DNA from: Polyangiaceae bacterium
GTDB taxonomy: Bacteria > Myxococcota_A > Polyangia > Polyangiales > Polyangiaceae
Assembly: GCA_025936045.1 (NCBI GenBank)
Contig: JAICUB010000003.1
Coordinates: 167,159 to 231,158, forward strand
Direction of reading: 5' to 3'
Length of the DNA stretch: 64,000 nucleotides
In this document: positions 1 through 64,000 of the stretch, one piece after another
Position numbering within the stretch: the stretch's first letter is position 1
Layout: each line of letters starts with the position of its first letter
The notes under the pieces: model-generated
Databases searched by the model: none
The model's input: only the letters and a program-made list of their open reading frames with translations
What the model was told of the DNA's origin: nothing
Made by a program: the position numbers and the translations under genes

Positions 1-690
1 ACGATCAAGTTCCGCATCGGCATCGACGATCGCGTCATCACGCACCTCGACGCCGGACGCGTCGGGCAAGAAGAGGGCGTCGTCGCGGTGGCGCTCCACG
101 CCCGCACGGCCGCGCAGCTCTACGACGGGCAGGCGCGCTGGGACGCCATCACCGAGCTCAAGAGCTCGCTCCGGATCCCGGTGCTCGGCAACGGCGACAT
201 TTGGGAGGCAGAGGACGCGCTCCGCATGCTGCGCCAGACCGGTTGTGACGGCGTGGTGGTCGGCCGCGGCTGCCTCGGGCGGCCGTGGCTGTTTCGCGAC
301 CTGGCCGACGTGATGAGCGGCCGCGAGCCCCAGGATCCACCGACGCTCGGCGAAGTGGCGGGCGTGATCCGCGAGCATGCGGCGCTGCTTTGCGCCTGGC
401 TCGGGGAAGGGACGGCCATGCGCTCCTTCCGCCGCCACAGCACCTGGTACACGAAGGGCTTCCGGGGCAGCGCGGCCATTCGCCAGCGCGCCATGAATCT
501 TTCAACGCTCGCCGAGCTCGACGCCCTCCTCGACTCGCTCGATCCCACCGAAAAGTTTCCGCCGAGCGCGATGCGCGTCACTCGCGGCAAATCAGCGGGA
601 ACGCAGACGGTCAGTTTGCCCCACGGTTATCTCGAGCAGCGCGACGACGCCACACCACCCGAGGCCGAAGACGCCTTCTCCGGCGGCTGA
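1..690 (+). CDS. dusB: tRNA-dihydrouridine synthase (DusB type), 5' end outside window
   Basis: This is the C-terminal 229 residues of a flavin enzyme that reduces uridine to dihydrouridine in the tRNA D-loop. The frame is open from base 1 (TIKFRIGIDD...), so the start and the N-terminal FMN-binding part lie upstream. Visible family signatures are ALHARTAAQLY, the phosphate-binding VLGNGDIW and GRGCLGRPWLF, and a helical C-terminal domain with the RHSTWYTKG stretch. The internal GTG at 88 is not a start, because conserved sequence precedes it. Which Dus paralogue it is cannot be fixed from the fragment; the sequence style fits DusB/NifR3. The next gene begins about 60 bp downstream on the same strand. 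Confidence 0.92.
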   Translation, partial: TIKFRIGIDDRVITHLDAGRVGQEEGVVAVALHARTAAQLYDGQARWDAITELKSSLRIPVLGNGDIWEAEDALRMLRQTGCDGVVVGRGCLGRPWLFRDLADVMSGREPQDPPTLGEVAGVIREHAALLCAWLGEGTAMRSFRRHSTWYTKGFRGSAAIRQRAMNLSTLAELDALLDSLDPTEKFPPSAMRVTRGKSAGTQTVSLPHGYLEQRDDATPPEAEDAFSGG

Positions 691-750
691 GCGCCCCCCC
701 AACGGATGACCGACCTCCGGATCTCGGCTATGCTCGGCTCGGGTGGCACG

Positions 751-1452
751 ATGAAGCCGTTGGTGAAGCTCCTCACCGATTTCATCACCTGGCGCTGGGC
801 GCCGGCCGTCGGCCTCCTCGCCGCGTCGATGGTTTACGTGATCGTCGTCGTCGGGCTCGTGCCGAGTGAAATCGGCGTGCCCGTCGCGAACGCCAAGTTC
901 GAGCCGCCATCGCGCGGCGCGTCGAGCCTCTTCGGCGGAACACCCGCCAACGTCGAGACGAACGAGAACACCTACGGAGGCACGGGTGAGACGCGGCCGG
1001 TCTCGACTCCCCCTCGCCCGGTGATGCGCGCGCCCGTCGCCGATTTCGGCAAGCGCGGCTTCTCGCCGCGCCTCGACCGCCCGGAGCCGCCCCCGCCCCC
1101 GCCGCCTCCCACGCCGACTCCGGCGGCGCCTCCGACGACCGTGGCGCCGGCGATGCCGCGCGGGAGCTTCGGGGGTCTCTTTTCACGCATTCAAGGCGCG
1201 CTGCGGCCCGGCTCGCCCGCCGCTCAGTCGATGGCTCAGGCCGCGCAGGCGCGCGCACAGCAAGCCGCGGCCGCGGCGCCCTCCGCCGCACCAAGCGCCG
1301 CCGCACCCGCGGCACCCAACGCTGCCGCACCGAACGCCCCCGCCGAACCGGCGCCCCAACAGCCGCAAGCGCCCGACGCGCAACCATCGGCGGCACCCGC
1401 CGAGAGCGCCGCACCCGCACCCTCCGCGTCCGCCGAAGCGCCCGCGCAATAG
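751..1452 (+). CDS. membrane-anchored Pro/Ala-rich protein of unknown function
   Basis: The function is not recognised. The ATG at 751 opens a short basic N-terminus followed by one hydrophobic segment (about residues 11-36), then a long periplasmic or extracellular tail. The tail carries a run of eight prolines near residue 110 and ends in about 80 residues of Ala/Pro/Gln low complexity. An in-frame ATG at 706 would add 15 polar residues and is less likely for a membrane signal. The composition suggests an envelope-spanning linker. No catalytic motif is visible. The low-complexity tail is the kind of sequence in which gene calls are uncertain, but the membrane segment and codon use support a real gene. 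Confidence 0.7.
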   Translation: MKPLVKLLTDFITWRWAPAVGLLAASMVYVIVVVGLVPSEIGVPVANAKFEPPSRGASSLFGGTPANVETNENTYGGTGETRPVSTPPRPVMRAPVADFGKRGFSPRLDRPEPPPPPPPPTPTPAAPPTTVAPAMPRGSFGGLFSRIQGALRPGSPAAQSMAQAAQARAQQAAAAAPSAAPSAAAPAAPNAAAPNAPAEPAPQQPQAPDAQPSAAPAESAAPAPSASAEAPAQ

Positions 1453-1692
1453 TACGCGGCCTCCGCGCGAGAGCGCTCCCATGAACCGGACTTCGCCGCT
1501 CCGTCGCTGCGCCTGGTCGTCGAGGTGGATGGTGCCATCCACGCTCGCCGGGGCGCCGCGGACGTGCGGCGTGATCGGGATTTCGCCCGCCTCGGCTTCC
1601 ATGTGCTTCGCGTCCCCGCCGAGGTTATCATGCAGGATCTTTCTGCCGCCATTGCGGTCGTCCGTGCGGCCATCGAAGCACGCCAGCGCTGA
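1453..1692 (+). pseudogene. DUF559 endonuclease-fold remnant, 5' truncated
   Basis: Directly after the preceding stop codon, and in the same frame, the sequence reads open and encodes the C-terminal half of a DUF559 domain (very-short-patch-repair endonuclease-like fold). Visible parts are LRLVVEVDGAIHARRGAADV, then RDRDFARLGFHVLRVPAEVI and the final helix. There is no ATG, GTG or TTG upstream of the conserved core, and the N-terminal half of the domain (the catalytic glutamate region) is absent. I read it as a decayed or truncated gene fused to the tail end of its neighbour; a programmed read-through of the TAG at 1450 is a remote alternative. Confidence 0.7.
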
Positions 1693-2039
1693 CGCGCGCC
1701 CAACCATCATGCCGTTGGAAGCCACGTCGTCCATCGTAACCGGGCGTTCAAGACCGTTCCGAAAAACCTCCCTTGAAGCCGCCTGATCGACCAGCACGAA
1801 GGCGCACGATTTAGGCCTCTTCGTGAACGGCCGATCTTTAGCCTCGACCGTCGCGAAAACGAGGGATTGCGGAACGCCATCGCCGTCGTGATCTGCAGGG
1901 GTCGACGCCGCTCACCCCGCTGCCGTCGACCCTGTAGAACCGATCGATAAAACTCGCGGACCGTGCCCGGAGCGGCTTCGGGGCTCGATTGGTTGAGGCA
2001 CGATGGTCTGTGGCTGAGGGGTGAAATCAGCCTCCTTCA
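1693..2039. other. intergenic stretch without a recognisable gene
   Basis: About 350 bp between the DUF559 remnant and the convergent membrane gene. Stop codons interrupt all frames and I found no conserved peptide. Base composition is visibly less GC-rich than the flanks, which matches the idea of an acquired or decaying island from about 1.45 to 2.8 kb. Confidence 0.5.
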
Positions 2040-2489
2040 TCAATGAGGCTCGGCTGCGGCCGGCTGTTCACGCTCCGGTTCCCCGGCCCCTTCTGTACGC
2101 GCCGCATGCGCGACGATGTTCAACATTCGACGAGCCGGGCTCCGATGAATTAGCATGAATAGTGCCGCGATTCCCGCGGCAACCAACTCAGCACCAGCCG
2201 CCATCACGTAGTCCAGGACGATGACCTCATATCCTGCGAACGCCCTCTCAAGCCGTTGTGAGTTCCGCATCGTGACGAGCGACCAAACACCTGACGGTCC
2301 GATGCCGTAGGCCCTCGCGAAGCGTGCGGCACAGTAGACCTTGAACAGACCGATCAGAGTAAGCAGGGCCACGAACGCCCAAATGAATGGCGCGGCACGC
2401 CGAACGCGCTCAAGGCGGCGTCGTTCCTGATTTGCCTGTTCTCTAATCGTCTGTTGAGCAATCGTTGGGTTCACTTCGCCTCCGCTCAT
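2040..2489 (-). CDS. small two-segment membrane protein of unknown function
   Basis: 149 residues with a polar N-terminus (MSGGEVNPTIAQQTIREQ), a hydrophobic segment at about 32-58, a loop of about 45 residues, a second hydrophobic segment at about 92-114, and a charged Pro/Glu-rich tail. No family is recognised. Its ATG overlaps the TGA of the frameshifted gene upstream (ATGA), so the two were once a coupled pair, and both proteins share a QQTxREQ start. Codon use is less GC-biased than the surrounding core genes, suggesting acquisition. Confidence 0.6.
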   Translation of the reverse strand: MSGGEVNPTIAQQTIREQANQERRRLERVRRAAPFIWAFVALLTLIGLFKVYCAARFARAYGIGPSGVWSLVTMRNSQRLERAFAGYEVIVLDYVMAAGAELVAAGIAALFMLIHRSPARRMLNIVAHAARTEGAGEPEREQPAAAEPH

Positions 2490-2790
2490 TGGCGAGCGTT
2501 GAATTTTGGTCCTGCTCCTTCTTTTGCGCGTCCTGAACCGGTTTGAGACCTCGGACCGCCGTCGTATATGAGGAGAGCGCCTCCAGCAACGAGGAGCGCC
2601 CCCCCCAACAACCGGGGCGCCGCCGATTATCAGGATTGCCGCTCCCGCACCTGAAAGGGCGATTCCCGCACCGGCAGCGAACGATGGATCTCGGCTACGT
2701 GCACTCGCGTCATCGCGTTCGTTGACGTAAGACCCGACGGCGTGACCGTCCGCGTTTTCACTCTGTTCTCTAGTAGTTTGTTGAGGTCAT
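2486..2790 (-). pseudogene. frameshifted small glycine-rich membrane protein gene
   Basis: Read on the minus strand, one frame gives QQTTREQSENADGHAVGSYV through a strongly hydrophobic Ala/Gly/Ile stretch up to a run of eight Gs (2599-2606). Skipping one G continues the same hydrophobic pattern (ALLVAGGALLIYDGG) to a TGA that overlaps the ATG of the next gene. The only start codon (ATG at 2790) is in yet another frame, so a second shift near the 5' end is needed. A polar head, two short hydrophobic stretches and an ATGA junction argue for a real but broken gene. The homopolymer could also be a sequencing error or a phase-variable tract. Confidence 0.5.
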
Positions 2791-2849
2791 ACGCGAGCAA
2801 GTTGCTTCGCGTGGAATCAGCGGAGCGATGCGAAGCCGAGCGGCTCCGT

Positions 2850-3212
2850 TCACCCGCCGCGCAGGCGATCGAGGGCGCGCCGGTCGGCTTTCGTCGGGCG
2901 TCCCGAACCGCGCTCGCGCGGCGCCACGAGCTCTTCCTTGGGCGGCGGCGGCGGCGAATGGTCGGCGTAAAGCTCGCGCGCTTTCGCCGCCGAAAGCCGC
3001 TTGTCCGCGAGCGCGAGCACCTCGAGAATCAAGTCGCCGCGCGGCGAGCGCGCCGTCACTTCGTCCCCCACGACGACCGCGTGACTCGAGCGCGCCGAAA
3101 CGCCGTTCACCGCCACGTGACCCGCGGCGCACGCCTCCTGCGCCGCCGTACGCGATTTGAAAATGCGCGCGGCCGAGAGCCAGCGGTCGATGCGCACGCT
3201 CGGGGGTTGCAC
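2850..3212 (-). CDS. hslR: Hsp15-like S4-domain RNA-binding protein
   Basis: 120 residues with an S4 RNA-binding domain at the N-terminus: RIDRWLSAARIFKSRTAAQE, then GHVAVNGV, SHAVVVGDEV, followed by a basic tail rich in Pro, Lys and Arg. Hsp15 proteins bind the 50S subunit carrying a stalled peptidyl-tRNA and help recycle it. Length and architecture match the family. The gene is on the minus strand 12 bp downstream of the HMG-CoA synthase gene and may be transcribed with it. Orthology to E. coli HslR is likely but not proven by this sequence alone. Confidence 0.85.
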   Translation of the reverse strand: MQPPSVRIDRWLSAARIFKSRTAAQEACAAGHVAVNGVSARSSHAVVVGDEVTARSPRGDLILEVLALADKRLSAAKARELYADHSPPPPPKEELVAPRERGSGRPTKADRRALDRLRGG

Positions 3213-3224
3213 GGACTACCCGCG

Positions 3225-4694
3225 TCAGCCGACGTATTCGTAATACTCGACGCCCAGATCCTGAAAGCTCACGTCGTAGCTCTTCCCGACCCGCGCAATC
3301 TTGAACTCACCCGCCGGCGTGTAGCTGAGCCCCTCGACGTCGACGCCGTCGTGGAGCGCCTCGTACTGCGCGCGCGTGAGATCCACGGCTTGTGAAAGCG
3401 CTTGTTTGAAGCCGATGCGGCGCGCGGCGGTTTCCCAGCCGGGCCGCGCCGTGATCGGCAGCGCCTCCGCCGCGTCCCCGCTGCCGTAGCCGACTGCAAC
3501 CAGCGGCAAGCCCGCGAGCGCCACGCCGGTTTCGACCGCCTGCTCGAAGCCCGCGGCGATCCACGCGGGCAACGCCGCGCTGTAGAGATTGCCGAGGTCC
3601 TTCACCGTGTCGGAGCCGAGACTCATCTTGCTCGCGAGCAGTTCGCGGAACGTCGGGTGTTTGCGCAACGAGCTCGCGACGGCGCTCGTCGCGACGTAGG
3701 GATCGGCGGGCGCGCCGCCGTCGTGCACGTTCGCGTAAAGGTCGGGCAGCGACGCCGTTTCGCGCAGCACGTCGTCGAACGACACCTTCGCCTCGTCGCA
3801 CAAAGCGCGCAGCTCCGCGTGCCGGTGATCGCCGCGCGCGAGCCCTCGCACGTAGAGGAACGACATCGCCTGCACCGGCATCAGGTGATACGGCCGGTGG
3901 AAAAACAGGCCGGCGACGTTGTCGTAATAGGTGCCGGCCGACACGCCGAGCCGTCCGAGCATCTCCTCGACGGCGTGCACCGTCTCGTCGAGGTAGCTCA
4001 TCGTCGAGTATTTCCCGCTGAACACCGGGAAATCCGCGAGCCGCCGCGTGTTCTTCGCGTAGCCCTCCGTGAAGTGACGCGCGAACGGCTTCCTGAAATC
4101 GGGGCCGCGGTAGTCGGACGCGCTGCCCGCGTGCGCGAGATCGACCGCAAAGAGCTTCGGCGCGCGCTCGACGAGCAGCGCAACGGCGCCGGCGCCCTGG
4201 GTCTGCTCGCCGGTGCTGCCGCGTTCGTACTCGGCGACGTCGGCGCTCACGACGATCGCGAGCCGGTCGGCGCCGTCGCATTGCGCGTAACGGAGCGCGC
4301 TCTTCAACGCGTACACGCCGCCGAGGCACGCATGCTTGAACTCCGGCACCTCGAGGCTCCGGGAAAGGCGCGGCAACCCGAGCGCCTCGAGCCCGCGATC
4401 CACCATCCCGCGCACGATCACGGCGCCCGCGGCGTTGTCGGTGCTCGACTCGGTGCCGAGCCCGAGAAAGCCCACCCGCGACGGCTCGATCTCGTTCTTT
4501 TGAATCAGGCGCAGGACGGCGTTGGCCGCCATCGTGTAGACGTTCTCGTGCCGGCCCGGCACGCGGAAGCTGTTACCGACGACGGCGCTGATCTTTTCCC
4601 AGCTGTTGCCCGTCCACTCGCACCAGTCCTTCAGGTTCACCCGGAACGGCGGCACATAGAGCGACAGCGCGCTCACGCCGGAATCGCTAGACAT
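3225..4694 (-). CDS. mvaS: hydroxymethylglutaryl-CoA synthase
   Basis: A 489-residue thiolase-fold enzyme that condenses acetyl-CoA with acetoacetyl-CoA to HMG-CoA, the entry to the mevalonate pathway. The catalytic triad is visible: Glu82 in GLGTESSTDNA, the acyl-accepting Cys123 in KHACLGGVYAL, and His266 in FFHRPYH. Mevalonate-pathway isoprenoid synthesis is established for myxobacteria. A second possibility is an HMG-synthase of the beta-branching type used in polyketide clusters, but no polyketide genes or donor ACP lie nearby, so housekeeping function is favoured. No HMG-CoA reductase is adjacent. Upstream is the divergent iron-operon promoter region. Confidence 0.88.
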   Translation of the reverse strand: MSSDSGVSALSLYVPPFRVNLKDWCEWTGNSWEKISAVVGNSFRVPGRHENVYTMAANAVLRLIQKNEIEPSRVGFLGLGTESSTDNAAGAVIVRGMVDRGLEALGLPRLSRSLEVPEFKHACLGGVYALKSALRYAQCDGADRLAIVVSADVAEYERGSTGEQTQGAGAVALLVERAPKLFAVDLAHAGSASDYRGPDFRKPFARHFTEGYAKNTRRLADFPVFSGKYSTMSYLDETVHAVEEMLGRLGVSAGTYYDNVAGLFFHRPYHLMPVQAMSFLYVRGLARGDHRHAELRALCDEAKVSFDDVLRETASLPDLYANVHDGGAPADPYVATSAVASSLRKHPTFRELLASKMSLGSDTVKDLGNLYSAALPAWIAAGFEQAVETGVALAGLPLVAVGYGSGDAAEALPITARPGWETAARRIGFKQALSQAVDLTRAQYEALHDGVDVEGLSYTPAGEFKIARVGKSYDVSFQDLGVEYYEYVG

Positions 4695-4844
4695 GGCGCG
4701 TCACTAGCACCGCGCAGCCGAGCCGTCGTCTCCGCCGCGGGAACTCCACCGAACCTCCACCAAACCGCCAAACGTTTGGATTTTATTGGGTTTGGGCACG
4801 GCACCGGGCTCGCGCCTGACCCGCGGCGCACGGGCTCGCTATTT

Positions 4845-4863
4845 GATATTGATAGTGACTTTC
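4845..4863 (+). promoter_or_regulatory. candidate Fur box upstream of the di-heme/imelysin operon
   Basis: The 19-mer GATATTGATAGTGACTTTC matches the classical Fur consensus GATAATGATAATCATTATC at 14 of 19 positions. It sits in an abruptly AT-rich island, 36 bp before the ATG at 4900 in otherwise very GC-rich DNA. The genes downstream belong to families often controlled by iron, so Fur repression under iron-replete conditions is a strong inference. Confidence 0.65.
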
Positions 4864-4899
4864 ATTTGCATCGCGGCGCCATTGCACTATACGGACGCC

Positions 4900-6150
4900 A
4901 TGTTGCCGCGCGCTTTCGGCTGCTTGGCTTTGGGTCTCGCCCTCGGCGCTTGTTCTTCGTCGCCGGCAGCCACTCCAGCCGCGGAAGCCCCGAAAAAGTC
5001 GATCGCCAAGGTGGATTCCTTCGACGTACCGCTCGCCGGCCTCGAGCCCGAGTTCCTCGCCGACTTCAACGACGGCGATCTCCTGTTCAGCACGCCGCTC
5101 CGCGACTCGGACGGCCTGGGTCCGCTCTACACGCGCGCGGCGTGCTCCTCGTGCCACGAGTCCGCGCTGCGCGGTCCCGGCCTCGTGCAGAAGATGTCGG
5201 TGGTGGACGCGGACGGCGTCACGCCCGCGTCCGATCAATCCGAGCTCGCCTACGGGCACACGCTGCACCCGCTGACGGCGGGGGGCGGCAAGACGCCCAT
5301 CCTCGCTCCGTCCGACGATCCGAGCGTCAAGCTCACGCAGCGCTTCGGACCGCCCGTACTCGGGCGCGGCTACATGGAGGCAGTGAGCGACGCCGAGATC
5401 GAGCGCGTCGAAGCCGAGCAGGCGACGCGCGACGACGGCATCCACGGCCGCATCAATTGGGTGAGCTACGCCTCGGAAGCGAACGAGGACACGCGTTTTC
5501 ACACGTATCGGAAGGGGGACACGCTGATCGGCCGCTTCGGCTTGAAAGCGCGCGTGCCCGCGCTCGATGATTTCACCGCCGACGCGTTTCAGGGCGACAT
5601 GGGCATCACGAGCCCGCTCCGCCCGACGGAGATCGAGAATCCGGACGGCCTCGATGACGACGACAAGCCCGGCGTCGACGTGGGCTTCGACAGCGTGAAC
5701 GAGCGCGCGAACTACGTGCGCGGGCTCGCGATTCCGTCGCGACACACGGACGACATCGGCGCCGGGCTCTTCGAGGCGGCGCTCTGCTCGGTGTGCCACG
5801 TGCCGTCACTGCACACGCGCGCCGACTACCCGCTCGCCGCGCTCGCCGACATGGACGCGCCCGTCTTCACCGACATGCTGATCCACCGCATGGGCGACGA
5901 GCTCGCCGACGGCCTCCCCGCGGACCCGAGCATCGACGGCGAGGCGGATTCGTTCTCCTGGCGCACGGCGCCGCTCATCGGCCTGCGCTTCGATACGACC
6001 TATCTCCACGACGGCCGCGCCAAGACCATCGCGGACGCCATCGAGCTTCACCGGGGCAACGGCTCGGAAGCGAACCCCGCCGTGGACGCCTTCGACGCGC
6101 TCGGCGCCGCGGACCAACAGACGCTCGTGAATTTCGTCGAGGGGCTCTAG
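4900..6150 (+). CDS. di-heme oxidoreductase family lipoprotein (DUF1111-like)
   Basis: 416 residues. The chosen start gives a clean lipoprotein signal (MLPRAFGCLALGLALGAC, cysteine 18); a longer frame upstream would run through the promoter. Two c-type heme motifs are present, CSSCH at 82-86 and CSVCH at 296-300, each followed by cytochrome-like sequence, as in the putative di-heme thiol oxidoreductases that accompany imelysins in iron-regulated loci. It is first in a tight + strand operon (23 bp, then overlap, then 8 bp). The probable role is electron transfer at the outer membrane linked to iron handling. The substrate is unknown. A Fur box lies 36 bp upstream. Confidence 0.85.
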   Translation: MLPRAFGCLALGLALGACSSSPAATPAAEAPKKSIAKVDSFDVPLAGLEPEFLADFNDGDLLFSTPLRDSDGLGPLYTRAACSSCHESALRGPGLVQKMSVVDADGVTPASDQSELAYGHTLHPLTAGGGKTPILAPSDDPSVKLTQRFGPPVLGRGYMEAVSDAEIERVEAEQATRDDGIHGRINWVSYASEANEDTRFHTYRKGDTLIGRFGLKARVPALDDFTADAFQGDMGITSPLRPTEIENPDGLDDDDKPGVDVGFDSVNERANYVRGLAIPSRHTDDIGAGLFEAALCSVCHVPSLHTRADYPLAALADMDAPVFTDMLIHRMGDELADGLPADPSIDGEADSFSWRTAPLIGLRFDTTYLHDGRAKTIADAIELHRGNGSEANPAVDAFDALGAADQQTLVNFVEGL

Positions 6151-6172
6151 CCGCAGAAAGCGCCGAATTTCC

Positions 6173-7240
6173 ATGAATGACATCGCTCTATTGCTCTTGC
6201 TGCCTGCGCTCGGGCTCACCGCCTGCTCCTCCGGCGACGGCGGGCCGAACCCGAAGACCGACCAGGATTATCAAGAGAACGTAACGCAAGGCATGCACGA
6301 CTCGATGCTCGGCGACATCGACACGTTGCACCAAGCGGCGGTAGACCTCGCAGCCGCGGCTCCCGAACACGCGTGGGACGCGGGCGCGGACTCGGGGGCC
6401 GTCATGAGCATGAAGGACGCCTGGGTCCGCGCGCGCAGCGCGTACGAACGGACGGAGGGCGCCCTCGCGCCGCTCTTCCCCCAAATCGACACCGAGATCG
6501 ACGCTCGCTACGACGACTTTCTCGCGGAGCTCGGCGACGAGGGCGACCAGGATCTGTTCGACGATCAGGGTGTGACGGGCATGCACGCGATCGAGCGCAT
6601 CCTCTACGCGCCCGACACGCCGGCGTCGGTCGTCGCGTTCGAGTCCGATCCGGTGAACTTCCCCGGCTACGAGGCCGCGGCCTGGCCTGCCACCGACGAG
6701 GAAGCGCTCGAGTTCAAGACCAAACTCGCTCAGCGTCTCGCAGACGACACCCAGACGCTGAAGAACGTATGGGCACCGTCGGCGATCGACCTCGACGGCG
6801 CGTTCGGCGGGCTGATTTCGCTGATGAACGAGCAGCGCGAGAAGGTGAACAAGGCCGCGACCGAGGAAGAGGAGTCGCGCTACTCTCAGCGCACGATGCA
6901 GGACATCCGCGACAACCTGACGGGAACGCGGGCGATCTACGCCTTGTTCCAGCCGTGGCTCGCGACCAAAGAGAACGGCACGGCCATCGACGCCGACGTC
7001 GAGAACGCGTTCGGCGAGCTCGAGACCGCGTACGCGGAGGTGTCGGGCCCCGCCATTCCCCAGCCGCCCGCGGATTGGAGCTCCGAGGAGCCCCCCGCCG
7101 ACGCGCTCGAGTCACCGTTCGGCGAGCTCTGGTCCGCCGTGCAGAGCGCCGTCGATCCGAACGTCCAGGGCTCCGCGGTCGACGGGATGAACCGCGCCGC
7201 GGAGGCGCTCGGCTTCCGTCGCTTCGCCGAAGACCAATGA
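6173..7240 (+). CDS. imelysin family lipoprotein (EfeO/IrpA-like)
   Basis: 355 residues beginning with a lipoprotein signal (cysteine 18 in LTAC). The GxHxxE motif that defines imelysins is intact at 136-141 (GMHAIE) in a mostly helical protein of family-typical length. Imelysins are periplasmic or surface proteins implicated in iron uptake; the old peptidase name is not supported by a known activity. Placement directly after a di-heme lipoprotein and behind a Fur box fits an iron-acquisition role. Its stop codon overlaps the start of the next gene (ATGA), indicating translational coupling. Confidence 0.9.
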   Translation: MNDIALLLLLPALGLTACSSGDGGPNPKTDQDYQENVTQGMHDSMLGDIDTLHQAAVDLAAAAPEHAWDAGADSGAVMSMKDAWVRARSAYERTEGALAPLFPQIDTEIDARYDDFLAELGDEGDQDLFDDQGVTGMHAIERILYAPDTPASVVAFESDPVNFPGYEAAAWPATDEEALEFKTKLAQRLADDTQTLKNVWAPSAIDLDGAFGGLISLMNEQREKVNKAATEEEESRYSQRTMQDIRDNLTGTRAIYALFQPWLATKENGTAIDADVENAFGELETAYAEVSGPAIPQPPADWSSEEPPADALESPFGELWSAVQSAVDPNVQGSAVDGMNRAAEALGFRRFAEDQ

Positions 7241-7806
7241 AGGAGCTCCGTTTCTTCTTCGCTGCCGCGGCTTCGCTTCTTTTCGCGGCCGGCGCGGCCG
7301 GTTGCGGCGGCAGCGGCTCGGGCGACGACACGAACGGCGGCGGCGACGCGACGAACTTCGTCGCGTTCGCCAAGGATTTTTCCGGCTATCACGCCTGGCC
7401 GAGCTACGACGTCACGGGCGACGCCGACCTCGCGGGTATTCACGACGGCAGCACCGTCACCGAGTACGTCAATCAGCTTCCGCCGAGCGGGCTCACCGCA
7501 TTCCCCCTCGGCACCATCATCGTGAAGGAAGCGACGGGCGGGACGATCCCGCACGAGCTCTTCGCGATGGTCAAGCAAGGTCCCGGTTTCAACGAGGCGC
7601 CACCGGCCCTGCCGGGCTGGTTCTGGTTCGAGCTCCAGAACAAGGACGACGGGAGCGACGGCGTGTCGATCGTCTGGGAAGGCGTCGGACCGCCGAACGG
7701 CGAAACGTACGGCGGGGACCCCGCGGCCGGGGGCTGCAACACGTGCCACCTCGCCTGCGGCAACGACGGCGTGTGCGCCAAGCCGCTCAATCTCGCGGAC
7801 TTTTGA
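7237..7806 (+). CDS. CxxCH heme lipoprotein, cytochrome P460-like
   Basis: 189 residues: signal peptide with lipobox cysteine at 23, a Gly/Asp-rich linker, a beta-rich body (FPLGTIIVKEA, ELFAMVKQG, WFWFELQNKDDG) and a single heme-c motif CNTCH at 167-171 near the C-terminus. Layout and the C-terminal heme resemble cytochrome P460 and related periplasmic cytochromes, but I cannot confirm the family. It overlaps the imelysin stop by four bases and precedes the outer-membrane gene by 8 bp, so it is part of the iron-regulated operon. It probably shuttles electrons with the di-heme protein. Confidence 0.65.
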   Translation: MKELRFFFAAAASLLFAAGAAGCGGSGSGDDTNGGGDATNFVAFAKDFSGYHAWPSYDVTGDADLAGIHDGSTVTEYVNQLPPSGLTAFPLGTIIVKEATGGTIPHELFAMVKQGPGFNEAPPALPGWFWFELQNKDDGSDGVSIVWEGVGPPNGETYGGDPAAGGCNTCHLACGNDGVCAKPLNLADF

Positions 7807-7814
7807 AAATCGAC

Positions 7815-8642
7815 ATGAAGACTCTCACCCCGGTTCGGCTCGCCGCGCTCGCGGCAAGCGTGGTTTTCTCTGCGAGCTTCCCCGCGCGCGCAACCCCGCG
7901 CCCGCTCCCGTTCACGTACCAACACGAGCAGCTCGGCGCGGGCGAGGCCGAAGTCGAACAGTTCGTCGATCTCACGCCCACGAAGGCGCAGGACGTGACG
8001 AGCGGCAAGCGCGTCTGGTACGGCCTCACCGAGTTCATCACCGAGTTCGAGACCGGCATCACCGATCAGCTCGAGCTCGGCTTGTACGTGACGCTCGTGC
8101 CCACTCCGACGGCGGAATACCGGAACGCACCGCCCGCAATGGAAAGCAACGGCATGAAGCAGCGCTTGCGCTGGGCGCTCGCGCCGGCCGGCTTCTGGCC
8201 CATCGACGTGTCGCTCTACGGCGAGGTGAGCGAGAACGAGCACGAGCTCGAGCTCGAGGGCAAGGTGCTCTTGCAACGCCGGTTCGGCATCGCGCGCATC
8301 ATCGCGAACCTCTCGGGGGAGCAGGAATTTTACTACCGGAATAACCAGCGCGACTTCGTGCTCAATCCGTCGGCGGGCGTCACGTTCGAGCCGATCCCGC
8401 AATTGCAGCCGGGCCTCGAGACTTGGGTCGCGGGGGAATTTCCGGAAAACCACCGGCCGAAGACACGGCCCTTCGAGCTCGGGCCGCACGTCTACGTGGG
8501 ACCGACACTGCTCTGGCAAGTTGGCCGCATCTGGTGGTCGAACGGCGTCTACGTGCGCGCCACGGATCGCAATCACACGCTCGCGGCGGGTGAGAGCTTC
8601 GGCAACGTCTGGGCGCGCACCGTCATCGGCATCGGGCTCTGA
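7815..8642 (+). CDS. outer-membrane beta-barrel protein of the iron operon
   Basis: 275 residues with a cleavable signal (MKTLTPVRLAALAASVVFSA... cut after ATPRP or ARA) and no cysteine lipobox. The mature part shows alternating hydrophobic/polar beta strands (LELGLYVTLV, WPIDVSLYGEV, ARIIANLSGEQEFYY, NGVYVRAT) and ends in a hydrophobic strand, typical of outer-membrane barrels of about 12 strands. Being last in the Fur-box operon, it may be a pore or an assembly partner for the heme lipoproteins. No specific family is recognised. Confidence 0.7.
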   Translation: MKTLTPVRLAALAASVVFSASFPARATPRPLPFTYQHEQLGAGEAEVEQFVDLTPTKAQDVTSGKRVWYGLTEFITEFETGITDQLELGLYVTLVPTPTAEYRNAPPAMESNGMKQRLRWALAPAGFWPIDVSLYGEVSENEHELELEGKVLLQRRFGIARIIANLSGEQEFYYRNNQRDFVLNPSAGVTFEPIPQLQPGLETWVAGEFPENHRPKTRPFELGPHVYVGPTLLWQVGRIWWSNGVYVRATDRNHTLAAGESFGNVWARTVIGIGL

Positions 8643-8680
8643 GCGCCGGCGGCGCGGTGCTCCACGTGTAGCGCCGGCTT

Positions 8681-9748
8681 TCAGGTGGCGAGCGACGCGA
8701 GCCGCAGCGTGTGGCCGATGACGACCGCCCCGCCGCGAGCGCGCGCTTCGATCGTGACCGTCTCGTCGAGCCAATCCACGTGCACGCGGCCGAAGTTTCG
8801 GTGCGGGTAGAGCGAGCCCACGCGGTAGCGGTTCGGTTCGTCGGCGTTCTCGTACGCGTGCGTGAGGCCGCTCGACGTGAGCTCGAAGAGCGGATAACGG
8901 GCGGCGCCGCCGCTCAGGCACGAGAGCTCGGCGAAATGGCGATCGCCGCTCAAGAGCACGACCCCGGGCGCGTGCGAGCTCGCAATGAGCTCGAGCAAGC
9001 GCGCGCGAGCCGCCGGGAAATTCCCCCACTTTTCGTTCGAATGATCGAGCGGGAGCACCTGATAGCCCGAGGTGACGAGGTTCAGGCGCGCGCGCGTGGT
9101 TCGGAGCTCGTTTTCGAGCCACGCCCACTGCGCCTCGCCGAGGGTGTCTCCGCGCGCACCGGGAGCGTCGCGGTGGTAGCGGCCGTCGAGCATGATGAGC
9201 TTCACCTGGCGCTCACCCTCCCCGAAGACGTAGCTCGTGTACGCGCCGAGCTGCGCGCGACGCGGGCTGCCGGGCGGCTCACCGAGAAAATCGAGCAGCG
9301 CGGCTTGGCTCTCGACGCGCGACGGGTATTCGGAGCCGGCGTCGTTGCGCCCGAAGTCGTGATCGTCCCAGATGCCGACGACGCGCGTCTGCGCGACGAG
9401 CGCGGCGTACTCGGACCGCGCGGCTTGTTCCGCATAGAGACGCCGCGTCCGCGCCACGTCGTCCGTGTCCGCGTACACGATGTCGCCGATCCAGGCCCAC
9501 GCGTCGGGCGCGAGCGCGCGCACGTCGCTCCAGAGCGGTTGCGGCAGGTGCGCGCGACTGCAGGAGCCGAACGCCAGCGTGAACGCGCTCGCCGGCGGCG
9601 TGACTTCGGCCTCGACGCTCGCGCCCTCCTCGGTCGGGCCGCGGACGCGCCCGTCGCCGAAATCCCCGGGGTGGCGCGCCCGCGAGCAAGCGCCGAGCGC
9701 GCTCGCGGCGGCGAGCTTCAAGGCGTCTCTGCGGCGGACGGGGTACAT
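8681..9748 (-). CDS. PhoD-like metallophosphatase, exported lipoprotein
   Basis: 355 residues. The N-terminus combines a twin-arginine-like RRRDALKLAAAS with a lipobox (LGAC, cysteine 21), so it is probably a Tat-exported lipoprotein. Conserved metal-binding parts of the PhoD/alkaline-phosphatase-D group are visible: FGSCSRA, WIGDIVYADT, GIWDDHDFGRNDA, MLDGRYHRD and LLSGDRHFAE. These enzymes hydrolyse phosphate mono- or diesters outside the cytoplasm using Ca/Fe or similar metals. It lacks the long beta-sandwich N-domain of Bacillus PhoD, so substrate range is open. It lies 6 bp downstream of the flavin reductase gene. Confidence 0.85.
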   Translation of the reverse strand: MYPVRRRDALKLAAASALGACSRARHPGDFGDGRVRGPTEEGASVEAEVTPPASAFTLAFGSCSRAHLPQPLWSDVRALAPDAWAWIGDIVYADTDDVARTRRLYAEQAARSEYAALVAQTRVVGIWDDHDFGRNDAGSEYPSRVESQAALLDFLGEPPGSPRRAQLGAYTSYVFGEGERQVKLIMLDGRYHRDAPGARGDTLGEAQWAWLENELRTTRARLNLVTSGYQVLPLDHSNEKWGNFPAARARLLELIASSHAPGVVLLSGDRHFAELSCLSGGAARYPLFELTSSGLTHAYENADEPNRYRVGSLYPHRNFGRVHVDWLDETVTIEARARGGAVVIGHTLRLASLAT

Positions 9749-9754
9749 GCGGGC

Positions 9755-10483
9755 TCAATAACTCTCCGCCTCGAGCCGCTCCTCCGCAACTCCGAGCGAG
9801 CGGAAGGCCGACAAACACTCGACGACCATGGGCTTCGCTCCGCAGAGGCGCGCGAGAAATCCGGCCGGCAAGCGCGCGACGAGATCGGCCAGGTGCGCTT
9901 GCACGTAGCCGGTCCGGCCGGACCAATCGCCGGGGGCTTGGCTCAGGACCGGTACGTAGACGAACCGCGCGTCGCGCCGCGCGAGCTCGGTAAACTCGTC
10001 GTGCCACAGGAGGTCGCCCTGCGTGCGCGCGCCAGCCACGAGCGTTACCGGCCCCGCACCGGGGCGTGCGAGCCATTCACCCGCGTGCGCGCGGAGCGGC
10101 GCCACGCCCGTGCCCGCGCCGACGAGCAGCGCCCCCGGGGCGTCCGGGAGCGTGAACGCGCCGAACGGCCCGTCGACCGCGAGCTCCGCCCCCTCGCCGA
10201 GCGGCGCGAGCACGTCCGCGCCGCTGCCGGGACCGACCGCGAGCGCGAGCCGCGGCGGCTGCGCGCCGTCCCAAGCCGAGGCGATGGAGTACGCGAGTGG
10301 CCCTTCGTGCGCGCCGACGCCGCCTTCCGGATGGAGTGTGACGTATTGACCGGCGCGCCACCGAAACGGCGCCGGCCCCTCGATTTCGAGCACGAGCTCA
10401 TTCACGCGCTCCGAAAGCGGGCGGCGAACCACGATGCGGGCGTTGCGCTCGGTCCGAGCCAAGGATCTCCGCGTAAGTAGCAT
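9755..10483 (-). CDS. FAD-dependent oxidoreductase of the ferredoxin-NADP reductase fold
   Basis: 242 residues from the ATG at 10483. The FAD-binding barrel carries RAGQYVTLHPEG and AYSIASA (the RxxS-type flavin motif); the nucleotide domain carries GALLVGAGTGVAPLRAHA, VAGARTQGDLLWHDE and LCGAKPMVVECL. This is a compact reductase without an attached iron-sulfur or oxygenase domain, so it must hand electrons to a separate partner. The gene starts 19 bp from the divergent gene at 10503, so the promoter of at least one lies inside the other gene. Confidence 0.85.
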   Translation of the reverse strand: MLLTRRSLARTERNARIVVRRPLSERVNELVLEIEGPAPFRWRAGQYVTLHPEGGVGAHEGPLAYSIASAWDGAQPPRLALAVGPGSGADVLAPLGEGAELAVDGPFGAFTLPDAPGALLVGAGTGVAPLRAHAGEWLARPGAGPVTLVAGARTQGDLLWHDEFTELARRDARFVYVPVLSQAPGDWSGRTGYVQAHLADLVARLPAGFLARLCGAKPMVVECLSAFRSLGVAEERLEAESY

Positions 10484-10502
10484 GCTACTCTGAAGACGGA
10501 GC

Positions 10503-11147
10503 ATGAACTTCTTCGGACACGCGACCATCGCGGGACGCTTCGAGTCCGATCCGGTCTTCGTGCTCGGGGCGATGCTGCCCGATTTCTGCACGATGCTCGG
10601 CTTCCGCCCGCCGGAGCCCGCGTCCGGGCAGCTCGGCGCGGGCGTGCGCTTTCATCACGTCACCGACCACGCTTTCCACGATCTCGAGCGCTTTCAACGC
10701 CTCAATCGCGACGCCGCAGCGGATCTGACGGCGCGCGGCGTGCGGCGCGGGACGGCGCGGGCCGTCGCGCACGTCGGCGTGGAGCTCTTGCTCGACGCCG
10801 AGCTCGCGGAGAGCGACGCCGCCCGCGCCACTTACCTTTCGGCACTCACCGTGGGTCACGATCCCGAGCTCGTCTTGCGCGCGTCTTTCGCAGGCGCGGA
10901 GGGCGAGCGCCTCGGGCAGCTCACGCGCACGCTCACGGGCCGTGGCGTGGCAAAACGACCCTCGGGCTCGAGCGTGGTCGAACGACTCGAACGCGCACTC
11001 GCGTCACGCCCTCGGCTCGCAATCACGAGCGAGGACGTGCCTCGCGTCGGGGAATGGGTTGAGCTTTTCCGCTCGCGTGTCGTAGCATCGGCACCGACCC
11101 TCGTGCGCGAGCTCGTGCTCGACATCGAAGAGCGGCTCGCGGCTTGA
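10503..11147 (+). CDS. conserved protein resembling ACP phosphodiesterase/zinc-dependent phospholipase fold
   Basis: 214 residues beginning MNFFGHATIAGRF, followed by GAMLPDF, a central FHHVTDHAFHDLERF and AVAHVGVELLLDAEL. Scattered Asp/His residues at these positions are the metal-binding pattern of AcpH (DUF479) and zinc-dependent phospholipase C-like proteins. The overall resemblance is suggestive rather than decisive. No signal peptide is present, so it is cytoplasmic. Function is left open; turnover of a phosphodiester such as the ACP prosthetic group is one possibility. Confidence 0.55.
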   Translation: MNFFGHATIAGRFESDPVFVLGAMLPDFCTMLGFRPPEPASGQLGAGVRFHHVTDHAFHDLERFQRLNRDAAADLTARGVRRGTARAVAHVGVELLLDAELAESDAARATYLSALTVGHDPELVLRASFAGAEGERLGQLTRTLTGRGVAKRPSGSSVVERLERALASRPRLAITSEDVPRVGEWVELFRSRVVASAPTLVRELVLDIEERLAA

Positions 11148-11166
11148 ACGGTCAGGCCAATAACCC

Positions 11167-11796
11167 ATGATTCGCCGTATTTTAGCCACCTGTCTCGGTT
11201 CGGCGCTCGCCTTCGCCCTGCTCGCGTGCGGAGCCGCTCCCGCAAGCGCCCAGTCGACCATCAAACAACCGGGTGATCACCCGCACTACACGCTCGAGCT
11301 CGAGCCGCACATCCTCGCCCAATACGGCAACCTGCCGTACACGGACGACGGCTTCGGGATCGGCATGCGCTTTTCGGTCCCCTTCGTTCACAACGGCCCG
11401 ATCTCGACCATCAACAACAACATCGGCATGTCCTTCGGCCTCGACTGGGTCCACTTCGGTGACGACAACCGGTGCAACGGCCGCGGCAACCCGGACTTCT
11501 TCACGGACACGTGCAGCGCGACGGAGCTCTGGTTTCCGGTCACGGTCCAATGGAACTTCTTCCTCACGAAGATCATCAGTGTCTTCGGCGAGCTCGGCCT
11601 TTCCGGCCACTACGCCCGCTGGGACTACGAGGGTCCCTGCAACGCGGGCGGTGACTGCCGCTACCACGCGAGCTACTTGAACCTGTTCGAGCCGGTGTTC
11701 TGGGGCGGCGGCCGCTTCCTCTTGTGGCCGGGCGGGGGGCTCACCGTTCGGCTCGGCTGGCCGTACGTTTCGTTCGGAGCGTCGTTTCTCCTCTGA
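11167..11796 (+). CDS. secreted outer-membrane barrel-like protein of unknown function
   Basis: 209 residues with a signal peptide (MIRRILATCLGSALAFALLACGAAPASAQ; cleavage after SAQ more likely than lipid attachment at cysteine 21). The mature protein has repeated aromatic-ended beta strands (GIGMRFSVPFV, SFGLDWVHFG, ELWFPVTVQWNFFL, VFGELGLSGHYA) and ends in a strand with Phe-Leu-Leu, as for small outer-membrane beta barrels. Two cysteine pairs occur in extracellular-looking loops (DNRCNGRG..DTCSA and GPCNAGGDCRY). No family is recognised. Confidence 0.6.
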   Translation: MIRRILATCLGSALAFALLACGAAPASAQSTIKQPGDHPHYTLELEPHILAQYGNLPYTDDGFGIGMRFSVPFVHNGPISTINNNIGMSFGLDWVHFGDDNRCNGRGNPDFFTDTCSATELWFPVTVQWNFFLTKIISVFGELGLSGHYARWDYEGPCNAGGDCRYHASYLNLFEPVFWGGGRFLLWPGGGLTVRLGWPYVSFGASFLL

Positions 11797-11810
11797 CGAA
11801 AGGACGCAGC

Positions 11811-12602
11811 TTGGACGAAGAGCGCCCCGCAGCCGGCAATATCGCGACCACGATCTTTCGCGAAGTCAGGCGCCGCATTCTCGCGGGGGAGCTCAGCCCG
11901 GGCGAGCGGCTGCCGGGCGAGCGCGAGCTCGCCGCCGAGTACAAGACGAACCGCAACACGCTGCGCGAAGCGGTGCGGCGGCTCGAGCAGGCGCGGCTCG
12001 TCACGGTCCGGCACGGCCAGGGCGTCACGGTCGCTGATTTTCGCAAGAGCGGCACGCTCGAGCTGCTCGCACCGTTCCTCGAGTCCGCGGGCGATCTCGG
12101 GGAAAGCCTGCACCTGCTCGAAGACATTTTGCCCGGCCGCTTGCTCGTCATCGAGTTCGCGACCCGGCTCGCGGTGGAGCGCGCCGACAAGGACGACATC
12201 GCGCGGCTCAAGGACATCACGGAGCTCGTGATCGCGGCGTTCGAGCGGGCCGATCCGGTGCTCATCGGGCACGGCTTCCAGCGCTGGCTCGACGCTCTGG
12301 TCGACGCCGGTCACTCCGTCGCCGTGCGCTGGATCGCCAATCCCTTTTTGGAGGCCTACCGCGAGATCATCGATCGCTTTCCGGCGCTCTGGGTGCTCGA
12401 GCCGAGCTTTCCGCACTATTTGCGGGAGTTCAACGCCGCGCTCGAGGGCGCCGACGCCGAGCGCGCCATCGGGCTCACGCGCGTCTACTACCAGCGCGTC
12501 GACGGTGCCTTCATGCAGGCGCTCAAGGCGATCATGAGCCAGCGCACGAGCGGCCCCTTCGCTTCCCCGCTCGAAGACGCGCCGAACGAGCCGCGGCACT
12601 GA
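11811..12602 (+). CDS. GntR family transcriptional regulator, FadR-type
   Basis: About 263 residues. The winged-helix domain is textbook: IFREVRRRILAGELSPGERL, PGERELAAEYKTNRNTLREA, VRRLEQARLVTVRHGQGVTV. A helical FCD-like effector domain follows. I chose the TTG at 11811 because an AGGA ribosome site lies 7 bp upstream; the longer frame starting at 11724 overlaps the preceding gene by 73 bp. The ligand is unknown. The following Nif3 gene is 19 bp away and may be co-transcribed. Confidence 0.85.
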   Translation: MDEERPAAGNIATTIFREVRRRILAGELSPGERLPGERELAAEYKTNRNTLREAVRRLEQARLVTVRHGQGVTVADFRKSGTLELLAPFLESAGDLGESLHLLEDILPGRLLVIEFATRLAVERADKDDIARLKDITELVIAAFERADPVLIGHGFQRWLDALVDAGHSVAVRWIANPFLEAYREIIDRFPALWVLEPSFPHYLREFNAALEGADAERAIGLTRVYYQRVDGAFMQALKAIMSQRTSGPFASPLEDAPNEPRH

Positions 12603-12621
12603 GCCTACGCCGGCAAAGACG

Positions 12622-13773
12622 ATGGCGCTGCCGCTCACCCGGGTCGTCGCGTTACTCGAGCGGCTCGCACCGCTCGCGTACGCGGAGGAGTGGGACAACG
12701 TCGGGCTCTTGCTCGAACCGCTCGCCGATCGCCGCGCGGCCGCGGAGCCGCCGAGCGTCGCGCGCGCGCTCGTCACAATCGATCTGACGGAAGCGGTGCT
12801 CGACGAAGCCGCCGAGCGCGACGCGGATCTGATCGTCGCGTATCATCCGCCGATCTTTCGGCCGCTCAGGCGCCTCGGGACGCGAGCGCTCGCCGACCGC
12901 GCGGTCCAACGTTGTGCGCGCGCCGGCGTCGCGATTTACTCGCCGCACACCGCGCTCGACGCGGCTCCGGGCGGCGTGAACGACTGGCTCGCGGGCGCCG
13001 TGGGCGCGGGCGAACGCGTGCCGCTCGTGGACGGGCGCGTGCTCGGGCGCACGCAGGCGTTCAAGCTCGTGACGTTCGTCCCGCCGGAGCACGTCGACAC
13101 CGTCGCGAACGCCCTCGCGAGAGCGGGCGCGGGCGTCATCGGCGAGTACACGGAGTGCTCGAGCCGCACGAACGCGACCGGCACGTTTCTCGGGGGAACG
13201 CAGACGAACCCAGCCGTCGGCGAGCGCGGCAAGCTCGAACGCGTGGAGGAGATCCGGCTCGAGATGGTGTGTCCGGAACGCGCGCTCGGCGCCGTGGCGC
13301 GCGTGCTGCGTGACGTCCACCCGTATGAAGAGCCCGCGTGGGACGTGTACCCGCTCGCTCCGCGGCCGGACGCGGGCTTCGGCATGGGCCGGGGAGTGAT
13401 CCTCGCCGAGCCGACGACGCTCGAAGCGCTCGTCGCGCGACTGAAGACGCACCTCGGGCAGAGCACGCTGCGCGTCGCGGCGACCGAGCCGCAGCGCGCG
13501 GGCACGGCGGTGCGCAACGTCGCGGTATGCGCGGGTTCGGGCAGCGGCGTCTTCGAGCGCGCTCCGGGCTTCGACGCTTACGTCACGGGCGAGCTCTCCC
13601 ACCACGGCGTGCTCGCGCTGCTCAGCGCGGGCGCGAGCGTCGTCCTCACCGAGCACTCGAGCTCCGAGCGCGGCTTCCTCTCGACCTACGCGCGACGACT
13701 CGCCGAGCTCACCGAAGGCGCGCTCGAAATCGCGGTTTCGGAGCGGGATCGGGAGCCGATCGAGAGCTGGTAA
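12622..13773 (+). CDS. Nif3-like dinuclear metal-centre protein (YbgI/YqfO type)
   Basis: 383 residues in the long form of the family, with an insert domain (about 135-240) between the two halves of the Nif3 fold. Signatures: EEWDNVGLLLEP, LIVAYHPPIF, IYSPHTALDAAPGGVNDWLA, YVTGELSHHGVLALL and VVLTEHSSSERGFL, which supply the His/Asp/Glu metal ligands. The protein forms toroid hexamers with bound metals; GTP cyclohydrolase-like activity has been reported for some members, but a general role is not settled. Cytoplasmic. Confidence 0.88.
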   Translation: MALPLTRVVALLERLAPLAYAEEWDNVGLLLEPLADRRAAAEPPSVARALVTIDLTEAVLDEAAERDADLIVAYHPPIFRPLRRLGTRALADRAVQRCARAGVAIYSPHTALDAAPGGVNDWLAGAVGAGERVPLVDGRVLGRTQAFKLVTFVPPEHVDTVANALARAGAGVIGEYTECSSRTNATGTFLGGTQTNPAVGERGKLERVEEIRLEMVCPERALGAVARVLRDVHPYEEPAWDVYPLAPRPDAGFGMGRGVILAEPTTLEALVARLKTHLGQSTLRVAATEPQRAGTAVRNVAVCAGSGSGVFERAPGFDAYVTGELSHHGVLALLSAGASVVLTEHSSSERGFLSTYARRLAELTEGALEIAVSERDREPIESW

Positions 13774-13970
13774 CCAGGACGACGCGGCGGTAAATCAGGG
13801 TGGAGGGAAAGTTTGGGGGTCGGCGAGGGAGCGCGACGAGCGGTGCTCCCGCTCTGCGGCCGATCGCGGCAGGGGCCGTGGCCGGACACCGGGCGGCGCC
13901 TCGCACTTGAAAAATGCCCGCGCATCGGGGGCGCGAGCACGGGCGGAGTAGTGCTAAGGGTTGGACGAGG

Positions 13971-15893
13971 ATGCAGCCCGCTCCGCAAGGCCCCGATCCG
14001 TTCGTCGGGACTACGGTTCCGTCCGAGGTGCGCCCGGGGGTCGCGTATCGCATCGAGCGGCGGCTCGGGGACGGGGGCACGGCGATCGCCTATTTTTGTA
14101 CGCGCTTCGGGCCGGAGGGCACGTCACCCGCCGTATTGAAGATCATCCAGCCCGGGATCATCGCCAAGTCGGGCGACCTCGCGGAGATGGTCGTGAAGAA
14201 AGAAGCGGTGGCGCTCGGTCGCATCAACGAGCGCGTGCCGCCCTGCCCGGCCGTGGTGCGTTTGCTCGATACGGGCCGGCTCGACTACGCCGCGCGCGGG
14301 CTCGAGCTGCGCCTGCCGTGGCTCGCGCTCGAATACGTGCACGGCGGCGCCGAGGGCGTGACGCTCGACGATCGCGTGCATCGCACCGTGAAGAGCAGCG
14401 GCTACGCGTTCGTGCCGGAGCGCGCGCTTCGCCTGCTCGATCAGCTCGCGGAGGGCCTCAGTGAGATCCACGCGGCGGGCGTGATCCACCGCGACCTGAA
14501 CCCGAACAACATCCTCTGCTGCGGCAGCGGCACGGCGGAGATGTTCAAGGTGAGCGATTTCGGCATCGCGCGCCCGGTCGGCATGCAGGCGACGTTCGGT
14601 TCGGCGGAAATCGGCACGCCGGGCTACATCGCGCCCGAGCAGCTCGGACAGAGCAGCGAGGCGGTCACGTTCAGCTCCGACATTTTCAGCGCCGGCGCGC
14701 TGATGTTCTACGTGCTCACGGGCCAGGATTTGTTTCCCGGCGGCATGACCGCGATGGTCGCGGCGAAAACGACGGAGCGACGTTCCATTCTTTCGAGCCC
14801 GCATCTCGCGCCGGAAATCAAGGACGACCCCGAGGTCGTCCTCGGGCTCGATCGCGCGCTCGCGGCGGCGACGGCACCGGACGCCGCGGCCCGCCCCGAC
14901 AGCGCGCGGAGCTTCGCCGCGAGCCTCAAGATGTGGCTCACGAGCTGCCCGCCGACGCGCCGGACGCACGTGCCCGCGGGACCGACCCCGGCCGTTTCGC
15001 TGCCGAGCTGGTCGTTCGCCATGCGGCACCCCGCGCACGCGCGGCTCTCGCTCATCAAGCTCGGGTGGGACTCCGACGCGCACTGCATGGCGGTGACGCC
15101 GAGCGGGCTCGTGTACTTCAACGGCACGAGCTGGAACGACGTGCCCGCGACCGAGCTCCGCGGGCTCGGGCCCGTGCGCTTCGTGGCGTCGGCGGGCGCG
15201 GGGCGCTGGCTCATCGGCGGCGAGGCGGGGGCGGTCGCCGAATACTCGCGCGCCGGCGTGACGCGGCTGCTCCGCGCGGAGGATCCGAACATCACGATGC
15301 TCGGCGCGAGCGGGGAGCTCACGGATCTCGCCGTGACCATCGGGCAGAAGCCGGGCTCGCCGCCGCTGCTCGCCGCCATCAGCGGCGGCCGCTGGCTCAA
15401 GCCGTTTCCGGTGCCGAACGCCGCGAGCTTGCTCGACCTCTGCCGCCTGTCGGACACGCGTTGGCTCGTCGCCGGCCGCAGTGTGGACGGTCAGGCCCTC
15501 GCCGGGATTTACGCGCCGCTGCGCTTCGAGTTCGAACCGCTGCCGCAGGTGCGCGCGCGCGTGCTCTTGAGCTGCGCGAGCCGCCCCGAGCGCGAGCTTG
15601 CCGTCGCGGTCGGGAGCCAGGGCGCGATCCTCCGCGTGGAGCACGGGGAGGCGCACGGCGGTTGCCTCGCCGAAGGCACTGATTTCGCTGCGGTGACCGT
15701 CGACGTGCTCGGCTCGGCATGGGCAGGTGGCGCGGGCGCGCTCTGGCTCGGCAATTCGGCAGAAGGCGGCTGGGTAAAAGCCTGGGCGCACCACGAGTGG
15801 CGCACGCCGTTCGTCAGCATTTTCGCCGAGCCCGGCCGCGTCGTCGCCGCCACCGCCGACGGCGCGATTCTGGAAGGTTGCGTCAGTAGGTGA
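13971..15893 (+). CDS. serine/threonine protein kinase with C-terminal repeat (propeller-like) domain
   Basis: 640 residues. The kinase domain (about 25-340) has a glycine loop LGDGGTA, catalytic Lys57 in VLKII, the catalytic loop HRDLNPNN with Asp175 (Asn replaces the usual Lys of HRDLKPxN), metal-binding Asp196 in SDFG, and IAPEQ. After a linker, residues 375-640 hold repeated units of the kind HCMAVTPSGLVYFNG / RFVASAGAGRWLIGG / LAVAVGSQGAIL, which look like blades of a beta propeller. No membrane segment is visible, so this is a cytoplasmic kinase with an attached sensing or scaffold domain. The start ATG at 13971 is preferred over an upstream in-frame one at 13914. Confidence 0.85.
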   Translation: MQPAPQGPDPFVGTTVPSEVRPGVAYRIERRLGDGGTAIAYFCTRFGPEGTSPAVLKIIQPGIIAKSGDLAEMVVKKEAVALGRINERVPPCPAVVRLLDTGRLDYAARGLELRLPWLALEYVHGGAEGVTLDDRVHRTVKSSGYAFVPERALRLLDQLAEGLSEIHAAGVIHRDLNPNNILCCGSGTAEMFKVSDFGIARPVGMQATFGSAEIGTPGYIAPEQLGQSSEAVTFSSDIFSAGALMFYVLTGQDLFPGGMTAMVAAKTTERRSILSSPHLAPEIKDDPEVVLGLDRALAAATAPDAAARPDSARSFAASLKMWLTSCPPTRRTHVPAGPTPAVSLPSWSFAMRHPAHARLSLIKLGWDSDAHCMAVTPSGLVYFNGTSWNDVPATELRGLGPVRFVASAGAGRWLIGGEAGAVAEYSRAGVTRLLRAEDPNITMLGASGELTDLAVTIGQKPGSPPLLAAISGGRWLKPFPVPNAASLLDLCRLSDTRWLVAGRSVDGQALAGIYAPLRFEFEPLPQVRARVLLSCASRPERELAVAVGSQGAILRVEHGEAHGGCLAEGTDFAAVTVDVLGSAWAGGAGALWLGNSAEGGWVKAWAHHEWRTPFVSIFAEPGRVVAATADGAILEGCVSR

Positions 15894-15962
15894 GTGTTCG
15901 TGTTCGGAGTGGCCGGCCGCAGACCGTCACTGGTTCCGCCCCCCGATTATGGCGAAGCCGAA

Positions 15963-15979
15963 GCGGGCCGAAGGCCCGC
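15963..15979 (+). terminator. GC-rich hairpin after the kinase gene
   Basis: A perfect 7-bp stem (GCGGGCC / GGCCCGC) with a GAA loop, 70 bp after the kinase stop codon and before the convergent CBS gene. There is no clear T-tract, so termination is inferred from position and stem stability. Confidence 0.4.
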
Positions 15980-16066
15980 CGGCATCACTCAGAAGTCCCG
16001 GCAGGGAAGCACCTCTTGCTCGCCCGCGGACGCCATGACGCCACAGCCGCCTCCACCCTCACAATA

Positions 16067-16492
16067 TCAAGGCGCCGTTTCGCGCATCGTCACGTCTTTC
16101 AGGATTTGAGCGGCGCGACTCAGCGTTTCGTGTTGGGCGATGTCCGAAAGGCTGATGACGCCCGCGAGCAAGCCGTCCTCGTCGACGCAGAGCATGCGCG
16201 AAACGCGAAAGAGCCCCATGAGCTCCTCGGCGCGGCTCAGGTTGTCGCTCGTGCGGCAGGCGACCACCTCGTGCGTCATGAGATCGGCGACCGGCGTCGT
16301 ATCGGGGCGACCTTCCGCCAAGACGCGAATCGCGAGGTCTCGATCCGTGAGCGTGCCGAGCACCTGCAGGTTCCCGTCGCACACGGGCAGGAAGCCGACG
16401 TTGTGATCACGCATCTTTTTGGCGGCCGAGCCCGCCGAATCGTTCGGTGCCGCGCACTCGATCGCTGATTTCATGATTTCACTGCAGATCAT
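16067..16492 (-). CDS. two-CBS-domain protein
   Basis: 141 residues forming a single CBS pair: the first domain carries KKMRDHNVGFLPVCDGNLQV and LGTLTDRDLAIRVLA, the second VADLMTHEVVACRTSD, LFRVSRMLCVDEDGLLAGVI and LSDIAQHE. The TDRD motif is the ribose-phosphate binding signature, so adenine-nucleotide sensing is likely. Stand-alone CBS pairs usually regulate a partner protein in response to energy status. The ATG at 16492 has an AAGGA site nearby; the frame extends far upstream but that part is unlike protein sequence. Confidence 0.88.
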   Translation of the reverse strand: MICSEIMKSAIECAAPNDSAGSAAKKMRDHNVGFLPVCDGNLQVLGTLTDRDLAIRVLAEGRPDTTPVADLMTHEVVACRTSDNLSRAEELMGLFRVSRMLCVDEDGLLAGVISLSDIAQHETLSRAAQILKDVTMRETAP

Positions 16493-16736
16493 CGTGGGTT
16501 CCTTTCGGCGGGCCCGCGATAGGCCTCTACCGAGCCCGGAGTGCAAGGCTCGGACCACTGCGAAAGGCTGCCGACGCAGAGCTCTGCAGCGCGTTTGCGG
16601 TCGGTGTTGTGGCGTTCCTGCGCGAGTGCGGCGCGTTGGTGGACCTGCGGCGTGCCCTCTTTGATCGAGTGAGCACGTGAGTTCGAGCGCGAAGCGCGCG
16701 CGAGGTCGCGGCACGTGGCTTGCACCACGAGTCGGC

Positions 16737-17108
16737 GTGTCACCGAAAGCCGCATTCTATGGACGTTCAATCGTCGTCGCAGCGGTGCTCGCTACGATGT
16801 CGGGTTGCTACGCGGAGGCAACCACCGGCGCAGACGTGGAATATGAGACCGCTGCACCGGCCGTGGACGTCGAGGTTTACCCGCACGAGTACTACGAGGG
16901 ACACGTCGTCTATCTCGTCAACGACCGCTGGTATTATCGCGACGGGCCGCGCTGGGTCTATTACCGGCACGAACCGCGCGTCCTCTACCAGCGTCGCGCT
17001 GTCGTGAGGCGTGCCCCGGTCGTGCGCGAACGCACCGAGGTGCGACGCGCGCCCCCGGCTTATCGGAGGGCCGCGCCGCCACGCCGGCACGTCGAGCGCC
17101 GCGAGTGA
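16737..17108 (+). CDS. small Tyr/Arg-rich lipoprotein
   Basis: 123 residues from the GTG at 16737 (an alternative GTG at 16677 adds 20 residues before the signal). The lipoprotein signal ends in MSGC. The mature part has an aromatic core, VVYLVNDRWYYRDGPRWVYY, followed by an Arg/Pro/Ala-rich tail. This pattern, shared with the larger protein at 39069-39998, resembles the YXWGXW/BcpO-type surface lipoproteins of unknown function. It is 30 bp upstream of the next lipoprotein gene. Confidence 0.65.
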   Translation: MSPKAAFYGRSIVVAAVLATMSGCYAEATTGADVEYETAAPAVDVEVYPHEYYEGHVVYLVNDRWYYRDGPRWVYYRHEPRVLYQRRAVVRRAPVVRERTEVRRAPPAYRRAAPPRRHVERRE

Positions 17109-17137
17109 CCACGACGGAAAAGGGCAGAGGAACCAGC

Positions 17138-17542
17138 ATGAAATCATGGATACTCCTGGGCGCGCTCGCGGCGCTGGCACTCCCCGGCTGCGTCGCGGAC
17201 GACGGCCCGCCCGACGTCGCGGTCGTCGGAGACGGCGTGCTCGACGTCGATTGGACGATCGGCGACGCGAAGGACTCGCGTGATTGCTCGGACGAAGGCG
17301 CAGACAGCATCGACGTGGTCGTGACGACTGCGGCCGGCGACGTCGTGGGCGACTTCAACGCCTACTGCGAGGAGTTCGTGATCAGCATCGAGCTCGCGCC
17401 GGGCACGTACTACGGCGACGCCACCATGCTCGACGCGAGCGGCCGCGCGCGCACGACTCCCGTCGACCTCGGTCGTTTCGTCATTTACGGCGACGACGAG
17501 CTCGACGTGCCCATCGATTTCCCGCTCGATTCGTTCTACTGA
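17138..17542 (+). CDS. small acidic secreted lipoprotein
   Basis: 134 residues; the ATG at 17138 has a GAGG site 7 bp upstream and gives the signal MKSWILLGALAALALPGC. The mature protein is acidic and beta-rich (LDVDWTIGDAKDSRDC, SIDVVVTTAAGDVVGDF, YCEEFVISIELAPGTYYGDA), suggesting one immunoglobulin-like domain with a likely disulfide between the two cysteines. No family is recognised. Similar short lipoproteins are numerous in large myxobacterial genomes. Confidence 0.65.
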   Translation: MKSWILLGALAALALPGCVADDGPPDVAVVGDGVLDVDWTIGDAKDSRDCSDEGADSIDVVVTTAAGDVVGDFNAYCEEFVISIELAPGTYYGDATMLDASGRARTTPVDLGRFVIYGDDELDVPIDFPLDSFY

Positions 17543-17576
17543 GCTCGCGTCACGGGGCTTCGTACCGCGCAGGGCG

Positions 17577-20084
17577 TCAGAGCGACTTCTTCAGCAAGGA
17601 GCGGAGCGACTGCCGGAGCGTCGCCATGCGCTCGAACGGATCCGGCTCCTTTAGCCGAGCGCTCACGTTTCGCAGCGTAAGACGGGCCGGTTCGAGCTCC
17701 GCCTCGACCTCCTCCCACGTGATGGGGAGCGCGAGCGGCGCGTCTTGACGCGCCCGCGTCGAATACGGAGCGACGAAGGTGGCGCCCCGCGTGTTCCTCA
17801 AATAATCGACGAAGATCTTACCCCGGCGCTTGGCTTTCGAGGCGGTCGCCACGTAACGGTCGGGCGCTCGCCGGACGAGCGCTTCCGCGATCCGGCGCGA
17901 GAAGTCGCTCACCTGCTGCCACGGAAGCTCAGGCTCGACGGGCAGACAGACGTGAAGACCCTTGCCGCCGGTCGTCTTCACGAACGTCTCGAGATCCGCC
18001 GAAGCGAAGAGGGCGCGGAGCTCGCGCGCGCAGTCGCAGACGCGGCCGAACTCGACGCTCGGATCCGGATCCAGATCGAAGACGACGAGATCGGGGTGCT
18101 CCGGGTCGGCCGCGTGTGAGCCCCAGGTATGGATCTCGAGCGCACCGAGCTGAACGAGGCCGAAAAGCCCGCGCGCGTCGTCGATGACGCTATAGGGCTC
18201 GGTCCCGCTTTTCTCGGCGAGCGGCACGGAGCGAACGCCGTCCGGCGTGCCTTTGCCCGGGTGTTTTTGGAAAAAGCAGGGCTTGCCGTAACCGTTCGGA
18301 CAGCGCACCAGCGTGAGCGGCCGCCCGGCGACGTGCGGCAGCATGCGCTCCGCGACGAGCGCGTAATAGTCGAGGAGCTCGCGCTTGGTGATGCCTTGCT
18401 CGGGGTAGAGCACCTTGTCCGCATGGCTGAGCGGGTAATCGGGCGTGATCTGCGACCGCGCCGCGGATTTGGAGGCCGCTTGACGCGCGCGCCCCGGTTT
18501 ACGCGCACGCGCCGGGGCGGGCGTCTCCTCTTCGTGTTCAGCGCGGACTTCCTCGGGACGCTTGTCTTCGCGTAACCCCTGAAACGTCGGGTGACGCAAA
18601 AGGCCGTCTTCCGTGAAGCCGGTGAACGCGACCTCGGCGACGAGCTTCGGTTCCACCCAATGGACGCCACGGGCGTGCGCACCGCGAGGGGCGTTCTCGA
18701 GCTCGAGCTCACGCTTCGCGCCGAGCGGCTCGAGCGCGCTCCTGAGCTCGCGGAGCGACGCCTCGGTAAAACCGGTACCGACGCGCCCGGCGTACACGAA
18801 ACCGCGTTCGCCGCGAACCGCGAGCAAGAGCGCACCGAAATGCGAGCGCGAGCCGCTCGGATCCGTGAAGCCGACGATCACGAATTCCTGCCGTTTCAGA
18901 CATTTCACCTTGAGCCAATCCCGGCCGCGGCCCGCGCGGTACGGCGCGTCGGCGCGCTTCGAGACGATACCTTCGACGCCGAGGTCGCACGCCGTCCGAA
19001 AGAACGCTCCGCCCTGACCCACGACGTGGTCACTCGTTCGGAGTACGCTCCGCGCGCTCGCGGGCACGCTCTTCCAGAGCTCGGCGAGCGCGCGCTTGCG
19101 TTCGACGAGCGGAAGCGAACGCTGATCCGCTCCGTCCAGGAACAAGAGATCGAAAGCGTAATAGACGAGCTCCGCGCTCGACCCGTCGCTGAGCGAATTC
19201 TGCAAGCGCTGGAAATTCGAAACACCGTGCTCGTCGAGCACGACGAGCTCACCGTCGAGCACGGCGTCGCGCTTCAGGCGAGCGAGCGCGCGCGCGAGCG
19301 CCGGCATGCGCTCCGTCCAGTCGTTGCCGTTGCGGGTGAGCAGGCGCACCGACCCATGCTCGAGCACGGCGACGAGGCGATACCCGTCGAACTTGAGCTC
19401 GTGCACCCACTCGTCGCCTTCCGGTGCCTCGCTCACGAGCGTCGCAAGCTCGGGCTCGAGCGTCGCCGGCTCGATTTCTGCCGCTTTGGAGCGCGGCCGC
19501 TTGGGTTCGCGCGTTTGCGACCGCGCGGGGGCGTCTTCCTCTGGCGTGCCGGCGCCTTCACGCGCGAAGTCGTCCTTTGCCTTCATCAAAAGCCAATTCT
19601 TCTTCGCGTCCGCGTCGCGCTTCGAGCCCATGCCGTTCGTCCGCACGAGGTGGAACGCTCCGTGCAGCTTTTGCCCGAAGAGCTCGAAGCTCAATCTGCC
19701 GCGCTCGTAGTCCTTCCTCGGGTCCCCCTCCGGCTTGTAGGTACCGTGATCCCAGATCAGCACGCTGCCCGCGCCGTACTCACCCTTCGCAATCGTGCCT
19801 TCGAACTTCGCGTACTCGAGGGGATGCGGCTCGGTCTCGACGGCGAGCCGCTTGTCGTGCGGGTCCATGCTCGGTCCCTTCGGCACCGCCCAGCTCAAGA
19901 GCACGCCGTCGAGCTCGAGCCTGAAGTCGTAGTGTAAGCGCCGCGCGTCGTGGCGCTGCACGACGAACGTGAGCTCGGGCGCCGTCTTTCTCTTCGGCGG
20001 ACGCGTGTTGCGGAGCTCGCCGCGCGGTTCGCGCGTGCGCGAAAAGTCGCGCATTTTTCGATATTTCGTGAGGGCGGCCGGCAT
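17577..20084 (-). CDS. ligD: DNA ligase D (phosphoesterase-ligase-polymerase)
   Basis: 835 residues with three enzymatic parts for non-homologous end joining. First the 3'-phosphoesterase (about 35-170: FVVQRHDARRLHYDFRLELD, GPSMDPHDKRLAV, HPLEYAKFEG). Then the ATP-dependent ligase (about 215-520) with the nucleotidyl lysine in ELKFDGYR and later VEGIVSKRADAPY and WLKVK. Then the primase-polymerase (about 555-835: SHADKVLYPEQGITKRELLD, DLDPDPSVEFG with the metal-binding aspartates, TTGGKGLHV). Domain order matches the Pseudomonas enzyme rather than the mycobacterial one. The ku gene lies immediately upstream on the same strand, 19 bp away. Confidence 0.95.
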   Translation of the reverse strand: MPAALTKYRKMRDFSRTREPRGELRNTRPPKRKTAPELTFVVQRHDARRLHYDFRLELDGVLLSWAVPKGPSMDPHDKRLAVETEPHPLEYAKFEGTIAKGEYGAGSVLIWDHGTYKPEGDPRKDYERGRLSFELFGQKLHGAFHLVRTNGMGSKRDADAKKNWLLMKAKDDFAREGAGTPEEDAPARSQTREPKRPRSKAAEIEPATLEPELATLVSEAPEGDEWVHELKFDGYRLVAVLEHGSVRLLTRNGNDWTERMPALARALARLKRDAVLDGELVVLDEHGVSNFQRLQNSLSDGSSAELVYYAFDLLFLDGADQRSLPLVERKRALAELWKSVPASARSVLRTSDHVVGQGGAFFRTACDLGVEGIVSKRADAPYRAGRGRDWLKVKCLKRQEFVIVGFTDPSGSRSHFGALLLAVRGERGFVYAGRVGTGFTEASLRELRSALEPLGAKRELELENAPRGAHARGVHWVEPKLVAEVAFTGFTEDGLLRHPTFQGLREDKRPEEVRAEHEEETPAPARARKPGRARQAASKSAARSQITPDYPLSHADKVLYPEQGITKRELLDYYALVAERMLPHVAGRPLTLVRCPNGYGKPCFFQKHPGKGTPDGVRSVPLAEKSGTEPYSVIDDARGLFGLVQLGALEIHTWGSHAADPEHPDLVVFDLDPDPSVEFGRVCDCARELRALFASADLETFVKTTGGKGLHVCLPVEPELPWQQVSDFSRRIAEALVRRAPDRYVATASKAKRRGKIFVDYLRNTRGATFVAPYSTRARQDAPLALPITWEEVEAELEPARLTLRNVSARLKEPDPFERMATLRQSLRSLLKKSL

Positions 20085-20103
20085 GCCCGACTCCTTGACC
20101 CAA

Positions 20104-21039
20104 TCAGGCCGATTTCTTGTGTGCGTGTGAATGTGCGTGGCCGTGGCCGTTCGAGCGGCCGCGACGTGGAGTCCCGGTCCGCTTGCGCTTCGACGCAGGC
20201 GCTTCCGCCTTCGCGCTCGGGGGCTTGTGCGGCGCCGGCTTGCGGCCGCCGGCCAGACTGCTCGCGAGCAGACTCGCGAGGTCGATGACGTTGCTCTTCG
20301 GTTTCGCAGGAGCAGCCGCCGCCGCCTCCGGTATCTGGTTCACTTCTCCGGCTTTTACCTTGCGTGCGATGAGCTTCATGAGGTCGCGCCGGTATTCGTC
20401 GACGTATTTCTCCGGTTCGAATTTCGCGACCATGCCCTCGACGAGCCGCTCCGCCATCGCGACCTCCTTGGACGTCACGCCGAGCTTGGCGAGGTTCGTC
20501 TCCGGCAGGTCGAGGTCGCGCTCGTCCCTGAGCTCGTCGGCGAAGCGGAGCAACACCAAGATGAGCGCCTTGTCACGCGCCACCACGGCGGCGAGGTGCT
20601 GCCGCGTGCGGATCACGACTTTACCGATGCCGGCCTTGCCGGTACGGCGCAGCGTCTCGCGGAGGAGCGCGTAGGCCTTTTTTCCGGATTTTTGCGGTGC
20701 GAGGTAATACGGGCGATCGATCAGCCGCGGATCGATGGCGGCAAAGTCGACGAAGTCCAGGATATCGATGGCGCGCGATGCTTCGACGTTGGCCGCCTGA
20801 AAGTCGGCGTCGCTGAGCACGACGTACTCGCCCTTCTCGTGCTCGCAGCCTTTGACGATCTGCTGCCAGGGCACTTCCTTGCCCGTAGTCTTGTTGATGC
20901 GCTGGTAGCCGACCGGCGAAAAATCCCGCTTGTCGAGCAGCGTCATGTCGAGCTCGTCCTTCTCTTCGCCCGCGAAGAGCGAAACGGGGATTTGAACGAG
21001 GCCGAAACCTACGGTGCCAGTCCAGATTGCTCGCGCCAT
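20104..21039 (-). CDS. ku: Ku DNA end-binding protein
   Basis: 311 residues: starts MARAIWTGTVGFGLVQIPVSLF, then DKRDFSPVGYQRINKTTGKEVPW, the central bridge region, and a basic C-terminal tail (about 250-311) rich in Lys/Arg/Pro and His-Gly repeats, as in bacterial Ku proteins whose extension contacts DNA and LigD. Ku homodimers thread onto broken ends and recruit LigD, which is encoded directly downstream, so the pair makes a complete two-component end-joining system. Confidence 0.95.
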   Translation of the reverse strand: MARAIWTGTVGFGLVQIPVSLFAGEEKDELDMTLLDKRDFSPVGYQRINKTTGKEVPWQQIVKGCEHEKGEYVVLSDADFQAANVEASRAIDILDFVDFAAIDPRLIDRPYYLAPQKSGKKAYALLRETLRRTGKAGIGKVVIRTRQHLAAVVARDKALILVLLRFADELRDERDLDLPETNLAKLGVTSKEVAMAERLVEGMVAKFEPEKYVDEYRRDLMKLIARKVKAGEVNQIPEAAAAAPAKPKSNVIDLASLLASSLAGGRKPAPHKPPSAKAEAPASKRKRTGTPRRGRSNGHGHAHSHAHKKSA

Positions 21040-21239
21040 GCCGTCTCCGTCCGTTCATCGAACCCGCTCGGGGAGCCGTCCCCACGGAGCATTCACCGTG
21101 CCAAAAGATCGACTGCAGCTCCTAGGGCTCAGAAGCCGCACGCGCGCCCGGGAGCGCGCCGACCGTCGGCGGGCCCGGGGTTAATCGCCGCAGCGGGCGC
21201 GGATGCCCCACCGGCTGGGCTATCATCCGCGCCCTTTTC

Positions 21240-22775
21240 ATGGCTTCGCGCGCACACGCGGCAATTATCGAAGGCAGCCTGCGCCTTCCGTGGCGGCGAT
21301 TCCTTTTCGGCACGCTCGTGCTCTCACTCGCCTTGCACGTCGTCGTCGCGTACCGCTCGCAGGGCTTTTATCAATGTGACGAGCACTACCAGGTGCTCGA
21401 ATTTCTCGGCACCAAGGTCGCGACGACGCGCATCACGAGCTTGCCTTGGGAGTACGCGGCGCGGATGCGCTCGTGGTTCTTGCCGGCGCTGTTTTTACCG
21501 ACGATCCGCCTCTCCGCGCTCGCCGGCGTGCGCGACCCCTTCGCGCTCGCGTGGGTCATGCGCACGTTCGCGGCGCTCTTGAGCTTCACGGGGCTCGCTG
21601 CCATCTCGCGCTGCCTGCCACTCTGGCTCAAAGACGGGGCCACGCGCCGCGTCACGCTGCTCGCGATCCACTTTTTTTATTGGGTGCCGGTGCTCTCCGC
21701 TCGCACCTCGAGCGAAAATCTGGCGCAGGCCTTCTTCCTGCTCGGGCTCGCTGCGCTGCTCGGAGCGCGGCGTGGTGCGAGTGCCGCGGCCGGCCTGCTT
21801 TTCGGGCTCGCCTTTCTCGCTCGCTATCAGGTCGCATTTTTGATCGCCGGCGCATGCCTCTGGCTCTGGTTCAATACGCGCCCGCGGCTCCCGCTCGCGG
21901 CAGGGCTCGGCGCCGGCTTCGTCGGCGCGCTCGCGCTCGGCGCGGTACTCGACCGCTGGGGCTACGGCGAGTGGGTGCTTCCGTATTGGAACTACCTCCG
22001 CGTGAACGTGCTCGAGCACGTGGCGAACCGCTATGGGACGGCGCCCTTTTGGGGCTACTTCGCGCTTTTTGCGAGCGACCTCGTACCACCGCTCGGGCTG
22101 ATTTGGGTCATCACGCCGCTCGTCGCGCTCGTGCGTCTGCCGCGACACCTCTTGACCTCCACACTGGCTCCCTTCGTGCTCGTCCACATAGCGCTCGCAC
22201 ACAAGGAGACGCGCTTCTTGTTCCCGACGCTCGCGCTCAGCACCGTGCTCCTCGGCGTACTCGTCGAGCGAGAGCTCTCGACGGCGAGCTCCTCCTCCTG
22301 GTTCGCCCGCGCCTGGCCCAGACTGAGGACGCCCGTCGCCGCCGTCGTCCTCGCGGCGAACGTCCTCGGTTTCTGCCTCTTCACGTTCGAGCCGCCGCGC
22401 CCTCAGTGGTCACTGCTCGACGCGCTCGACACCGCGGCCCCGCGCGGCTTCACGCTCTACGCCGCTCACGGCTTTGCGCCGATGTACACCTGCGGCGGCC
22501 TCGAAGCGTCCTTCTACGAAGGCACGCGCGCCTTTCGCCCGTATAGGAGCGGCCAGCCGCTCACCGCTACGGACGCGCGCGGCCTTCCCGCGTTTTACGG
22601 CTGGGCGGACACGCCGGCACGGCTGGCCGACAACCCCTTCGCCCAAAAGTGCACGGCCGTCGCCACCGAGCCCTGGACCGCGCGGCCTGCGGCGCAGGCG
22701 CTCTTGCGTCTGCCGCCGTTGTCTCGCCTCGCTCCGCGGGTGATCGCGCACGTGGCTTATCGCTGCGGCAACTAA
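21240..22775 (+). CDS. GT22-family polyprenyl-phosphate-dependent mannosyltransferase
   Basis: 511 residues with a multi-pass membrane profile (about 9-10 segments). The first loop holds the key acidic motif QCDEHYQVLEF, the counterpart of the HPDExFQ motif of Alg9/PIG-B type (GT22) enzymes, followed by TRITSLPWEYAARMRSWFLP, also typical of the group. HKETRFLFPTLAL matches the conserved HKExRF motif. These enzymes transfer mannose from a lipid-linked donor on the outer leaflet. Acceptor unknown. No neighbouring glycan genes. Confidence 0.85.
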   Translation: MASRAHAAIIEGSLRLPWRRFLFGTLVLSLALHVVVAYRSQGFYQCDEHYQVLEFLGTKVATTRITSLPWEYAARMRSWFLPALFLPTIRLSALAGVRDPFALAWVMRTFAALLSFTGLAAISRCLPLWLKDGATRRVTLLAIHFFYWVPVLSARTSSENLAQAFFLLGLAALLGARRGASAAAGLLFGLAFLARYQVAFLIAGACLWLWFNTRPRLPLAAGLGAGFVGALALGAVLDRWGYGEWVLPYWNYLRVNVLEHVANRYGTAPFWGYFALFASDLVPPLGLIWVITPLVALVRLPRHLLTSTLAPFVLVHIALAHKETRFLFPTLALSTVLLGVLVERELSTASSSSWFARAWPRLRTPVAAVVLAANVLGFCLFTFEPPRPQWSLLDALDTAAPRGFTLYAAHGFAPMYTCGGLEASFYEGTRAFRPYRSGQPLTATDARGLPAFYGWADTPARLADNPFAQKCTAVATEPWTARPAAQALLRLPPLSRLAPRVIAHVAYRCGN

Positions 22776-22945
22776 CCGCGCCGCATCGGACCTGCTGGCA
22801 GCACGCGACGCGCGTCGCCGTGAGGAGCACCCAAACAAGCATTGGCCATGCGACGGCCATCTGGCGAACACGGCCGGCCCCCTCAAAATGGCGCCGACAA
22901 TGGGGTATTCGGTCGCGGCACGCCCGCTGCACTCGTTCACGCCGC

Positions 22946-24526
22946 ATGCCTTCGGCGCTCTCGTCCGTCACCATCGTTCAAGGCCAGCCGCTCGGGCTCG
23001 CCGTCGCGCGGGCCAGCGTCGTCGTCGGGCTCGAAGCGCGGCCGATCTTGGTGGAGGTGTGCTCGTCGCGCGGGCCCTCATTTTTTCAGCTGGTTGGCCT
23101 GGCCGAAGCGGCGGTGCGGGAGGCTCGGGTGCGCGTCGCGAGCGCGCTCGCCGGTCTCGACGTGTTGCTCGACGAATACGCCGTCACCGTGAACCTCGCG
23201 CCGGCGGATCTGCGTAAAGCGGGCGCGACGCTCGATCTCGCCATCGCCGTCGCCCTCTTGGCGGCGCTCGGCAAGCTCGCTCCCGCGGCGCTCGAGGGCA
23301 CGCTGGTCCTCGGTGAGCTCGGGCTCGACGGCAGCTTGCGTCCGGTGCGCGGCCTCTTGCCGCAGCTCGACGGCGCGCGGCAGCGCGGCCTGCTACGCGC
23401 GATCGTACCGCACCAAAACGCGCTCGAAGCCGGCATCGCCCAGGGCCTCGAAGTGCGACTCGCACGGACGTTGCAGGAGGCGCTCGAGCACCTCGCCGGG
23501 CGCCGCACGCTGCCGCTCGCTGCACCGACCCCGTTTTTACCGAGCGCCGCGCACACCCACGGCGATCTGCGGGACGTGCGCGGGCAGACGGGCGCACGGC
23601 GCGCGCTCGAAATCGCGGCCGCGGGCGCGCACAATTTGCTCTTCATCGGCCCGCCCGGCAGCGGCAAGACCCTACTCGCGCGTCTTTTACCGAGCATCCT
23701 CCCGCCGCTCGAGTTCGACGAAGCCGTCGAGTGCACGTCCATCCATAGCGTGGCGGGCTTGCTCGCGCCGGAGCAAGGCATCGTCACGGAGCGGCCGTTT
23801 CGGGCGCCGCACCACTCCGTGAGCGAAGCCGGATTGGTGGGCGGCGGCGACGTACCGCGCCCCGGCGAAGTGAGCCTCGCGCACCACGGCGTGCTTTTCC
23901 TGGACGAGCTCGCTGAATTTCGGCGCGGCGCGCTCGAAGCGCTGCGCCAGCCGCTCGAGGACGGCGTCGTGTGCATTGCGAGGGCGCGAGCGCGCGCGTG
24001 GTTTCCGGCGCGCCCCGTGCTGGTGGGCGCCGTGAATCCATGTCCGTGCGGCTACTTTTCGCACCCGCGCCGCCGTTGCGCCTGCACGGACGAAGCGCGC
24101 AAGCGCTACCGCGCGCGCCTGAGCGGCCCCTTGCTCGATCGCATCGACATTCACGTGCCCGTGCCGCCCGTCGAAGTCTCGGCGCTCACGTCGGCGCGCC
24201 ACGGTGAGTCTTCGTCCGACGTCCGCAGCCGCGTCGCCCGCGCGCGTGACGCGCAACGGCGCCGGGCAGCGACGCTCGGTCTTTCCGCGCGCGTCAACGC
24301 CGTGCTCAGCGCCGCCGAGCTCGACCAAGTCGCTCCGCTCGAGCGCAACTCCCGCCGTCTCGTCGAGCTCGCCGTCGACAAACTGGGCCTCTCCGCGCGT
24401 GCCTTCGTCAAAGTGCTGCGCGTCGCGCGCACCATTGCGGATCTCGAGGGCGAAGAGCGCGTGAAGGAGCCGCACGTCGGTGAGGCGATTCAGGGGCGCT
24501 TGTTGGATCGGGACGGCGGACGTTGA
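22946..24526 (+). CDS. comM: ComM/YifB family Mg-chelatase-like AAA+ protein
   Basis: 526 residues: N-terminal Lon-protease-like S5 fold (QLVGLAEAAVREARVRV, NLAPADLRKAGATLDLAIA), Walker A GPPGSGKT at 235-242, Walker B VLFLDELAEF, and the C-terminal part with NPCPCGY, CTDEARKRYRARLSGPLLDRID and the lid helices. ComM is a hexameric helicase that promotes branch migration during natural transformation. Full length and all motifs intact. The start ATG at 22946 removes an unconserved upstream extension. Not obviously linked to its neighbours. Confidence 0.93.
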   Translation: MPSALSSVTIVQGQPLGLAVARASVVVGLEARPILVEVCSSRGPSFFQLVGLAEAAVREARVRVASALAGLDVLLDEYAVTVNLAPADLRKAGATLDLAIAVALLAALGKLAPAALEGTLVLGELGLDGSLRPVRGLLPQLDGARQRGLLRAIVPHQNALEAGIAQGLEVRLARTLQEALEHLAGRRTLPLAAPTPFLPSAAHTHGDLRDVRGQTGARRALEIAAAGAHNLLFIGPPGSGKTLLARLLPSILPPLEFDEAVECTSIHSVAGLLAPEQGIVTERPFRAPHHSVSEAGLVGGGDVPRPGEVSLAHHGVLFLDELAEFRRGALEALRQPLEDGVVCIARARARAWFPARPVLVGAVNPCPCGYFSHPRRRCACTDEARKRYRARLSGPLLDRIDIHVPVPPVEVSALTSARHGESSSDVRSRVARARDAQRRRAATLGLSARVNAVLSAAELDQVAPLERNSRRLVELAVDKLGLSARAFVKVLRVARTIADLEGEERVKEPHVGEAIQGRLLDRDGGR

Positions 24527-24731
24527 GCGCAGCCGTCCCCTGATGATCGATCCAGAGCCCTGATGATTTGACTACAGCCACCCCCAGGAGACACTGCGAG
24601 CGTCGCAGGCGTGGCAAAGACGGGGAAGAAGTGGCCGAAAACCAGCGGTCGCACGCCGTGCCCCGCCGCGACTCGCCCCTGATTCGGCCGTAGCGGTTCT
24701 CTCTTGGCACGCTCCTTGGATCGTGAAGAGG

Positions 24732-26213
24732 ATGGCCACGGCGAGCGTGTTCGAGAGCTATTTCGGGGGCACATCCCTGGTCCGGCTCCTGCTTCAGCGG
24801 GGGCTCGCAGCCGTGTACTTCGTGGCGTTTCTCAGCGCGCTGAACCAGTTCAAAGCGCTGCTCGGCGAGCGCGGGCTCTTGCCCGTGACGAACTACCTCC
24901 GGCACGTCGGCTTCCGTGAAGCACCGAGCTTGTTCCACTTCCGCTACTCCGATCGACTGCTCACCGGCGTCGTTTGGACGGGGCTCGCGTTGTCGCTCGT
25001 CGCCTTCACGGGCGTCTCGGAGCACGGGCCGTGGTGGCTCTCACTTCTGCTCTGGCTCGTCCTCTACGCGCTCTATCTGTCGATCGTGAACGTGGGCCAG
25101 ACGTTTTACGCCTTCGGCTGGGAGTCCATGCTGCTCGAGGCCGGGTTCTTCGCGGCGTTCCTCGGTCCGGCGGCGCTTCGGCCGTCGCTCGTGCCGGTGC
25201 TCGCGCTCCGCTGGATGTTGTTCCGCGTCGAGCTCGGTGCCGGGCTCATCAAGCTGCGCGGCGACGCGTGCTGGCGGAATCTCACCTGCCTCTACTTTCA
25301 TTACGAAACTCAGCCGCTGCCGAATCCGCTGAGTCGCACGTTTCACCACTTTCCGCGGCCGTTTCAGCGCATGAGCGTCGCTTTCAGCCACGTGGTTCAA
25401 CTCGCCGTGCCGTTCGGATTGTTCGCGCCGCAGCCGGTCGCCTCGGCCGCCGGGGTGCTCATCATCGTGCACCAGCTGCTTCTCATCGTGAGCGGCAACT
25501 ACGCGTGGCTCAACTGGCTCACCGTCGTGCTCGGCTTCTCCGCGTTCAGCGACGCCACGCTCCGGCTCGCGCTGCCCTTCCGAGCAGCGGACGCGGGTGC
25601 GGCGCGTCCGCTCGCGTTCGAGCTCGTGCTCTATGCGCTCGCGGCCTCGACCCTCCTCCTCAGCGTCAAGCCGGCGCTGAACTTGGTCTCCAAAAACCAA
25701 GCCATGAACGAGGCCTACAATCCGTTGCACCTCGTCGGCAGCTACGGCGCGTTCGGCAGCGTCACGCGCGAGCGGTACGAAGTCGTCGTCGAGGGAGGCA
25801 ACGAGCTTGCGCCGAACGACGCCGCGGCGTTTCGCGAGTACGAGTTCAAGGGCAAACCGGGAGATCCGCGGCGCCGCCCGCGACAGTGGGCGCCTTACCA
25901 CCTCCGTCTCGACTGGCTCATGTGGTTCTTGCCGCTCCGCATCCCGCTAAAACGCCCCGGTTTCGTCCCGCACAGGCACGAGCTCTGGTTCATTCGCCTG
26001 GTGGAAAGGCTGCTCCAGGGCGACCAACCGACGCTCGCGCTGCTGCGGAGCAATCCTTTTCCGGAAACGCCGCCGCGCTTCGTCCGCGCGACCCTCTACC
26101 GCTACGAATTCACCACGCGCGAAGAGCGCAAACGAACGGGCGACGTGTGGAAACGCACCCGCGTCGGCGAATACCTGCCCGCGCTGTCGCTCGCCGACCT
26201 ACGTCCGGGCTGA
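24732..26213 (+). CDS. lipase maturation factor (LMF1) family membrane protein
   Basis: About 493 residues, multi-pass membrane protein with the family hallmarks: ALNQFKALLGERGLLPV near the N-terminus, NVGQTFYAFGWESMLLEAGF, IKLRGDACWRNLTCLYFHYE, and the C-terminal PYHLRLDWLMWF with FVRATLYRYEFT. In animals LMF1 helps lipases fold in the ER; bacterial homologues have no proven client. A GTG nine bases upstream (24723) is an alternative start. A near sigma-54 motif ends only 12 bp before this ATG and is discussed separately. Confidence 0.88.
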   Translation: MATASVFESYFGGTSLVRLLLQRGLAAVYFVAFLSALNQFKALLGERGLLPVTNYLRHVGFREAPSLFHFRYSDRLLTGVVWTGLALSLVAFTGVSEHGPWWLSLLLWLVLYALYLSIVNVGQTFYAFGWESMLLEAGFFAAFLGPAALRPSLVPVLALRWMLFRVELGAGLIKLRGDACWRNLTCLYFHYETQPLPNPLSRTFHHFPRPFQRMSVAFSHVVQLAVPFGLFAPQPVASAAGVLIIVHQLLLIVSGNYAWLNWLTVVLGFSAFSDATLRLALPFRAADAGAARPLAFELVLYALAASTLLLSVKPALNLVSKNQAMNEAYNPLHLVGSYGAFGSVTRERYEVVVEGGNELAPNDAAAFREYEFKGKPGDPRRRPRQWAPYHLRLDWLMWFLPLRIPLKRPGFVPHRHELWFIRLVERLLQGDQPTLALLRSNPFPETPPRFVRATLYRYEFTTREERKRTGDVWKRTRVGEYLPALSLADLRPG

Positions 26214-26237
26214 GCTCACGGCGCGACGCCGAGTTTC

Positions 26238-27275
<1,038 letters not shown>

Positions 27276-27334
27276 GAGATTTCGATTTGAAACACTCCCT
27301 GCGTCGGCGCAAGGGTTCGCGCGCCGTTTGTCGC

Positions 27335-27351
27335 TTGGCGCGCCCCTTGCT
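27335..27351 (+). promoter_or_regulatory. sigma-54 promoter for the cbb3 oxidase operon
   Basis: TTGGCGCGCCCCTTGCT matches the sigma-54 consensus YTGGCACG-N4-TTGCW with a single change (A to G), keeping the invariant GG and GC exactly ten bases apart. Predicted transcription start is near 27362, 100 bp before ccoN. A short inverted repeat (TGCG-N4-CGCA, about 27299-27310) just upstream could be an activator site. Confidence 0.7.
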
Positions 27352-27461
27352 GAGGCGTGGATGGCGCTACGCCCGACTTTTTGCGGCGACTCGCGGCATG
27401 ACATCCGTCATGGCGAGCGATCGCTCGGCCACCAGCTGCGGGCAACTACCGCACCTCGACG

Positions 27462-28907
27462 ATGGACCCCCAGCTACGAAGCAAACTCACGCGGCGGCCG
27501 TTGGCGGTAGCGAAGGCAGCCATCGACGAGCTGATCGACGACGACCACGGACTCACCACGCTGGTGTTCGCCTACCTCGTGAGCGCCGCGTGGTGGCTGG
27601 TCTTCGGCACGCTCGTGGGCCTCTATCTGAGCCTCAAGTTCGTTTGGCCGGAGCTCGACGGCGTGAGCTGGCTGTCGTTCGGACGATTGAGGCCGATCCA
27701 CACGAACACCGTATTTTGGGGCTGGTCCTCGCACGGCATGGTCGGTCTCGCCTACTACGTCGTGCCCCGGACGTGCCGGCGTCGCCTCTACAGTTACCGT
27801 CTCGGCTGGGTCGCGCTCGGACTGATGTCGGCTTCGGTCCTCGCCGGCGACCTCTGCCTCGCGGCCGGCATCAGCAACGGAGCACAAGAATATCGCGAGC
27901 TCGTCTGGCCCGTGATGCTGATGTTCGCGAGCGGCCTGGCGCTGACGCTCTACAACTTTTACAGGACGGTGGTGGGGCGCACCACGCGCGAGATCTACAT
28001 CTCGAACTGGTACGTGCTCGGCGCCCTCATCTGGACGCTGACGCTCATCACCATTTCTTACTTGCCGTTCTATCAGCGTGGCTTCGGCGAGACCGTCATT
28101 CAGGGCTACTACATGCACCAGGGCGTCGGCATGTGGTTTACGCCGATGGTACTCGGGCTCACCTATTACTTTCTGCCGAAGTTCCTGAATAAACCGATCT
28201 ACTCGTATTCACTCGGCGTCCTCGCGTTTTGGACGCAGATGTTCTTCTACACGATGATCGGCTCGCACCACTTTCTCTACAGCCCGTTGCCGTGGTGGCT
28301 CCAGACGGTCGCGATCTTGTTCAGCATCGGCATGATCGTCCCGGTCGTCGCCGGCACGGCGAACTTTCTCTTGACGATGCGCGGCAGTGGCCATGCGCTC
28401 CGCAGCAGCTACGCCGTTCCGTTCTTGCTGGTCGGCGTCGTGTACTACTTCGTCGGCTCGATGCAGGGCAGCTTCGAGGCGCTGCGCTCGCTCAATCTAC
28501 TCTGGCACTTCAGCAGCTATACGGTCGGACACTCGCACATCACGATGTACGGCTTCGTCTCGTTCCTGATCTGGGGCGGGGCTTACGGGCTTTTGCCGCG
28601 GCTGTCGGGACGCGAAGCGCCTCATCTGTCGATTGGGATCCATTTCTGGCTCGCCTTCATCGGACTCATGATCTACGGCGTTTCACTGAGCGTCGGCGGA
28701 ACGCTCCAGGGACTGAGCTGGAAGCACGGCGAGCCCTTCCAAAATTCGGTCGTCTTGATGGCTCCGTACTGGCTCTGGCGCGCGGTAGGCGGGACGTTGA
28801 TGTTCGGCTCGCACCTCCTCTTCGGCTTCAACATGTGGCACATGCTCCCCGGACGCACGCCCGCTCTGCCGGAGCCGCTCACTCAGGAGCCGGCGCGTGC
28901 AATTTGA
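27462..28907 (+). CDS. ccoN: cbb3-type cytochrome c oxidase catalytic subunit I
   Basis: 481 residues with about twelve membrane helices. All key residues of the heme-copper centre are in place: CuB ligands His219, His269 and His270, the cross-linked Tyr263, heme ligands His357 and His359 in TVGHSHI, and a low-spin heme ligand His80 in RPIHTNT. Spacing from 219 to 359 matches the Pseudomonas stutzeri CcoN with a constant offset of 12. It reduces oxygen to water at the inner membrane and pumps protons; this class works at low oxygen. First gene of a four-gene operon, overlapping the next by 11 bp, behind a sigma-54 promoter. Confidence 0.95.
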   Translation: MDPQLRSKLTRRPLAVAKAAIDELIDDDHGLTTLVFAYLVSAAWWLVFGTLVGLYLSLKFVWPELDGVSWLSFGRLRPIHTNTVFWGWSSHGMVGLAYYVVPRTCRRRLYSYRLGWVALGLMSASVLAGDLCLAAGISNGAQEYRELVWPVMLMFASGLALTLYNFYRTVVGRTTREIYISNWYVLGALIWTLTLITISYLPFYQRGFGETVIQGYYMHQGVGMWFTPMVLGLTYYFLPKFLNKPIYSYSLGVLAFWTQMFFYTMIGSHHFLYSPLPWWLQTVAILFSIGMIVPVVAGTANFLLTMRGSGHALRSSYAVPFLLVGVVYYFVGSMQGSFEALRSLNLLWHFSSYTVGHSHITMYGFVSFLIWGGAYGLLPRLSGREAPHLSIGIHFWLAFIGLMIYGVSLSVGGTLQGLSWKHGEPFQNSVVLMAPYWLWRAVGGTLMFGSHLLFGFNMWHMLPGRTPALPEPLTQEPARAI

Positions 28908-29862
28908 CCTTTACGAGCGGCCCGCGCTCCTGTTCGGGCTCGTCTTCGTCGTCTTTCTGGCGCTCAGCAGCGTCGTCGCGATTGCTCCGGCCCTCGACGC
29001 GCAGGAGAAGTACGAGCCGCTCCCCGCCTCCGAGCCTCTTTCGCCCAAAGCCGCGCACGGATTACGCGTCTACATCGCAGAGGGTTGTCCCGTCTGTCAC
29101 ACGCAGCAAGTCCGCTCGCTCGCGATGGATTCGCAGTGGGGACGGCCGACCGTTGCCGCCGACTACGCGCGGCTCCGCGGCATGAGCTGGTGGCAAGAGA
29201 CGCCGGGCGTTTTGGGCTCCGAGCGGGTCGGACCGGACCTCTCCAATATCGGCAAGCGCCAGCCGAGCGAGGCGTGGCAGCTCATCCATCTCTTCAACCC
29301 GCGCGCGGTGTCCCCCTGGTCCGTCATGCCGAGGTTTCGAGAGCTATTCACGGTCGACGCTGAGCCTCCGGCAGGCTCCGTCGTGGTTCCAGTACCGCAG
29401 CGTTTCGCACCCGCGGAGGGCAAGGTCGTGGCAACGGAGCGCGCGCTGGCTCTCGTCGCTTATCTCGCGTCGCTGAAGCAAGCTCCGCTCGGGCAGCCGT
29501 CGCAAGTCAATACGGCGCCGAGCATCGTCACCGGAACCGGCGCCGGGCTTTACGCGGTGAATTGCGCTGCCTGTCATCAACCGACCGGCGAAGGCGTCCC
29601 CGCGACGTTCCCGCCCCTCAAAGGCGACCCGCTCGTGAACGCAGCGGATGCCACGGCGCACATTGCCACCGTCTTACACGGCGCCGAGGGCCGCGTGATC
29701 GGCGGCGTGAAGTACCCGATAACGATGCCTCCGTTTGGCGACCAGCTCGACGACGAGCAGATCGCCGCCATCGTCAATCACGAGCGCACGAGCTGGGGAA
29801 ACCACGTCTCGACGGTGACCGCGAGCGACGTCGCCCGCGTGCGCAAAGGAGCCGCTCCATGA
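28897..29862 (+). CDS. fused CcoO-CcoP-like cytochrome c subunit
   Basis: 321 residues starting at a GTG inside the end of ccoN. One N-terminal membrane anchor, then a CcoO-like domain with heme motif CPVCH (64-68), conserved SQWGRPTVAADY and GPDLSNIG, and the axial Met in PWSVMPRF. A second cytochrome c domain follows (about 213-305) with CAACH at 223-227 and MPPFGDQL. It therefore merges the mono-heme CcoO with a single CcoP heme domain, whereas canonical CcoP is separate and di-heme. It delivers electrons from soluble cytochrome c to CcoN. Confidence 0.9.
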   Translation: MQFDLYERPALLFGLVFVVFLALSSVVAIAPALDAQEKYEPLPASEPLSPKAAHGLRVYIAEGCPVCHTQQVRSLAMDSQWGRPTVAADYARLRGMSWWQETPGVLGSERVGPDLSNIGKRQPSEAWQLIHLFNPRAVSPWSVMPRFRELFTVDAEPPAGSVVVPVPQRFAPAEGKVVATERALALVAYLASLKQAPLGQPSQVNTAPSIVTGTGAGLYAVNCAACHQPTGEGVPATFPPLKGDPLVNAADATAHIATVLHGAEGRVIGGVKYPITMPPFGDQLDDEQIAAIVNHERTSWGNHVSTVTASDVARVRKGAAP

Positions 29863-29878
29863 GCCGAAAGGGCCTGCG

Positions 29879-30109
29879 ATGACGGCGAGACTTTGCCCTC
29901 GCTGTGCCGCCGTCGGAGTCGAAGGTCACGTCACGGGCCCCGCCGACAGCTGGGACGTCGGCATCGGCGGATTGGGAGCAATCATCGTGGCCGCGGCGCT
30001 CGGGCGGGCGCTCTGGCTGCTTCTGCGTCCGGGAGAAAAGGCTCCTCGGCACATCAAGCGCGCCGTACTCGATGACACCACGTCGGCGGCCGAGGAGGGA
30101 CGCCCGTGA
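29879..30109 (+). CDS. small one-helix subunit of the cbb3 operon
   Basis: 76 residues: a short N-terminus with CPRC (6-9), one transmembrane helix (about 30-50: LGAIIVAAALGRALWLLL), then RPGEKAPRHIKRAVLDD. A 'PGE..HIKR.(V/I)LD' segment after a single helix is, from memory, common in accessory subunits of oxidase operons, so a CcoQ/CcoH-like role is plausible but not certain. Overlaps the next gene by four bases (GTGA). A seven-codon frame beginning ATGA at 29859 lies between it and ccoO and is not counted as a gene. Confidence 0.6.
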   Translation: MTARLCPRCAAVGVEGHVTGPADSWDVGIGGLGAIIVAAALGRALWLLLRPGEKAPRHIKRAVLDDTTSAAEEGRP

Positions 30110-30588
30110 ACGAACCGACCGACCGCGTGCTTGCGTACCTCGATGATGCGAGCGCGCCGCTCGTCAGCGAGCAAGCGCCCGTGGGCCTGAAGCTGGATAC
30201 CCGGGAGCTGGCGGACGGCGAGCACGTCTTGCGCATCGAAGCGTGGGACCAGCGTGGCCATAAGGGCGTCAGCACGATCCCGTTCACCGTCAGGAACGGA
30301 CCGGCCATCACCGTCCAAGGACTAGCCCCCGGGGATGTCGTCGAAGGCCAGCTGGCCATCGTCGTTCACGCCTTCGGCGGGGGGCGCGAAGAAAACTGGG
30401 AACCGTCGCAAGCAGAGACGCCCGCTCCCGTTCCCACCTGGGCCTGGGTCATTTTGATCGGCGTCGTCGCTTGGGCCATGTACTACGTCGTTGCCTATTG
30501 GCGTCCGCAAGCGGGCGCGACGAACGTCCCGGCGCACGGCTCGATTCTCTCGGGGCCCTACACCGGGGACCACTCGCATCGATCGTGA
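30106..30588 (+). CDS. Ig-like domain membrane protein of the cbb3 operon
   Basis: 160 residues, GTG start overlapping the previous stop. Residues 1-92 form a beta-sandwich-like domain (LKLDTRELADGEHVLRIEAW, GVSTIPFTVRNGPAITVQGL) without a signal peptide, followed by a Pro-rich linker and one membrane helix (about 110-130: TWAWVILIGVVAWAMYYVVAYW). It closes the oxidase operon and is probably a structural or assembly subunit. The last codons (TGDHSHRS-stop) are part of a 50-bp repeat that also ends the TetR gene at 41238. Confidence 0.65.
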   Translation: MNEPTDRVLAYLDDASAPLVSEQAPVGLKLDTRELADGEHVLRIEAWDQRGHKGVSTIPFTVRNGPAITVQGLAPGDVVEGQLAIVVHAFGGGREENWEPSQAETPAPVPTWAWVILIGVVAWAMYYVVAYWRPQAGATNVPAHGSILSGPYTGDHSHRS

Positions 30589-30612
30589 ATTTTGGGGTCC
30601 CGCTGGGTGAGA
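30560..30612 (+). repeat. dispersed repeat copy A
   Basis: About 53 bp, shared with 41214-41266 in inverted orientation at roughly 45 of 51 positions. It spans the last codons and stop of the oxidase-operon gene and continues past it. Core shared strings include ACACCGGGGACCACTCGCAT and CGTGAATTTTGGG. Confidence 0.75.
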
Positions 30613-30624
30613 CCCGCAAAATTC
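30587..30624 (+). terminator. bidirectional hairpin between convergent genes
   Basis: GAATTTTGGGGTC (30587-30599) pairs with GACCCGCAAAATTC (30611-30624): 13 base pairs with one bulged G and an 11-base loop. A T-rich run follows on the + strand (30630-30635). The stop codons of both convergent genes overlap its ends. Confidence 0.7.
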
Positions 30625-31552
30625 AATAGTTTTTGGCGTGGTCTGTCCCGTCGGTGCTTTCCTGTTTCGATACACCCAAGCGAGCTCGGGTGTAAGGCAA
30701 GCAGCTGAACGAAAGCTCCGGCGGCAGCTCGCTCGGCGTGGGCGAGCGCAGCGTTACGGAAAGAGCGGCGCCGGAGCCAGGGGTCAGGGACAAGAGCTCG
30801 AAGTCCCCGAGCGGGGCGTCGGAGCGCGGCGAGGTGCCGAACGCGAGCACGTAGCTGTCGCTTCCCACGAGGAACGTGACCGTGCCGTTGTTGCTGAGCG
30901 ATTGCTGGAACGCCGTGAGCTCGCGTTCTTGAACATCGTCGGGAGGCCCGTAAAAAATCGAAAGATCCCCAGTGTCGCTCTGCGGGTCGGGATTCATCGG
31001 ATGGGTAGCCAAGAGCACGCTTCCGTTCTCGACGTCGGCCACGTACGAAATTTCGTTGGGCGTGTTCACGACCGTGAGCCCCGAAACCGACGCGGGGTCG
31101 ACCAGGACGAGCGGCGTCACGCTCGCGTCGTTCTGGTCGAGGAATTCACGCGAGCCGGGCGCGCCGAGCGCCATCGCCTGCGCGACGCCGGAAGCGTCCG
31201 TTTCGACGAGAAGCGTTTGCGCGGCCGCCGGATCGTCCGGAGGTTCGAAGCTGTAGAGGTACTCCGTGGCGCCGGCTTGTCCGGTGCCCGTCACGTGCTG
31301 GCGCTCGAGCTCGGCGCCGGACGAGACGAACACGCCATTCGACGCGTCCACGTAGCTCGTGCCGTCCGCGGCCGTTCCGACGCCGACGATCGTGCCGAGC
31401 GTGATCGGCCTCGGCGCGAGCGGATCACAAGCGATCGGGGCCTCTTCGCTTCCCGGCCCCGGTCCGGCGCCGGAGGAGCCGTCGCTCGAGCAGCCCAGAG
31501 CGAGCGCAGCGAGCGCGAGCAACAGCAGCTTGATATCGGCCCGCATCACCAT
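30623..31552 (-). CDS. secreted lipoprotein of unknown function
   Basis: 309 residues from the ATG at 31552 (ATG at 31546 possible). Signal peptide ends in LALGC, giving a lipidated cysteine, then a Gly/Ser/Pro linker. The mature part is beta-rich and acidic, with repeated phrases (TSYVDASNGVFVSSG, VNTPNEISYVADVENGSVLL, TVTFLVGSDSYVLAFG), suggesting a propeller-like or beta-sandwich fold. It could be a surface-exposed sensor or binding protein; no family is recognised. The reading frame extends upstream over the STAS gene's end but without protein-like sequence. Confidence 0.7.
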   Translation of the reverse strand: MVMRADIKLLLLALAALALGCSSDGSSGAGPGPGSEEAPIACDPLAPRPITLGTIVGVGTAADGTSYVDASNGVFVSSGAELERQHVTGTGQAGATEYLYSFEPPDDPAAAQTLLVETDASGVAQAMALGAPGSREFLDQNDASVTPLVLVDPASVSGLTVVNTPNEISYVADVENGSVLLATHPMNPDPQSDTGDLSIFYGPPDDVQERELTAFQQSLSNNGTVTFLVGSDSYVLAFGTSPRSDAPLGDFELLSLTPGSGAALSVTLRSPTPSELPPELSFSCLPYTRARLGVSKQESTDGTDHAKNY

Positions 31553-31587
31553 CAGAGGAGGATACCACGCCCTCGCGTGCCACACCG

Positions 31588-32085
31588 TCAGGGGCGGTTC
31601 GACAAGTCGCGCTCGAGACACGCGACCACCGGTTCGAACTCGAGGCGCCCCGCTTCGCTCAGCCGCACGAGCGCCCTGTGCGCGTCGAGCATCGTGCGCT
31701 GAAGCTCCGTGACCGCGGGCGGCTCGGACGGGACGGGCTCGGCGTCCCCCGCGGGCCCCGTGCCGGAGTGAACCACGTCGAAGCATTGCTCGAAACCCAT
31801 GCTGCGGAGCACGTCGTCGATGTCTTCGTTGTTCGAGATGATGACGCTCTGCGCGACGCCCGCGCCACGCGCCTCTTCGTTCGCGCGCGCCATGAGCCCG
31901 AGGTTCGTACTGTCGAGCGATTCTGCCGCCGTGAGGTCGAACACCAAGCCAGACATCGCCTCGTCTTGCATGATCCCGTCGAGAAAGCGCTGCAAGCCCG
32001 GCGCCAGCGTGTAATTCACGCTGCCGAAATAGCGCAGCACGTGAACGCCGTTGCGAGCGGCATGAGTGACGTGTCCGAGCGTCAT
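31588..32085 (-). CDS. STAS-domain anti-sigma-factor antagonist
   Basis: 165 residues. The STAS fold is visible: HVLRYFGSVNYTLAPGLQRF, GLVFDLTAAESLDSTNLGLM with the phosphorylatable serine in DSTNLG, and SVIISNNEDIDDVLRSMGFE. A roughly 60-residue Glu/Pro-rich tail is extra. The start overlaps the stop of the upstream phosphatase gene (ATGA), so the two are made together; the phosphatase is the obvious partner that would dephosphorylate this serine. No anti-sigma kinase is encoded beside them. Confidence 0.9.
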   Translation of the reverse strand: MTLGHVTHAARNGVHVLRYFGSVNYTLAPGLQRFLDGIMQDEAMSGLVFDLTAAESLDSTNLGLMARANEEARGAGVAQSVIISNNEDIDDVLRSMGFEQCFDVVHSGTGPAGDAEPVPSEPPAVTELQRTMLDAHRALVRLSEAGRLEFEPVVACLERDLSNRP

Positions 32086-33263
32086 CGCTTCTCCTCCCGC
32101 TGCACGAACAAGAGCGCTACGTCGTCGGTGAGCGGCGTCTGCTCGACGAGTCCGAGCGCCCGCGTGACATCCTCGAGGGAGGACGCCTCGGCGAGCAGAG
32201 CCCCGAGCTCTCGGCGGCGCGTGCGATGCGACACCTTCGGCACGAGCTCGAGCACCCCGTCGGAGGCGAGCAACAAGCGATCACCGGGCCCGAGCTCGCT
32301 TTCGCCCGCGCCGAAGCCGCCGCTGCCGGGCAGATTCAAAGGCCGGCCCGGGCATTCGAGCTCGACGCTCCGCCCGCGTTGCGACAAGTGCGGAAACGGA
32401 AACGCGCCCGCATTGCCGTACACCATGTGCCCCGAAGTGAGCTCGACGACCGCATAAAAAGCCGTCACGTGCTTGGCGATCGCGAGCGCCTTCAGGTCGT
32501 CGTCGAGCTCCTGCAAGAGCTCGGACGGATGCAAAATCGTCTCGTCACCGCGCGAGAGCAGCGCCTGCCGATACTTGCCGACGAGCGTCGTCAGAATCGT
32601 GGTCACGAAGGCCGACGCCACGCCGTGGCCTGCCACGTCAGCCAAATAGAAGCCCGCGTAGCGCTCGTTCAGCGGAAAGTAATCGACGAAATCGCCGCTC
32701 AATAGGCGCGAGGGGAACAGCCGTCGCTGAAAGACGAACGACCCGACGCGGAGCTCCTCGCTCGGCAAGAGTTGAAACTGGAGTTGGCGCGCCGCGCGCT
32801 CGTCGGCGTGGAGCTCGGCGAGGGCCGCGGAGAGCCGCTGGTTGGCCGCCTCGAGGCTCGCGCGGTAAGCGCGGTTTTGGCGCAAGAGCTGCGAGCGCTC
32901 CATACCGCGCCGCACGGTGTGCTCGAGCATCTCGTTGCCCGGCAGCGGCTTGGACACGAAATCCCAGGCGCCGCGCCGGAGCGCTTCCACCGCGTCCTGC
33001 ATCGTCCCGTGCCCGGAAATCACGACCACGGGTGTCTCCGGATGCTCGGCGACCAAGCGCGTCAACACCTCGAGACCGTCGAGCTCCGGCATGCGCAAGT
33101 CGAGCAGCACGAGCCCCGGGTCCCGCTCGCGGCAGAGCGCGATCCCAGCCTCGCCGCGCGCCGCCTCCAACACCTCGAACCCGGCGCGTTCGAGGATGCG
33201 CCGGAACGTCGTCCGCACGGCGTCGTCGTCGTCAATGAGCAGCAGCGGCGCGGCCTCGCTCAT
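32082..33263 (-). CDS. response regulator with PP2C/SpoIIE phosphatase output (RsbU-like)
   Basis: 393 residues: receiver domain (5-120) with phosphoacceptor Asp55 in LLDLRMPELDG and the conserved Lys in FVSKPLPG; a coiled-coil linker (about 140-175); then a PPM phosphatase domain (about 190-393) with metal-binding SGDFVDYF, YLADVAGHGVASAF, LLLASDGVLEL and TDDVALLF. Phosphorylation of the receiver probably switches on the phosphatase, which then dephosphorylates the STAS protein encoded next. The frame reads far upstream of the ATG at 33263 but that part is compositionally noise. Confidence 0.92.
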   Translation of the reverse strand: MSEAAPLLLIDDDDAVRTTFRRILERAGFEVLEAARGEAGIALCRERDPGLVLLDLRMPELDGLEVLTRLVAEHPETPVVVISGHGTMQDAVEALRRGAWDFVSKPLPGNEMLEHTVRRGMERSQLLRQNRAYRASLEAANQRLSAALAELHADERAARQLQFQLLPSEELRVGSFVFQRRLFPSRLLSGDFVDYFPLNERYAGFYLADVAGHGVASAFVTTILTTLVGKYRQALLSRGDETILHPSELLQELDDDLKALAIAKHVTAFYAVVELTSGHMVYGNAGAFPFPHLSQRGRSVELECPGRPLNLPGSGGFGAGESELGPGDRLLLASDGVLELVPKVSHRTRRRELGALLAEASSLEDVTRALGLVEQTPLTDDVALLFVQREEKR

Positions 33264-33441
33264 CCTGATCGGCCTCTGGCCTCGGAGTTTACCAGCGAAG
33301 GCGGAAGCGCGCTCTCCTAGCGGCGCCGGCGGGTTCCCCGCGCTGCCCGCCAGACGGTGTCGAAATTCGCCACACTCTCGCTTTCGGGTCCGCAGCCGTG
33401 CCGCGCCGCACGCGGAGATACCCGCCGTCGGGGTGCGTGTC

Positions 33442-34950
33442 CTAGGGGGGCAGGCAGGCCGCGTTATTCGTCGGATTGATCTGGTTTTCCGGATCGTCGC
33501 AAGGGAGCGCGGAGCAGCTCCCCGGCGTCGTGCACGACTGACACGACGAGCGGGTGATGCCCGCGCAGAGCGGGTCGTCGGCTCCGCACCCGCAGTCGCA
33601 CACGGCATCTCCGTAAGACGCATCGGGGCACTTCCAGCTCGACGGGATCACGAACGAACATTGCGTGATGTCGTTCTCGTCGATGACCTCACAGTGACCG
33701 TGCGCGCAGCCGTCGTCGCAGGTTTGGCAGTAGGCGTAGGGGATGCAAGCCGGATCCATCACGCCGCAGCCGCAGTGGCAGCTGCCGCTCGCGTAGTCCT
33801 CGGCCGGGCACGTCCAGCCCGGCGGCGCGGGCGCGCACTTGGTCGGATCCTCGGGGTCGACCGACTCCGGGCAATGGCCGCAGGCGCAGCTGTCACACTC
33901 GCGCGGATCGTCGCTCGTGAGGCAATCGGGATCGGGGGCGCCACAGCCGCAGTCGCACGTCATCTGGTCGGCGTACTGCCAAGCGCTGCACGTCCAGCCG
34001 GCGGGCGGCACCTTGTTGCACGCGTCGTTGGCCGACGCGCTGATGTTGCCGGGGCAACCCTGCTTGGAGCACGAGCCCTCGCCGTCGCACTTTTCACACG
34101 CGTCCGCCGTATGACTTGCGCAATCCGGATCCCAGAAGCCACAGCCGCAATCGCAGCGTGAACCGTCGCGGTACGCGCCGGGCTCGCACGTCCAACGGGT
34201 CGGCGGCGTGGTGCAGAGCGTATTGTCGTTCGGATCGAGGCCCTTGCAGTCGGTGTCCTGCGCGCAGCCGGTCGAAGGGCACGCCGCGCACGCCGCGGGG
34301 CTCGTGCTGCTGCAATCGACGTCTTGCGCACCGCAGCCGCAATCACAGACGCCGTCGCCGTACGCGGCCGCGCTGCATATCCACGTGGCCGGGAGCGAGC
34401 AACGGCTGTTGTCGTCCGGGTCGACGTCCGAAGGACACGGCCCGTGCGCGCAGCCGCCGAGGAGGTTACACGCATCGCAACTCTCGATGCTCTGATTCCC
34501 GCAATCCGGATCCAGGAGCCCGCAGCCGCAGTCACAGGATTTGCCGTCCGCGTACTTGCTGGTTTGGCAAGTCCAGCCGGCGGGCACGACGACCGCCCCG
34601 CCACCCATGCCCGCGCTGCCGCCGAGCGCCGCTTGCCCTCCGCTCCCGGCACCGGCGGCGTGTCCCGCGCCGCCGCTCGTCGAACTCGAACCCGAAAGAC
34701 CGCCATTGCCCGCGCCGCCGCCGCCGGCACCTGCCGCCCGCGAGCCTCCGGCTCCGCTTTGCGCCCCGACAGGCGCGCCGGCCCATCCCAAGCCGCCTTC
34801 ACCGGCGTCGGCGCCGCTGCCTCCCGCGGCGACGGACGACATGCCTGCGGTCGTTCCAGGCTTCGGCGCCGGGCTCGTCGCCTTCCCCGCGCAACCGACG
34901 AACGCGCCGAGCACGAGGCTTGCCGAAAGAACCCAGCTCCACCGAACCAT
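33442..34950 (-). CDS. lipoprotein with six cysteine-rich CDCGCG modules
   Basis: 502 residues. Signal MVRWSWVLSASLVLGAFVGC gives a lipoprotein; residues 21-125 are a Gly/Ser/Ala tether. The rest is six tandem modules of about 60 residues with the pattern W-x-C-x(5-6)-Y-x-(D/S)-G-x(0-2)-C-(D/H)-CGCG-x2-D-x-(D/A)-C, then C-x2-C and further cysteines, and a D/N-rich end. About 10-11 cysteines per module point to disulfide-knotted extracellular domains, and the acidic D-P-D-D-N segments might bind calcium. I do not recognise the family. Probably surface display or adhesion. Confidence 0.8.
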   Translation of the reverse strand: MVRWSWVLSASLVLGAFVGCAGKATSPAPKPGTTAGMSSVAAGGSGADAGEGGLGWAGAPVGAQSGAGGSRAAGAGGGGAGNGGLSGSSSTSGGAGHAAGAGSGGQAALGGSAGMGGGAVVVPAGWTCQTSKYADGKSCDCGCGLLDPDCGNQSIESCDACNLLGGCAHGPCPSDVDPDDNSRCSLPATWICSAAAYGDGVCDCGCGAQDVDCSSTSPAACAACPSTGCAQDTDCKGLDPNDNTLCTTPPTRWTCEPGAYRDGSRCDCGCGFWDPDCASHTADACEKCDGEGSCSKQGCPGNISASANDACNKVPPAGWTCSAWQYADQMTCDCGCGAPDPDCLTSDDPRECDSCACGHCPESVDPEDPTKCAPAPPGWTCPAEDYASGSCHCGCGVMDPACIPYAYCQTCDDGCAHGHCEVIDENDITQCSFVIPSSWKCPDASYGDAVCDCGCGADDPLCAGITRSSCQSCTTPGSCSALPCDDPENQINPTNNAACLPP

Positions 34951-35064
34951 CCGGCGAGTAGACCAGCCAAAGCGAGTCGCGTCGACGCGTGTAAAACTCG
35001 TGAGCGGGAGTGCGATTTTTCTCACTCACAGCGGCGTTCGCCGCGGAGAGAGTCAGGCGGTGCG

Positions 35065-36549
35065 CTAATGCTTTTGGAACACGAGCACACGTCGATTGAG
35101 CGTGTCGCTCACGACCAATGACGAGTTGGCGAAGGCGATGCCGGCCGGGAACGCCAGCGTGCGCGCGGTCGGCGCGCTGCCGTCCGTGCCGGACTGGGCG
35201 TCGTCGTTGGCGGCGACGTGCTTGAAGTCGCTCTGGCCGAACACGAGATCGGCGGCGGAGCCGCTGCTCGCTGGCAACGAGCTCCAGCCGAGCACACGAT
35301 TGTGGCCGGCGTCCGCGATGAAAAGCGCCCCGCCGGCGCAGGCGAGCGCCGACGGGCGTTCGAGCACGCTCGGAGACGCGTCGTCGTGCGCGGTGCCGAG
35401 CTCGGCCTGCCCGATGACCCAATCGGCGGCCTTGCCGTTTTGCGTCGGGAAGCCGTTCCAGACCAGGACGCGATTGTTGTCCCGGTCCACGACGAGCACG
35501 AGCGTCCCGTCCGTCCAGACGTCGCTCGGGCCCTTCAACGTGTGCGCAGCTCGGAGGCCGACCGTCCCGTTTCGCTGCCAGTCGTTCGCGACGCAAGAGG
35601 TCATGCTGCCTTGTCCTAGGACGACGTCCGCGGGCGTGCCGTTCGACGTCGGCACGGCGTTCCAGATGAGCACGCGATTGTTCGCTCGATCGGCGACGAG
35701 CAGCTTGCCCTTCGCGATGAAGGCGCTCGCGGGAGAACGCAGCGTCGCACTCGTGCAGCCGCTCGCGGGCGTGTTCTCGGCCGGCCAACCGACGACGACG
35801 TCCGCCGCGGCGCCGCTCGACGAGCTCACGGGCGTCAAGAGCACGCGATGATTGCCCGCGTCGGCGATCGCCAAGGTGACGCCGTCGGTATGGAGCGCTT
35901 GCGGCAGGTACAGGCTCGCGAGTGAAGTACCGGGGACGCTCGTGGACACGGACGCTTGACCGAGGACGAGCTTCGCGGACGCGCCGTTCCCCGGAGGGAG
36001 CGAGGAGAAGCCGAGAATGCGCTCCCGGTACGTGTCGGGCACGAAGAGACGCTTGCCGTCGAAGGCCGCGCTGCCCGCGGCGTAGTCGAGAACGGCGGCG
36101 CCGACCTTCGACGCCTTGGCGTTGGTCACGAAATCCTTCTGGCCGATGACGATGTCCGCCGCCTGAAAGGACGCGAACGCGGTGGCGGGCTGGGCACCCG
36201 TGCCGCTCGAGCCGCCGGTTCCCGAAGTGCCGCCGGTCCCCGAAGTGCCGCCCTTACCGCCTTGGCCGCTACCACCGCCCGAGCCGCCGCTACCGCTCGT
36301 CCCGCTGCTGCCGCCCGTGGCGCTCGCGCCCGCAGTGTCTGCGTTCGCGCTGCCGCCTTCGCCGGCGCCCGCCTCGCCGCCCGTACCGCTCGTCCCCGCG
36401 CCCGAGCGCCCGCCGCGACCCGACATGCCGGCGTTGCCGGAGCTGCCTGCCTGATTGGGGGCACCCGCCGCGCTCGGCGAGCTCTGATTCGCTTTGTGCG
36501 AGCTCCCGCAAGCCGCCAACGCGAGGAGGGAGAACCCAATCGCTCTCAT
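35065..36549 (-). CDS. NHL-repeat lipoprotein with long Gly/Ser tether
   Basis: 494 residues from ATG 36549. Lipobox in LALAAC; residues 20-120 are almost entirely Gly/Ser/Thr/Ala. The remainder is an NHL-type beta propeller with recurring units such as LFVPDTYRERILGF, LAIADAGNHRVLLT, LLVADRANNRVLIW, LVVDRDNNRVLVWNG, LFIADAGHNRVLGW and LVVSDTLNRRVLVF: six blades, each with the linked phrase ADVVxGQ/W. NHL propellers bind proteins or glycans. The ATG overlaps the TGA of the upstream gene (ATGA), so the two are co-translated. Confidence 0.85.
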   Translation of the reverse strand: MRAIGFSLLALAACGSSHKANQSSPSAAGAPNQAGSSGNAGMSGRGGRSGAGTSGTGGEAGAGEGGSANADTAGASATGGSSGTSGSGGSGGGSGQGGKGGTSGTGGTSGTGGSSGTGAQPATAFASFQAADIVIGQKDFVTNAKASKVGAAVLDYAAGSAAFDGKRLFVPDTYRERILGFSSLPPGNGASAKLVLGQASVSTSVPGTSLASLYLPQALHTDGVTLAIADAGNHRVLLTPVSSSSGAAADVVVGWPAENTPASGCTSATLRSPASAFIAKGKLLVADRANNRVLIWNAVPTSNGTPADVVLGQGSMTSCVANDWQRNGTVGLRAAHTLKGPSDVWTDGTLVLVVDRDNNRVLVWNGFPTQNGKAADWVIGQAELGTAHDDASPSVLERPSALACAGGALFIADAGHNRVLGWSSLPASSGSAADLVFGQSDFKHVAANDDAQSGTDGSAPTARTLAFPAGIAFANSSLVVSDTLNRRVLVFQKH

Positions 36550-38822
36550 GGGTACACCGTGCAGGTGCCGGGAGCGCTCGTCTCCCGGCAAGGTTCCACG
36601 GTGAAGTCGTCGAGCACGAGCCCGGAAGGGTTACTCCCCCAATCCAAGACTTGGCAGCCCATCTCGAAAGTCCCCGCCGCGGGCACCGTGAGATACCAGC
36701 CCGCGGGCGTGAACTTGGACGCAGGAACGCTGGCGCTCGGCGTCGCGGCAGTCACGTCCACGTCTCCGATGTCGAAGTGGTCGTCGGGCGAGCCGATTCC
36801 AAAAGCAAAGCAATGGATACCGCCGGACTCCACCGAAACCGGCAGCGACACCCACGTGGCCGTCGCACCGAGCGTGAATTGGAAGCTGCGCGGCACGCTG
36901 TCCTCGTTCTTGAACACGGCCACGTACTCTTGGTAGGCCAAATCGAAGTCGCTACATTCCGTGGTACCGACGTTGTAGGGCGCGACGGGAGTGGCGGGGT
37001 CGCTCGTGCCGCTCGGTTGGAGGCAATTCGGATAGAGGCTCAGTTGCCCGCTCGGAGGCGGACGCGCAATGTCGTTCGGGACCGTCCAGCCTGCGAAGCC
37101 GAGCCCGGTCGCGATGTTCGCCGCGTTCACGAGTGAAGTATCGGGAGCTTCACCGAAGAACGCTTGAAGCGACTGAACATCGACGAGCAAGACGCCGCCG
37201 TCGTAAGCGAGCTCGGTGTGACCGCCCGGCTTCGGCCGAAAATCGAACCAGACGGGCGACGCGTCGAGCGTCGCAAAGCCGTCCGAGCCGACGGCGAGGT
37301 AGGTACCGTTCACGGCGAGCGCATAGCGATCCGGCGCGTCGGGGCCGAACGGCACGCGCCTGAAGCTTGCCACCTCGCCCGTACCGGCCGCGACGAACGC
37401 GTGCGCCGTACCGGCACGAATCGGCGTCTTCGGCCGATTCGGCAGGTCGACCGCGAGCGAAACGACGCTCGGATCGCTCGCGTCCGCGACGACGAGAAGC
37501 TCGGTCGAGCCGGACGCCTCCCCCGTCGCGTCGGCCGCGAGCGCGAACGCTTCGGCGCTGGTTTCGTCCGCGAGCGTCGCGGCGTTGCGCGGAGCGAACG
37601 CGAGCGTTTGGTCGGAGGTCGAGTAGCGGCCCCGCACGCTCCAGGCGTGCTCGGGGTCCGCCGTCACGTTCCGCTTGAGATGCCGCGCGACGTGCACGGT
37701 ACACGTCGAGCCGATTTTGAAGCCCATGCCCTGGCCGGGATACGGGCGAACGTAGGAGTAGCCGTCGTTCCCGCCGGCACAGCTCGGGATCCCCGCTCGG
37801 AGCTTTGCATCGGCCGTGTCGTAGTAGCTCGCCGCGTCACTAGCGAGCTTGTCGGTCACGGCGACAGCGGCCTCGCTCGCGTCGAGGACCGTGGGCGTGA
37901 ACGCCGGAGCGTCGATCGCCGAGAGCGAGTAGGTCGAGACCTGAGCGCGCGTCCCTTCGAGGCGCTGGACGACGGCGTCCGCGAGCGCCGCCGGGGCGAC
38001 GGAAAAGGCGCTCGGATTGTCGGTGACGACGTAGGTATCGGCAGCTTGCAGGAACGCGATTTCCTCGTCGTGGAGCGCGTTCAGCAGGTCATCGGGCGCC
38101 GTCGTGAGGGCGGTTTGGAACGCGTCCTGCCTGTCGAGCAGCGAGTACGCGCCGCGAAGCAGCGTGAGCGCCGCCCGTTGCGTGAGTGAGTATTGAATGA
38201 AGTGGCTCGCCAGGCGCTCGAACGCAAACGTCGGCCGCATCGCGCGCGCGAGCGGCAGGTACGCCCCCTCGACGTTATTCGCAGCGTCACCCACGATGGT
38301 CTGATTGATCGTCGCAAACGCCGCCGACACGGACGTGCAATCGCCGGCGGGGCCGGTCGGCGTGCCGACGAGCTGCTCGGCGTAGTCGAGGAGAGCGCCG
38401 TCTGCCGCGTCCGTGCCCGGAGCCAACGCAACGGCTTCGACCGCTGCGGCGCAGTTCAAAATGGACGCCTGCGCAGCCGACATGTTCGCGTGCGCGGCTT
38501 GAAGCGCCGCCGCGTCGCTCCCCGACTGAAGGGACGAGAGCACGGGCGCAAAGTCGTTCCGCAAGTCGATGAGGATCGCGCCGAGGGCGTCGACCTCGGC
38601 GATCACGCGGGTGAGCTCCGCGTCGCCCTTCGACCCCACGCCCGCGGCCTCGAACAGGCCGAGACCGGTGGTCGTCGTGACGGCGCCGCCCGGATCGCTC
38701 GCTGTTCCGCGCGCGAGCGCCTCGAGCAGCTGCGCTCCCGACTTACCTGACGGCGGCAGCGCCTGTGCCGAGCCGGCCGCGAGGAGCGCCATGGCGCCGG
38801 GCAGCAGGCAGCGTCTCTTCAT
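36546..38822 (-). CDS. large secreted protein of unknown function
   Basis: 758 residues with a signal peptide (MKRRCLLPGAMALLAAGSAQA, type I cleavage after AQA). Residues 25-330 are helical and Ala-rich (repeated short helices, like a secreted helical bundle). Residues 340-600 are beta-rich, with CTVHVARHLKRNV and a stretch of paired strands. The last 160 residues look like a carbohydrate-binding-type beta sandwich (YQEYVAVFKNEDSVPRSFQF, GWYLTVPAAGTFEMGCQV) with several cysteines. No family recognised. It is co-translated with the NHL lipoprotein downstream, suggesting a joint extracellular function. Confidence 0.75.
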   Translation of the reverse strand: MKRRCLLPGAMALLAAGSAQALPPSGKSGAQLLEALARGTASDPGGAVTTTTGLGLFEAAGVGSKGDAELTRVIAEVDALGAILIDLRNDFAPVLSSLQSGSDAAALQAAHANMSAAQASILNCAAAVEAVALAPGTDAADGALLDYAEQLVGTPTGPAGDCTSVSAAFATINQTIVGDAANNVEGAYLPLARAMRPTFAFERLASHFIQYSLTQRAALTLLRGAYSLLDRQDAFQTALTTAPDDLLNALHDEEIAFLQAADTYVVTDNPSAFSVAPAALADAVVQRLEGTRAQVSTYSLSAIDAPAFTPTVLDASEAAVAVTDKLASDAASYYDTADAKLRAGIPSCAGGNDGYSYVRPYPGQGMGFKIGSTCTVHVARHLKRNVTADPEHAWSVRGRYSTSDQTLAFAPRNAATLADETSAEAFALAADATGEASGSTELLVVADASDPSVVSLAVDLPNRPKTPIRAGTAHAFVAAGTGEVASFRRVPFGPDAPDRYALAVNGTYLAVGSDGFATLDASPVWFDFRPKPGGHTELAYDGGVLLVDVQSLQAFFGEAPDTSLVNAANIATGLGFAGWTVPNDIARPPPSGQLSLYPNCLQPSGTSDPATPVAPYNVGTTECSDFDLAYQEYVAVFKNEDSVPRSFQFTLGATATWVSLPVSVESGGIHCFAFGIGSPDDHFDIGDVDVTAATPSASVPASKFTPAGWYLTVPAAGTFEMGCQVLDWGSNPSGLVLDDFTVEPCRETSAPGTCTVYP

Positions 38823-38926
38823 CGTTCGACCCGGCTTCGACCCTCGAATTTAGGTCTCATGCCCGGGCGGTTCCGTCAAGGCCACGCGCGTTCCGGCGCA
38901 CTCGTTCGCGCGGGCACGCTCGTAGC

Positions 38927-39046
38927 GTGAGGATCGGCGTCGGCGGTAGCCCCGAGTCGGTGGTGCGCGCCGCGCATTACATGCTGGGGAGCAGCGAGTT
39001 CCTCGGGACCAAGGTCGTCCCGCGCGTTCACGAGTTGCTCGCGGGG
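38927..39046 (+). pseudogene. internally deleted remnant of a luciferase-like flavin oxidoreductase gene
   Basis: In the gap between two minus-strand genes, one + frame reads MRIGVGGSPESVVRAAHY, the typical FMN-loop phrase of LLM-class oxidoreductases. It runs straight into SEFLGTKVVPRVHELLAG, which resembles the extreme C-terminus of the same family. The intervening 100-plus residues and the N-terminal half are missing. This looks like what is left after internal deletion. Recognition rests on short motifs only. Confidence 0.45.
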
Positions 39047-39068
39047 ACCGCTCTTACAACGGGCGAGC

Positions 39069-39998
39069 TCACTTCCGCTTCTTGGCCGGCACCGGCTCCG
39101 CTCTTCGCGCTGGTTGGGGCGTGGGACGCGGGGCGGCAGCGCGCGGAACGGGAGTCGGAGCGTGGGCTGGGCGGGGCGCGCGGGCAGGCTCGGGGGCGCG
39201 GGCAGGAGCCGGCGTGACGGGATGCGCGCCGTTCCAGCCTGCCCCAGGACGCGTGCCCGGCGCGGGTGCGGGGCCCGGCGCCGGCTGAAAGCGCGTGACC
39301 GCCCCGCCGCTCGGGCGGGCGGCAGCCTGCGCGCGCGTGGCCGGGTGCATTTCACCCGCGGGAGTAGGCCGCGGGGCGGGCGCCGGAGCGCGCGTTGCGC
39401 CGTTGCGTCGTGCGAAGGCGTGCTCGCGAGCGACCTCGGGGCGGTAGCTGTTCGCGTTCGGCGCGGCGCGCCACGCTTCGTGATGCTCGGCGCGCCAGGT
39501 CTGCGGCGGCGCCGCCGGACGAGCGCGGTAAGCGGGCGGCGGGAGGTGCTCGGGCGCGTAGCTCACGTACTCGCGTCTGCCCGCGGGACCCGCCCAATAC
39601 GAGCGGTAATAGACGACGCGGCCGCCTAGGTATTCGTAGCGCGGACCGACGTACACGTAGCCGACCGGCGGCTCCGTCCAATAACCATCGACCCACACCC
39701 AGTCACCGCCGTACCAAGCCCAATAGCCGTTCGTCCAGACGTAGTCCGGAGCGGGCGACGGCGGTGGCGTCTCGGGGATCGGATCGGGCGGCGGCGTGGC
39801 GGCGTCGACCTCGGCTGCTTCCGAATCGGCGAGGGCTTCGCCCGACGCGTCGACCCCGTCCGGGGGCGGAGGCTCGACCGCTGCGGCCGCGACGGGAGGA
39901 GGCGGCCCGGGCGGAGGAGCAGGACGGGTATACACGACGCAACCCGCCATACTGGCGGCGAAGCCGAAGCCCCATGGCAGCAAGCTGAAACGAAACAT
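39069..39998 (-). CDS. WXXGXW-type surface lipoprotein with Pro/Ala/Arg-rich tail
   Basis: 309 residues. Signal with a cysteine at 20 (MAGC), then a Pro-rich linker (21-85). The core (86-150) has the repeated aromatic phrases WTNGYWAWYGGDWVWVDGYW and GYVYVGPRYEYLGGRVVYYR, close to the YXWGXW/BcpO repeat proteins. From about 155 the sequence is an Ala/Pro/Arg-rich disordered tail of 150 residues. The small lipoprotein at 16737-17108 has the same core-plus-tail plan. Function unknown; a cell-surface or outer-membrane-associated role is inferred. Confidence 0.75.
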   Translation of the reverse strand: MFRFSLLPWGFGFAASMAGCVVYTRPAPPPGPPPPVAAAAVEPPPPDGVDASGEALADSEAAEVDAATPPPDPIPETPPPSPAPDYVWTNGYWAWYGGDWVWVDGYWTEPPVGYVYVGPRYEYLGGRVVYYRSYWAGPAGRREYVSYAPEHLPPPAYRARPAAPPQTWRAEHHEAWRAAPNANSYRPEVAREHAFARRNGATRAPAPAPRPTPAGEMHPATRAQAAARPSGGAVTRFQPAPGPAPAPGTRPGAGWNGAHPVTPAPARAPEPARAPRPAHAPTPVPRAAAPRPTPQPARRAEPVPAKKRK

Positions 39999-40127
39999 CG
40001 GAAGTCCTCGCGCGAGAGCCTACACGCGATCGCGAGCGGCCACCCCGGCAAGTTCATCCGGGCGTGAAGAGGCACTGACGGCGGCGCTTGCGGGAGCTTC
40101 ACGCCGGCTAGAATCGAACCGAACCCC

Positions 40128-40676
40128 ATGACCACGACTCGTTACGTCGCGCTCCTCCGAGGCATCAACGTCGGCGGCAACAATATCATCAAAATGGCCG
40201 CGTTGCGCGCGCACTTCGAACAGCTCGGGCACGCGGAGGTCACCACCTACATCGCGAGCGGCAATGTCTTGTTCTCGACACGTTCGCGCGACAAGCGCGC
40301 GCTCGTGAAGGTCATCGAAGCGGCGCTCAGCCTCGAATTTTCGTACGAGTCTCGCATCGTGCTCCTCTCGAGTCGCGAGCTCGAGCGCGTCGTGAAGGAA
40401 GCGCCGCACGGCTTCGGCGAGGAGCCGAAGAAGTACCGTTACGACGTCTTGTTCGTGAAGGAGCCGCTCACGCCGAAACGAGCGCTCGCCGAAGTCCCGA
40501 CCAAGCCGGGCGTCGACGAGACGTACGCCGGCAAGCACGCCCTCTACTTTCGGCGCCTGATCAGCAAGGCGAGCCAGAGTCGGCTCTCTCGCGTCGTCGG
40601 GCTCCCCATTTATCGGAGCCTGACGATTCGAAACTGGAATACGACGCTCAAGCTGGCCGAGCTCGTGAAAACCTAG
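40128..40676 (+). CDS. DUF1697 family protein
   Basis: 182 residues, full length for the family, with its defining start RYVALLRGINVGGNNIIKMA, then YIASGNVLFST, PKKYRYDVLFVKEPL, HALYFRRLISKASQSRLSRV and the closing TIRNWNTTLKLAEL. Cytoplasmic, no known biochemical function. Single gene with its own 129-bp upstream region, divergent from the WXXGXW lipoprotein. Confidence 0.92.
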   Translation: MTTTRYVALLRGINVGGNNIIKMAALRAHFEQLGHAEVTTYIASGNVLFSTRSRDKRALVKVIEAALSLEFSYESRIVLLSSRELERVVKEAPHGFGEEPKKYRYDVLFVKEPLTPKRALAEVPTKPGVDETYAGKHALYFRRLISKASQSRLSRVVGLPIYRSLTIRNWNTTLKLAELVKT

Positions 40677-40732
40677 CGCCGGCCGCGGGAAGGAGCGGGG
40701 CGCTCGATTTCGCGGATTCGGCTCGGGGAGCG

Positions 40733-41149
40733 CTAGCCGCCGCCCTGAAAGAGCTCGTTCAACGCGGCCGTGTCGACGAATTCGCGCAAGAGGACCACGC
40801 GACCGTCACGAACGCGGAGCAGGTACACCACGGCCTGCCGGAAGGGTCCTTTCGGGGTTTCGCCGACGATGTCGAACTCGACGATCCCGACCTCGGGATC
40901 CGTCGTCTGGTGAAAGACCACGTTCTCGTGCCCCGAAATCCGGCGGTTCGTCTGCGTCGCGCGCTCCCATACGGGCGCGAGTGCCGCGCGGATCGCTTGT
41001 CGCCCTTCGAGGCGCGCCGCCACACCTTTAAGCCTGAACGGCCATTGCATCACGCCGTCGAGGGCGAAGCATTCCAACCAGCCTTCGAGGTCGCGCGTGA
41101 CTTGATGAGAGACGAGGTGTTCCCAGATTTCGCGAGGTGATTTCGTCAT
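40733..41149 (-). CDS. NTF2/SnoaL-like fold protein
   Basis: 138 residues from the ATG at 41149 (AAAGGG site upstream). Sequence pattern of the cone-shaped NTF2 fold: IWEHLVSHQVTRDLEGWLECFALDG at the N-terminus, LEGRQAIRAALAPVWERA, HENVVFHQTTDPEVGIVEFDI, VVYLLRVRDGRVVLLREFVD. Members include small isomerases, cyclases and ligand-binding proteins. It lies downstream of the TetR gene on the same strand and opposite the adenylation cluster, so a role connected to that pathway or its regulation is conceivable. Catalytic residues cannot be assigned. Confidence 0.8.
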   Translation of the reverse strand: MTKSPREIWEHLVSHQVTRDLEGWLECFALDGVMQWPFRLKGVAARLEGRQAIRAALAPVWERATQTNRRISGHENVVFHQTTDPEVGIVEFDIVGETPKGPFRQAVVYLLRVRDGRVVLLREFVDTAALNELFQGGG

Positions 41150-41213
41150 CGACTCGAGCCCTTTCCGTTCGAACCGCGCAAGAGAAACGACGCCCGCCTT
41201 GGGCGGGGTCGAG

Positions 41214-41266
41214 TGACACCCGGTGGGAACCCAAAATTCACGCTCGATGCGAGTGGTCCCCGGTGT
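41214..41266 (-). repeat. dispersed repeat copy B
   Basis: Inverted copy of the element at 30560-30612. It covers the last codons (TGDHSHRA) and stop of the TetR gene and about 24 bp beyond. The right-hand arm of the hairpin found with copy A is not conserved here; instead a separate small hairpin (CCCGCC-TTG-GGCGGG) lies at 41193-41207. Confidence 0.75.
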
Positions 41267-41843
41267 CGAGCAAATCAGCAACGGCTTGCGCGATGCGCTT
41301 CGGCCTTGCCGACGGACCATCGACCCTCGCCAACACGGTAATGCCGACGAGAGTAGCCAAGAGAAGACTCGCGACCGCTTTCGGATGGAGGGCATCGTCG
41401 AGTTCACCGCTCTTCTTCCCCTCCACGAGCGTCGCTTCGAGCACGTTCTCCATTCGCTCGAACGTGCTCCGCACGAGCCTCATCGCGACCGGATCGCTGC
41501 GACCCAACTCCCCGGCGGTGTTGGCGGCCAAACAACCCCGGCGAAGAGTCGCCTCGTTCTCCGGCGCGGCGAGTCGTTCGAAGTACCCGTTGATGCGCCG
41601 GCGAACTGGCCCGGGTTGGGCAAACCAGCCGACGAGACCTGCGACGCGGTCGTCCCCGTAGCGGCGCAGCGCTCTTTCGAAGAGCGCGTGTTTGCTGCCG
41701 AAGGCATTGTAAAAGCTGCCTTTGCCCACCCCGATTCCCTCGAGGAGCTCGGCGGGTGTCGTGGCGCCGTAGCCCCTCTCCCAGAAAAGCTTCAGGGCGG
41801 TGGCGACCGCAGCGTCGAGCTCGAAAAGGCGCGGGCGACCCAT
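41238..41843 (-). CDS. TetR/AcrR family regulator
   Basis: 201 residues from the ATG at 41843. N-terminal DNA-binding domain: LDAAVATALKLFWERGYGATTPAELLEGIGVGKGSFYNAFGSKHALFERALRRYGD in helix-turn-helix order. The C-terminal helical domain carries a cysteine in RRGCLAAN, typical of a TetR subgroup sensing small electrophiles or drugs. It is divergent from the citrate-synthase-like/adenylation cluster and 88 bp upstream of the NTF2-like gene. Its last residues lie in the dispersed repeat, so the C-terminus may have been altered by repeat insertion. Confidence 0.9.
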   Translation of the reverse strand: MGRPRLFELDAAVATALKLFWERGYGATTPAELLEGIGVGKGSFYNAFGSKHALFERALRRYGDDRVAGLVGWFAQPGPVRRRINGYFERLAAPENEATLRRGCLAANTAGELGRSDPVAMRLVRSTFERMENVLEATLVEGKKSGELDDALHPKAVASLLLATLVGITVLARVDGPSARPKRIAQAVADLLDTGDHSHRA

Positions 41844-41851
41844 GCCTCCGA

Positions 41852-41880
41852 TCAATACCCATTTTGTACCCACAGGTCAA
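41852..41880 (-). promoter_or_regulatory. probable sigma-70 promoter of the TetR gene
   Basis: On the minus strand, TTGACC (-35) and TATTGA (-10) are separated by 17 bp. The spacer holds most of a direct repeat, TGGGTA-CAAAA-TGGGTA. The predicted start point falls within a few bases of the ATG at 41843, so the transcript may be leaderless. Confidence 0.45.
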
Positions 41881-42006
41881 CTATCGTCGGCTCACGCCTT
41901 CGCGCGCCGCTCGCGCAGGGCGCGCGGCCCCGGGCAAAAAAATGACGAGGAACGCGTGAATAGGAGAAGCCACGCGAAATTCCGGGAGATTCGCGTAAAG
42001 TCGGCC

Positions 42007-42726
42007 ATGACCGAAAGACCGAGCGACAGTCCGGTACGGCGTGCCGGGCCGATCGACGTGGAGCTCTGGCCTTCCACACTGGCGGCGCGCGTGGTCGAAG
42101 CGGGACCCCCGCCGCGCATCCACGGCTACGATGTCGAAGGCGATCTCGCGCGCCACTACTCGTTCGCCGAGATCACGCTGACGGCGCTCACGGGCGTCGC
42201 ACCGGAGCGCGGACACGGACGCGCGTTCGAGATTGCGCTCGCCTTCCTCGCGCCGGTGCCCGTGAGCGAAGCGCCCGGGCACGCTGCCGGACTCGCGCGG
42301 CTGATCGGCGCGGACGCGAGCGGCGTCATCAGCGGCGCAGCCATGGGGCTCGCCGAGCGCGCGCGTGAGCTCGTCTCCGAGCACACCGAGCTCGTCGCGT
42401 GGCTCGACGCGGGAACCGGAAGCGCGCCGCCGAGCACACAGACCGACGATTCGAACGAGGCGAATGCCGTGGCGCGTCTGCGCGCTGCCCTCGCGGAGAC
42501 CGGCGCGAGCTTCCCGCTGCTGAACTCGCGACCTAAGTTGCTGGCAGCGCTCATCGGCGTGCTCCACGGGGTGGGGCTCACCGACGCGCCGAGAATCGAG
42601 GCGGCGCTGGCGTTGGCCGGGCTGCCCGCCACGCTCGCCGAGGCGTTCGCCGTGAAGCCGTTTGCGTTCTTCAGCTACCCGATGGACCTGCCCGCGTTCC
42701 GCTACATCGAGGGCGCGGATGGCTGA
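42007..42726 (+). CDS. citrate-synthase-like protein 1
   Basis: 239 residues. The N-terminus carries the citrate-synthase phrase IHGYDVEGDLARHYSFAEITLTALTG (counterpart of the RGYxIExLA..SFEEV..LL.G motif). It continues with helical sequence like the family (RAFEIALAFLAPVPVSEAP, ASGVISGAAMGLAERARELV) and a second half containing GVLHGVGLTDAPRIEAALAL. It is much shorter than an active citrate synthase (about 430), and the three catalytic residues cannot be located with confidence. Overlaps the next gene by 8 bp. It heads the five-gene cluster; a partner role to protein 2 is inferred. Confidence 0.55.
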   Translation: MTERPSDSPVRRAGPIDVELWPSTLAARVVEAGPPPRIHGYDVEGDLARHYSFAEITLTALTGVAPERGHGRAFEIALAFLAPVPVSEAPGHAAGLARLIGADASGVISGAAMGLAERARELVSEHTELVAWLDAGTGSAPPSTQTDDSNEANAVARLRAALAETGASFPLLNSRPKLLAALIGVLHGVGLTDAPRIEAALALAGLPATLAEAFAVKPFAFFSYPMDLPAFRYIEGADG

Positions 42727-43537
42727 GCCGCTAAAACGCCCGGTGCTCGTCACGCGCGTGGGTCACGTCGGTCCCGACCACCATCGCTTTCGCGGCTTCG
42801 ACGTCGGAGCAGAGCTCGTCGGGCACGAGAGCTACTGGAGCCTGATCTCGCTCGCGATCGGCGGGCCGCGCATCGACTCCGAGCTGAGCCGCCTGCTCGA
42901 CGATCTCGCGACCAGCTTGGTGGGTCCCGATCCGCGCATCTGGCCGTGGAAGCTCGGCCGCTTGATGAGCGCGTACGGTCGCTTCTCGGTGGGCATGGCC
43001 GGGCCGCTCATCATGATGAGCAGCGGCCGCGTGGGTCCCGCGGCGCTCGCCTCGGTCGCGAGGTTCTTCGACGAGCTCGCGCGCGAGCTCGGTGCGGAGC
43101 TTGCGGACGAGGGGGCGCTCACGCGTGCGGTCGAGCGCAAGCTCGAGCAGGTCCCGCGACCGCCGGGTTTCGGCACACCCTTCCGCAACCAAGACGAGCG
43201 CAACGCGCCCATCATCGCGCTCGTGCGGGCACACGGACGCGAGAATGGCCCGCATTTCTCGCTGGTTCAGCGGGCGGCGCCGATCGTCTTTCAGAAAACA
43301 CGGCTCCCCGTCAATGCGGCGTCCCTCGTGAGCGGACTCTGCCTCGATCTCGGCTTCAGCCCCGAGCAGATCGACGTTTTTGGCATCCTGCTGCTCGTGT
43401 CGAACCTGGTCGCGAATTCGTTCGAGGGCTCGCGCGAAGCGCCCGCCGTCCTCAAACGACTGCCGGCGGAGTTCGTGCGCTACGTCGGGCACGCCGCGCG
43501 CAAAAGCCCGCGCGCCGAGAGCGGAACGGCGCCGTGA
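42719..43537 (+). CDS. citrate-synthase-like protein 2
   Basis: 272 residues. Family-like parts are HHRFRGFDVGAELVGHESYW near the N-terminus and PPGFGTPFRNQDERNAPIIAL, which aligns with the PGFGHxxY..DPR active-site loop but has Thr where the catalytic His should be. The canonical HGGA histidine is also absent (GMAGPLIMMSSG). It may therefore be a non-catalytic partner of protein 1 or catalyse a different reaction. Start overlaps the stop of gene 1; stop overlaps the GTG of the dehydrogenase (GTGA). Family assignment rests on motif resemblance. Confidence 0.55.
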   Translation: MAEPLKRPVLVTRVGHVGPDHHRFRGFDVGAELVGHESYWSLISLAIGGPRIDSELSRLLDDLATSLVGPDPRIWPWKLGRLMSAYGRFSVGMAGPLIMMSSGRVGPAALASVARFFDELARELGAELADEGALTRAVERKLEQVPRPPGFGTPFRNQDERNAPIIALVRAHGRENGPHFSLVQRAAPIVFQKTRLPVNAASLVSGLCLDLGFSPEQIDVFGILLLVSNLVANSFEGSREAPAVLKRLPAEFVRYVGHAARKSPRAESGTAP

Positions 43538-44676
43538 TCGCGTTCGAGTGGGACGACGCCGAGCTCTACGCACGGACTCTCGCCTTCGCGGCGCAAGAGC
43601 TCGCGCCGGGCTCCGCCGAGCGGATCCGGAGCGGTAGCTTCGATCGCGAGCTCTGGCGGCGCGCGGGCGCCTTCGGCTTGGCCGGGCTGCCGGTTCCGAA
43701 GACGTACGGCGGGATGGGACTCGGCGCGGCGGCGACGGCCCACTTGCTCGAAGCGCTCGGGTGCGGCTCGAACGATGCCGGTCTCACGTTCTCGCTCGCC
43801 GCGCATCTCTTCGCCTGCGTGGTGCCGCTCGCGCGCTGCGGCTCGGAGCCACAGAAAGCCGCGTTGTTGCCGCGACTCGCGAGCGGGGAGCTCGTCGGCG
43901 CGAGCGCGATCAGCGAAGAGGGCGCGGGGTCCGACGTGTTCGCGCTCGCGACCAGCGCCGTCGCCGACGGCGACGACTACGTGCTCCACGGCGAAAAATC
44001 CTGGGTCACGAACGGCCCCGTCGCGGATATTTTTCTCGTTTACGCGAGGACGCAGCCGAACGCGGGCTACTTCGGCGTGAGCGCGTTCGTCGTCGAAAAG
44101 GAGCGGCCGGGCCTACGCGTCGGAGAGCCAATCGCCAAGGTGGGCCTCGAGACGTCGCCCACGTGCTCGCTCGTTCTCGAGGCCTGCCGCGTACCGAAGC
44201 ACAACCTCGTGGGACAGCTCGGCCAGGGCGCGCCTCTCTTCGAGCACGCCATGCTCTGGGAGCGGAGCTGCCTGTTCGCGCTTTACCTCGGCAGCATGCA
44301 GACGGCGCTCGACCGCGTCGTCGAGCACGCGAAGACGCGCCGGCAATTCGGCCGCGCGCTCGGGGATTTTCAGGCTGTTTCCCACCGCATCGCCGACATG
44401 AAGGTGCGGCTCGAAGCCGCGCGAGCGCTGCTTTACCGAGCGTGCTTCAAGCTCGATCGCGACGAGGACGCGCGGCTCGACGTGGCCATCGCGAAGCTTT
44501 TCGTGAGCGAGGCGGCGGTGCAGTCGGGTCTCGACGCCATGGAGCTCTTCGGCGGCCTCGGCGTCGCAAGCGAGAGCGGCGTCGAACGATTCCTGCGTGA
44601 CGCGTTACCGGCGCGCACGGTGTCGGGCACCTCCGACATCCAGCGCACTCTCATCGCGCGCGCTCTCGGCTTGTGA
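43534..44676 (+). CDS. acyl-CoA dehydrogenase family flavoenzyme (carrier-bound substrate likely)
   Basis: 380 residues from a GTG overlapping the previous stop. Complete ACAD fold: GLAGLPVPKTYGGMGLGAAAT, the flavin-contact ISEEGAGSD, EKSWVTNGPVADIF, PTCSLVLEACRVPKHNLVG, LDRVVEHAKTRRQFGRALGDFQAV, and MELFGGLGVASESGVERFLRDA. Next to a proline-type adenylation enzyme and a free carrier protein, it fits the dehydrogenases (PltE/RedW/CloN3 type) that oxidise prolyl-carrier protein to the pyrrole. Expected cofactor FAD, cytoplasmic. An alternative is dehydrogenation of another tethered acid. Confidence 0.85.
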   Translation: MIAFEWDDAELYARTLAFAAQELAPGSAERIRSGSFDRELWRRAGAFGLAGLPVPKTYGGMGLGAAATAHLLEALGCGSNDAGLTFSLAAHLFACVVPLARCGSEPQKAALLPRLASGELVGASAISEEGAGSDVFALATSAVADGDDYVLHGEKSWVTNGPVADIFLVYARTQPNAGYFGVSAFVVEKERPGLRVGEPIAKVGLETSPTCSLVLEACRVPKHNLVGQLGQGAPLFEHAMLWERSCLFALYLGSMQTALDRVVEHAKTRRQFGRALGDFQAVSHRIADMKVRLEAARALLYRACFKLDRDEDARLDVAIAKLFVSEAAVQSGLDAMELFGGLGVASESGVERFLRDALPARTVSGTSDIQRTLIARALGL

Positions 44677-44687
44677 GAAGCGGTTCG

Positions 44688-46175
44688 ATGCGCGTTCTGA
44701 AGGATCTTTTGCTCGAGGCCGCAGCCCGCACTCCGGACGCGATCGCCCTCAAGTGTCCGGAGCAAGGTGCCGTCCGTTACGCCGAGCTCGACGCGCTCGC
44801 GAATCGCGTCGCGCACGTGCTCGCCGCGCGCGGCGTGGTCAAGGGTGACCGTGTGGGTGTTTTCATGCCGAAATCCGCCGCGGCGCTCGCGGTCATGCAG
44901 GGCGTGCTGCGCCTCGGCGCCGCTTACGTGCCGCTCGACCCCACGAGCCCGCTCGCGCGCGTGCGGGCGATCGCGGCGGATTGCGGCCTCGCCGCGCTCG
45001 CGGGCAACGGCGCGCGGCTCTCCGCGTTCGCCGCCGAACCCGGTGGGCCGTTCCTGCTCGAGCTCGACGGCGCCGGACGCGCGCTCCTCGACGCCGCACC
45101 CGCAAGGCCGCCGCCGGCACCGGTCCTCGCCTCGAGCTCGCTCGCCTACGTGCTCTACACGTCGGGCTCGACCGGCGTCCCCAAGGGCGTGGCCATCGGC
45201 CAGGAAAACGCGCTCGCGTTCGTCGACTGGGCGAGAGCACACCTCGGAGTGACGCGAGGGGACGTGCTCGCCAATCACGCGCCCCTCCACTTCGATCTTT
45301 CCGTGCTCGACGTCTACGTCGCATTCAGCGCGGGGGCGTGCGTGGCGCTGGTGCCGGAAATGGCGGCTTTCGTGCCGCGATTGCTCGTCGACTTCGTCGC
45401 GACGCACGGTGTCACGATCTGGTATTCGGTGCCCTCGGCGCTCGGCCTCATGCTCGAGCACGGCGGGCTACTCGAGCGCCCGGGGCTGCCGCTCCGAGCC
45501 GTGTGCTGTGCGGGCGAGCCGTTTCCCCCGCGCCTACTCGCTCTGCTGCGTCGCGAGCTACCGGGCGTACGTGTCTCGAACTTGTACGGACCTACCGAGA
45601 CCAACGTTTGCACGTTTTACGACGCGCCCGCCGAGGTCGACGGCGAAACGCCCGTGCCGATCGGTACCGCCGCGAGCGGCGACGAAGTCTGGGCCGTGAA
45701 GGACGACGGCTCGCGCGCCGCGACAGGCGACATAGGCGAGCTGCTCGTGACTGGTCCCACCGTCATGCTCGGTTATTGGGGTCAGGCGCCGCATCCGCGC
45801 GGCGCCCCGTACCGCACGGGAGATCTCGTGCGCGTGCGTTCCGACGGCGGCTTCGAGTACCTCGGCCGGCGCGACCGCATGGTGAAGCTCAAGGGTCACC
45901 GCGTCGAGCTCGGCGAGGTCGAGACGGCGCTCCGCCACCACCCCGAAATCGGCGAGGTGGCGGCGACGGTCGTCGGCTCCGCCATGGAGGCGAAGCTCGT
46001 CGCCGTCGCGGTCCCGCGGACCGAGCGACACGTGCCCCTGCTCGAGCTCAAGACGCACTGCGCGAAATTCGTCCCGCGCTACATGATCATCGATCGCGTG
46101 GTCTGGCTCGACACGCTGCCGCGTACGCGGAACGGCAAGGTCGATCGCAGCGCCATCGCGAGCGCCTGTCAGTGA
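44688..46175 (+). CDS. stand-alone adenylation enzyme, proline-type pocket
   Basis: 495 residues, a complete NRPS-type adenylation enzyme without attached carrier domain. A3 loop YTSGSTGVPKG (158-167), A4 HFDLSVLDVY (201-210), A5 NLYGPTETN (298-306), A7 YRTGDLV, A8 GRRDRMVKLKGHRVELGEVE, A10 Lys in PRTRNGKVDR. Aligning by eye to GrsA, the pocket residues read D-L-L-Y-C-A-L-V-C-K. The code published for L-proline ligases of pyrrole pathways (PltF, RedM, CloN4) is DLLYLALV, so only one position differs. It should activate proline (or a close analogue) and load the carrier encoded next. ATG 44688 preferred over GTG 44673. Confidence 0.88.
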   Translation: MRVLKDLLLEAAARTPDAIALKCPEQGAVRYAELDALANRVAHVLAARGVVKGDRVGVFMPKSAAALAVMQGVLRLGAAYVPLDPTSPLARVRAIAADCGLAALAGNGARLSAFAAEPGGPFLLELDGAGRALLDAAPARPPPAPVLASSSLAYVLYTSGSTGVPKGVAIGQENALAFVDWARAHLGVTRGDVLANHAPLHFDLSVLDVYVAFSAGACVALVPEMAAFVPRLLVDFVATHGVTIWYSVPSALGLMLEHGGLLERPGLPLRAVCCAGEPFPPRLLALLRRELPGVRVSNLYGPTETNVCTFYDAPAEVDGETPVPIGTAASGDEVWAVKDDGSRAATGDIGELLVTGPTVMLGYWGQAPHPRGAPYRTGDLVRVRSDGGFEYLGRRDRMVKLKGHRVELGEVETALRHHPEIGEVAATVVGSAMEAKLVAVAVPRTERHVPLLELKTHCAKFVPRYMIIDRVVWLDTLPRTRNGKVDRSAIASACQ

Positions 46176-46186
46176 ACGGAGTACGG

Positions 46187-46438
46187 ATGGACTCGAACGA
46201 CGTCGAAGCGCGCATCTTCTCTTTCATCGCAAAAACCCTGCTCGGCGGCCATTCCGAGGGCCTCGAGCGCGCGACACCGCTGCTCGAGCTCGGCGTCGTG
46301 GACTCGATGGGCATCACGCGACTCACGACCTTTCTGGAGACGGAGTTCGGGCTTCGCGTACCGGTCGAAGAGCTGAGCGCCGTGAACTTCGCCAGCATCG
46401 AGGCGATTGCGCGCCTCGTCCTGCGGCTTTCGGCATAG
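46187..46438 (+). CDS. acyl/peptidyl carrier protein
   Basis: 83 residues, single carrier domain. The phosphopantetheine attachment serine lies in LLELGVVDSMGITRLTTFLE, and the protein ends VEELSAVNFASIEAIARLVL, as in free peptidyl carriers of pyrrole pathways. GGAG lies 5 bp before the ATG; a GTG at 46172 overlapping the upstream stop is possible. No phosphopantetheinyl transferase is nearby, so a genomic one must serve it. Last gene of the cluster. Confidence 0.9.
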   Translation: MDSNDVEARIFSFIAKTLLGGHSEGLERATPLLELGVVDSMGITRLTTFLETEFGLRVPVEELSAVNFASIEAIARLVLRLSA

Positions 46439-46486
46439 CCCGAGAGCGGGCACGGTTCGCCCCGTGTGTTAGAGTGCGAATCTCCC

Positions 46487-46864
46487 GTGCGCGTCGCACT
46501 CGTCCTGACCTACGTCGCCGCCGCAGGGCTCGGCTACCTGCTCGGAGTCCGCGGACTCTTGCCCTACGGTCCACTGAAGTCGTCGACCTCCACGCCGCTC
46601 GCACGTCTCGGCCTCGCGTTGCGGGACGGCACCGGCAAGGCGGACGCGGCGAGCCTCAGCCTGCTCCGCGGCGACACGGACGCCGTGCGCGCGACCCTCG
46701 GCGTCCCCGAGCGCGACGCCTTCGACCTCGTCGTCGCCCTTCGGGGCCTGAAGAACGGCGGCAAACCCGACGTCGCTGCCGCGGAGCGGAGCTGCCGGGC
46801 ATTGAAACTGGCGCGCTGCGACGCGAGGGCCCTAGAAGTGCTTCAAAAGCGGAGCGCGCCTTGA
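46487..46864 (+). CDS. small membrane-anchored protein of unknown function
   Basis: 125 residues from GTG 46487: one N-terminal hydrophobic segment (RVALVLTYVAAAGLGYLLGV) and a mainly helical soluble part ending with a cysteine pair (SCRALKLARC). Not recognised. The stop overlaps the TTG start of the next gene. Together with the next two genes it forms a coupled trio. Confidence 0.6.
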   Translation: MRVALVLTYVAAAGLGYLLGVRGLLPYGPLKSSTSTPLARLGLALRDGTGKADAASLSLLRGDTDAVRATLGVPERDAFDLVVALRGLKNGGKPDVAAAERSCRALKLARCDARALEVLQKRSAP

Positions 46865-47352
46865 CGCTGGCCCGTCCGCTCAGCCTCGTGCAGTGGGTGC
46901 TCGGCCCGGTGCTCGTCGCCGTGCTCGCGGGTGAGCTCGGCGCCATGCGCGCCAAAGCGCAGCGCGGGCAGCTCTTCGTACGGACATCCGCGCTCGCTCC
47001 GGAGGAGTCGAAGCGCCTCGAAGCCGTGCCCGCGCGCGCGATGGACAATGCCGTATGGACGCTCGGCGCGGCCGAGGTCGCCCAAAAGCTCGTGAAGTTC
47101 GAGCTCGATCGACTCGACGAGCGCGAGGGTGCGCGCCGCGCGCGGCTCCTCATCCGCTTCGGAATGGTCGACCGCAACTTCGACGGGCAGGCCGCGGTCT
47201 TCGCGGCGGCATGCACCATGGACGCGAGTCTTTGCGACCAGCTCCGGCTGAGAGACGCCGCGGAGCACGAGGCCGGGTTACGCTTCGTGTCGCCCGGCAA
47301 TCATTTGCCGCTCGCGCTCATCGGCGGGCACCCTCCCCTCGGAGCGCCGTGA
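46861..47352 (+). CDS. membrane-anchored protein of unknown function
   Basis: 163 residues starting at a TTG that overlaps the preceding TGA. One N-terminal hydrophobic segment (LSLVQWVLGPVLVAVLAGEL), then a soluble helical domain (RAMDNAVWTLGAAEVAQKLV, ARLLIRFGMVDRNFDGQAAV) with two cysteines in AACTMDASLCDQL. Its stop overlaps the GTG of the YkgJ-type gene. The start codon is unusual, but overlap spacing and absence of a better start support it. Confidence 0.6.
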   Translation: MTLARPLSLVQWVLGPVLVAVLAGELGAMRAKAQRGQLFVRTSALAPEESKRLEAVPARAMDNAVWTLGAAEVAQKLVKFELDRLDEREGARRARLLIRFGMVDRNFDGQAAVFAAACTMDASLCDQLRLRDAAEHEAGLRFVSPGNHLPLALIGGHPPLGAP

Positions 47353-48215
47353 GCAGCCGCAAGGCCGAACGCGCGGCCCTGGCCCGAAAGCGCCGTAAAG
47401 AGCGCGCTTTTCGCGACGACGCGGGCCGCGTGCACCTCGTCTTGCAGCGCGATCCGGCGAACGGTCACGAGCGCGTCGCGCTGAAGGCGCCGCTCTTCGC
47501 GGAACAGTGGCAAAACGAACTCGCCGCGTCGGCCGCGACCACGGTCCTCGGCGTACTGCGTCGCGAGCCGACGCTCGAAGGCGTGCTCGAGCTCACGCGG
47601 AGCGCGCTCGCATCCACGGAGCGGCTGATCGCGGCGCTGCTCGCGCGCGCCCCGGCCGGCGCGCTCGCGTGTAAATCCGGCTGTGATCACTGTTGCCACC
47701 AGGTCGTCGGCGTCACCGCGGCCGAGGCGCTCACCATCCACGCGCACCTCGAAGCAACGCGCTCGGCGGACGAGCTCGAGCGTCTGAAGACGCGCGTTGC
47801 CGAGCTGCACGAGCGCGCGCGCGGCCTCTCGTCGGCGGAGCGCTTCTCGCCGGCCCACCCGTGCGCGTTCCTCGAAGCGGGCTCTTGCTCGATTTACGAA
47901 GTCCGGCCCCTCTCCTGCCGCGGCATGAACTCCCTCGACGCCGGTGAGTGCGCGAGCAAGCTGCGAGAACCGGAAGGTCGGGCCGAGTTTTTGGCAAAAG
48001 GCCACGGTGGCCGCTGCTTCGTCGAGCCGATTCAGGCCTTCCGGGCGGTGAGCGCAGGCCTGCAGCTCGGCCTCTCGGAGCTCTATCACCTCGACGCGCG
48101 ACCGCTCGACTTGCTCGCCGTCATGCGCTTGCTCTTGGAAGGCGACGCGGAGCTCGGCGACGCCTGGGCCGCCGGGCAGCAACCGTTCGAGGCGGCGTTG
48201 CGCGAGCAACGCTAG
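47349..48215 (+). CDS. YkgJ family cysteine cluster protein
   Basis: 288 residues, GTG start. The family signature is complete: CKSGCDHCCHQVVGVTAAEA, then CAFLEAGSCSIYEVRPLSCRG, and a final cysteine in GGRCF, giving the Cx3CxxCC...C...CxxYxxRPxxCR arrangement that probably binds a zinc ion or Fe-S cluster. An N-terminal basic helix (MSSRKAERAALARKRRKERAF) could bind nucleic acid or a membrane. Function of the family is not established. Third of a coupled trio; converges on the next gene with 15 bp between. Confidence 0.85.
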   Translation: MSSRKAERAALARKRRKERAFRDDAGRVHLVLQRDPANGHERVALKAPLFAEQWQNELAASAATTVLGVLRREPTLEGVLELTRSALASTERLIAALLARAPAGALACKSGCDHCCHQVVGVTAAEALTIHAHLEATRSADELERLKTRVAELHERARGLSSAERFSPAHPCAFLEAGSCSIYEVRPLSCRGMNSLDAGECASKLREPEGRAEFLAKGHGGRCFVEPIQAFRAVSAGLQLGLSELYHLDARPLDLLAVMRLLLEGDAELGDAWAAGQQPFEAALREQR

Positions 48216-48230
48216 TAACGTGGCCGGCCG

Positions 48231-48761
48231 CTACTGCGGCGCGCCCGCCGTGATCCACGCTTTGATCGAATCGAGCTCCGTCTGCTTCAAGCAGGGCGTG
48301 TCGATGCAACCCTGAGGCATCACGAAGGGACCGCCGGATGGATCCGTACACACCCACGTCGGCAGGAGCAGAAGCGCGCTGTGCGCCGGATCACCCGGCG
48401 TGACGAGCTTCGAGCTCATACATTCGGCGACGACGGTGCTCGTGAGAACGCCGTAGAGCGTCGCCTTGTTGGTGTATACGAGCGGTTGCCCTCCGGGCCC
48501 ACCGCCGTGGCACTGGGATGCCCCGCAATTGTTCGCCATGATCATGGCCACGTCGCTGAAGGTGCCTGGACCGGTCGCACCGCTCATGCCCGCGCCGCCA
48601 ATTCCCGCTTTTCCACTGCTTCCGGCGTGGCCCGCCGAGCTCGCCCCGCCGGAGCCGCCGGCACCGGCGCTCCCCACGTCAGTCGGCAAAACGGGACTGC
48701 CCGTGCCACAGCCGAAGGCTGCGAGCACGCCGAGAGTGAATAGCGGACGACCGGAGACCAA
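48231..48761 (-). CDS. lipoprotein with a CxxxCH-type cytochrome-like domain
   Basis: 176 residues. Lipobox in AAFGC, Gly/Ser/Ala linker to residue 65, then a small domain with NNCGASQCHGG (a C-x4-CH heme-like motif of the planctomycete cytochrome C type), GDPAHSALLLLP, a Met-containing GPFVMPQG, and LDSIKAWITAGAP, the usual ending of cytochrome c-like domains in these systems. It sits 15 bp downstream of the DUF1552 gene in a three-gene operon. Spacing of the cysteines departs from CxxCH, so heme binding needs checking. Confidence 0.75.
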   Translation of the reverse strand: MVSGRPLFTLGVLAAFGCGTGSPVLPTDVGSAGAGGSGGASSAGHAGSSGKAGIGGAGMSGATGPGTFSDVAMIMANNCGASQCHGGGPGGQPLVYTNKATLYGVLTSTVVAECMSSKLVTPGDPAHSALLLLPTWVCTDPSGGPFVMPQGCIDTPCLKQTELDSIKAWITAGAPQ

Positions 48762-48776
48762 CGCCGACGTTCGAGC

Positions 48777-50387
48777 TCAGGACGCCTTGAGAGCCATCAC
48801 TTCACCCGGGTTTTTGATGCCGTCCGTGTCCTTGTTGCCGTCGAATACGCCGAACGTCGTCACCGGACCGCCGTCTGCCGCCTTGCAACCGACGGCGTTC
48901 ATCAGCGTGACGTAAAGCTTGTTGATCGGTTGGTTTCCGCCGCTCGAGCCCGTGTTGCCGATGGTGCCGCCGTTCTGGCACGAGCTCTCGCTGTTGCCCT
49001 TGCCGATCGTCTTGCCTTCGACGTTCACCGCGGCGCCCGTCTTGAGGTAACCGCCGCAGCTGCCGGCGATGAGAATGGGCAGGTTATTCAGGTTGTGCGC
49101 GGCGCCGTCCGAGAGCTCGGGCAGCCACATGGTCGCCGTGTTGTCGAGCAGAGTGCCGTCACCCTCGGGCATGCTGTCGAACGTCTGCACGAGACGCGTG
49201 AACTTGCCGGCGAGCCAGGTGTCAATCTGCGCGATCATGTCGATGACGCCCGCGTAGCAGTTGCCGCCGACGGTGAAATCCCCGGTGCGATGCGAGAGGC
49301 CGTGGTGCTCTTTCGTCATCATCAAGCCGTCCCACTTGTAGATGACGTAACCCGGATACAAGAAGACGAAGGTGCGATTGACGTCGCACGTCATGGCTAG
49401 CGCCATGAGGTTCATCATCATGTCGCCGCCCTTGGTGAACGAGGTGGCGAGGTTCGCGTCGCCGTCCGCCGTGCCCTTCGGCCCGAGCACGTTGCCGGCC
49501 GTGATGCTGCCCGTCGGGCTCGCGGCCGTCACCGCCGCGTCCGTGATACCGAGCGTCGCCTGCGTGGCGGCGTTGCACACGGCCTGCATCGCGGGGTCCG
49601 TCATACCGGTCTCGGTGTCGCGAAGGAGCGACAGCCAAGCGTCGATGCGGTCCTGGTCCGCCTTGCTCATGTTGAGGCGCTTGTACGTCTGCAGATCGTC
49701 CGTGACGAGGTCGATCGCGCTCTTGCCGCGCGCCACGTGGTAGTCGGCGGGCGTCATGCTCGTACCGCCCGTGCTGCCGCCGGTCGAGCCGCCCTGCATG
49801 ACGACGCCCGTGAGAAGCTTGTAGACGCTCGACGGGTTCACGTTCGACGGGAACGCCGTGTTGGGCGCCGAGAAGGAGATCACCTCTTTGATGAGGGTGC
49901 TGGGCGCGCCGACGCTCAGCACGAGCGGCGTCTTGTCGCCCGGGTTGATCTGCTTGGCGATGGTGTGATCGAGCGACTCGGCCGTCGCGTAGCGGTTCGA
50001 CTCGGTGGAGATGTACGCGCACGTGAGCTTCGAGCCGCACGCTTGATCGTGAGGGTCGATCGATTGCCCGACCGCATACGAGTTCATCGAGCGGAAGCCG
50101 CGCGGCAGAAGCAGCTTGTTCACGTAGGGGGAGAGCGGCTCGAGGTACGTGCCCGTGAGGTCGCTCGCCGCGAGCGCGCCGTCTTCCTTCGACGGGAACC
50201 AACGGGTCGTCAGCGTGCCGTTGTGCGTGTAGAAGATGACTAGGCGCTTCGGCGGCGTCGCCGGCACGCTCTGCGCTTTGGCCCACTGTTCGTGGACGGA
50301 GCTCAGGAACGGCGCCGCCAAGCAAGCGCCCGCCACTCCCTTCAAAAAGATTCTTCGCTGCATCGGAGGCCGCTTCGTGGGCGTCAT
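48777..50387 (-). CDS. DUF1552 family exported protein
   Basis: 536 residues with a twin-arginine-like signal (QRRIFLKGVAGACLAAPFL). Family landmarks: RLVIFYTHNGTLTTRWFP, GSKLTCAYIS, SLDHTIAKQI, and EHHGLSHR, which resemble the arrangement of DUF1552 and DUF1501 sulfatase-like proteins. They occur almost always next to a DUF1592 cytochrome protein, as here (ATGA overlap). Proposed but unproven: large extracellular oxidative or polymer-degrading complexes. Length is normal. Confidence 0.9.
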   Translation of the reverse strand: MTPTKRPPMQRRIFLKGVAGACLAAPFLSSVHEQWAKAQSVPATPPKRLVIFYTHNGTLTTRWFPSKEDGALAASDLTGTYLEPLSPYVNKLLLPRGFRSMNSYAVGQSIDPHDQACGSKLTCAYISTESNRYATAESLDHTIAKQINPGDKTPLVLSVGAPSTLIKEVISFSAPNTAFPSNVNPSSVYKLLTGVVMQGGSTGGSTGGTSMTPADYHVARGKSAIDLVTDDLQTYKRLNMSKADQDRIDAWLSLLRDTETGMTDPAMQAVCNAATQATLGITDAAVTAASPTGSITAGNVLGPKGTADGDANLATSFTKGGDMMMNLMALAMTCDVNRTFVFLYPGYVIYKWDGLMMTKEHHGLSHRTGDFTVGGNCYAGVIDMIAQIDTWLAGKFTRLVQTFDSMPEGDGTLLDNTATMWLPELSDGAAHNLNNLPILIAGSCGGYLKTGAAVNVEGKTIGKGNSESSCQNGGTIGNTGSSGGNQPINKLYVTLMNAVGCKAADGGPVTTFGVFDGNKDTDGIKNPGEVMALKAS

Positions 50388-52237
50388 GGGGAAACCTCGC
50401 GGAGTCGGAACGATTGAGTCTGGGTCAGATCGGCAATCAGGTTGAGGATGGCGTAGTTACCGCCGGCCATCTTGGCGGAGAGTTGCGCTACGTCGCATTG
50501 GTCGGCCGCGTCGCCCGGGCGCTGGTACGCGTAACCCACCCACTGCTTGACGTATTGCTGGAGCGCGCCCGGTGACGACGCGATCGCCGCCATGAGGTCG
50601 GCCGGACCGTTGACGTGCACCGTGGGTTGGCCGTCGACGACCGTGATGTCGGCGGTGGTGTCGAGCGGGACGCCGTTCGACTCCGTGGTGCGCCAGGCGC
50701 CCATGGCGTCGAAGGCCTCCATCGCGAACCCGGGCGGGTTGATGTAGCCGTGGTGGCACGATTTGCAGCTGTCACCCGAGGTTTGCGCGTCGACCTGCTT
50801 GCGGTTCGTGTCGAGGTCGGGTGAATCCGGCAGCGCGGTCTGAGTCGCGCCCGCGGGCGGAGCCGGGATGTCGATGCCGAGGATCTGCTTCGAGATGAAC
50901 GCGCCGCGGTAGATCGGGTTCGTGCGCGTGAGCGACGCGAAGTTCATCAAGAAGCCGAGACGCGTGAGGAAGCCCGGCCGTTGCGTCGCGTCGAGCGAGA
51001 CCTCGGTGAGGTCGGCTCCGTACTTGCTTCCGTCGAGTCCGTAGAGCGGCGCCGTGTCCTTGTTCACGAAGGCGATCGGGCTCGTCAGGAAGTCCTTGAA
51101 CGTCGAGCCGGCCGTGAACGTGATGGCGTCGAAGAACTTCAGCGTTTCATCGTCGATCGGGCCGACGACCGCGGGATTCCAGTTCGGGAACGTGGCCGGG
51201 TCACGATTCGCGGTGGCCCAATGCGACTCCGAGTCCATCAAGAGGTAGTGCTGGTGGAACGCGGAGACCATGTCGCGCGCCTTCGGATCCTGCAGCATGC
51301 GCGCTGCCTGCGCCGCGATCTGCTGCGGCGTCTGCAGCATGTTCTGGTCAGCGGCCTGGTTGAGCGCCGCGTCGGGCGTCGTGCCCCAGAGCATGTAGGA
51401 GAGGCGTTGCGCGATTTCAGCGCTGGACAGGGTGAAGTGTCCGGCGCCGTCCGAAACCGCGGTCGTCTCCGCGCGCTGGATGAACGTGGGGGAGATGAGG
51501 AACATATAGAGGAGCGCCTGGGCGACCTCCATCGGCGCGCCGGTCGGCGTGATGGTCGCGCCCGCGGCGATCACCTTGTCGAAGCGCGCGACCTCATCCG
51601 TCGTGAGCGGGCGACGGAAGGCCAGACGCCCGAAGTCGATGATCGTCTGGTGTAGACAGGTCGTGTCACCGGCGGCAGGGGTGCACTTGATGAAGTTCGC
51701 CGTGAGCTTCGGATCGGCGAAAACCTGCGTGGCGATCTTGTCGGCGACGTCTTTGTAGTTCGCCCACGCGAGGTCCGTCATGCCGCTCGTGAGGTCGGTC
51801 GCGAGCAAGGTAGAGGGCACGACGCCGTTCGCCGCCGTGAGGTTCGTCACGCCGAGGAGGTCGCGGATGGTGCGGTCGTACTGCGCGTTCAAAAGCCGCG
51901 GGATCTGCGAGGTGGCCTCGATCTGCGGCGTGCAGTTCGGGTTCAGCATTCCCGTTCCGCCGCTAGACGAGCCTCCGGCGCCCGGCGTGGTGCCCCCGGA
52001 GCTTCCGCCGGAGCCGGGGCTCGAAGTGCCGCCGCTACCGCTGCCGTTGCCTCCGCTCGCGCTCGTCGCACCGCCGCCCACGGACGAACCGGCTCCGCTT
52101 CCGGTGTTCGTCCCGGCGCCGGAGCCCGGGGTGGCGTTGCCGCTCGCGCCCATGCCGGCCGGCGGCGACTGGATGTCTGCCGTGCAGCCCACGCCGAAGG
52201 CGGCTGCTACGAATACTGCACTCCTCCACATAGCCAT
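50384..52237 (-). CDS. DUF1592/DUF1588/DUF1585 cytochrome-like lipoprotein
   Basis: 617 residues. The ATG at 52237 has a GAGG site upstream and gives a lipoprotein signal ending FGVGC; residues 19-95 are a Gly/Ser/Thr tether. Then the multi-DUF module: IPRLLNAQYDRTIRDLLGV (DUF1587), FGRLAFRRPLTTDEVARF (DUF1595), LSYMLWGTTPDAAL (DUF1592), RPGFLTRLGFL and NPIYRGAFISKQIL with CKSCHHGYINPPGFAMEAFD (DUF1588, heme-c motif CKSCH), and the C-terminal DUF1585 (YAYQRPG...). First gene of the operon with the DUF1552 protein and the small cytochrome-like lipoprotein; all are exported. Confidence 0.92.
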   Translation of the reverse strand: MAMWRSAVFVAAAFGVGCTADIQSPPAGMGASGNATPGSGAGTNTGSGAGSSVGGGATSASGGNGSGSGGTSSPGSGGSSGGTTPGAGGSSSGGTGMLNPNCTPQIEATSQIPRLLNAQYDRTIRDLLGVTNLTAANGVVPSTLLATDLTSGMTDLAWANYKDVADKIATQVFADPKLTANFIKCTPAAGDTTCLHQTIIDFGRLAFRRPLTTDEVARFDKVIAAGATITPTGAPMEVAQALLYMFLISPTFIQRAETTAVSDGAGHFTLSSAEIAQRLSYMLWGTTPDAALNQAADQNMLQTPQQIAAQAARMLQDPKARDMVSAFHQHYLLMDSESHWATANRDPATFPNWNPAVVGPIDDETLKFFDAITFTAGSTFKDFLTSPIAFVNKDTAPLYGLDGSKYGADLTEVSLDATQRPGFLTRLGFLMNFASLTRTNPIYRGAFISKQILGIDIPAPPAGATQTALPDSPDLDTNRKQVDAQTSGDSCKSCHHGYINPPGFAMEAFDAMGAWRTTESNGVPLDTTADITVVDGQPTVHVNGPADLMAAIASSPGALQQYVKQWVGYAYQRPGDAADQCDVAQLSAKMAGGNYAILNLIADLTQTQSFRLREVSP

Positions 52238-52433
52238 GAAACTGACCTCGTCGGTTCTTGGTGTTTCTCGCAAGAAGAGACCGTCGTGTGAGTTATGCCC
52301 GCACCTCGTTCCCCAAATTGCATCTGAGATCGGGAAGGATCTTTTGACGCGCAGAGTTAAATTTTTCAGCAAAACGAGCAGCGGTGCGCCAAAAATGCGA
52401 ATCACGCGCGCCCGACGGGAATTTCCCGCGAAT

Positions 52434-55376
52434 CTACGGCTCGTCGTCGTGCGGATCGGCCTGCGGCAGCGAGAGCACGTGCTCGATCCGCCGCAGGCGG
52501 TCGCGCTGCGACTTCGGCACGTCCTGCTCGCGCCCGTGGATACGTAAAGGAGTGACGAGCGGCGACGAAAACGCCTCACTCGGGCGCTTCCCGAGCACGA
52601 GGACTTTGAACCCCGGGTTGCCCGCGAACTTCGCCAGCGGCTCGCGTCCGGCGGCGCCACTCTGCACCGCAGCCGCGAGGGCAGCGCCCATCACGTCTCG
52701 CTCCGGGCCGAAGTGAACGAGCGTGAGGCCCGCCGCGCTACCCGCGCGGGTGAGCGCGGTGAAATTCACGTCCGCCGTGAGGTCCTGGCTGCCGGGCGCG
52801 GCGTAGGGGTCGTTCGGGCGGGGGATGTAGGCTTGGGCGGCGCCGTAGACGCGAAATGGGAAATCACCCCGCCGGGCGCCGTTGACGAGACCCGAGGTGC
52901 TGTCGCCGTAGTCGATGGTCACGACGAACCCGGCCGCGAGCGACGCACCGAGCTCCCGGATGAAGCCGTCGGCGTGGACGTTGACGTAGGCGACGACGCC
53001 CGACTCTTCGGCGGCGAGCGCGAGGGCGTATTCCCGCGCATTGTCGCGAAGGTGCCGGACGAGCTCGGGCAAGACGGACACGGGGACGTACGCTTCCTCG
53101 AACCAGAGCGCGGCGAGCCGAGCGTCGCGTTCGTCCACATCGAGCGTGGCGAGCTCGACCATCACGTCCGAGAAGGTGGCCGCGTCGAGGTAGCGGTCCG
53201 GCACGTGGTTTGCCAAACCGAACGTCTCGCGCAACGACGCGTCGACGGTGGCCACGCGCGTGCGCAGCACCGCGGGGAGCGCGCCGACCAACGCCGGCTC
53301 GAGACGCGGCACGACGAGCGCCGCGAGCGCGTGTCCGTCCGCCGTGAACGCGACCTTGTGGACGCCGAAAGCGTCCGGCACCTCGTTCGTGACGACGAAG
53401 CCGCGCACGCCCGCCGGGAAATCACGTTCGAGCGCTGCGCGCGGCCGGCGGGCGTCGCCGGGAGCGATCACGGCACGCTCGCCGAGGAGCTCGCGCTGGC
53501 GAGCGCGGAGCGACTCCGACATTTCGTAGACGTAGTAGCGAACGCTGGCGGCGAAGCGTTGCCAGCTCTCGCGCAGCGGGTCAGCCGGGTCGGCGGCGGC
53601 GTGCCTAACCCCATCCAAAAAATCACACGCCAAACGGCCGTTGCCGGCGCCAAACTCGATGACCGGAAACGGGTCGGCCCCAGCGAGCTCGCCGTGTGCG
53701 AGCATGTCGCGCCACGCGCTGAAGGCCCATTGGGCGATCCAACGGCCGTAATACGGCGTGAGCTCCTCGGGGTGCGTGTCGAAGTGACCGCCCTTGCCGA
53801 TGACCACACGATGACCGTAGTAGCCCCACGCGGGATCCTGGAGCGCGGCGTCCATGTACGCTTCGAACGTCGGGAACGTGCGCGCCGCCGCGGCGTACGA
53901 CGCGGGCGGCAGCGCGAGGGCGCCGAAGAGCTCGTGGTTCGCGAGCGGACGCCGAGGCGCGGCTTTCGGTGCGGGGCCGAGGCTCTTGAGGGAACCTTCC
54001 TCCGTGAGCGGCAGCGCGGCGCCGAACGTGAGGCGACTCTTGAGACGGCGGAGGCCGCGGGCGCCCGGAACGCGAGCGAGCCACGGATCGAGGCCGCGGT
54101 ACGGCCAGTGCGAAAACGTCGCCGCGCTCAGCGCAGCGAGCGAGTCCGCGTCCACCTGGGCTTCTGTGAGCAGGCGCCGCATACCCTCACCGTCGAGATC
54201 GTTCGGGTAAATCGCGCCCGGCTCCTCCTCCGGCACACGGCCGAGCTCGCGCGACAAGCGCTCGAGCAGGGTGCGCAGCGCGCGGGCGGACTCCGCCGTG
54301 TCGGATTGCGGCGAAGCGCGACCGCTGAGCTCGAGCAGACTCAGCTTGCGTTTTAGCGGGAAAAGTCGCCACCAGTGTTCGCGCGGGTCGTCGCCGAAAG
54401 TGAGCGGCAGCTGCCCCGCGAGAAAGCGCTCGACCCACGCGCGGTAGGCGCGCCCTTCACGGGAACGGCCGAACTCGGTGATGAAGGCGCGCGCCGCGTG
54501 CTCGCCGTCTTCAGGCTTTTGTCCGAGGTCGCGCGCGCGGTAGCGCAGGCCGCGCACGACACCTTCGAAGGTGACGGACGGATTCGAAATCAAGGCCGGC
54601 AAGCCCGTGAGTCCGCCGTCGACGCTGAAATCCTCGTACGCCATCAGCTGCACGAGATAGAGGATGAAGAGGCTCGGTCCGATGCCGGGCTCGCGCCGGC
54701 GCACGGCCGTGAGGCGCACGTCGAGCGACCCGTCGCTGCGGCGCGTGACGGCGAAGTCCCCGTCGTTGACGAAGACGTCGGTGACGGCGGTCCCGCCCTC
54801 GACTTCCGGTTCGTAGTGGTAGACGAGCGCGGCCACCATCTCGGCGAGCAGCTCGGCCGTGCCGCTCGGGCCGAGCGGGAGGAGCCAGCCGTCGGGCAGC
54901 CGCAAGCGGGCAGCACCGGCGCCGAGCAGCACGGGGAAGTGCCGCTCGAGCGCGGCGAACGTCGCGGCCGGCACGCCGCCGCTCAGCTGCCACAGCGCCT
55001 CGGGCTCGAGCACGAAGCGACCGAGCCCGCGCTCGCGGAAGTAACGCGCGTTCTCGACGTTCTGCTCGGGGACATCGCGCTTGGCCCGTCCACGGCTCGA
55101 AGGTTCGTCGAGCGCGAGCGGCACCTGTGCGACGAAGCGACCCGCTTCGTCCTTACACAGGATGTCCCAGGTAAAAACCCCCATGCGCCCCGAGACGACC
55201 TCGAGCGGCCCGCGCTTTACGGCCAAGTCCTGCATCAAGTAGTCGATCGACTCGGGACCGAGACGCTCGTTCACGCGACCGTCGTAAAGCTGCGCAGGAT
55301 GGGCCGTGATCAGGTTGTCCCGCGACCAACGGCTCGACATCAGCGCGGAAGCGGCGGGAAGCTCGGGGAACGACAT
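52434..55376 (-). CDS. fusion protein with MidA-family methyltransferase half
   Basis: 980 residues from ATG 55376 (the frame is open further upstream). The C-terminal half (about 520-980) is a MidA/NDUFAF7-type SAM methyltransferase: FEAYMDAALQDPAWGYYGH, ELTPYYGRWIAQWAF, the SAM-binding IEFGAGNGRLACDFL, VTNEVPDAFGVHKV, VVTIDYGDS, and LTADVNFTALTRAGSAAGLTL. In mitochondria the family methylates an arginine in complex I. The first about 500 residues match nothing I recognise; they contain LYDGRVNERLGPESIDYLMQ and IGPSLFILYLVQLMAYEDFS. Typical MidA proteins are 350-450 residues, so this is a clear fusion. Confidence 0.85.
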   Translation of the reverse strand: MSFPELPAASALMSSRWSRDNLITAHPAQLYDGRVNERLGPESIDYLMQDLAVKRGPLEVVSGRMGVFTWDILCKDEAGRFVAQVPLALDEPSSRGRAKRDVPEQNVENARYFRERGLGRFVLEPEALWQLSGGVPAATFAALERHFPVLLGAGAARLRLPDGWLLPLGPSGTAELLAEMVAALVYHYEPEVEGGTAVTDVFVNDGDFAVTRRSDGSLDVRLTAVRRREPGIGPSLFILYLVQLMAYEDFSVDGGLTGLPALISNPSVTFEGVVRGLRYRARDLGQKPEDGEHAARAFITEFGRSREGRAYRAWVERFLAGQLPLTFGDDPREHWWRLFPLKRKLSLLELSGRASPQSDTAESARALRTLLERLSRELGRVPEEEPGAIYPNDLDGEGMRRLLTEAQVDADSLAALSAATFSHWPYRGLDPWLARVPGARGLRRLKSRLTFGAALPLTEEGSLKSLGPAPKAAPRRPLANHELFGALALPPASYAAAARTFPTFEAYMDAALQDPAWGYYGHRVVIGKGGHFDTHPEELTPYYGRWIAQWAFSAWRDMLAHGELAGADPFPVIEFGAGNGRLACDFLDGVRHAAADPADPLRESWQRFAASVRYYVYEMSESLRARQRELLGERAVIAPGDARRPRAALERDFPAGVRGFVVTNEVPDAFGVHKVAFTADGHALAALVVPRLEPALVGALPAVLRTRVATVDASLRETFGLANHVPDRYLDAATFSDVMVELATLDVDERDARLAALWFEEAYVPVSVLPELVRHLRDNAREYALALAAEESGVVAYVNVHADGFIRELGASLAAGFVVTIDYGDSTSGLVNGARRGDFPFRVYGAAQAYIPRPNDPYAAPGSQDLTADVNFTALTRAGSAAGLTLVHFGPERDVMGAALAAAVQSGAAGREPLAKFAGNPGFKVLVLGKRPSEAFSSPLVTPLRIHGREQDVPKSQRDRLRRIEHVLSLPQADPHDDEP

Positions 55377-55423
55377 CGCCAGAGCGCACGAGAATACCCA
55401 AAACCGCACCCTTGCTCGCGACC

Positions 55424-56335
55424 ATGCCCCGCAAAGTGAACGCAACGCCAAGAGCGCCCGCCGCGGACGCCGTCTTCTTCGACACGTATTCGATGCTCTT
55501 TCGGGCGTTCCACGCGTTGCCGCCGCTCTCTACGTCCCGGGGCGAGCCCACGTCGGGGCTCTACGGCTTGTGTTCGCTCTTCTTGCGGATCATGCGCGAG
55601 TACCGGCCGCGCGCGTTCGCCTTCGCGCTCGACGCGCCCGCTCGCACCTTCCGTACCGAACGCGACGCGACCTACAAGGCCGGCCGCCCGCGCACGCCGA
55701 CGCCGCTTTCCGAGCAAATCGCACGCCTGCCCGCGCTGCTCGCGGCCTTCGAGGCGCCCTGCTTTTGCGCGCCGGGCTTCGAGGCGGACGACGTGCTCGC
55801 GACGCTCGCGGAGCGGCTCGCGGGCGGCGGGCAACGCGCCCTCGTCGTGAGCGGCGATCGCGACCTCTTTCAGCTCGTCGGGCCGGCGACGGCCGTGCTC
55901 TTCATCGGCGCCCGCGGGCAGGCTCCGGTGCTCTTCGACGAAGCGGCGGTCGAACGCCGCTTAGAGGTGCGGCCCACGGAGCTGCCCGCGTTCGCCGCGC
56001 TCGTGGGTGAGGCGGCCGACAACCTGCCGGGCGTCCCCGGCATCGGCGAGCGCACGGCCGCAAAGCTCGTACGCGAGCACGGGAGCGTACGTGCCCTCGT
56101 CGCGGCTCTCGAGCGGGTGACGCCGCCCAAGGTGCGGGAGGCGCTCGCGGCGCACGCGGAACGCGCGCTCCTGAACGAAGAGCTCGCCACGCTCCGGCGG
56201 GACGTGCCTCTCGGGGACGGCCCGCTCGCGGCGCCGCTCACCCAGGCGGCACGTGCGAGACTCACTCGCCTGTTCGAGGAGCTCGAGTTCAAGAGTCTGA
56301 TTCCGAGGCTCGACGCGCTCGTCGCAGCGGAGTGA
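55424..56335 (+). CDS. stand-alone 5'-3' exonuclease (PolA N-terminal type)
   Basis: 303 residues: DTYSMLFRAFHALPPL, FALDAPARTFRTERDATYKAGR, FEADDVLATLAERL, ALVVSGDRDLFQLV, and the helix-hairpin-helix GEAADNLPGVPGIGERTAAKLV. The acidic metal-binding residues of the flap-nuclease/PolA exonuclease are present. No polymerase domain is attached. Such proteins process RNA primers or flaps. Divergent from the MidA fusion with 47 bp between starts. Confidence 0.9.
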   Translation: MPRKVNATPRAPAADAVFFDTYSMLFRAFHALPPLSTSRGEPTSGLYGLCSLFLRIMREYRPRAFAFALDAPARTFRTERDATYKAGRPRTPTPLSEQIARLPALLAAFEAPCFCAPGFEADDVLATLAERLAGGGQRALVVSGDRDLFQLVGPATAVLFIGARGQAPVLFDEAAVERRLEVRPTELPAFAALVGEAADNLPGVPGIGERTAAKLVREHGSVRALVAALERVTPPKVREALAAHAERALLNEELATLRRDVPLGDGPLAAPLTQAARARLTRLFEELEFKSLIPRLDALVAAE

Positions 56336-56439
56336 GCGGCGGGGCACTCTGGCTCGCCGTGGCGCCATGTCGCGGCTTGCCCGCGTGAGAGGCGTAAAAA
56401 CAACGCGCGGGCCGGCCCGAGAAATGCACCGTCGCGGGC

Positions 56440-56922
56440 ATGCTCGAGGTGTCGAAGGCTACGAACACGGCTCCGCACCCCCAACGCAGGCTCGGACTAC
56501 GCGTTCCGACGCGTGCCTGGGCGCTCTTCCGAAACGGCCCGCACGGCATGTACGCGACGGTGGTCGAGCTCTCGGCGACCGGCCTCGTGCTCAAGTTCAC
56601 CGGGCAGCGGCTCCGCCTGGCGGCGTTTCGGCCCTACCAGCGCTTCGGGCTCGACTTGTTCTTGCCGGGCGGCAAGGCGCCCCTTCACCTCGGCGTGCGG
56701 CCCGTGCGCACCATCGGCGAGCTCGAAGCGTTCGAGTTCGTCGACGCGAGCCCCGTGGATCGCCTGACCCTCGCCGAGTACATCGATCGCGTCATTGCCG
56801 GACGCAGGCGGGCGGCAGCTTGGCGCAAGCGCCAGGCGCCGACGAGCCAACAAACGCTCGCAGGAGCATGGAAACGACTCCTGCTCGGCACGGCGACCTC
56901 GCCGGCGGCGCACTCGGCCTGA
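56440..56922 (+). CDS. PilZ-like domain protein
   Basis: 160 residues. The region 17-110 has the PilZ layout: RRLGLRVPTRAWALFR, YATVVELSATGLVLKF in place of the (D/N)xSxxG motif, and beta strands to FEFVDASPVDRLTLAEYI. The acidic residue of the cyclic-di-GMP motif is replaced (ELSATG), so c-di-GMP binding is uncertain. A basic Arg/Lys-rich C-terminal tail follows. PilZ proteins usually modulate motility or exopolysaccharide. Confidence 0.75.
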   Translation: MLEVSKATNTAPHPQRRLGLRVPTRAWALFRNGPHGMYATVVELSATGLVLKFTGQRLRLAAFRPYQRFGLDLFLPGGKAPLHLGVRPVRTIGELEAFEFVDASPVDRLTLAEYIDRVIAGRRRAAAWRKRQAPTSQQTLAGAWKRLLLGTATSPAAHSA

Positions 56923-56953
56923 CGTCGCGGGCGCGACTGAGTACGATGGGGCC

Positions 56954-57523
56954 ATGCGTTCGCGTGGCGTGACCCCGCCCGACCCCGACCCGTCCGAAGA
57001 GCCCGAGGATCTCACCTCGCGCAGCGATTTGAAGCGAGCGAACCGCGTCGTCGAAGAGACGCTCGCGCGGCTCAGCACCGACCTCGTCAAGCTGAGCAAG
57101 AAGCAGCTCGCCGCGCTCGAGCTCCCCGAAAACATCGCCGACCCGATTGCAGGCGTGCACGCCATCACGAGCCCCCCGGCTCGCCAGCGGCAGCTCCGGC
57201 TCGTCCGCATTGCGCTGCGCAGCACGGAGTGGGGGGCGATCCGCGAGCGAGTGAGCCACCTGCTCGAATTCGGGGTGCTGCCAGCGAGTGACGCGGCAGC
57301 AGGCGACGCCACACCGGGGCTCGAAGCGCGGTGGCTCGCGCGGCTACTCGGAGAAGGCTTCGCCGGGCTCGACGCGTTCATCACGGAGCACCCACGGGCG
57401 GATCGAGCGCGGCTCGAGGACTTGATTCACCGCGTCGATCGGAGCTCGCATGAGCGCCGGGAGCGGGCGGAACGGAAACTCGCGGACGCGATACGGGGAT
57501 TTTTGAGGGCCGGAGCGCGCTGA
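56954..57523 (+). CDS. darP: ribosome-associated protein DarP/YjgA (DUF615)
   Basis: 189 residues with the family pattern SRSDLKRANRVVEETLARLSTDLVKLSKKQLAALELPENIADPI at the N-terminus and a helical second half (ARWLARLLGEGFAGLDAFITEHP, DRARLEDLIHRV). E. coli YjgA/DarP binds late 50S precursors and assists assembly. Length matches. ATG 56954 chosen; the longer upstream frame overlaps the PilZ gene and is not conserved. Confidence 0.88.
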   Translation: MRSRGVTPPDPDPSEEPEDLTSRSDLKRANRVVEETLARLSTDLVKLSKKQLAALELPENIADPIAGVHAITSPPARQRQLRLVRIALRSTEWGAIRERVSHLLEFGVLPASDAAAGDATPGLEARWLARLLGEGFAGLDAFITEHPRADRARLEDLIHRVDRSSHERRERAERKLADAIRGFLRAGAR

Positions 57524-57728
57524 GCCGATAACTGCTCTGCCCGCGCGCGGGTACGTCCTCGAAATTGAACTAAGTATACTTATTTCAGTTTTTGCGCCGC
57601 GACCCCGCAGCGCCCCAGGGCGGCGCCCATCACTCCTTCGACCTCGCGCCACCGCGAACTGGTTGAACCATTTTCTATCAAGTTATCTTTGCGTAATTAC
57701 TGTGTTTTATTCGTCTGACTAACCACCG

Positions 57729-57757
57729 TTGACATAGTTAACGTCGTTACCTATGTG
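57729..57757 (+). promoter_or_regulatory. sigma-70 promoter of the TetR-efflux operon
   Basis: A perfect -35 (TTGACA, 57729-57734), 17-bp spacer, and a -10 TATGTG (57752-57757). The region 57540-57760 is strikingly AT-rich for this genome. Predicted start near 57764, about 20 bp before the ATG at 57785. Confidence 0.75.
57732..57756 (+). promoter_or_regulatory. 25-bp palindromic operator, probable TetR autoregulation site
   Basis: Left arm ACATAGTTAACG and right arm CGTTACCTATGT are reverse complements at 11 of 12 positions around a central T. The palindrome fills the space between -35 and -10, exactly where a TetR dimer would block RNA polymerase. Confidence 0.75.
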
Positions 57758-57784
57758 TACACCGTTCCAAGGTGGACGCCGCGC

Positions 57785-58510
57785 ATGGGTATTCCGGAAC
57801 GACGTGAGCGGGAGCGGCTCGAGCTCAGGCAGCGGATTTTGGACGCCGCGCGCGAGCTGTTTGCGACGCGCGGGTACGAGGCGGTGACGATGCGCGAGAT
57901 CGCGCGGCGTATCGAGTATTCGGCGACCGCGCTCTACAAGCACTTTGCCGACAAAGAGACGCTCGTGCGCGAGCTCTGCCGGCATGATTTCGACGCGCTC
58001 GCGCAACGCCTGCTCGAAGTCGCGATGAGCGGCGATCCGTTCGAGCGCTTCACGCGCGTCGGGCTCGTCTATCTGGATTTCGCCGCGCGCCATCCGCAGC
58101 ACTACCGCTTGATGTTCATGGGGGGGCTGCCGCCGACGCCGCCCGAGGCCGGCGAGCGCGAGGACCCACAGCACAACGCGTACGTGTTCGTGCGCCTGCT
58201 CGTCCAGAACATGCTCGACGCGGACCTCCTCCGCCGCGAGCTCACGGACGCCGATCTCGTCGCGCAAACCACGTGGGCCGCCGTCCACGGCGTCGCCGCG
58301 CTCGAACTCACGCTGCCGAACACCGAGCCGTGGCTCGAATTCAGGCCCAAAAAGCAGCGCTTCGTGGCCATGCTCGAGCTCGTAGCCCGCTCGCTCGCGC
58401 GCGAACCGGAGCGTGCCACGGCAGCCCTCGCGCGCGTGCTCGTCGAGGACGCCGGCAAGCCGTGGGGACTCGAGGACGACACGCCGCCCCGGCGGAAGAA
58501 AGGCTCGTGA
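57785..58510 (+). CDS. TetR family regulator of the DevBCA-like exporter
   Basis: 241 residues from ATG 57785 (AGGTGG upstream). HTH domain: RQRILDAARELFATRGYEAV, TMREIARRIEYSATALYKHFADKETLVRELC. C-terminal WHG-type domain: YLDFAARHPQHYRLMFMGGL. First gene of a four-gene operon; its stop overlaps the permease start. The palindrome inside its promoter implies repression of itself and the exporter until an effector binds. Confidence 0.93.
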   Translation: MGIPERRERERLELRQRILDAARELFATRGYEAVTMREIARRIEYSATALYKHFADKETLVRELCRHDFDALAQRLLEVAMSGDPFERFTRVGLVYLDFAARHPQHYRLMFMGGLPPTPPEAGEREDPQHNAYVFVRLLVQNMLDADLLRRELTDADLVAQTTWAAVHGVAALELTLPNTEPWLEFRPKKQRFVAMLELVARSLAREPERATAALARVLVEDAGKPWGLEDDTPPRRKKGS

Positions 58511-59637
58511 TGGTCGATCTCGGGATGAAAACCTTGCTCTTCGACAAGGTGCGCTTCCTCATCACGGTCTCGGGCGTCGCCTTCGCGGTGACCCTCGTGC
58601 TCGTGCAGGGCGGGCTCTTCGTCGGCCTGCTCGACAACGCCACGATCACGATCGAAAAGCTCGGCGCCGACCTGTGGGTCACCTCGAAGAACTCGCCGAA
58701 CCTCGACTTCGTGCATCAGTTTCCGGAATCGAACCTGTACCGCGCACGCTCGGTGCAGGGCGTCGCGCGCGCCGACAATCTGATCTTGTCGTTCATGCAA
58801 GTGGCGCTACCAACCGGCGCCGAGGAGACGGCGGTCGTCTACGCCATGGAGGATTTCAGCCGTTGGGGCGTGCCGTGGCGCATGGCCGAAGGGTCGCTCG
58901 AGGGCCTACAGAGCGGCTCGTTCGTCGCGTTCGACGAGTCGGCCTCCAAGCGCTTCGGCCCCTTCGCGCTCGGTGATTTTCGCGAGGTGAACCGCCATCG
59001 CTTCCGCATCGTGGGCAAGACGAGCGAGGCGAAGAGCTTCACCACGACGCCCCTCGCTTTCATGGACTATCACCGCGCCCAGGAGCTCCAGCCCGATCTC
59101 CTGGGCGGCAAGACCTCGTACATCGTGGTCAAGCTCGAGCCGGGCGCGGACGCCGCCGCCGTGAAGGCGGAGCTCGAGCGGCGCCTGCCCTACAACGACG
59201 TGTACACGTCCAAGGCGTGGGCGGCGCGCTCGCGCGATTACTGGGTCGCGAACACCGGCATCGGCTTCAACGCGTTCCTCACCGTGTTTCTCGGCTGCCT
59301 CGTCGGCGTCGTCGTCGTCGCGCAGACGCTCTACACCTCGACGATGGAGCACCTGCGCGAGTTCGGCACCGTCAAAGCCATCGGCGGCTCGAACCTCGAC
59401 ATTTACAAGATGCTCGGCCAACAAGCTTCCGTCGCGGCCGTGGTCGGCTTCGCGCTCGGCTACGTGCCCGCCGAGCTCTTGAAGCCCGTGATCGCGCGCG
59501 CCGGTTTGAAGCTCATCATCCTGCCCGAGCTCACCGCGACCGTATTCGCGGGCACCGTCGTCTTGTGCCTGCTTTCCGCGCTCGTCTCGTTCCGCAAGGT
59601 CAAGAACATCGACCCTGCGCTCGTGTTCCGCACCTGA
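58510..59637 (+). CDS. DevC-like ABC exporter permease
   Basis: 375 residues: N-terminal membrane helix (LITVSGVAFAVTLVLVQGGLF), a large periplasmic domain (about 45-255), and three C-terminal helices, the FtsX/MacB permease plan with HLREFGTVKAIGGSNLDIYKML before the last pair. Size and plan match cyanobacterial DevC, which exports heterocyst glycolipids with DevA and DevB. Start overlaps the TetR stop. Confidence 0.9.
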   Translation: MVDLGMKTLLFDKVRFLITVSGVAFAVTLVLVQGGLFVGLLDNATITIEKLGADLWVTSKNSPNLDFVHQFPESNLYRARSVQGVARADNLILSFMQVALPTGAEETAVVYAMEDFSRWGVPWRMAEGSLEGLQSGSFVAFDESASKRFGPFALGDFREVNRHRFRIVGKTSEAKSFTTTPLAFMDYHRAQELQPDLLGGKTSYIVVKLEPGADAAAVKAELERRLPYNDVYTSKAWAARSRDYWVANTGIGFNAFLTVFLGCLVGVVVVAQTLYTSTMEHLREFGTVKAIGGSNLDIYKMLGQQASVAAVVGFALGYVPAELLKPVIARAGLKLIILPELTATVFAGTVVLCLLSALVSFRKVKNIDPALVFRT

Positions 59638-59652
59638 CCCACGGAGGCTCGC

Positions 59653-60324
59653 ATGTTCAGCGTTCAAGCCGAAGAAGTGACGAAGACGTTCCGCGAAGGC
59701 AAGCAGACGGTCGAGGTGCTGCGCGGCGCGAGCCTCTGCCTTGCGCCGGGCGAGGTGGTCACGCTCGAAGGCCCGTCCGGCTCGGGCAAGACGACGTTCT
59801 TGTCGATCCTCGGCTGCTTGCTCACGGCGACGAGCGGTCACGTCGCGATCGCGGGGGAAACCCTCGACGGCGCGCGGCCCGCGCAGGCGCAAGCGGTTCG
59901 CCGCCGCCATATCGGCTTCGTGTTCCAGCAATTCAACCTGTTTCCCGCCCTCACGGCCGCTGAAAACGTCGAGTACGCGCTCAACCTGAAGGGTGTGGGC
60001 GGGCGGCAGGCCGAGGAGCAAGCGCGCGCTCTGCTCGAACGCGTCGACATGGCCGACCGCGCGCGGTTTCTTCCGCGTGATCTCTCGGGTGGCCAGAAGC
60101 AGCGCGTCGCGATCGCGCGCGCGCTCGTGGCATCGCCCTCGGTCATCCTCGCCGACGAGCCCACCGCGAACCTCGACTCGAGCGTCGCGACCCCAGTGCT
60201 CGAGCTCTTCAGCGAGCTCGCGCGGCGCGAGCAACGCTCGCTGCTGATCGTCACTCACGATCCGCGCGTTCGCCGCGTGGCCGATCGCGTCGCCCACATC
60301 GCGGACGGCCGCATCGCCGCCTGA
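59653..60324 (+). CDS. DevA/LolD/MacB-type ABC ATPase
   Basis: 223 residues with Walker A GPSGSGKT (40-47), Q-loop FVFQQFNLFPALTA, signature LSGGQKQRVAIARALV, Walker B VILADEPTANLD and the H-loop LIVTHD. Powers the adjacent permease; a mechanotransmission-type exporter rather than an importer. 15 bp after the permease gene, which is preceded by a good GGAGG. Confidence 0.95.
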   Translation: MFSVQAEEVTKTFREGKQTVEVLRGASLCLAPGEVVTLEGPSGSGKTTFLSILGCLLTATSGHVAIAGETLDGARPAQAQAVRRRHIGFVFQQFNLFPALTAAENVEYALNLKGVGGRQAEEQARALLERVDMADRARFLPRDLSGGQKQRVAIARALVASPSVILADEPTANLDSSVATPVLELFSELARREQRSLLIVTHDPRVRRVADRVAHIADGRIAA

Positions 60325-60350
60325 CACGCCGCCCCCCTCAAGGAGCCAGC

Positions 60351-61235
60351 ATGCGCCTCGTCGAAACCCTCAAAGCCCACGCAAGTCTCGTCATTTTCGC
60401 CGCTGTCGGCCTCGGCGTCGGCGGCTACGAGTGGCATCAAGCCAAAAGCGTCTCGCTCGTGTCCGTCGCCGCCGCCCACTCGAAGCCTGCCGCGGGCGCG
60501 GCCGTGCTGGCCGAAGGCCGCCTCGTGCCCTACCCCGACGCTCGCGTCACGCTCGCCGCCGAGCTGCCCGGCAAGCTCGTGAAGCTCCGCGTGCACGAGC
60601 GCGACCACGTGGCCGCGGGCGACGTCATCGCCGAGGTGGACGTGAAGGAGCAGCGGGCGGCGCTCCGTGAAGCATGGGCGCGCGTGAAAGAAGCCGAATC
60701 CGACGTGAGCTATTTCGCGCTCGAGCAGCAGCGCAGCGCGCACCTATTCTCGCAAGACGCGGTCGCTCGCGCCGTTTACGACAAGAGCAACCACGACGCC
60801 GAGAGCGCCGGCCGGCACCGGAGCGCCCTCCTCGCGACCGCGTCACGGCTCGAAACGGAGGTAGACAAGGCGACCATCGTCGCGCCGCTGTCGGGCACGG
60901 TGACGGAGCGCTTCGTCGAGCCGGGCCAATTCGTCGCGGCGGGCGCGCCGATCGTGAGCATCGTCGACCTCGGCAAGCTCCGGCTCGAAGCCGAAATCGG
61001 CGAGTTCGACGTGGCACGCGTCGCGCTCGGGAAGGCCGTCACGGTGCGAGCCGAGGGTTATCCGCAAAAGTGGCGCGGGACGATCGAGGAGATACCCGAC
61101 GAAGTCGTGCCGCGTCAGTTGCGCCCGCTCGACCCTGCGCGTCCCGTCGATACGCGCGTCCTCCTCGTCAAGATCCGCCTCGACGAAGCCGTGCCGCTGC
61201 GCCTCGGGCAGCGCGTCGAAGTCGAGATCCGCTGA
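60351..61235 (+). CDS. HlyD-family membrane fusion protein (DevB-like)
   Basis: 294 residues: one N-terminal membrane anchor (VIFAAVGLGVGGYEW), a split lipoyl domain (AAELPGKLVKLRVHERDHVAAGDVIAEVD, later VAPLSGTVTERFVEPGQFVAAG), a short helical hairpin (about 95-165), and a beta-barrel and membrane-proximal part ending LRLGQRVEVEIR. It links the inner-membrane permease to an outer-membrane channel; no TolC homologue is encoded here, so a shared one is expected. Last gene of the operon. Confidence 0.92.
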   Translation: MRLVETLKAHASLVIFAAVGLGVGGYEWHQAKSVSLVSVAAAHSKPAAGAAVLAEGRLVPYPDARVTLAAELPGKLVKLRVHERDHVAAGDVIAEVDVKEQRAALREAWARVKEAESDVSYFALEQQRSAHLFSQDAVARAVYDKSNHDAESAGRHRSALLATASRLETEVDKATIVAPLSGTVTERFVEPGQFVAAGAPIVSIVDLGKLRLEAEIGEFDVARVALGKAVTVRAEGYPQKWRGTIEEIPDEVVPRQLRPLDPARPVDTRVLLVKIRLDEAVPLRLGQRVEVEIR

Positions 61236-61249
61236 GCCTTGCGAACGCC

Positions 61250-61636
61250 TCAGGGCAGGATCAAGAGCACGAGGGTCGCCGCCGCGGCGCTCGCGAACGC
61301 TTGCACGTAGACGCGTCGCGCCCGCAGCGCGAGCTGCCGAATGTCCGCGGCGTCCGTCACCGGCTTGTCGCCGTCGTCCATGTTGCGCACGCCGCGCGCG
61401 ACGTTGGCGACGCAGGTGTGCTCGCGCGCTTGAAAGAAGCCCAAACCGGCGAGCAAAAACGGCAGGAACGTCGTCAGGCGCAAGCCGTACGCCGCGTGCG
61501 TCGCGACGAGCGCCGCCGAGAGCCCCACGCCGACGACGAGCGAAACCACGCCGAGGCGCACGCGCTTCGCGCGCTCGTGCGGGCCGATGTTTTCGCACAC
61601 CAAAGGCTCGCCCGAGGTTTCACTGAGGGTTACCAT
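61250..61636 (-). CDS. small membrane protein of unknown function
   Basis: 128 residues with three hydrophobic stretches (about 30-52, 54-70, 107-127) and a central polar stretch with one cysteine (EHTCVANVARG). Not recognised. It starts one base after the stop of the MBL-fold gene on the same strand, so the two are likely co-transcribed. Confidence 0.6.
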   Translation of the reverse strand: MVTLSETSGEPLVCENIGPHERAKRVRLGVVSLVVGVGLSAALVATHAAYGLRLTTFLPFLLAGLGFFQAREHTCVANVARGVRNMDDGDKPVTDAADIRQLALRARRVYVQAFASAAAATLVLLILP

Positions 61637-61637
61637 G

Positions 61638-62732
61638 TCACGCCTTCACGTCGGCCAGTACCTTAGCGCCGGCCGAACCCCGAGGCTCGTCCGAAACCTC
61701 CGCGTGAACCGCGCGCCACCACGGGTCCGGCCGCTCCACGTGCGCGGGCTCGAACGGACGACCGAGCCGAGGCGTGAGCACGCGAACACCTTTTTCCGCG
61801 GCGAGAGCAAGCAGCGTTTCAGCCGGCTCGTCCCAACGGTGCAGGGCGAGATCGAACGTGCCCCAATGCACCGGCAGCAGCGTCCCGCCGCCGAGGAGCT
61901 CGAACGCGTCGAGTGCGCCGACGGGACCGAGGTGAATATCGCCCCAGCTCGGGTGCCACGCGCCGATTTCGAGCAGCGTGAGATCCAGCGGGCCGAAGCG
62001 CTCGCGCACGAGCTTGAACTCTTCCGTGAGCCCGGTGTCTCCCGAAAAGAAAATGCGCCGCTCCGCCGTCGTGATGACCCACGAAGACCACAACGTGCGA
62101 TTGCGATCCGTGAGACTCCGTCCGGAAAAATGTTGCGACGGCGTCGCGCTGAACGAAAGGTCGCGCCCAGGCATGACGTGCGTCTCCCACCAGTCGAGCT
62201 CGGTGATGCGCTCCGGCGCGAACCCGAGCGCTTCGAGCCGCGCGCCCACACCGAGCGACGTGACGATCGGCACCCCGAGCTTCGCGAGCTCACGCATGCT
62301 CGACGCACAAAGGTGATCGTAGTGGTCATGCGAAAGCAAAATGGCGTCGAGCTTCGGCAGCTCGCCGATGGACGCGGGCGTCGGATGAAAGCGCTTGGCG
62401 CCCGCGAACGAGACGGGCGACGCGCGCTCACCGAACACTGGATCGGTGAGGACGCGCAGGCCGTCCACCTCGAGCAGTAGCGTGCTGTGACCGAGCCACG
62501 TGACGCGGAGCCCGGAGCTCGACACCGGCGTCGCCCACGCCGCAAGCGGGCTTTCCACGGGCAGCGGCGCCTGGGGCACCCGCGCGCGCCCGCCGAAAAA
62601 GTACTCACCGATGGTCGAGAGCGGGTTTCCCTTGAGACCCGTCCCGAGACCGGAGGTGTTGTGAAACGTCCCTTCGCGAAATTGGCTCGAAGATTGGGCC
62701 CGTTCGAGCCGGAGACCGCGAAGGGCTACCAT
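61638..62732 (-). CDS. metallo-beta-lactamase-fold hydrolase (NAPE-PLD-like)
   Basis: 364 residues from ATG 62732 (AGGA site upstream). The metal motif LLSHDHYDHLCASSM (HxHxDH variant HDHYDH), GHSTLLLEVDGLRVLTDPVF at the front, FSATPSQHFSGRSLTDRNRTLW, FFSGDTGLTEEF and PVHWGTFDLALHRWDEP at the end are typical of N-acylphosphatidylethanolamine phospholipase D-like bacterial proteins. A phosphodiester or lactone substrate is plausible; unproven. Confidence 0.9.
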   Translation of the reverse strand: MVALRGLRLERAQSSSQFREGTFHNTSGLGTGLKGNPLSTIGEYFFGGRARVPQAPLPVESPLAAWATPVSSSGLRVTWLGHSTLLLEVDGLRVLTDPVFGERASPVSFAGAKRFHPTPASIGELPKLDAILLSHDHYDHLCASSMRELAKLGVPIVTSLGVGARLEALGFAPERITELDWWETHVMPGRDLSFSATPSQHFSGRSLTDRNRTLWSSWVITTAERRIFFSGDTGLTEEFKLVRERFGPLDLTLLEIGAWHPSWGDIHLGPVGALDAFELLGGGTLLPVHWGTFDLALHRWDEPAETLLALAAEKGVRVLTPRLGRPFEPAHVERPDPWWRAVHAEVSDEPRGSAGAKVLADVKA

Positions 62733-62777
62733 GCGTCCTATTTGGTGCCGGTAGTTTCCTTCGTCAACGCGCGCCGG

Positions 62778-63425
62778 ATGCGCGGCGCGTCGCTCGGGCT
62801 CTCCGCGCTCATGCTCTGCCAGCTCGCTGCGTGTGGGGGAAGGTCGCGTAGTGAAGTCCCGCTCATGAGGGCGGGCGGCGCGAGCGGCGGCGGGGGCACG
62901 AGCGGCGCGGCCGGAAGCATGACAGCGGGCACCGCCGGTGACTGCCCGCTGTCGGTCGAGTTCGCCGTCAGCTTCGACGACCAAGGCGTCCCAGGTCCGC
63001 CGAATCTCTGTGCTCCGTGTGGTCAGCCGCCTTTTACGCTCGCCTTCGGCAACTCGGACCCGCTCGACCAGGCAGCGCCGAACTGCACCCCGGTGTGCGA
63101 CACCTGCGAGGTCCCGACGTGCCATTCCCTCCTCGAATGCGGACACGAGCTCTCCTCGGCGCCTTATCGAACCAGCTGGTCCGGGCGCTACTACGAGCCT
63201 GGGAGTTGTGGACCGGACAACGAGGCGTGCAAGACACCGGAGTGCGTCCCGCCCGGCGACTATTGGGCGGAATTCTGCGCTCCCTTCGGCACCGCTGCGC
63301 CGACGGACGACTCGCCGAACGCGTGCACGCTCGACATGCCGCAGGTTCCCTTCTGCACCCTCCGCGGCTTCACGCTGCCCGCAAACGGCCCGGTCCCCGT
63401 CGTCCTCCCGCTCCACGCGCTCTAA
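62778..63425 (+). CDS. cysteine-rich lipoprotein
   Basis: 215 residues; the ATG at 62778 gives the signal MRGASLGLSALMLCQLAAC. A short Gly/Ser tether (33-60) leads to a domain with 16 cysteines in patterns such as LCAPCGQPPF, CTPVCDTCEVPTCHSLLECG, CGPDNEACKTPECVPPG and PFCTLRGFTLP. Disulfide-rich and extracellular. No family recognised; an alternative GTG start lies a few codons upstream. Divergent from the MBL gene. Confidence 0.7.
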   Translation: MRGASLGLSALMLCQLAACGGRSRSEVPLMRAGGASGGGGTSGAAGSMTAGTAGDCPLSVEFAVSFDDQGVPGPPNLCAPCGQPPFTLAFGNSDPLDQAAPNCTPVCDTCEVPTCHSLLECGHELSSAPYRTSWSGRYYEPGSCGPDNEACKTPECVPPGDYWAEFCAPFGTAAPTDDSPNACTLDMPQVPFCTLRGFTLPANGPVPVVLPLHAL

Positions 63426-63429
63426 GGGA

Positions 63430-63469
63430 CAACGAATCCGTCGGGTGGGTCTTCCCGACGGATTCGTTG
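63430..63469 (+). terminator. strong terminator-like hairpin
   Basis: CAACGAATCCGTCGGG pairs perfectly with CCCGACGGATTCGTTG (16 bp stem, 8-base loop), five bases after the lipoprotein stop codon. There is no T-tract, but stem strength and position indicate a transcription end or mRNA-stabilising structure. Confidence 0.7.
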
Positions 63470-63807
63470 CACACGGGGCCTTCGCAGCTTTCGCCGCGTC
63501 GTGCCTGCAGCTATTGCAACCCGCGGGCCAACCGAAAAATCGCCCAGTAGCCACGAAAAGGCCGCGCCAGGCGTCCAGGAATCGAGAATCGGCGTCGCGA
63601 AAACGGGGAATGCCCCCTTTTGATCCCGCCCTCGCTCGTTCCGGCTGCGCGCTCCTACCGTGCGGGCGTGGCGATACTCACCGCGCGCAAGGTTGGAAGC
63701 GCCGCCGGAGGCTCCGACCTACGAGCGTCGGAGCGACGGTCGCGCAGCTCCGGAAGTCACCTCGTTGTCCCCCAAGATGCGGACGGTTTACCAGCGTCTC
63801 GGCGGCG
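63470..63807. other. intergenic stretch without an identified gene
   Basis: About 340 bp between the hairpin and the HNH gene. A short + frame reads APTYERRSDGRAAPEVTSLS, which could be a decayed coding stretch, but no family is recognised and no ribosome site precedes it. Confidence 0.4.
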
Positions 63808-64000
63808 TCATCCTTCGCTCGCGCCAGCGCCGGTCAAAATTGCACAAAACTCGGCGTCCGGCTGACCTTCGGCCTTCTTCGCTGCCATGAACTCCCGTCC
63901 GAAATCCTCTTCCGCGGCGAGAGCATTATGCGCCGCGCAGCGCAGGACGAGATTCGACGCATGGTGCTGCCCACCCGCAGCGAACGGTATCAAGTGGTGA
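63808..64000 (-). CDS. HNH endonuclease, C-terminal part (5' end outside window)
   Basis: About 63 residues, reading HHLIPFAAGGQHHASNLVLRCAAHN followed by AAEEDFGREFMAAKKAEG. The His-His pair, the central Asn and the HN ending match the HNH nuclease core seen in many myxobacterial HNH proteins with an EFGRxF helix at the C-terminus. The frame remains open at the window edge, so the start is beyond 64000; the TTG at 63993 is internal. Probably one of the many DUF222-free HNH nucleases. Not clearly linked to other genes here. Confidence 0.75.
   Translation of the reverse strand, partial: HHLIPFAAGGQHHASNLVLRCAAHNALAAEEDFGREFMAAKKAEGQPDAEFCAILTGAGASEG

Follow-up and report, generated by a model that had tools for sequence, protein, structure and literature searches.

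A predicted proline-to-pyrrolyl-carrier gene trio joined to a protein pair of predicted citryl-CoA-lyase fold in a Polyangiaceae genome

A five-gene operon with a proline trio

The window, a stretch of 64,000 nucleotides analysed as a whole, holds at positions 42007-46438 five ORFs on the + strand in the order CS1, CS2, ACAD, adenylation enzyme and carrier protein. CS1 (42007..42726, 239 aa) and CS2 (42719..43537, 272 aa) are the first and second members of a protein pair with a predicted citryl-CoA-lyase fold. They are followed by the ACAD, of the L-prolyl-carrier-protein dehydrogenase type (43534..44676, 380 aa), a stand-alone putative L-proline--carrier-protein ligase with a GTG start (44673..46175, 500 aa) and a stand-alone carrier of 88 aa with a predicted phosphopantetheine serine, Ser45 (46172..46438). 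The gene order and coordinates given in an earlier sequence-only reading were reproduced in the ORF list, and each gene overlaps the next, by 8, 4, 4 and 4 bases given GTG starts; the adenylation enzyme has an alternative ATG at 44688, level with the 6o6e start in the alignment. Divergent from the operon lies a TetR-family regulator (41238..41873, - strand; PF00440 and PF16925), which matches the NCBIfam AcuR model weakly (46.2 bits against a cut-off of 247) and, by position alone, is likely to be the operon's regulator. A small + strand ORF of 132 aa (46466..46864), starting 27 bases past the carrier gene, is family-less, with no Pfam match, and is a possible sixth operon gene. It is scarcely credible that two loci were wrongly joined in assembly: the host assembly is of draft quality, with 87 contigs (completeness 86.6%, contamination 4.29%), and the five-gene arrangement was found in none of the other genomes examined, but stop and start codons overlap at every junction, G+C is even at 0.70-0.71 throughout 42-46 kb and the contig is at least 231 kb long.

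The adenylation enzyme carries an AMP-binding domain far over the Pfam cut-off, and its top PDB match is 6o6e, an L-proline--[L-prolyl-carrier protein] ligase (472.9 bits). Alignment of ten pocket positions, chosen by the PheA convention (residues 208, 209, 212, 251, 278, 280, 304, 312, 313 and 489), gave DLLYCALVCK, the same code that had been read by eye. The fifth position is Cys, whereas the aligned residue of 6o6e is Leu. Among 18 other ligases, seven have DLLY(L/C)ALVCK and nine differ at one or more positions while keeping the fourth-position Tyr; the remaining two are quite different (L162, DLFNVSVSSK; L164, DLFNISVSSK), so a proline-like pocket is not universal among ligases adjoining related ACADs. 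That the Cys signals a new substrate is unsupported, since one further trio (L152) has the identical code and others have Leu, Phe, Val or Ile at this position. A non-proline substrate seems unlikely, given the pocket code and a proline ligase as the nearest solved match.

ACAD domains were found far over their Pfam cut-offs, and the protein scored just under or under the cut-offs of the NCBIfam PigA (484.8 bits, cut-off 500) and RedW (450.4 bits, cut-off 650) models. Its top PDB match is 5zw0, an L-prolyl-[PCP] dehydrogenase (E 4.8e-108), followed by 6af6, 6cxt (named butyryl-CoA dehydrogenase) and, fourth, 4irn (prolyl-ACP dehydrogenase), in whose type oxidation presumably ends at dehydroproline. 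Glu243 is kept in 20 of 20 aligned rows and Ser45 of the carrier is Ser in 18 of 18, the window's included in both; the carrier matches PF00550 (PP-binding) at 28.3 bits over a cut-off of 20.8, and the host genome has one ACPS-family match. The NCBIfam scores, PDB matches and pocket support the earlier assignment of ACAD, ligase and carrier as the known proline-to-pyrrolyl-carrier trio, which on sequence grounds appears ordinary in kind; PigI/PigA/PigG and RedM/RedW/RedO are further such trios. For pyoluteorin, PMC5395296 describes PltF as activating proline and loading PltL, and PltE as carrying out the oxidation. PltF-PltE-PltL and the window both comprise a stand-alone proline ligase, a prolyl-carrier dehydrogenase and a carrier, with the expected matches and residues. 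In contrast to the pyoluteorin system, the window neighbours tested gave no halogenase, PKS or ketosynthase family match. Among the tested genes between 35065 and 55451, none matched a thioesterase or condensation family either, and the window's contig has no ketosynthase or condensation match (nine ketosynthase matches genome-wide), so the acyl group must be used by some other activity.

Of 317 class genomes, 36 have a relative of the ACAD, the host's own counted, and 13 of 20 other fetched ACAD loci have ACAD, ligase and carrier in the window's order. The CS1-CS2 pair lies beside none of these 20, and a search for the five-gene order with the pair, as the sequence-only reading had suggested, found it in none of the other genomes examined.

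A diverged pair on the citryl-CoA-lyase fold

CS1 drew no match from Pfam at E 1 or from NCBIfam at E 0.1. CS2 matched NCBIfam citryl-CoA lyase models only at scores below cut-off, the best being 60.2 bits against 245 (E 1.7e-16), and its sequence search of the PDB returned nothing significant. AlphaFold2 models, with mean pLDDT of 87.6 for CS1 and 82.3 for CS2, gave as best Foldseek matches the citryl-CoA lyase module 6hxo_D for CS1 (E 1.2e-4, prob 1.00) and citryl-CoA lyase 6hxp for CS2 (E 1.1e-8), at an rmsd near 8 Å. CS1 is related to CS2 (hhalign E 1.8e-7 over 198 columns) and CS2 to ordinary citryl-CoA-lyase-like proteins (profile match, E 4.5e-19); the fold search and the profile match to CS2 rule out that CS1 is a non-CS protein, as its want of a family match might imply. 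Both proteins are thus modelled on the citryl-CoA-lyase fold and form a duplicated, diverged couple, resembling citryl-CoA lyase, the C-terminal module of ATP-citrate lyase and citrate synthase in fold and size. CS2 shares the G-x-G...D-x-R and D-x-G motifs of the citryl-CoA lyase group. Unlike that group, the couple is two diverged genes rather than one, CS2 lacks three of the four family histidines and CS1 lacks the second motif region. Identity to aligned relatives is 30-48% for CS1 and 29-38% for CS2, and the window pair was placed in the CS1 and CS2 trees without a starred set. The family is nameless in Pfam and NCBIfam, and a full-text literature search, with most subscription papers outside its reach, found no paper on the pair.

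In 11 ordinary citryl-CoA-lyase-like relatives, His is invariant at positions 71, 150, 153 and 232; we presume a catalytic role for the first ones from motif similarity to known lyases. The corresponding counts are 0, 0, 0 and 7 of 44 rows in CS2, where the window has Asn at 232, and 0, 0, 1 and 0 of 34 rows in CS1, where positions 71, 150 and 153 fall in a poorly alignable region and 232 is Glu in all rows. The CS2 alignment omits L112 and includes five loci that lack CS1; the CS1 alignment leaves out L025, L027, L037, L098, L101 and L111, whose lengths or scores were unsuitable. Each protein has fixed residues of its own: D71 (43 of 44), W75 (41), R81 (43), D159 (44), E160 (43), R161 (44) and D210 (44) in CS2, and Y41, D46 and H92 (each 33 of 34) and E212 (34) in CS1. 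These conserved residues, together with open frames, rule out decayed genes. The fold models and the largely missing histidines bear out the earlier view that the pair is genuine and unusual.

The pair beside a ThDP enzyme in other genomes

We searched for the pair in 97 relatives, in 317 class genomes with CS2 (55 matched at any strength, ordinary lyase-like proteins included) and in 377 phylum genomes with CS1 (60 matched, the lower ones short or weak). Beyond the phylum the search used one peptide pattern, run against genome contigs. Both CS1 and CS2 were present in 39 of 57 loci compared (L024-L039, L086-L106, L111 and L112); some genomes contribute two, and L031 comes from the window's own genome. 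Excluded were L040 and L107-L110, which have a CS2-like match and no CS1, and L113-L125, which are ordinary citryl-CoA-lyase-like or pairless; within the 39, CS1 is weak in L111 and in two pieces in L037, and CS2 is in two pieces in L112. Genes outside the window were called with a crude gene caller on fetched stretches of at most about 18 kb, many of which stop at contig ends.

A ThDP enzyme is encoded in 36 of the 39 loci, being absent from the fetched stretches of L025, L029 and L031, and a histidine kinase in 23. By comparison, none of the 39 fetched stretches gave an ACAD, adenylation or carrier match. The pair is therefore conserved without the trio, the finding that the sequence-only reading had named as breaking its pathway model, and a dedicated role of the pair in a pyrrole pathway is unsupported. 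Twenty-three of the ThDP genes are mutually close (>50% to the query), whereas the other 13 diverge (28-37%), two of the latter (L099 and L104) lying several kb off; the divergent genes are weaker evidence, since acetolactate-synthase-like genes are common. The nearest solved relatives of the cassette ThDP enzyme are BbmA and CsmA (8x3x, 8x3z; 452 and 331 bits), and no enzyme of this type is encoded in the window. The window shares with the kinase-ThDP-CS1-CS2 cassette the CS1-CS2 order, overlap and conserved residues, whereas its contig has the proline trio in place of the kinase and ThDP genes. We found no existing name for the cassette. A defence system was also considered and set aside, as PADLOC gave no match for CS1, CS2 or the kinase and ThDP enzyme of host contig C57.

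The host genome has four ThDP matches at E 1e-20, on contigs C57, C68, C44 and C41; the window's own contig, C13, has neither such a match nor the cassette kinase, which occurs on C57 only. There (L171), 3 bases separate the kinase and ThDP genes from the convergent efflux gene that comes next, of the AcrB family by Pfam, and no CS gene is present. A same-genus locus, L036, has the order ThDP-CS1-CS2-efflux gene and is identical to C57 at 83% (efflux), 81% (ThDP) and 70% (kinase). The window and L036 are only 31% identical in CS2 and 39.6% in CS1, despite the 81% between the ThDP enzymes of C57 and L036, while eight other locus pairs with ThDP identity of at least 76% show 43-69% in CS2 and 40-60% in CS1, a range at whose edge the window's CS1 falls, six of these eight being drawn from four loci of one family and so non-independent. 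These identities do not support simple vertical descent of the window pair as a displaced copy from the C57 cassette. Across 29 class genomes having this ThDP enzyme, CS1 at least lies beside it in 23 and no CS pair was found beside it in six; in one genome (L216) only 1368 bases remain past the ThDP gene and the absence of a full pair is unsure.

Possible roles of the pair

The gene order, the identity of the trio, the fold, the loss of three of four histidines, the pair's own residue set and its usual neighbours are all computed observations. Our preferred reading, at a probability of about 0.45, is that an ordinary trio has recruited a non-canonical CS-fold heterodimer that handles the carrier-bound acid. 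The ligase would load L-proline onto the stand-alone carrier, and the ACAD would oxidise prolyl-carrier to pyrrolyl-2-carboxyl-carrier, or at least to dehydroprolyl-carrier. CS1 and CS2, recruited from another setting, would then pair as a heterodimer, bind a thioester and act on the carrier-bound acid by release, transfer or condensation, through a mechanism different from the histidine chemistry of citrate synthase. Several points weigh against this reading. No other genome examined has the pair beside the trio, so comparison lends a joint function no support; three family histidines are missing in CS2, the fold matches come from Foldseek at the high rmsd given above, and two ligases beside related ACADs (L162 and L164) have no proline-like pocket. 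Moreover, the pair's usual neighbour is present in trans in the host, and the pair could serve that ThDP enzyme.

This last point leads to a somewhat unlikely alternative, in which the pair is unrelated to proline and is the displaced partner of the C57 kinase-ThDP locus, expressed from the trio operon by chance. The C57 locus, with its efflux gene and no CS gene, set beside the intact order of L036, and the adjacency of CS1 to the ThDP enzyme in most class genomes that have it, argue for this; the low CS2 identity to L036 argues against it, and the six genomes that keep the ThDP enzyme with no pair found beside it suggest that the partner is dispensable. Those same six genomes are consistent with a pseudoenzyme, a regulator or scaffold that binds an effector such as an acyl-CoA and controls the neighbouring ThDP enzyme or trio. 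Loss of the family histidines with other residues fixed, fast evolution of the pair relative to ThDP and its association with different enzymes point the same way, but no known regulatory domain was matched in CS1 or CS2 (Pfam, NCBIfam), and we hold this role to be distinctly improbable. A genuine condensing enzyme, joining the pyrrolyl-carrier by a C-C bond to a CoA or keto-acid partner, also seems quite improbable: the absence of His71, His150 and His153 from CS2, and almost entirely from CS1, weakens the earlier suggestion that the pair might condense, and no other pair locus has the trio, even though the fold, the operon position and gene overlaps, and the lack of a ketosynthase match on the contig would suit such an enzyme.

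The proline trio is known; its joining to a nameless CS-fold pair is new. Following the trio's two upstream genes revealed this pair at the 39 other loci, with the CS fold kept, most family histidines lost and a ThDP enzyme nearby, in many cases together with a sensor kinase. With its five closely packed genes, the window operon allows a guess at the pair's substrate, namely a carrier-bound proline-derived acid. If the pair is an enzyme, it would represent new chemistry on a central-metabolism fold; if a regulator, a clear example of a paired CS-fold pseudoenzyme. It is tempting to speculate, though we consider it unlikely, that CS1-CS2 is a new two-subunit citryl-CoA-lyase-fold enzyme with a different active site for acyl-carrier or acyl-CoA thioesters. 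In myxobacterium-like genomes it would act alongside the ThDP enzyme and a dedicated sensor kinase in producing and sensing a small molecule, and in the window it would have been rewired to the pyrrolyl-carrier to yield a short pyrrole metabolite without a PKS. The 18 loci recovered with the peptide pattern, several of them coinciding with loci from the genome sets searched, are labelled as Myxococcales, Polyangiaceae, Deltaproteobacteria or uncultured proteobacterium.

Operon layout and the proline-type trio

The five-gene operon described in the sequence-only reading (42007-46438, +) is real, and all open reading frames are present as described. CS1, which ends 8 bases inside the start of CS2, is followed by CS2, the ACAD, the adenylation enzyme and the carrier protein, with 4-base overlaps at the CS2/ACAD, ACAD/adenylation enzyme and adenylation enzyme/carrier junctions if GTG starts are assumed. 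G+C content is 0.70-0.71 throughout the operon, and CS1 is separated by 133 bases from a divergent upstream TetR gene (41238-41873, -). Adjoining the TetR gene is a gene for a SnoaL-like protein (40733-41407, -), possibly in the same operon as TetR and possibly related to the pathway. Beyond the five genes, a DUF1552 gene adjoins a DUF1592/DUF1588/DUF1585/DUF1595 gene (48777-52660, -); a tRNA search of the window found none. The host genome is a draft of 6.37 Mb in 87 contigs and is 86.6% complete.

The last three genes form a known module. The top PDB matches of the ACAD were 5zw0 (E 4.8e-108) and 6af6 (E 3.3e-107), both L-prolyl-[peptidyl-carrier protein] dehydrogenases, followed by 6cxt, deposited as butyryl-CoA dehydrogenase, and 4irn, a prolyl-ACP dehydrogenase; its NCBIfam scores were 484.8 bits for the prodigiosin PigA model (cut-off 500) and 450.4 bits for RedW (cut-off 650), both below cut-off. 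The adenylation enzyme best matched 6o6e/7thq, L-proline--[L-prolyl-carrier protein] ligase (472.9 bits), and alignment of the two gave pockets of DLLYCALVCK for the window and DLLYLALVCK for 6o6e, at ten positions that we took from the PheA convention. DLLYLALVCK also occurs in 6 of 18 other ligases adjoining related ACADs, and the exact DLLYCALVCK of the window recurs at locus L152. A related ACAD alone does not prove proline, since two of the 18 ligases read DLFNVSVSSK (L162) and DLFNISVSSK (L164). Window included, Glu243 of the ACAD, presumably the base, is kept in 20/20 aligned rows and the carrier serine in 18/18. Proline is the likely substrate of the trio, with a predicted oxidation of carrier-bound proline that may lead to pyrrole or halt earlier. 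The chemistry would be that described for pyoluteorin (PMC5395296).

Within this class the trio is nothing unusual. At E 1e-90 or better, relatives of the ACAD were found at 38 places in 36 of 317 class genomes, the host's own included, and in none of the seven other genomes of the genus. Apart from the window there are 37 such places; of the 20 that we sampled, 13 have the ACAD-ligase-carrier order of the window (L146-L149, L151, L154-L161; for L157 the ACAD was taken from a separate query comparison), while the remaining seven are reordered or missing a member. Ten of the 20 stretches contain ketosynthase-type genes (sequence cluster c2); two were checked by Pfam, which showed a halogenase-type gene in L148. 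Downstream of the trio, L148 (by Pfam), L149 and L151 (both by sequence cluster) carry ketosynthase genes and a gene for a halogenase-type flavoprotein, resembling a pyoluteorin-type pathway. CS1 or CS2 matched in none of the 20 stretches.

Fold and residues of the CS1-CS2 pair

The interesting part of the operon is the CS1-CS2 pair itself. CS1 matched no Pfam or NCBIfam model, and CS2 matched the NCBIfam citryl-CoA lyase model far under its cut-off. AlphaFold2 models (CS1, mean pLDDT 87.6, pTM 0.79; CS2, 82.3 and 0.78) gave structural matches to citryl-CoA lyase and to the ATP-citrate lyase module with lyase activity, the best being 6hxo_D for CS1 (E 1.2e-4, rmsd 8.1 Angstrom) and 6hxp for CS2 (E 1.1e-8, rmsd 8.4 Angstrom). 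In profile comparisons, ordinary citryl-CoA-lyase-like proteins from within the class matched CS2 (E 4.5e-19, 246 columns) and CS1 (E 3.8e-7, 50 columns), and the pair matched each other (E 1.8e-7, 198 columns), which argues that CS1 and CS2 are diverged copies of a single ancestor.

Eleven ordinary relatives share four invariant histidines, 71, 150, 153 and 232. The numbers of rows with His at these positions are 0, 0, 0 and 7 of 44 for CS2, and 0, 0, 1 and 0 of 34 for CS1; two CS2 rows have His at most two columns from 71, the window CS2 has Asn at 232, and all CS1 rows have a gap at 71 and Glu at 232. Each protein keeps residues of its own: D71, R73, W75, P76, R81, D159, E160, R161 and D210 of CS2 in 41-44 of 44 rows, and Y41, D46, H92 and E212 of CS1 in 33 or 34 of 34. 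The ordinary relatives may themselves be special, as 10 of the 11 (L116 is among the 11) carry Thr at the position that we take to be the catalytic Asp of classical lyases. At L113-L115, L117-L122 and L124, ordinary citryl-CoA-lyase-like genes adjoin acyl-CoA-synthetase-like genes that match the adenylation enzyme at 24-28%.

Occurrence of the pair

CS2 profile matches, ordinary lyase-like ones included, were found in 55 of 317 class genomes. Of 57 loci compared, 39 have both CS1 and CS2; a ThDP enzyme gene lies within the stretch in 36 (23 close to each other, 13 divergent), and 23 have a kinase match scoring 200 bits or more. At E 1e-8, none of the 39 matches the ACAD, the adenylation enzyme or the carrier. 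The sequence-only reading had suggested that the pair might act on the carrier-bound acid, in what could be a new small-molecule pathway; its operon is real and odd and the trio half is known, but this conservation of the pair without the trio, which the reading itself had named as a refuting finding, weakens the pathway model. The pair forms an unnamed module of its own, which was joined to the trio in this lineage.

The commonest setting is kinase-ThDP-CS1-CS2, in which the ThDP enzyme is acetolactate-synthase-like (below cut-off in the models shown), with BbmA and CsmA as nearest solved relatives. A genome-contig search returned 18 loci; of the queries, kinase, ThDP, CS1 and CS2 were the most that any of them matched, and none matched the trio at E 1e-5. 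ThDP, CS1 and CS2 occur together in two genomes outside the class (L218, L219). Among 29 class genomes that carry this ThDP enzyme, at least CS1 lies beside it in 23 (22 plus L217, where a fragment of CS1 lies at the end of a contig); the other six lack adjoining CS genes, including G184, with little sequence room there. In six genomes of one family, the kinase-ThDP-CS1-CS2 cassette adjoins type VI secretion genes (L091:1583-7969; L092, L095, L098, L101, L105), namely Hcp, TssF, TssG and a ClpB-like ATPase in L091 (Pfam) and TssG-like and ClpB-like genes in the other five (sequence clustering). At L099 (11613-13013) and L104, a divergent CS1-CS2 pair is separated from its ThDP gene by a cytochrome P450 gene (Pfam and cluster, respectively), and additional kinases are present.

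The host genome holds a second CS1-CS2 pair on contig C66 (L031:3481-12888), with no ThDP. The setting, shared with same-genus L029, in which its gene families were tested, comprises MFS, 3-hydroxyisobutyrate-dehydrogenase-like, CS1-CS2, fused 3-hydroxyacyl-CoA dehydrogenase and thiolase genes. Contig C57 of the host (L171) carries kinase and ThDP genes (6919-10370) with no adjoining CS genes; they are 70% and 81% identical, respectively, to those of the syntenic same-genus L036, where CS1-CS2 sit between ThDP and an AcrB-family gene. In L171, ThDP ends at 10370 and the convergent AcrB-family gene (Pfam; 10374-13514) ends at 10374, and HMM searches at maximum sensitivity gave no significant hit (best E 0.015 and 0.019). 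The synteny shows an apparent clean loss of the pair in L171, or a gain in L036. The window pair is 40% (CS1) and 31% (CS2) identical to the same-genus pair, the CS2 value lying under the range of eight comparison pairs, and trees gave the window pair no supported place.

Relation of the pair to the trio

We tentatively favour, at a probability of about 0.45, a role for the pair in handling the carrier-bound acid, because overlapping genes imply that expression is coordinated, and the neighbouring genes tested matched no release or extension family. The strongest points against the pair acting on the acid of the trio are that the combination was seen in no other genome examined and that the host encodes, in trans, a ThDP enzyme like those that usually accompany the pair. 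An acceptor for the pyrrolyl group may lie elsewhere in the genome, which has a single condensation-domain match, on contig C30, and nine ketosynthase-type matches, none on the contig of the window. The one ACPS-family match of the host genome is also on C30.
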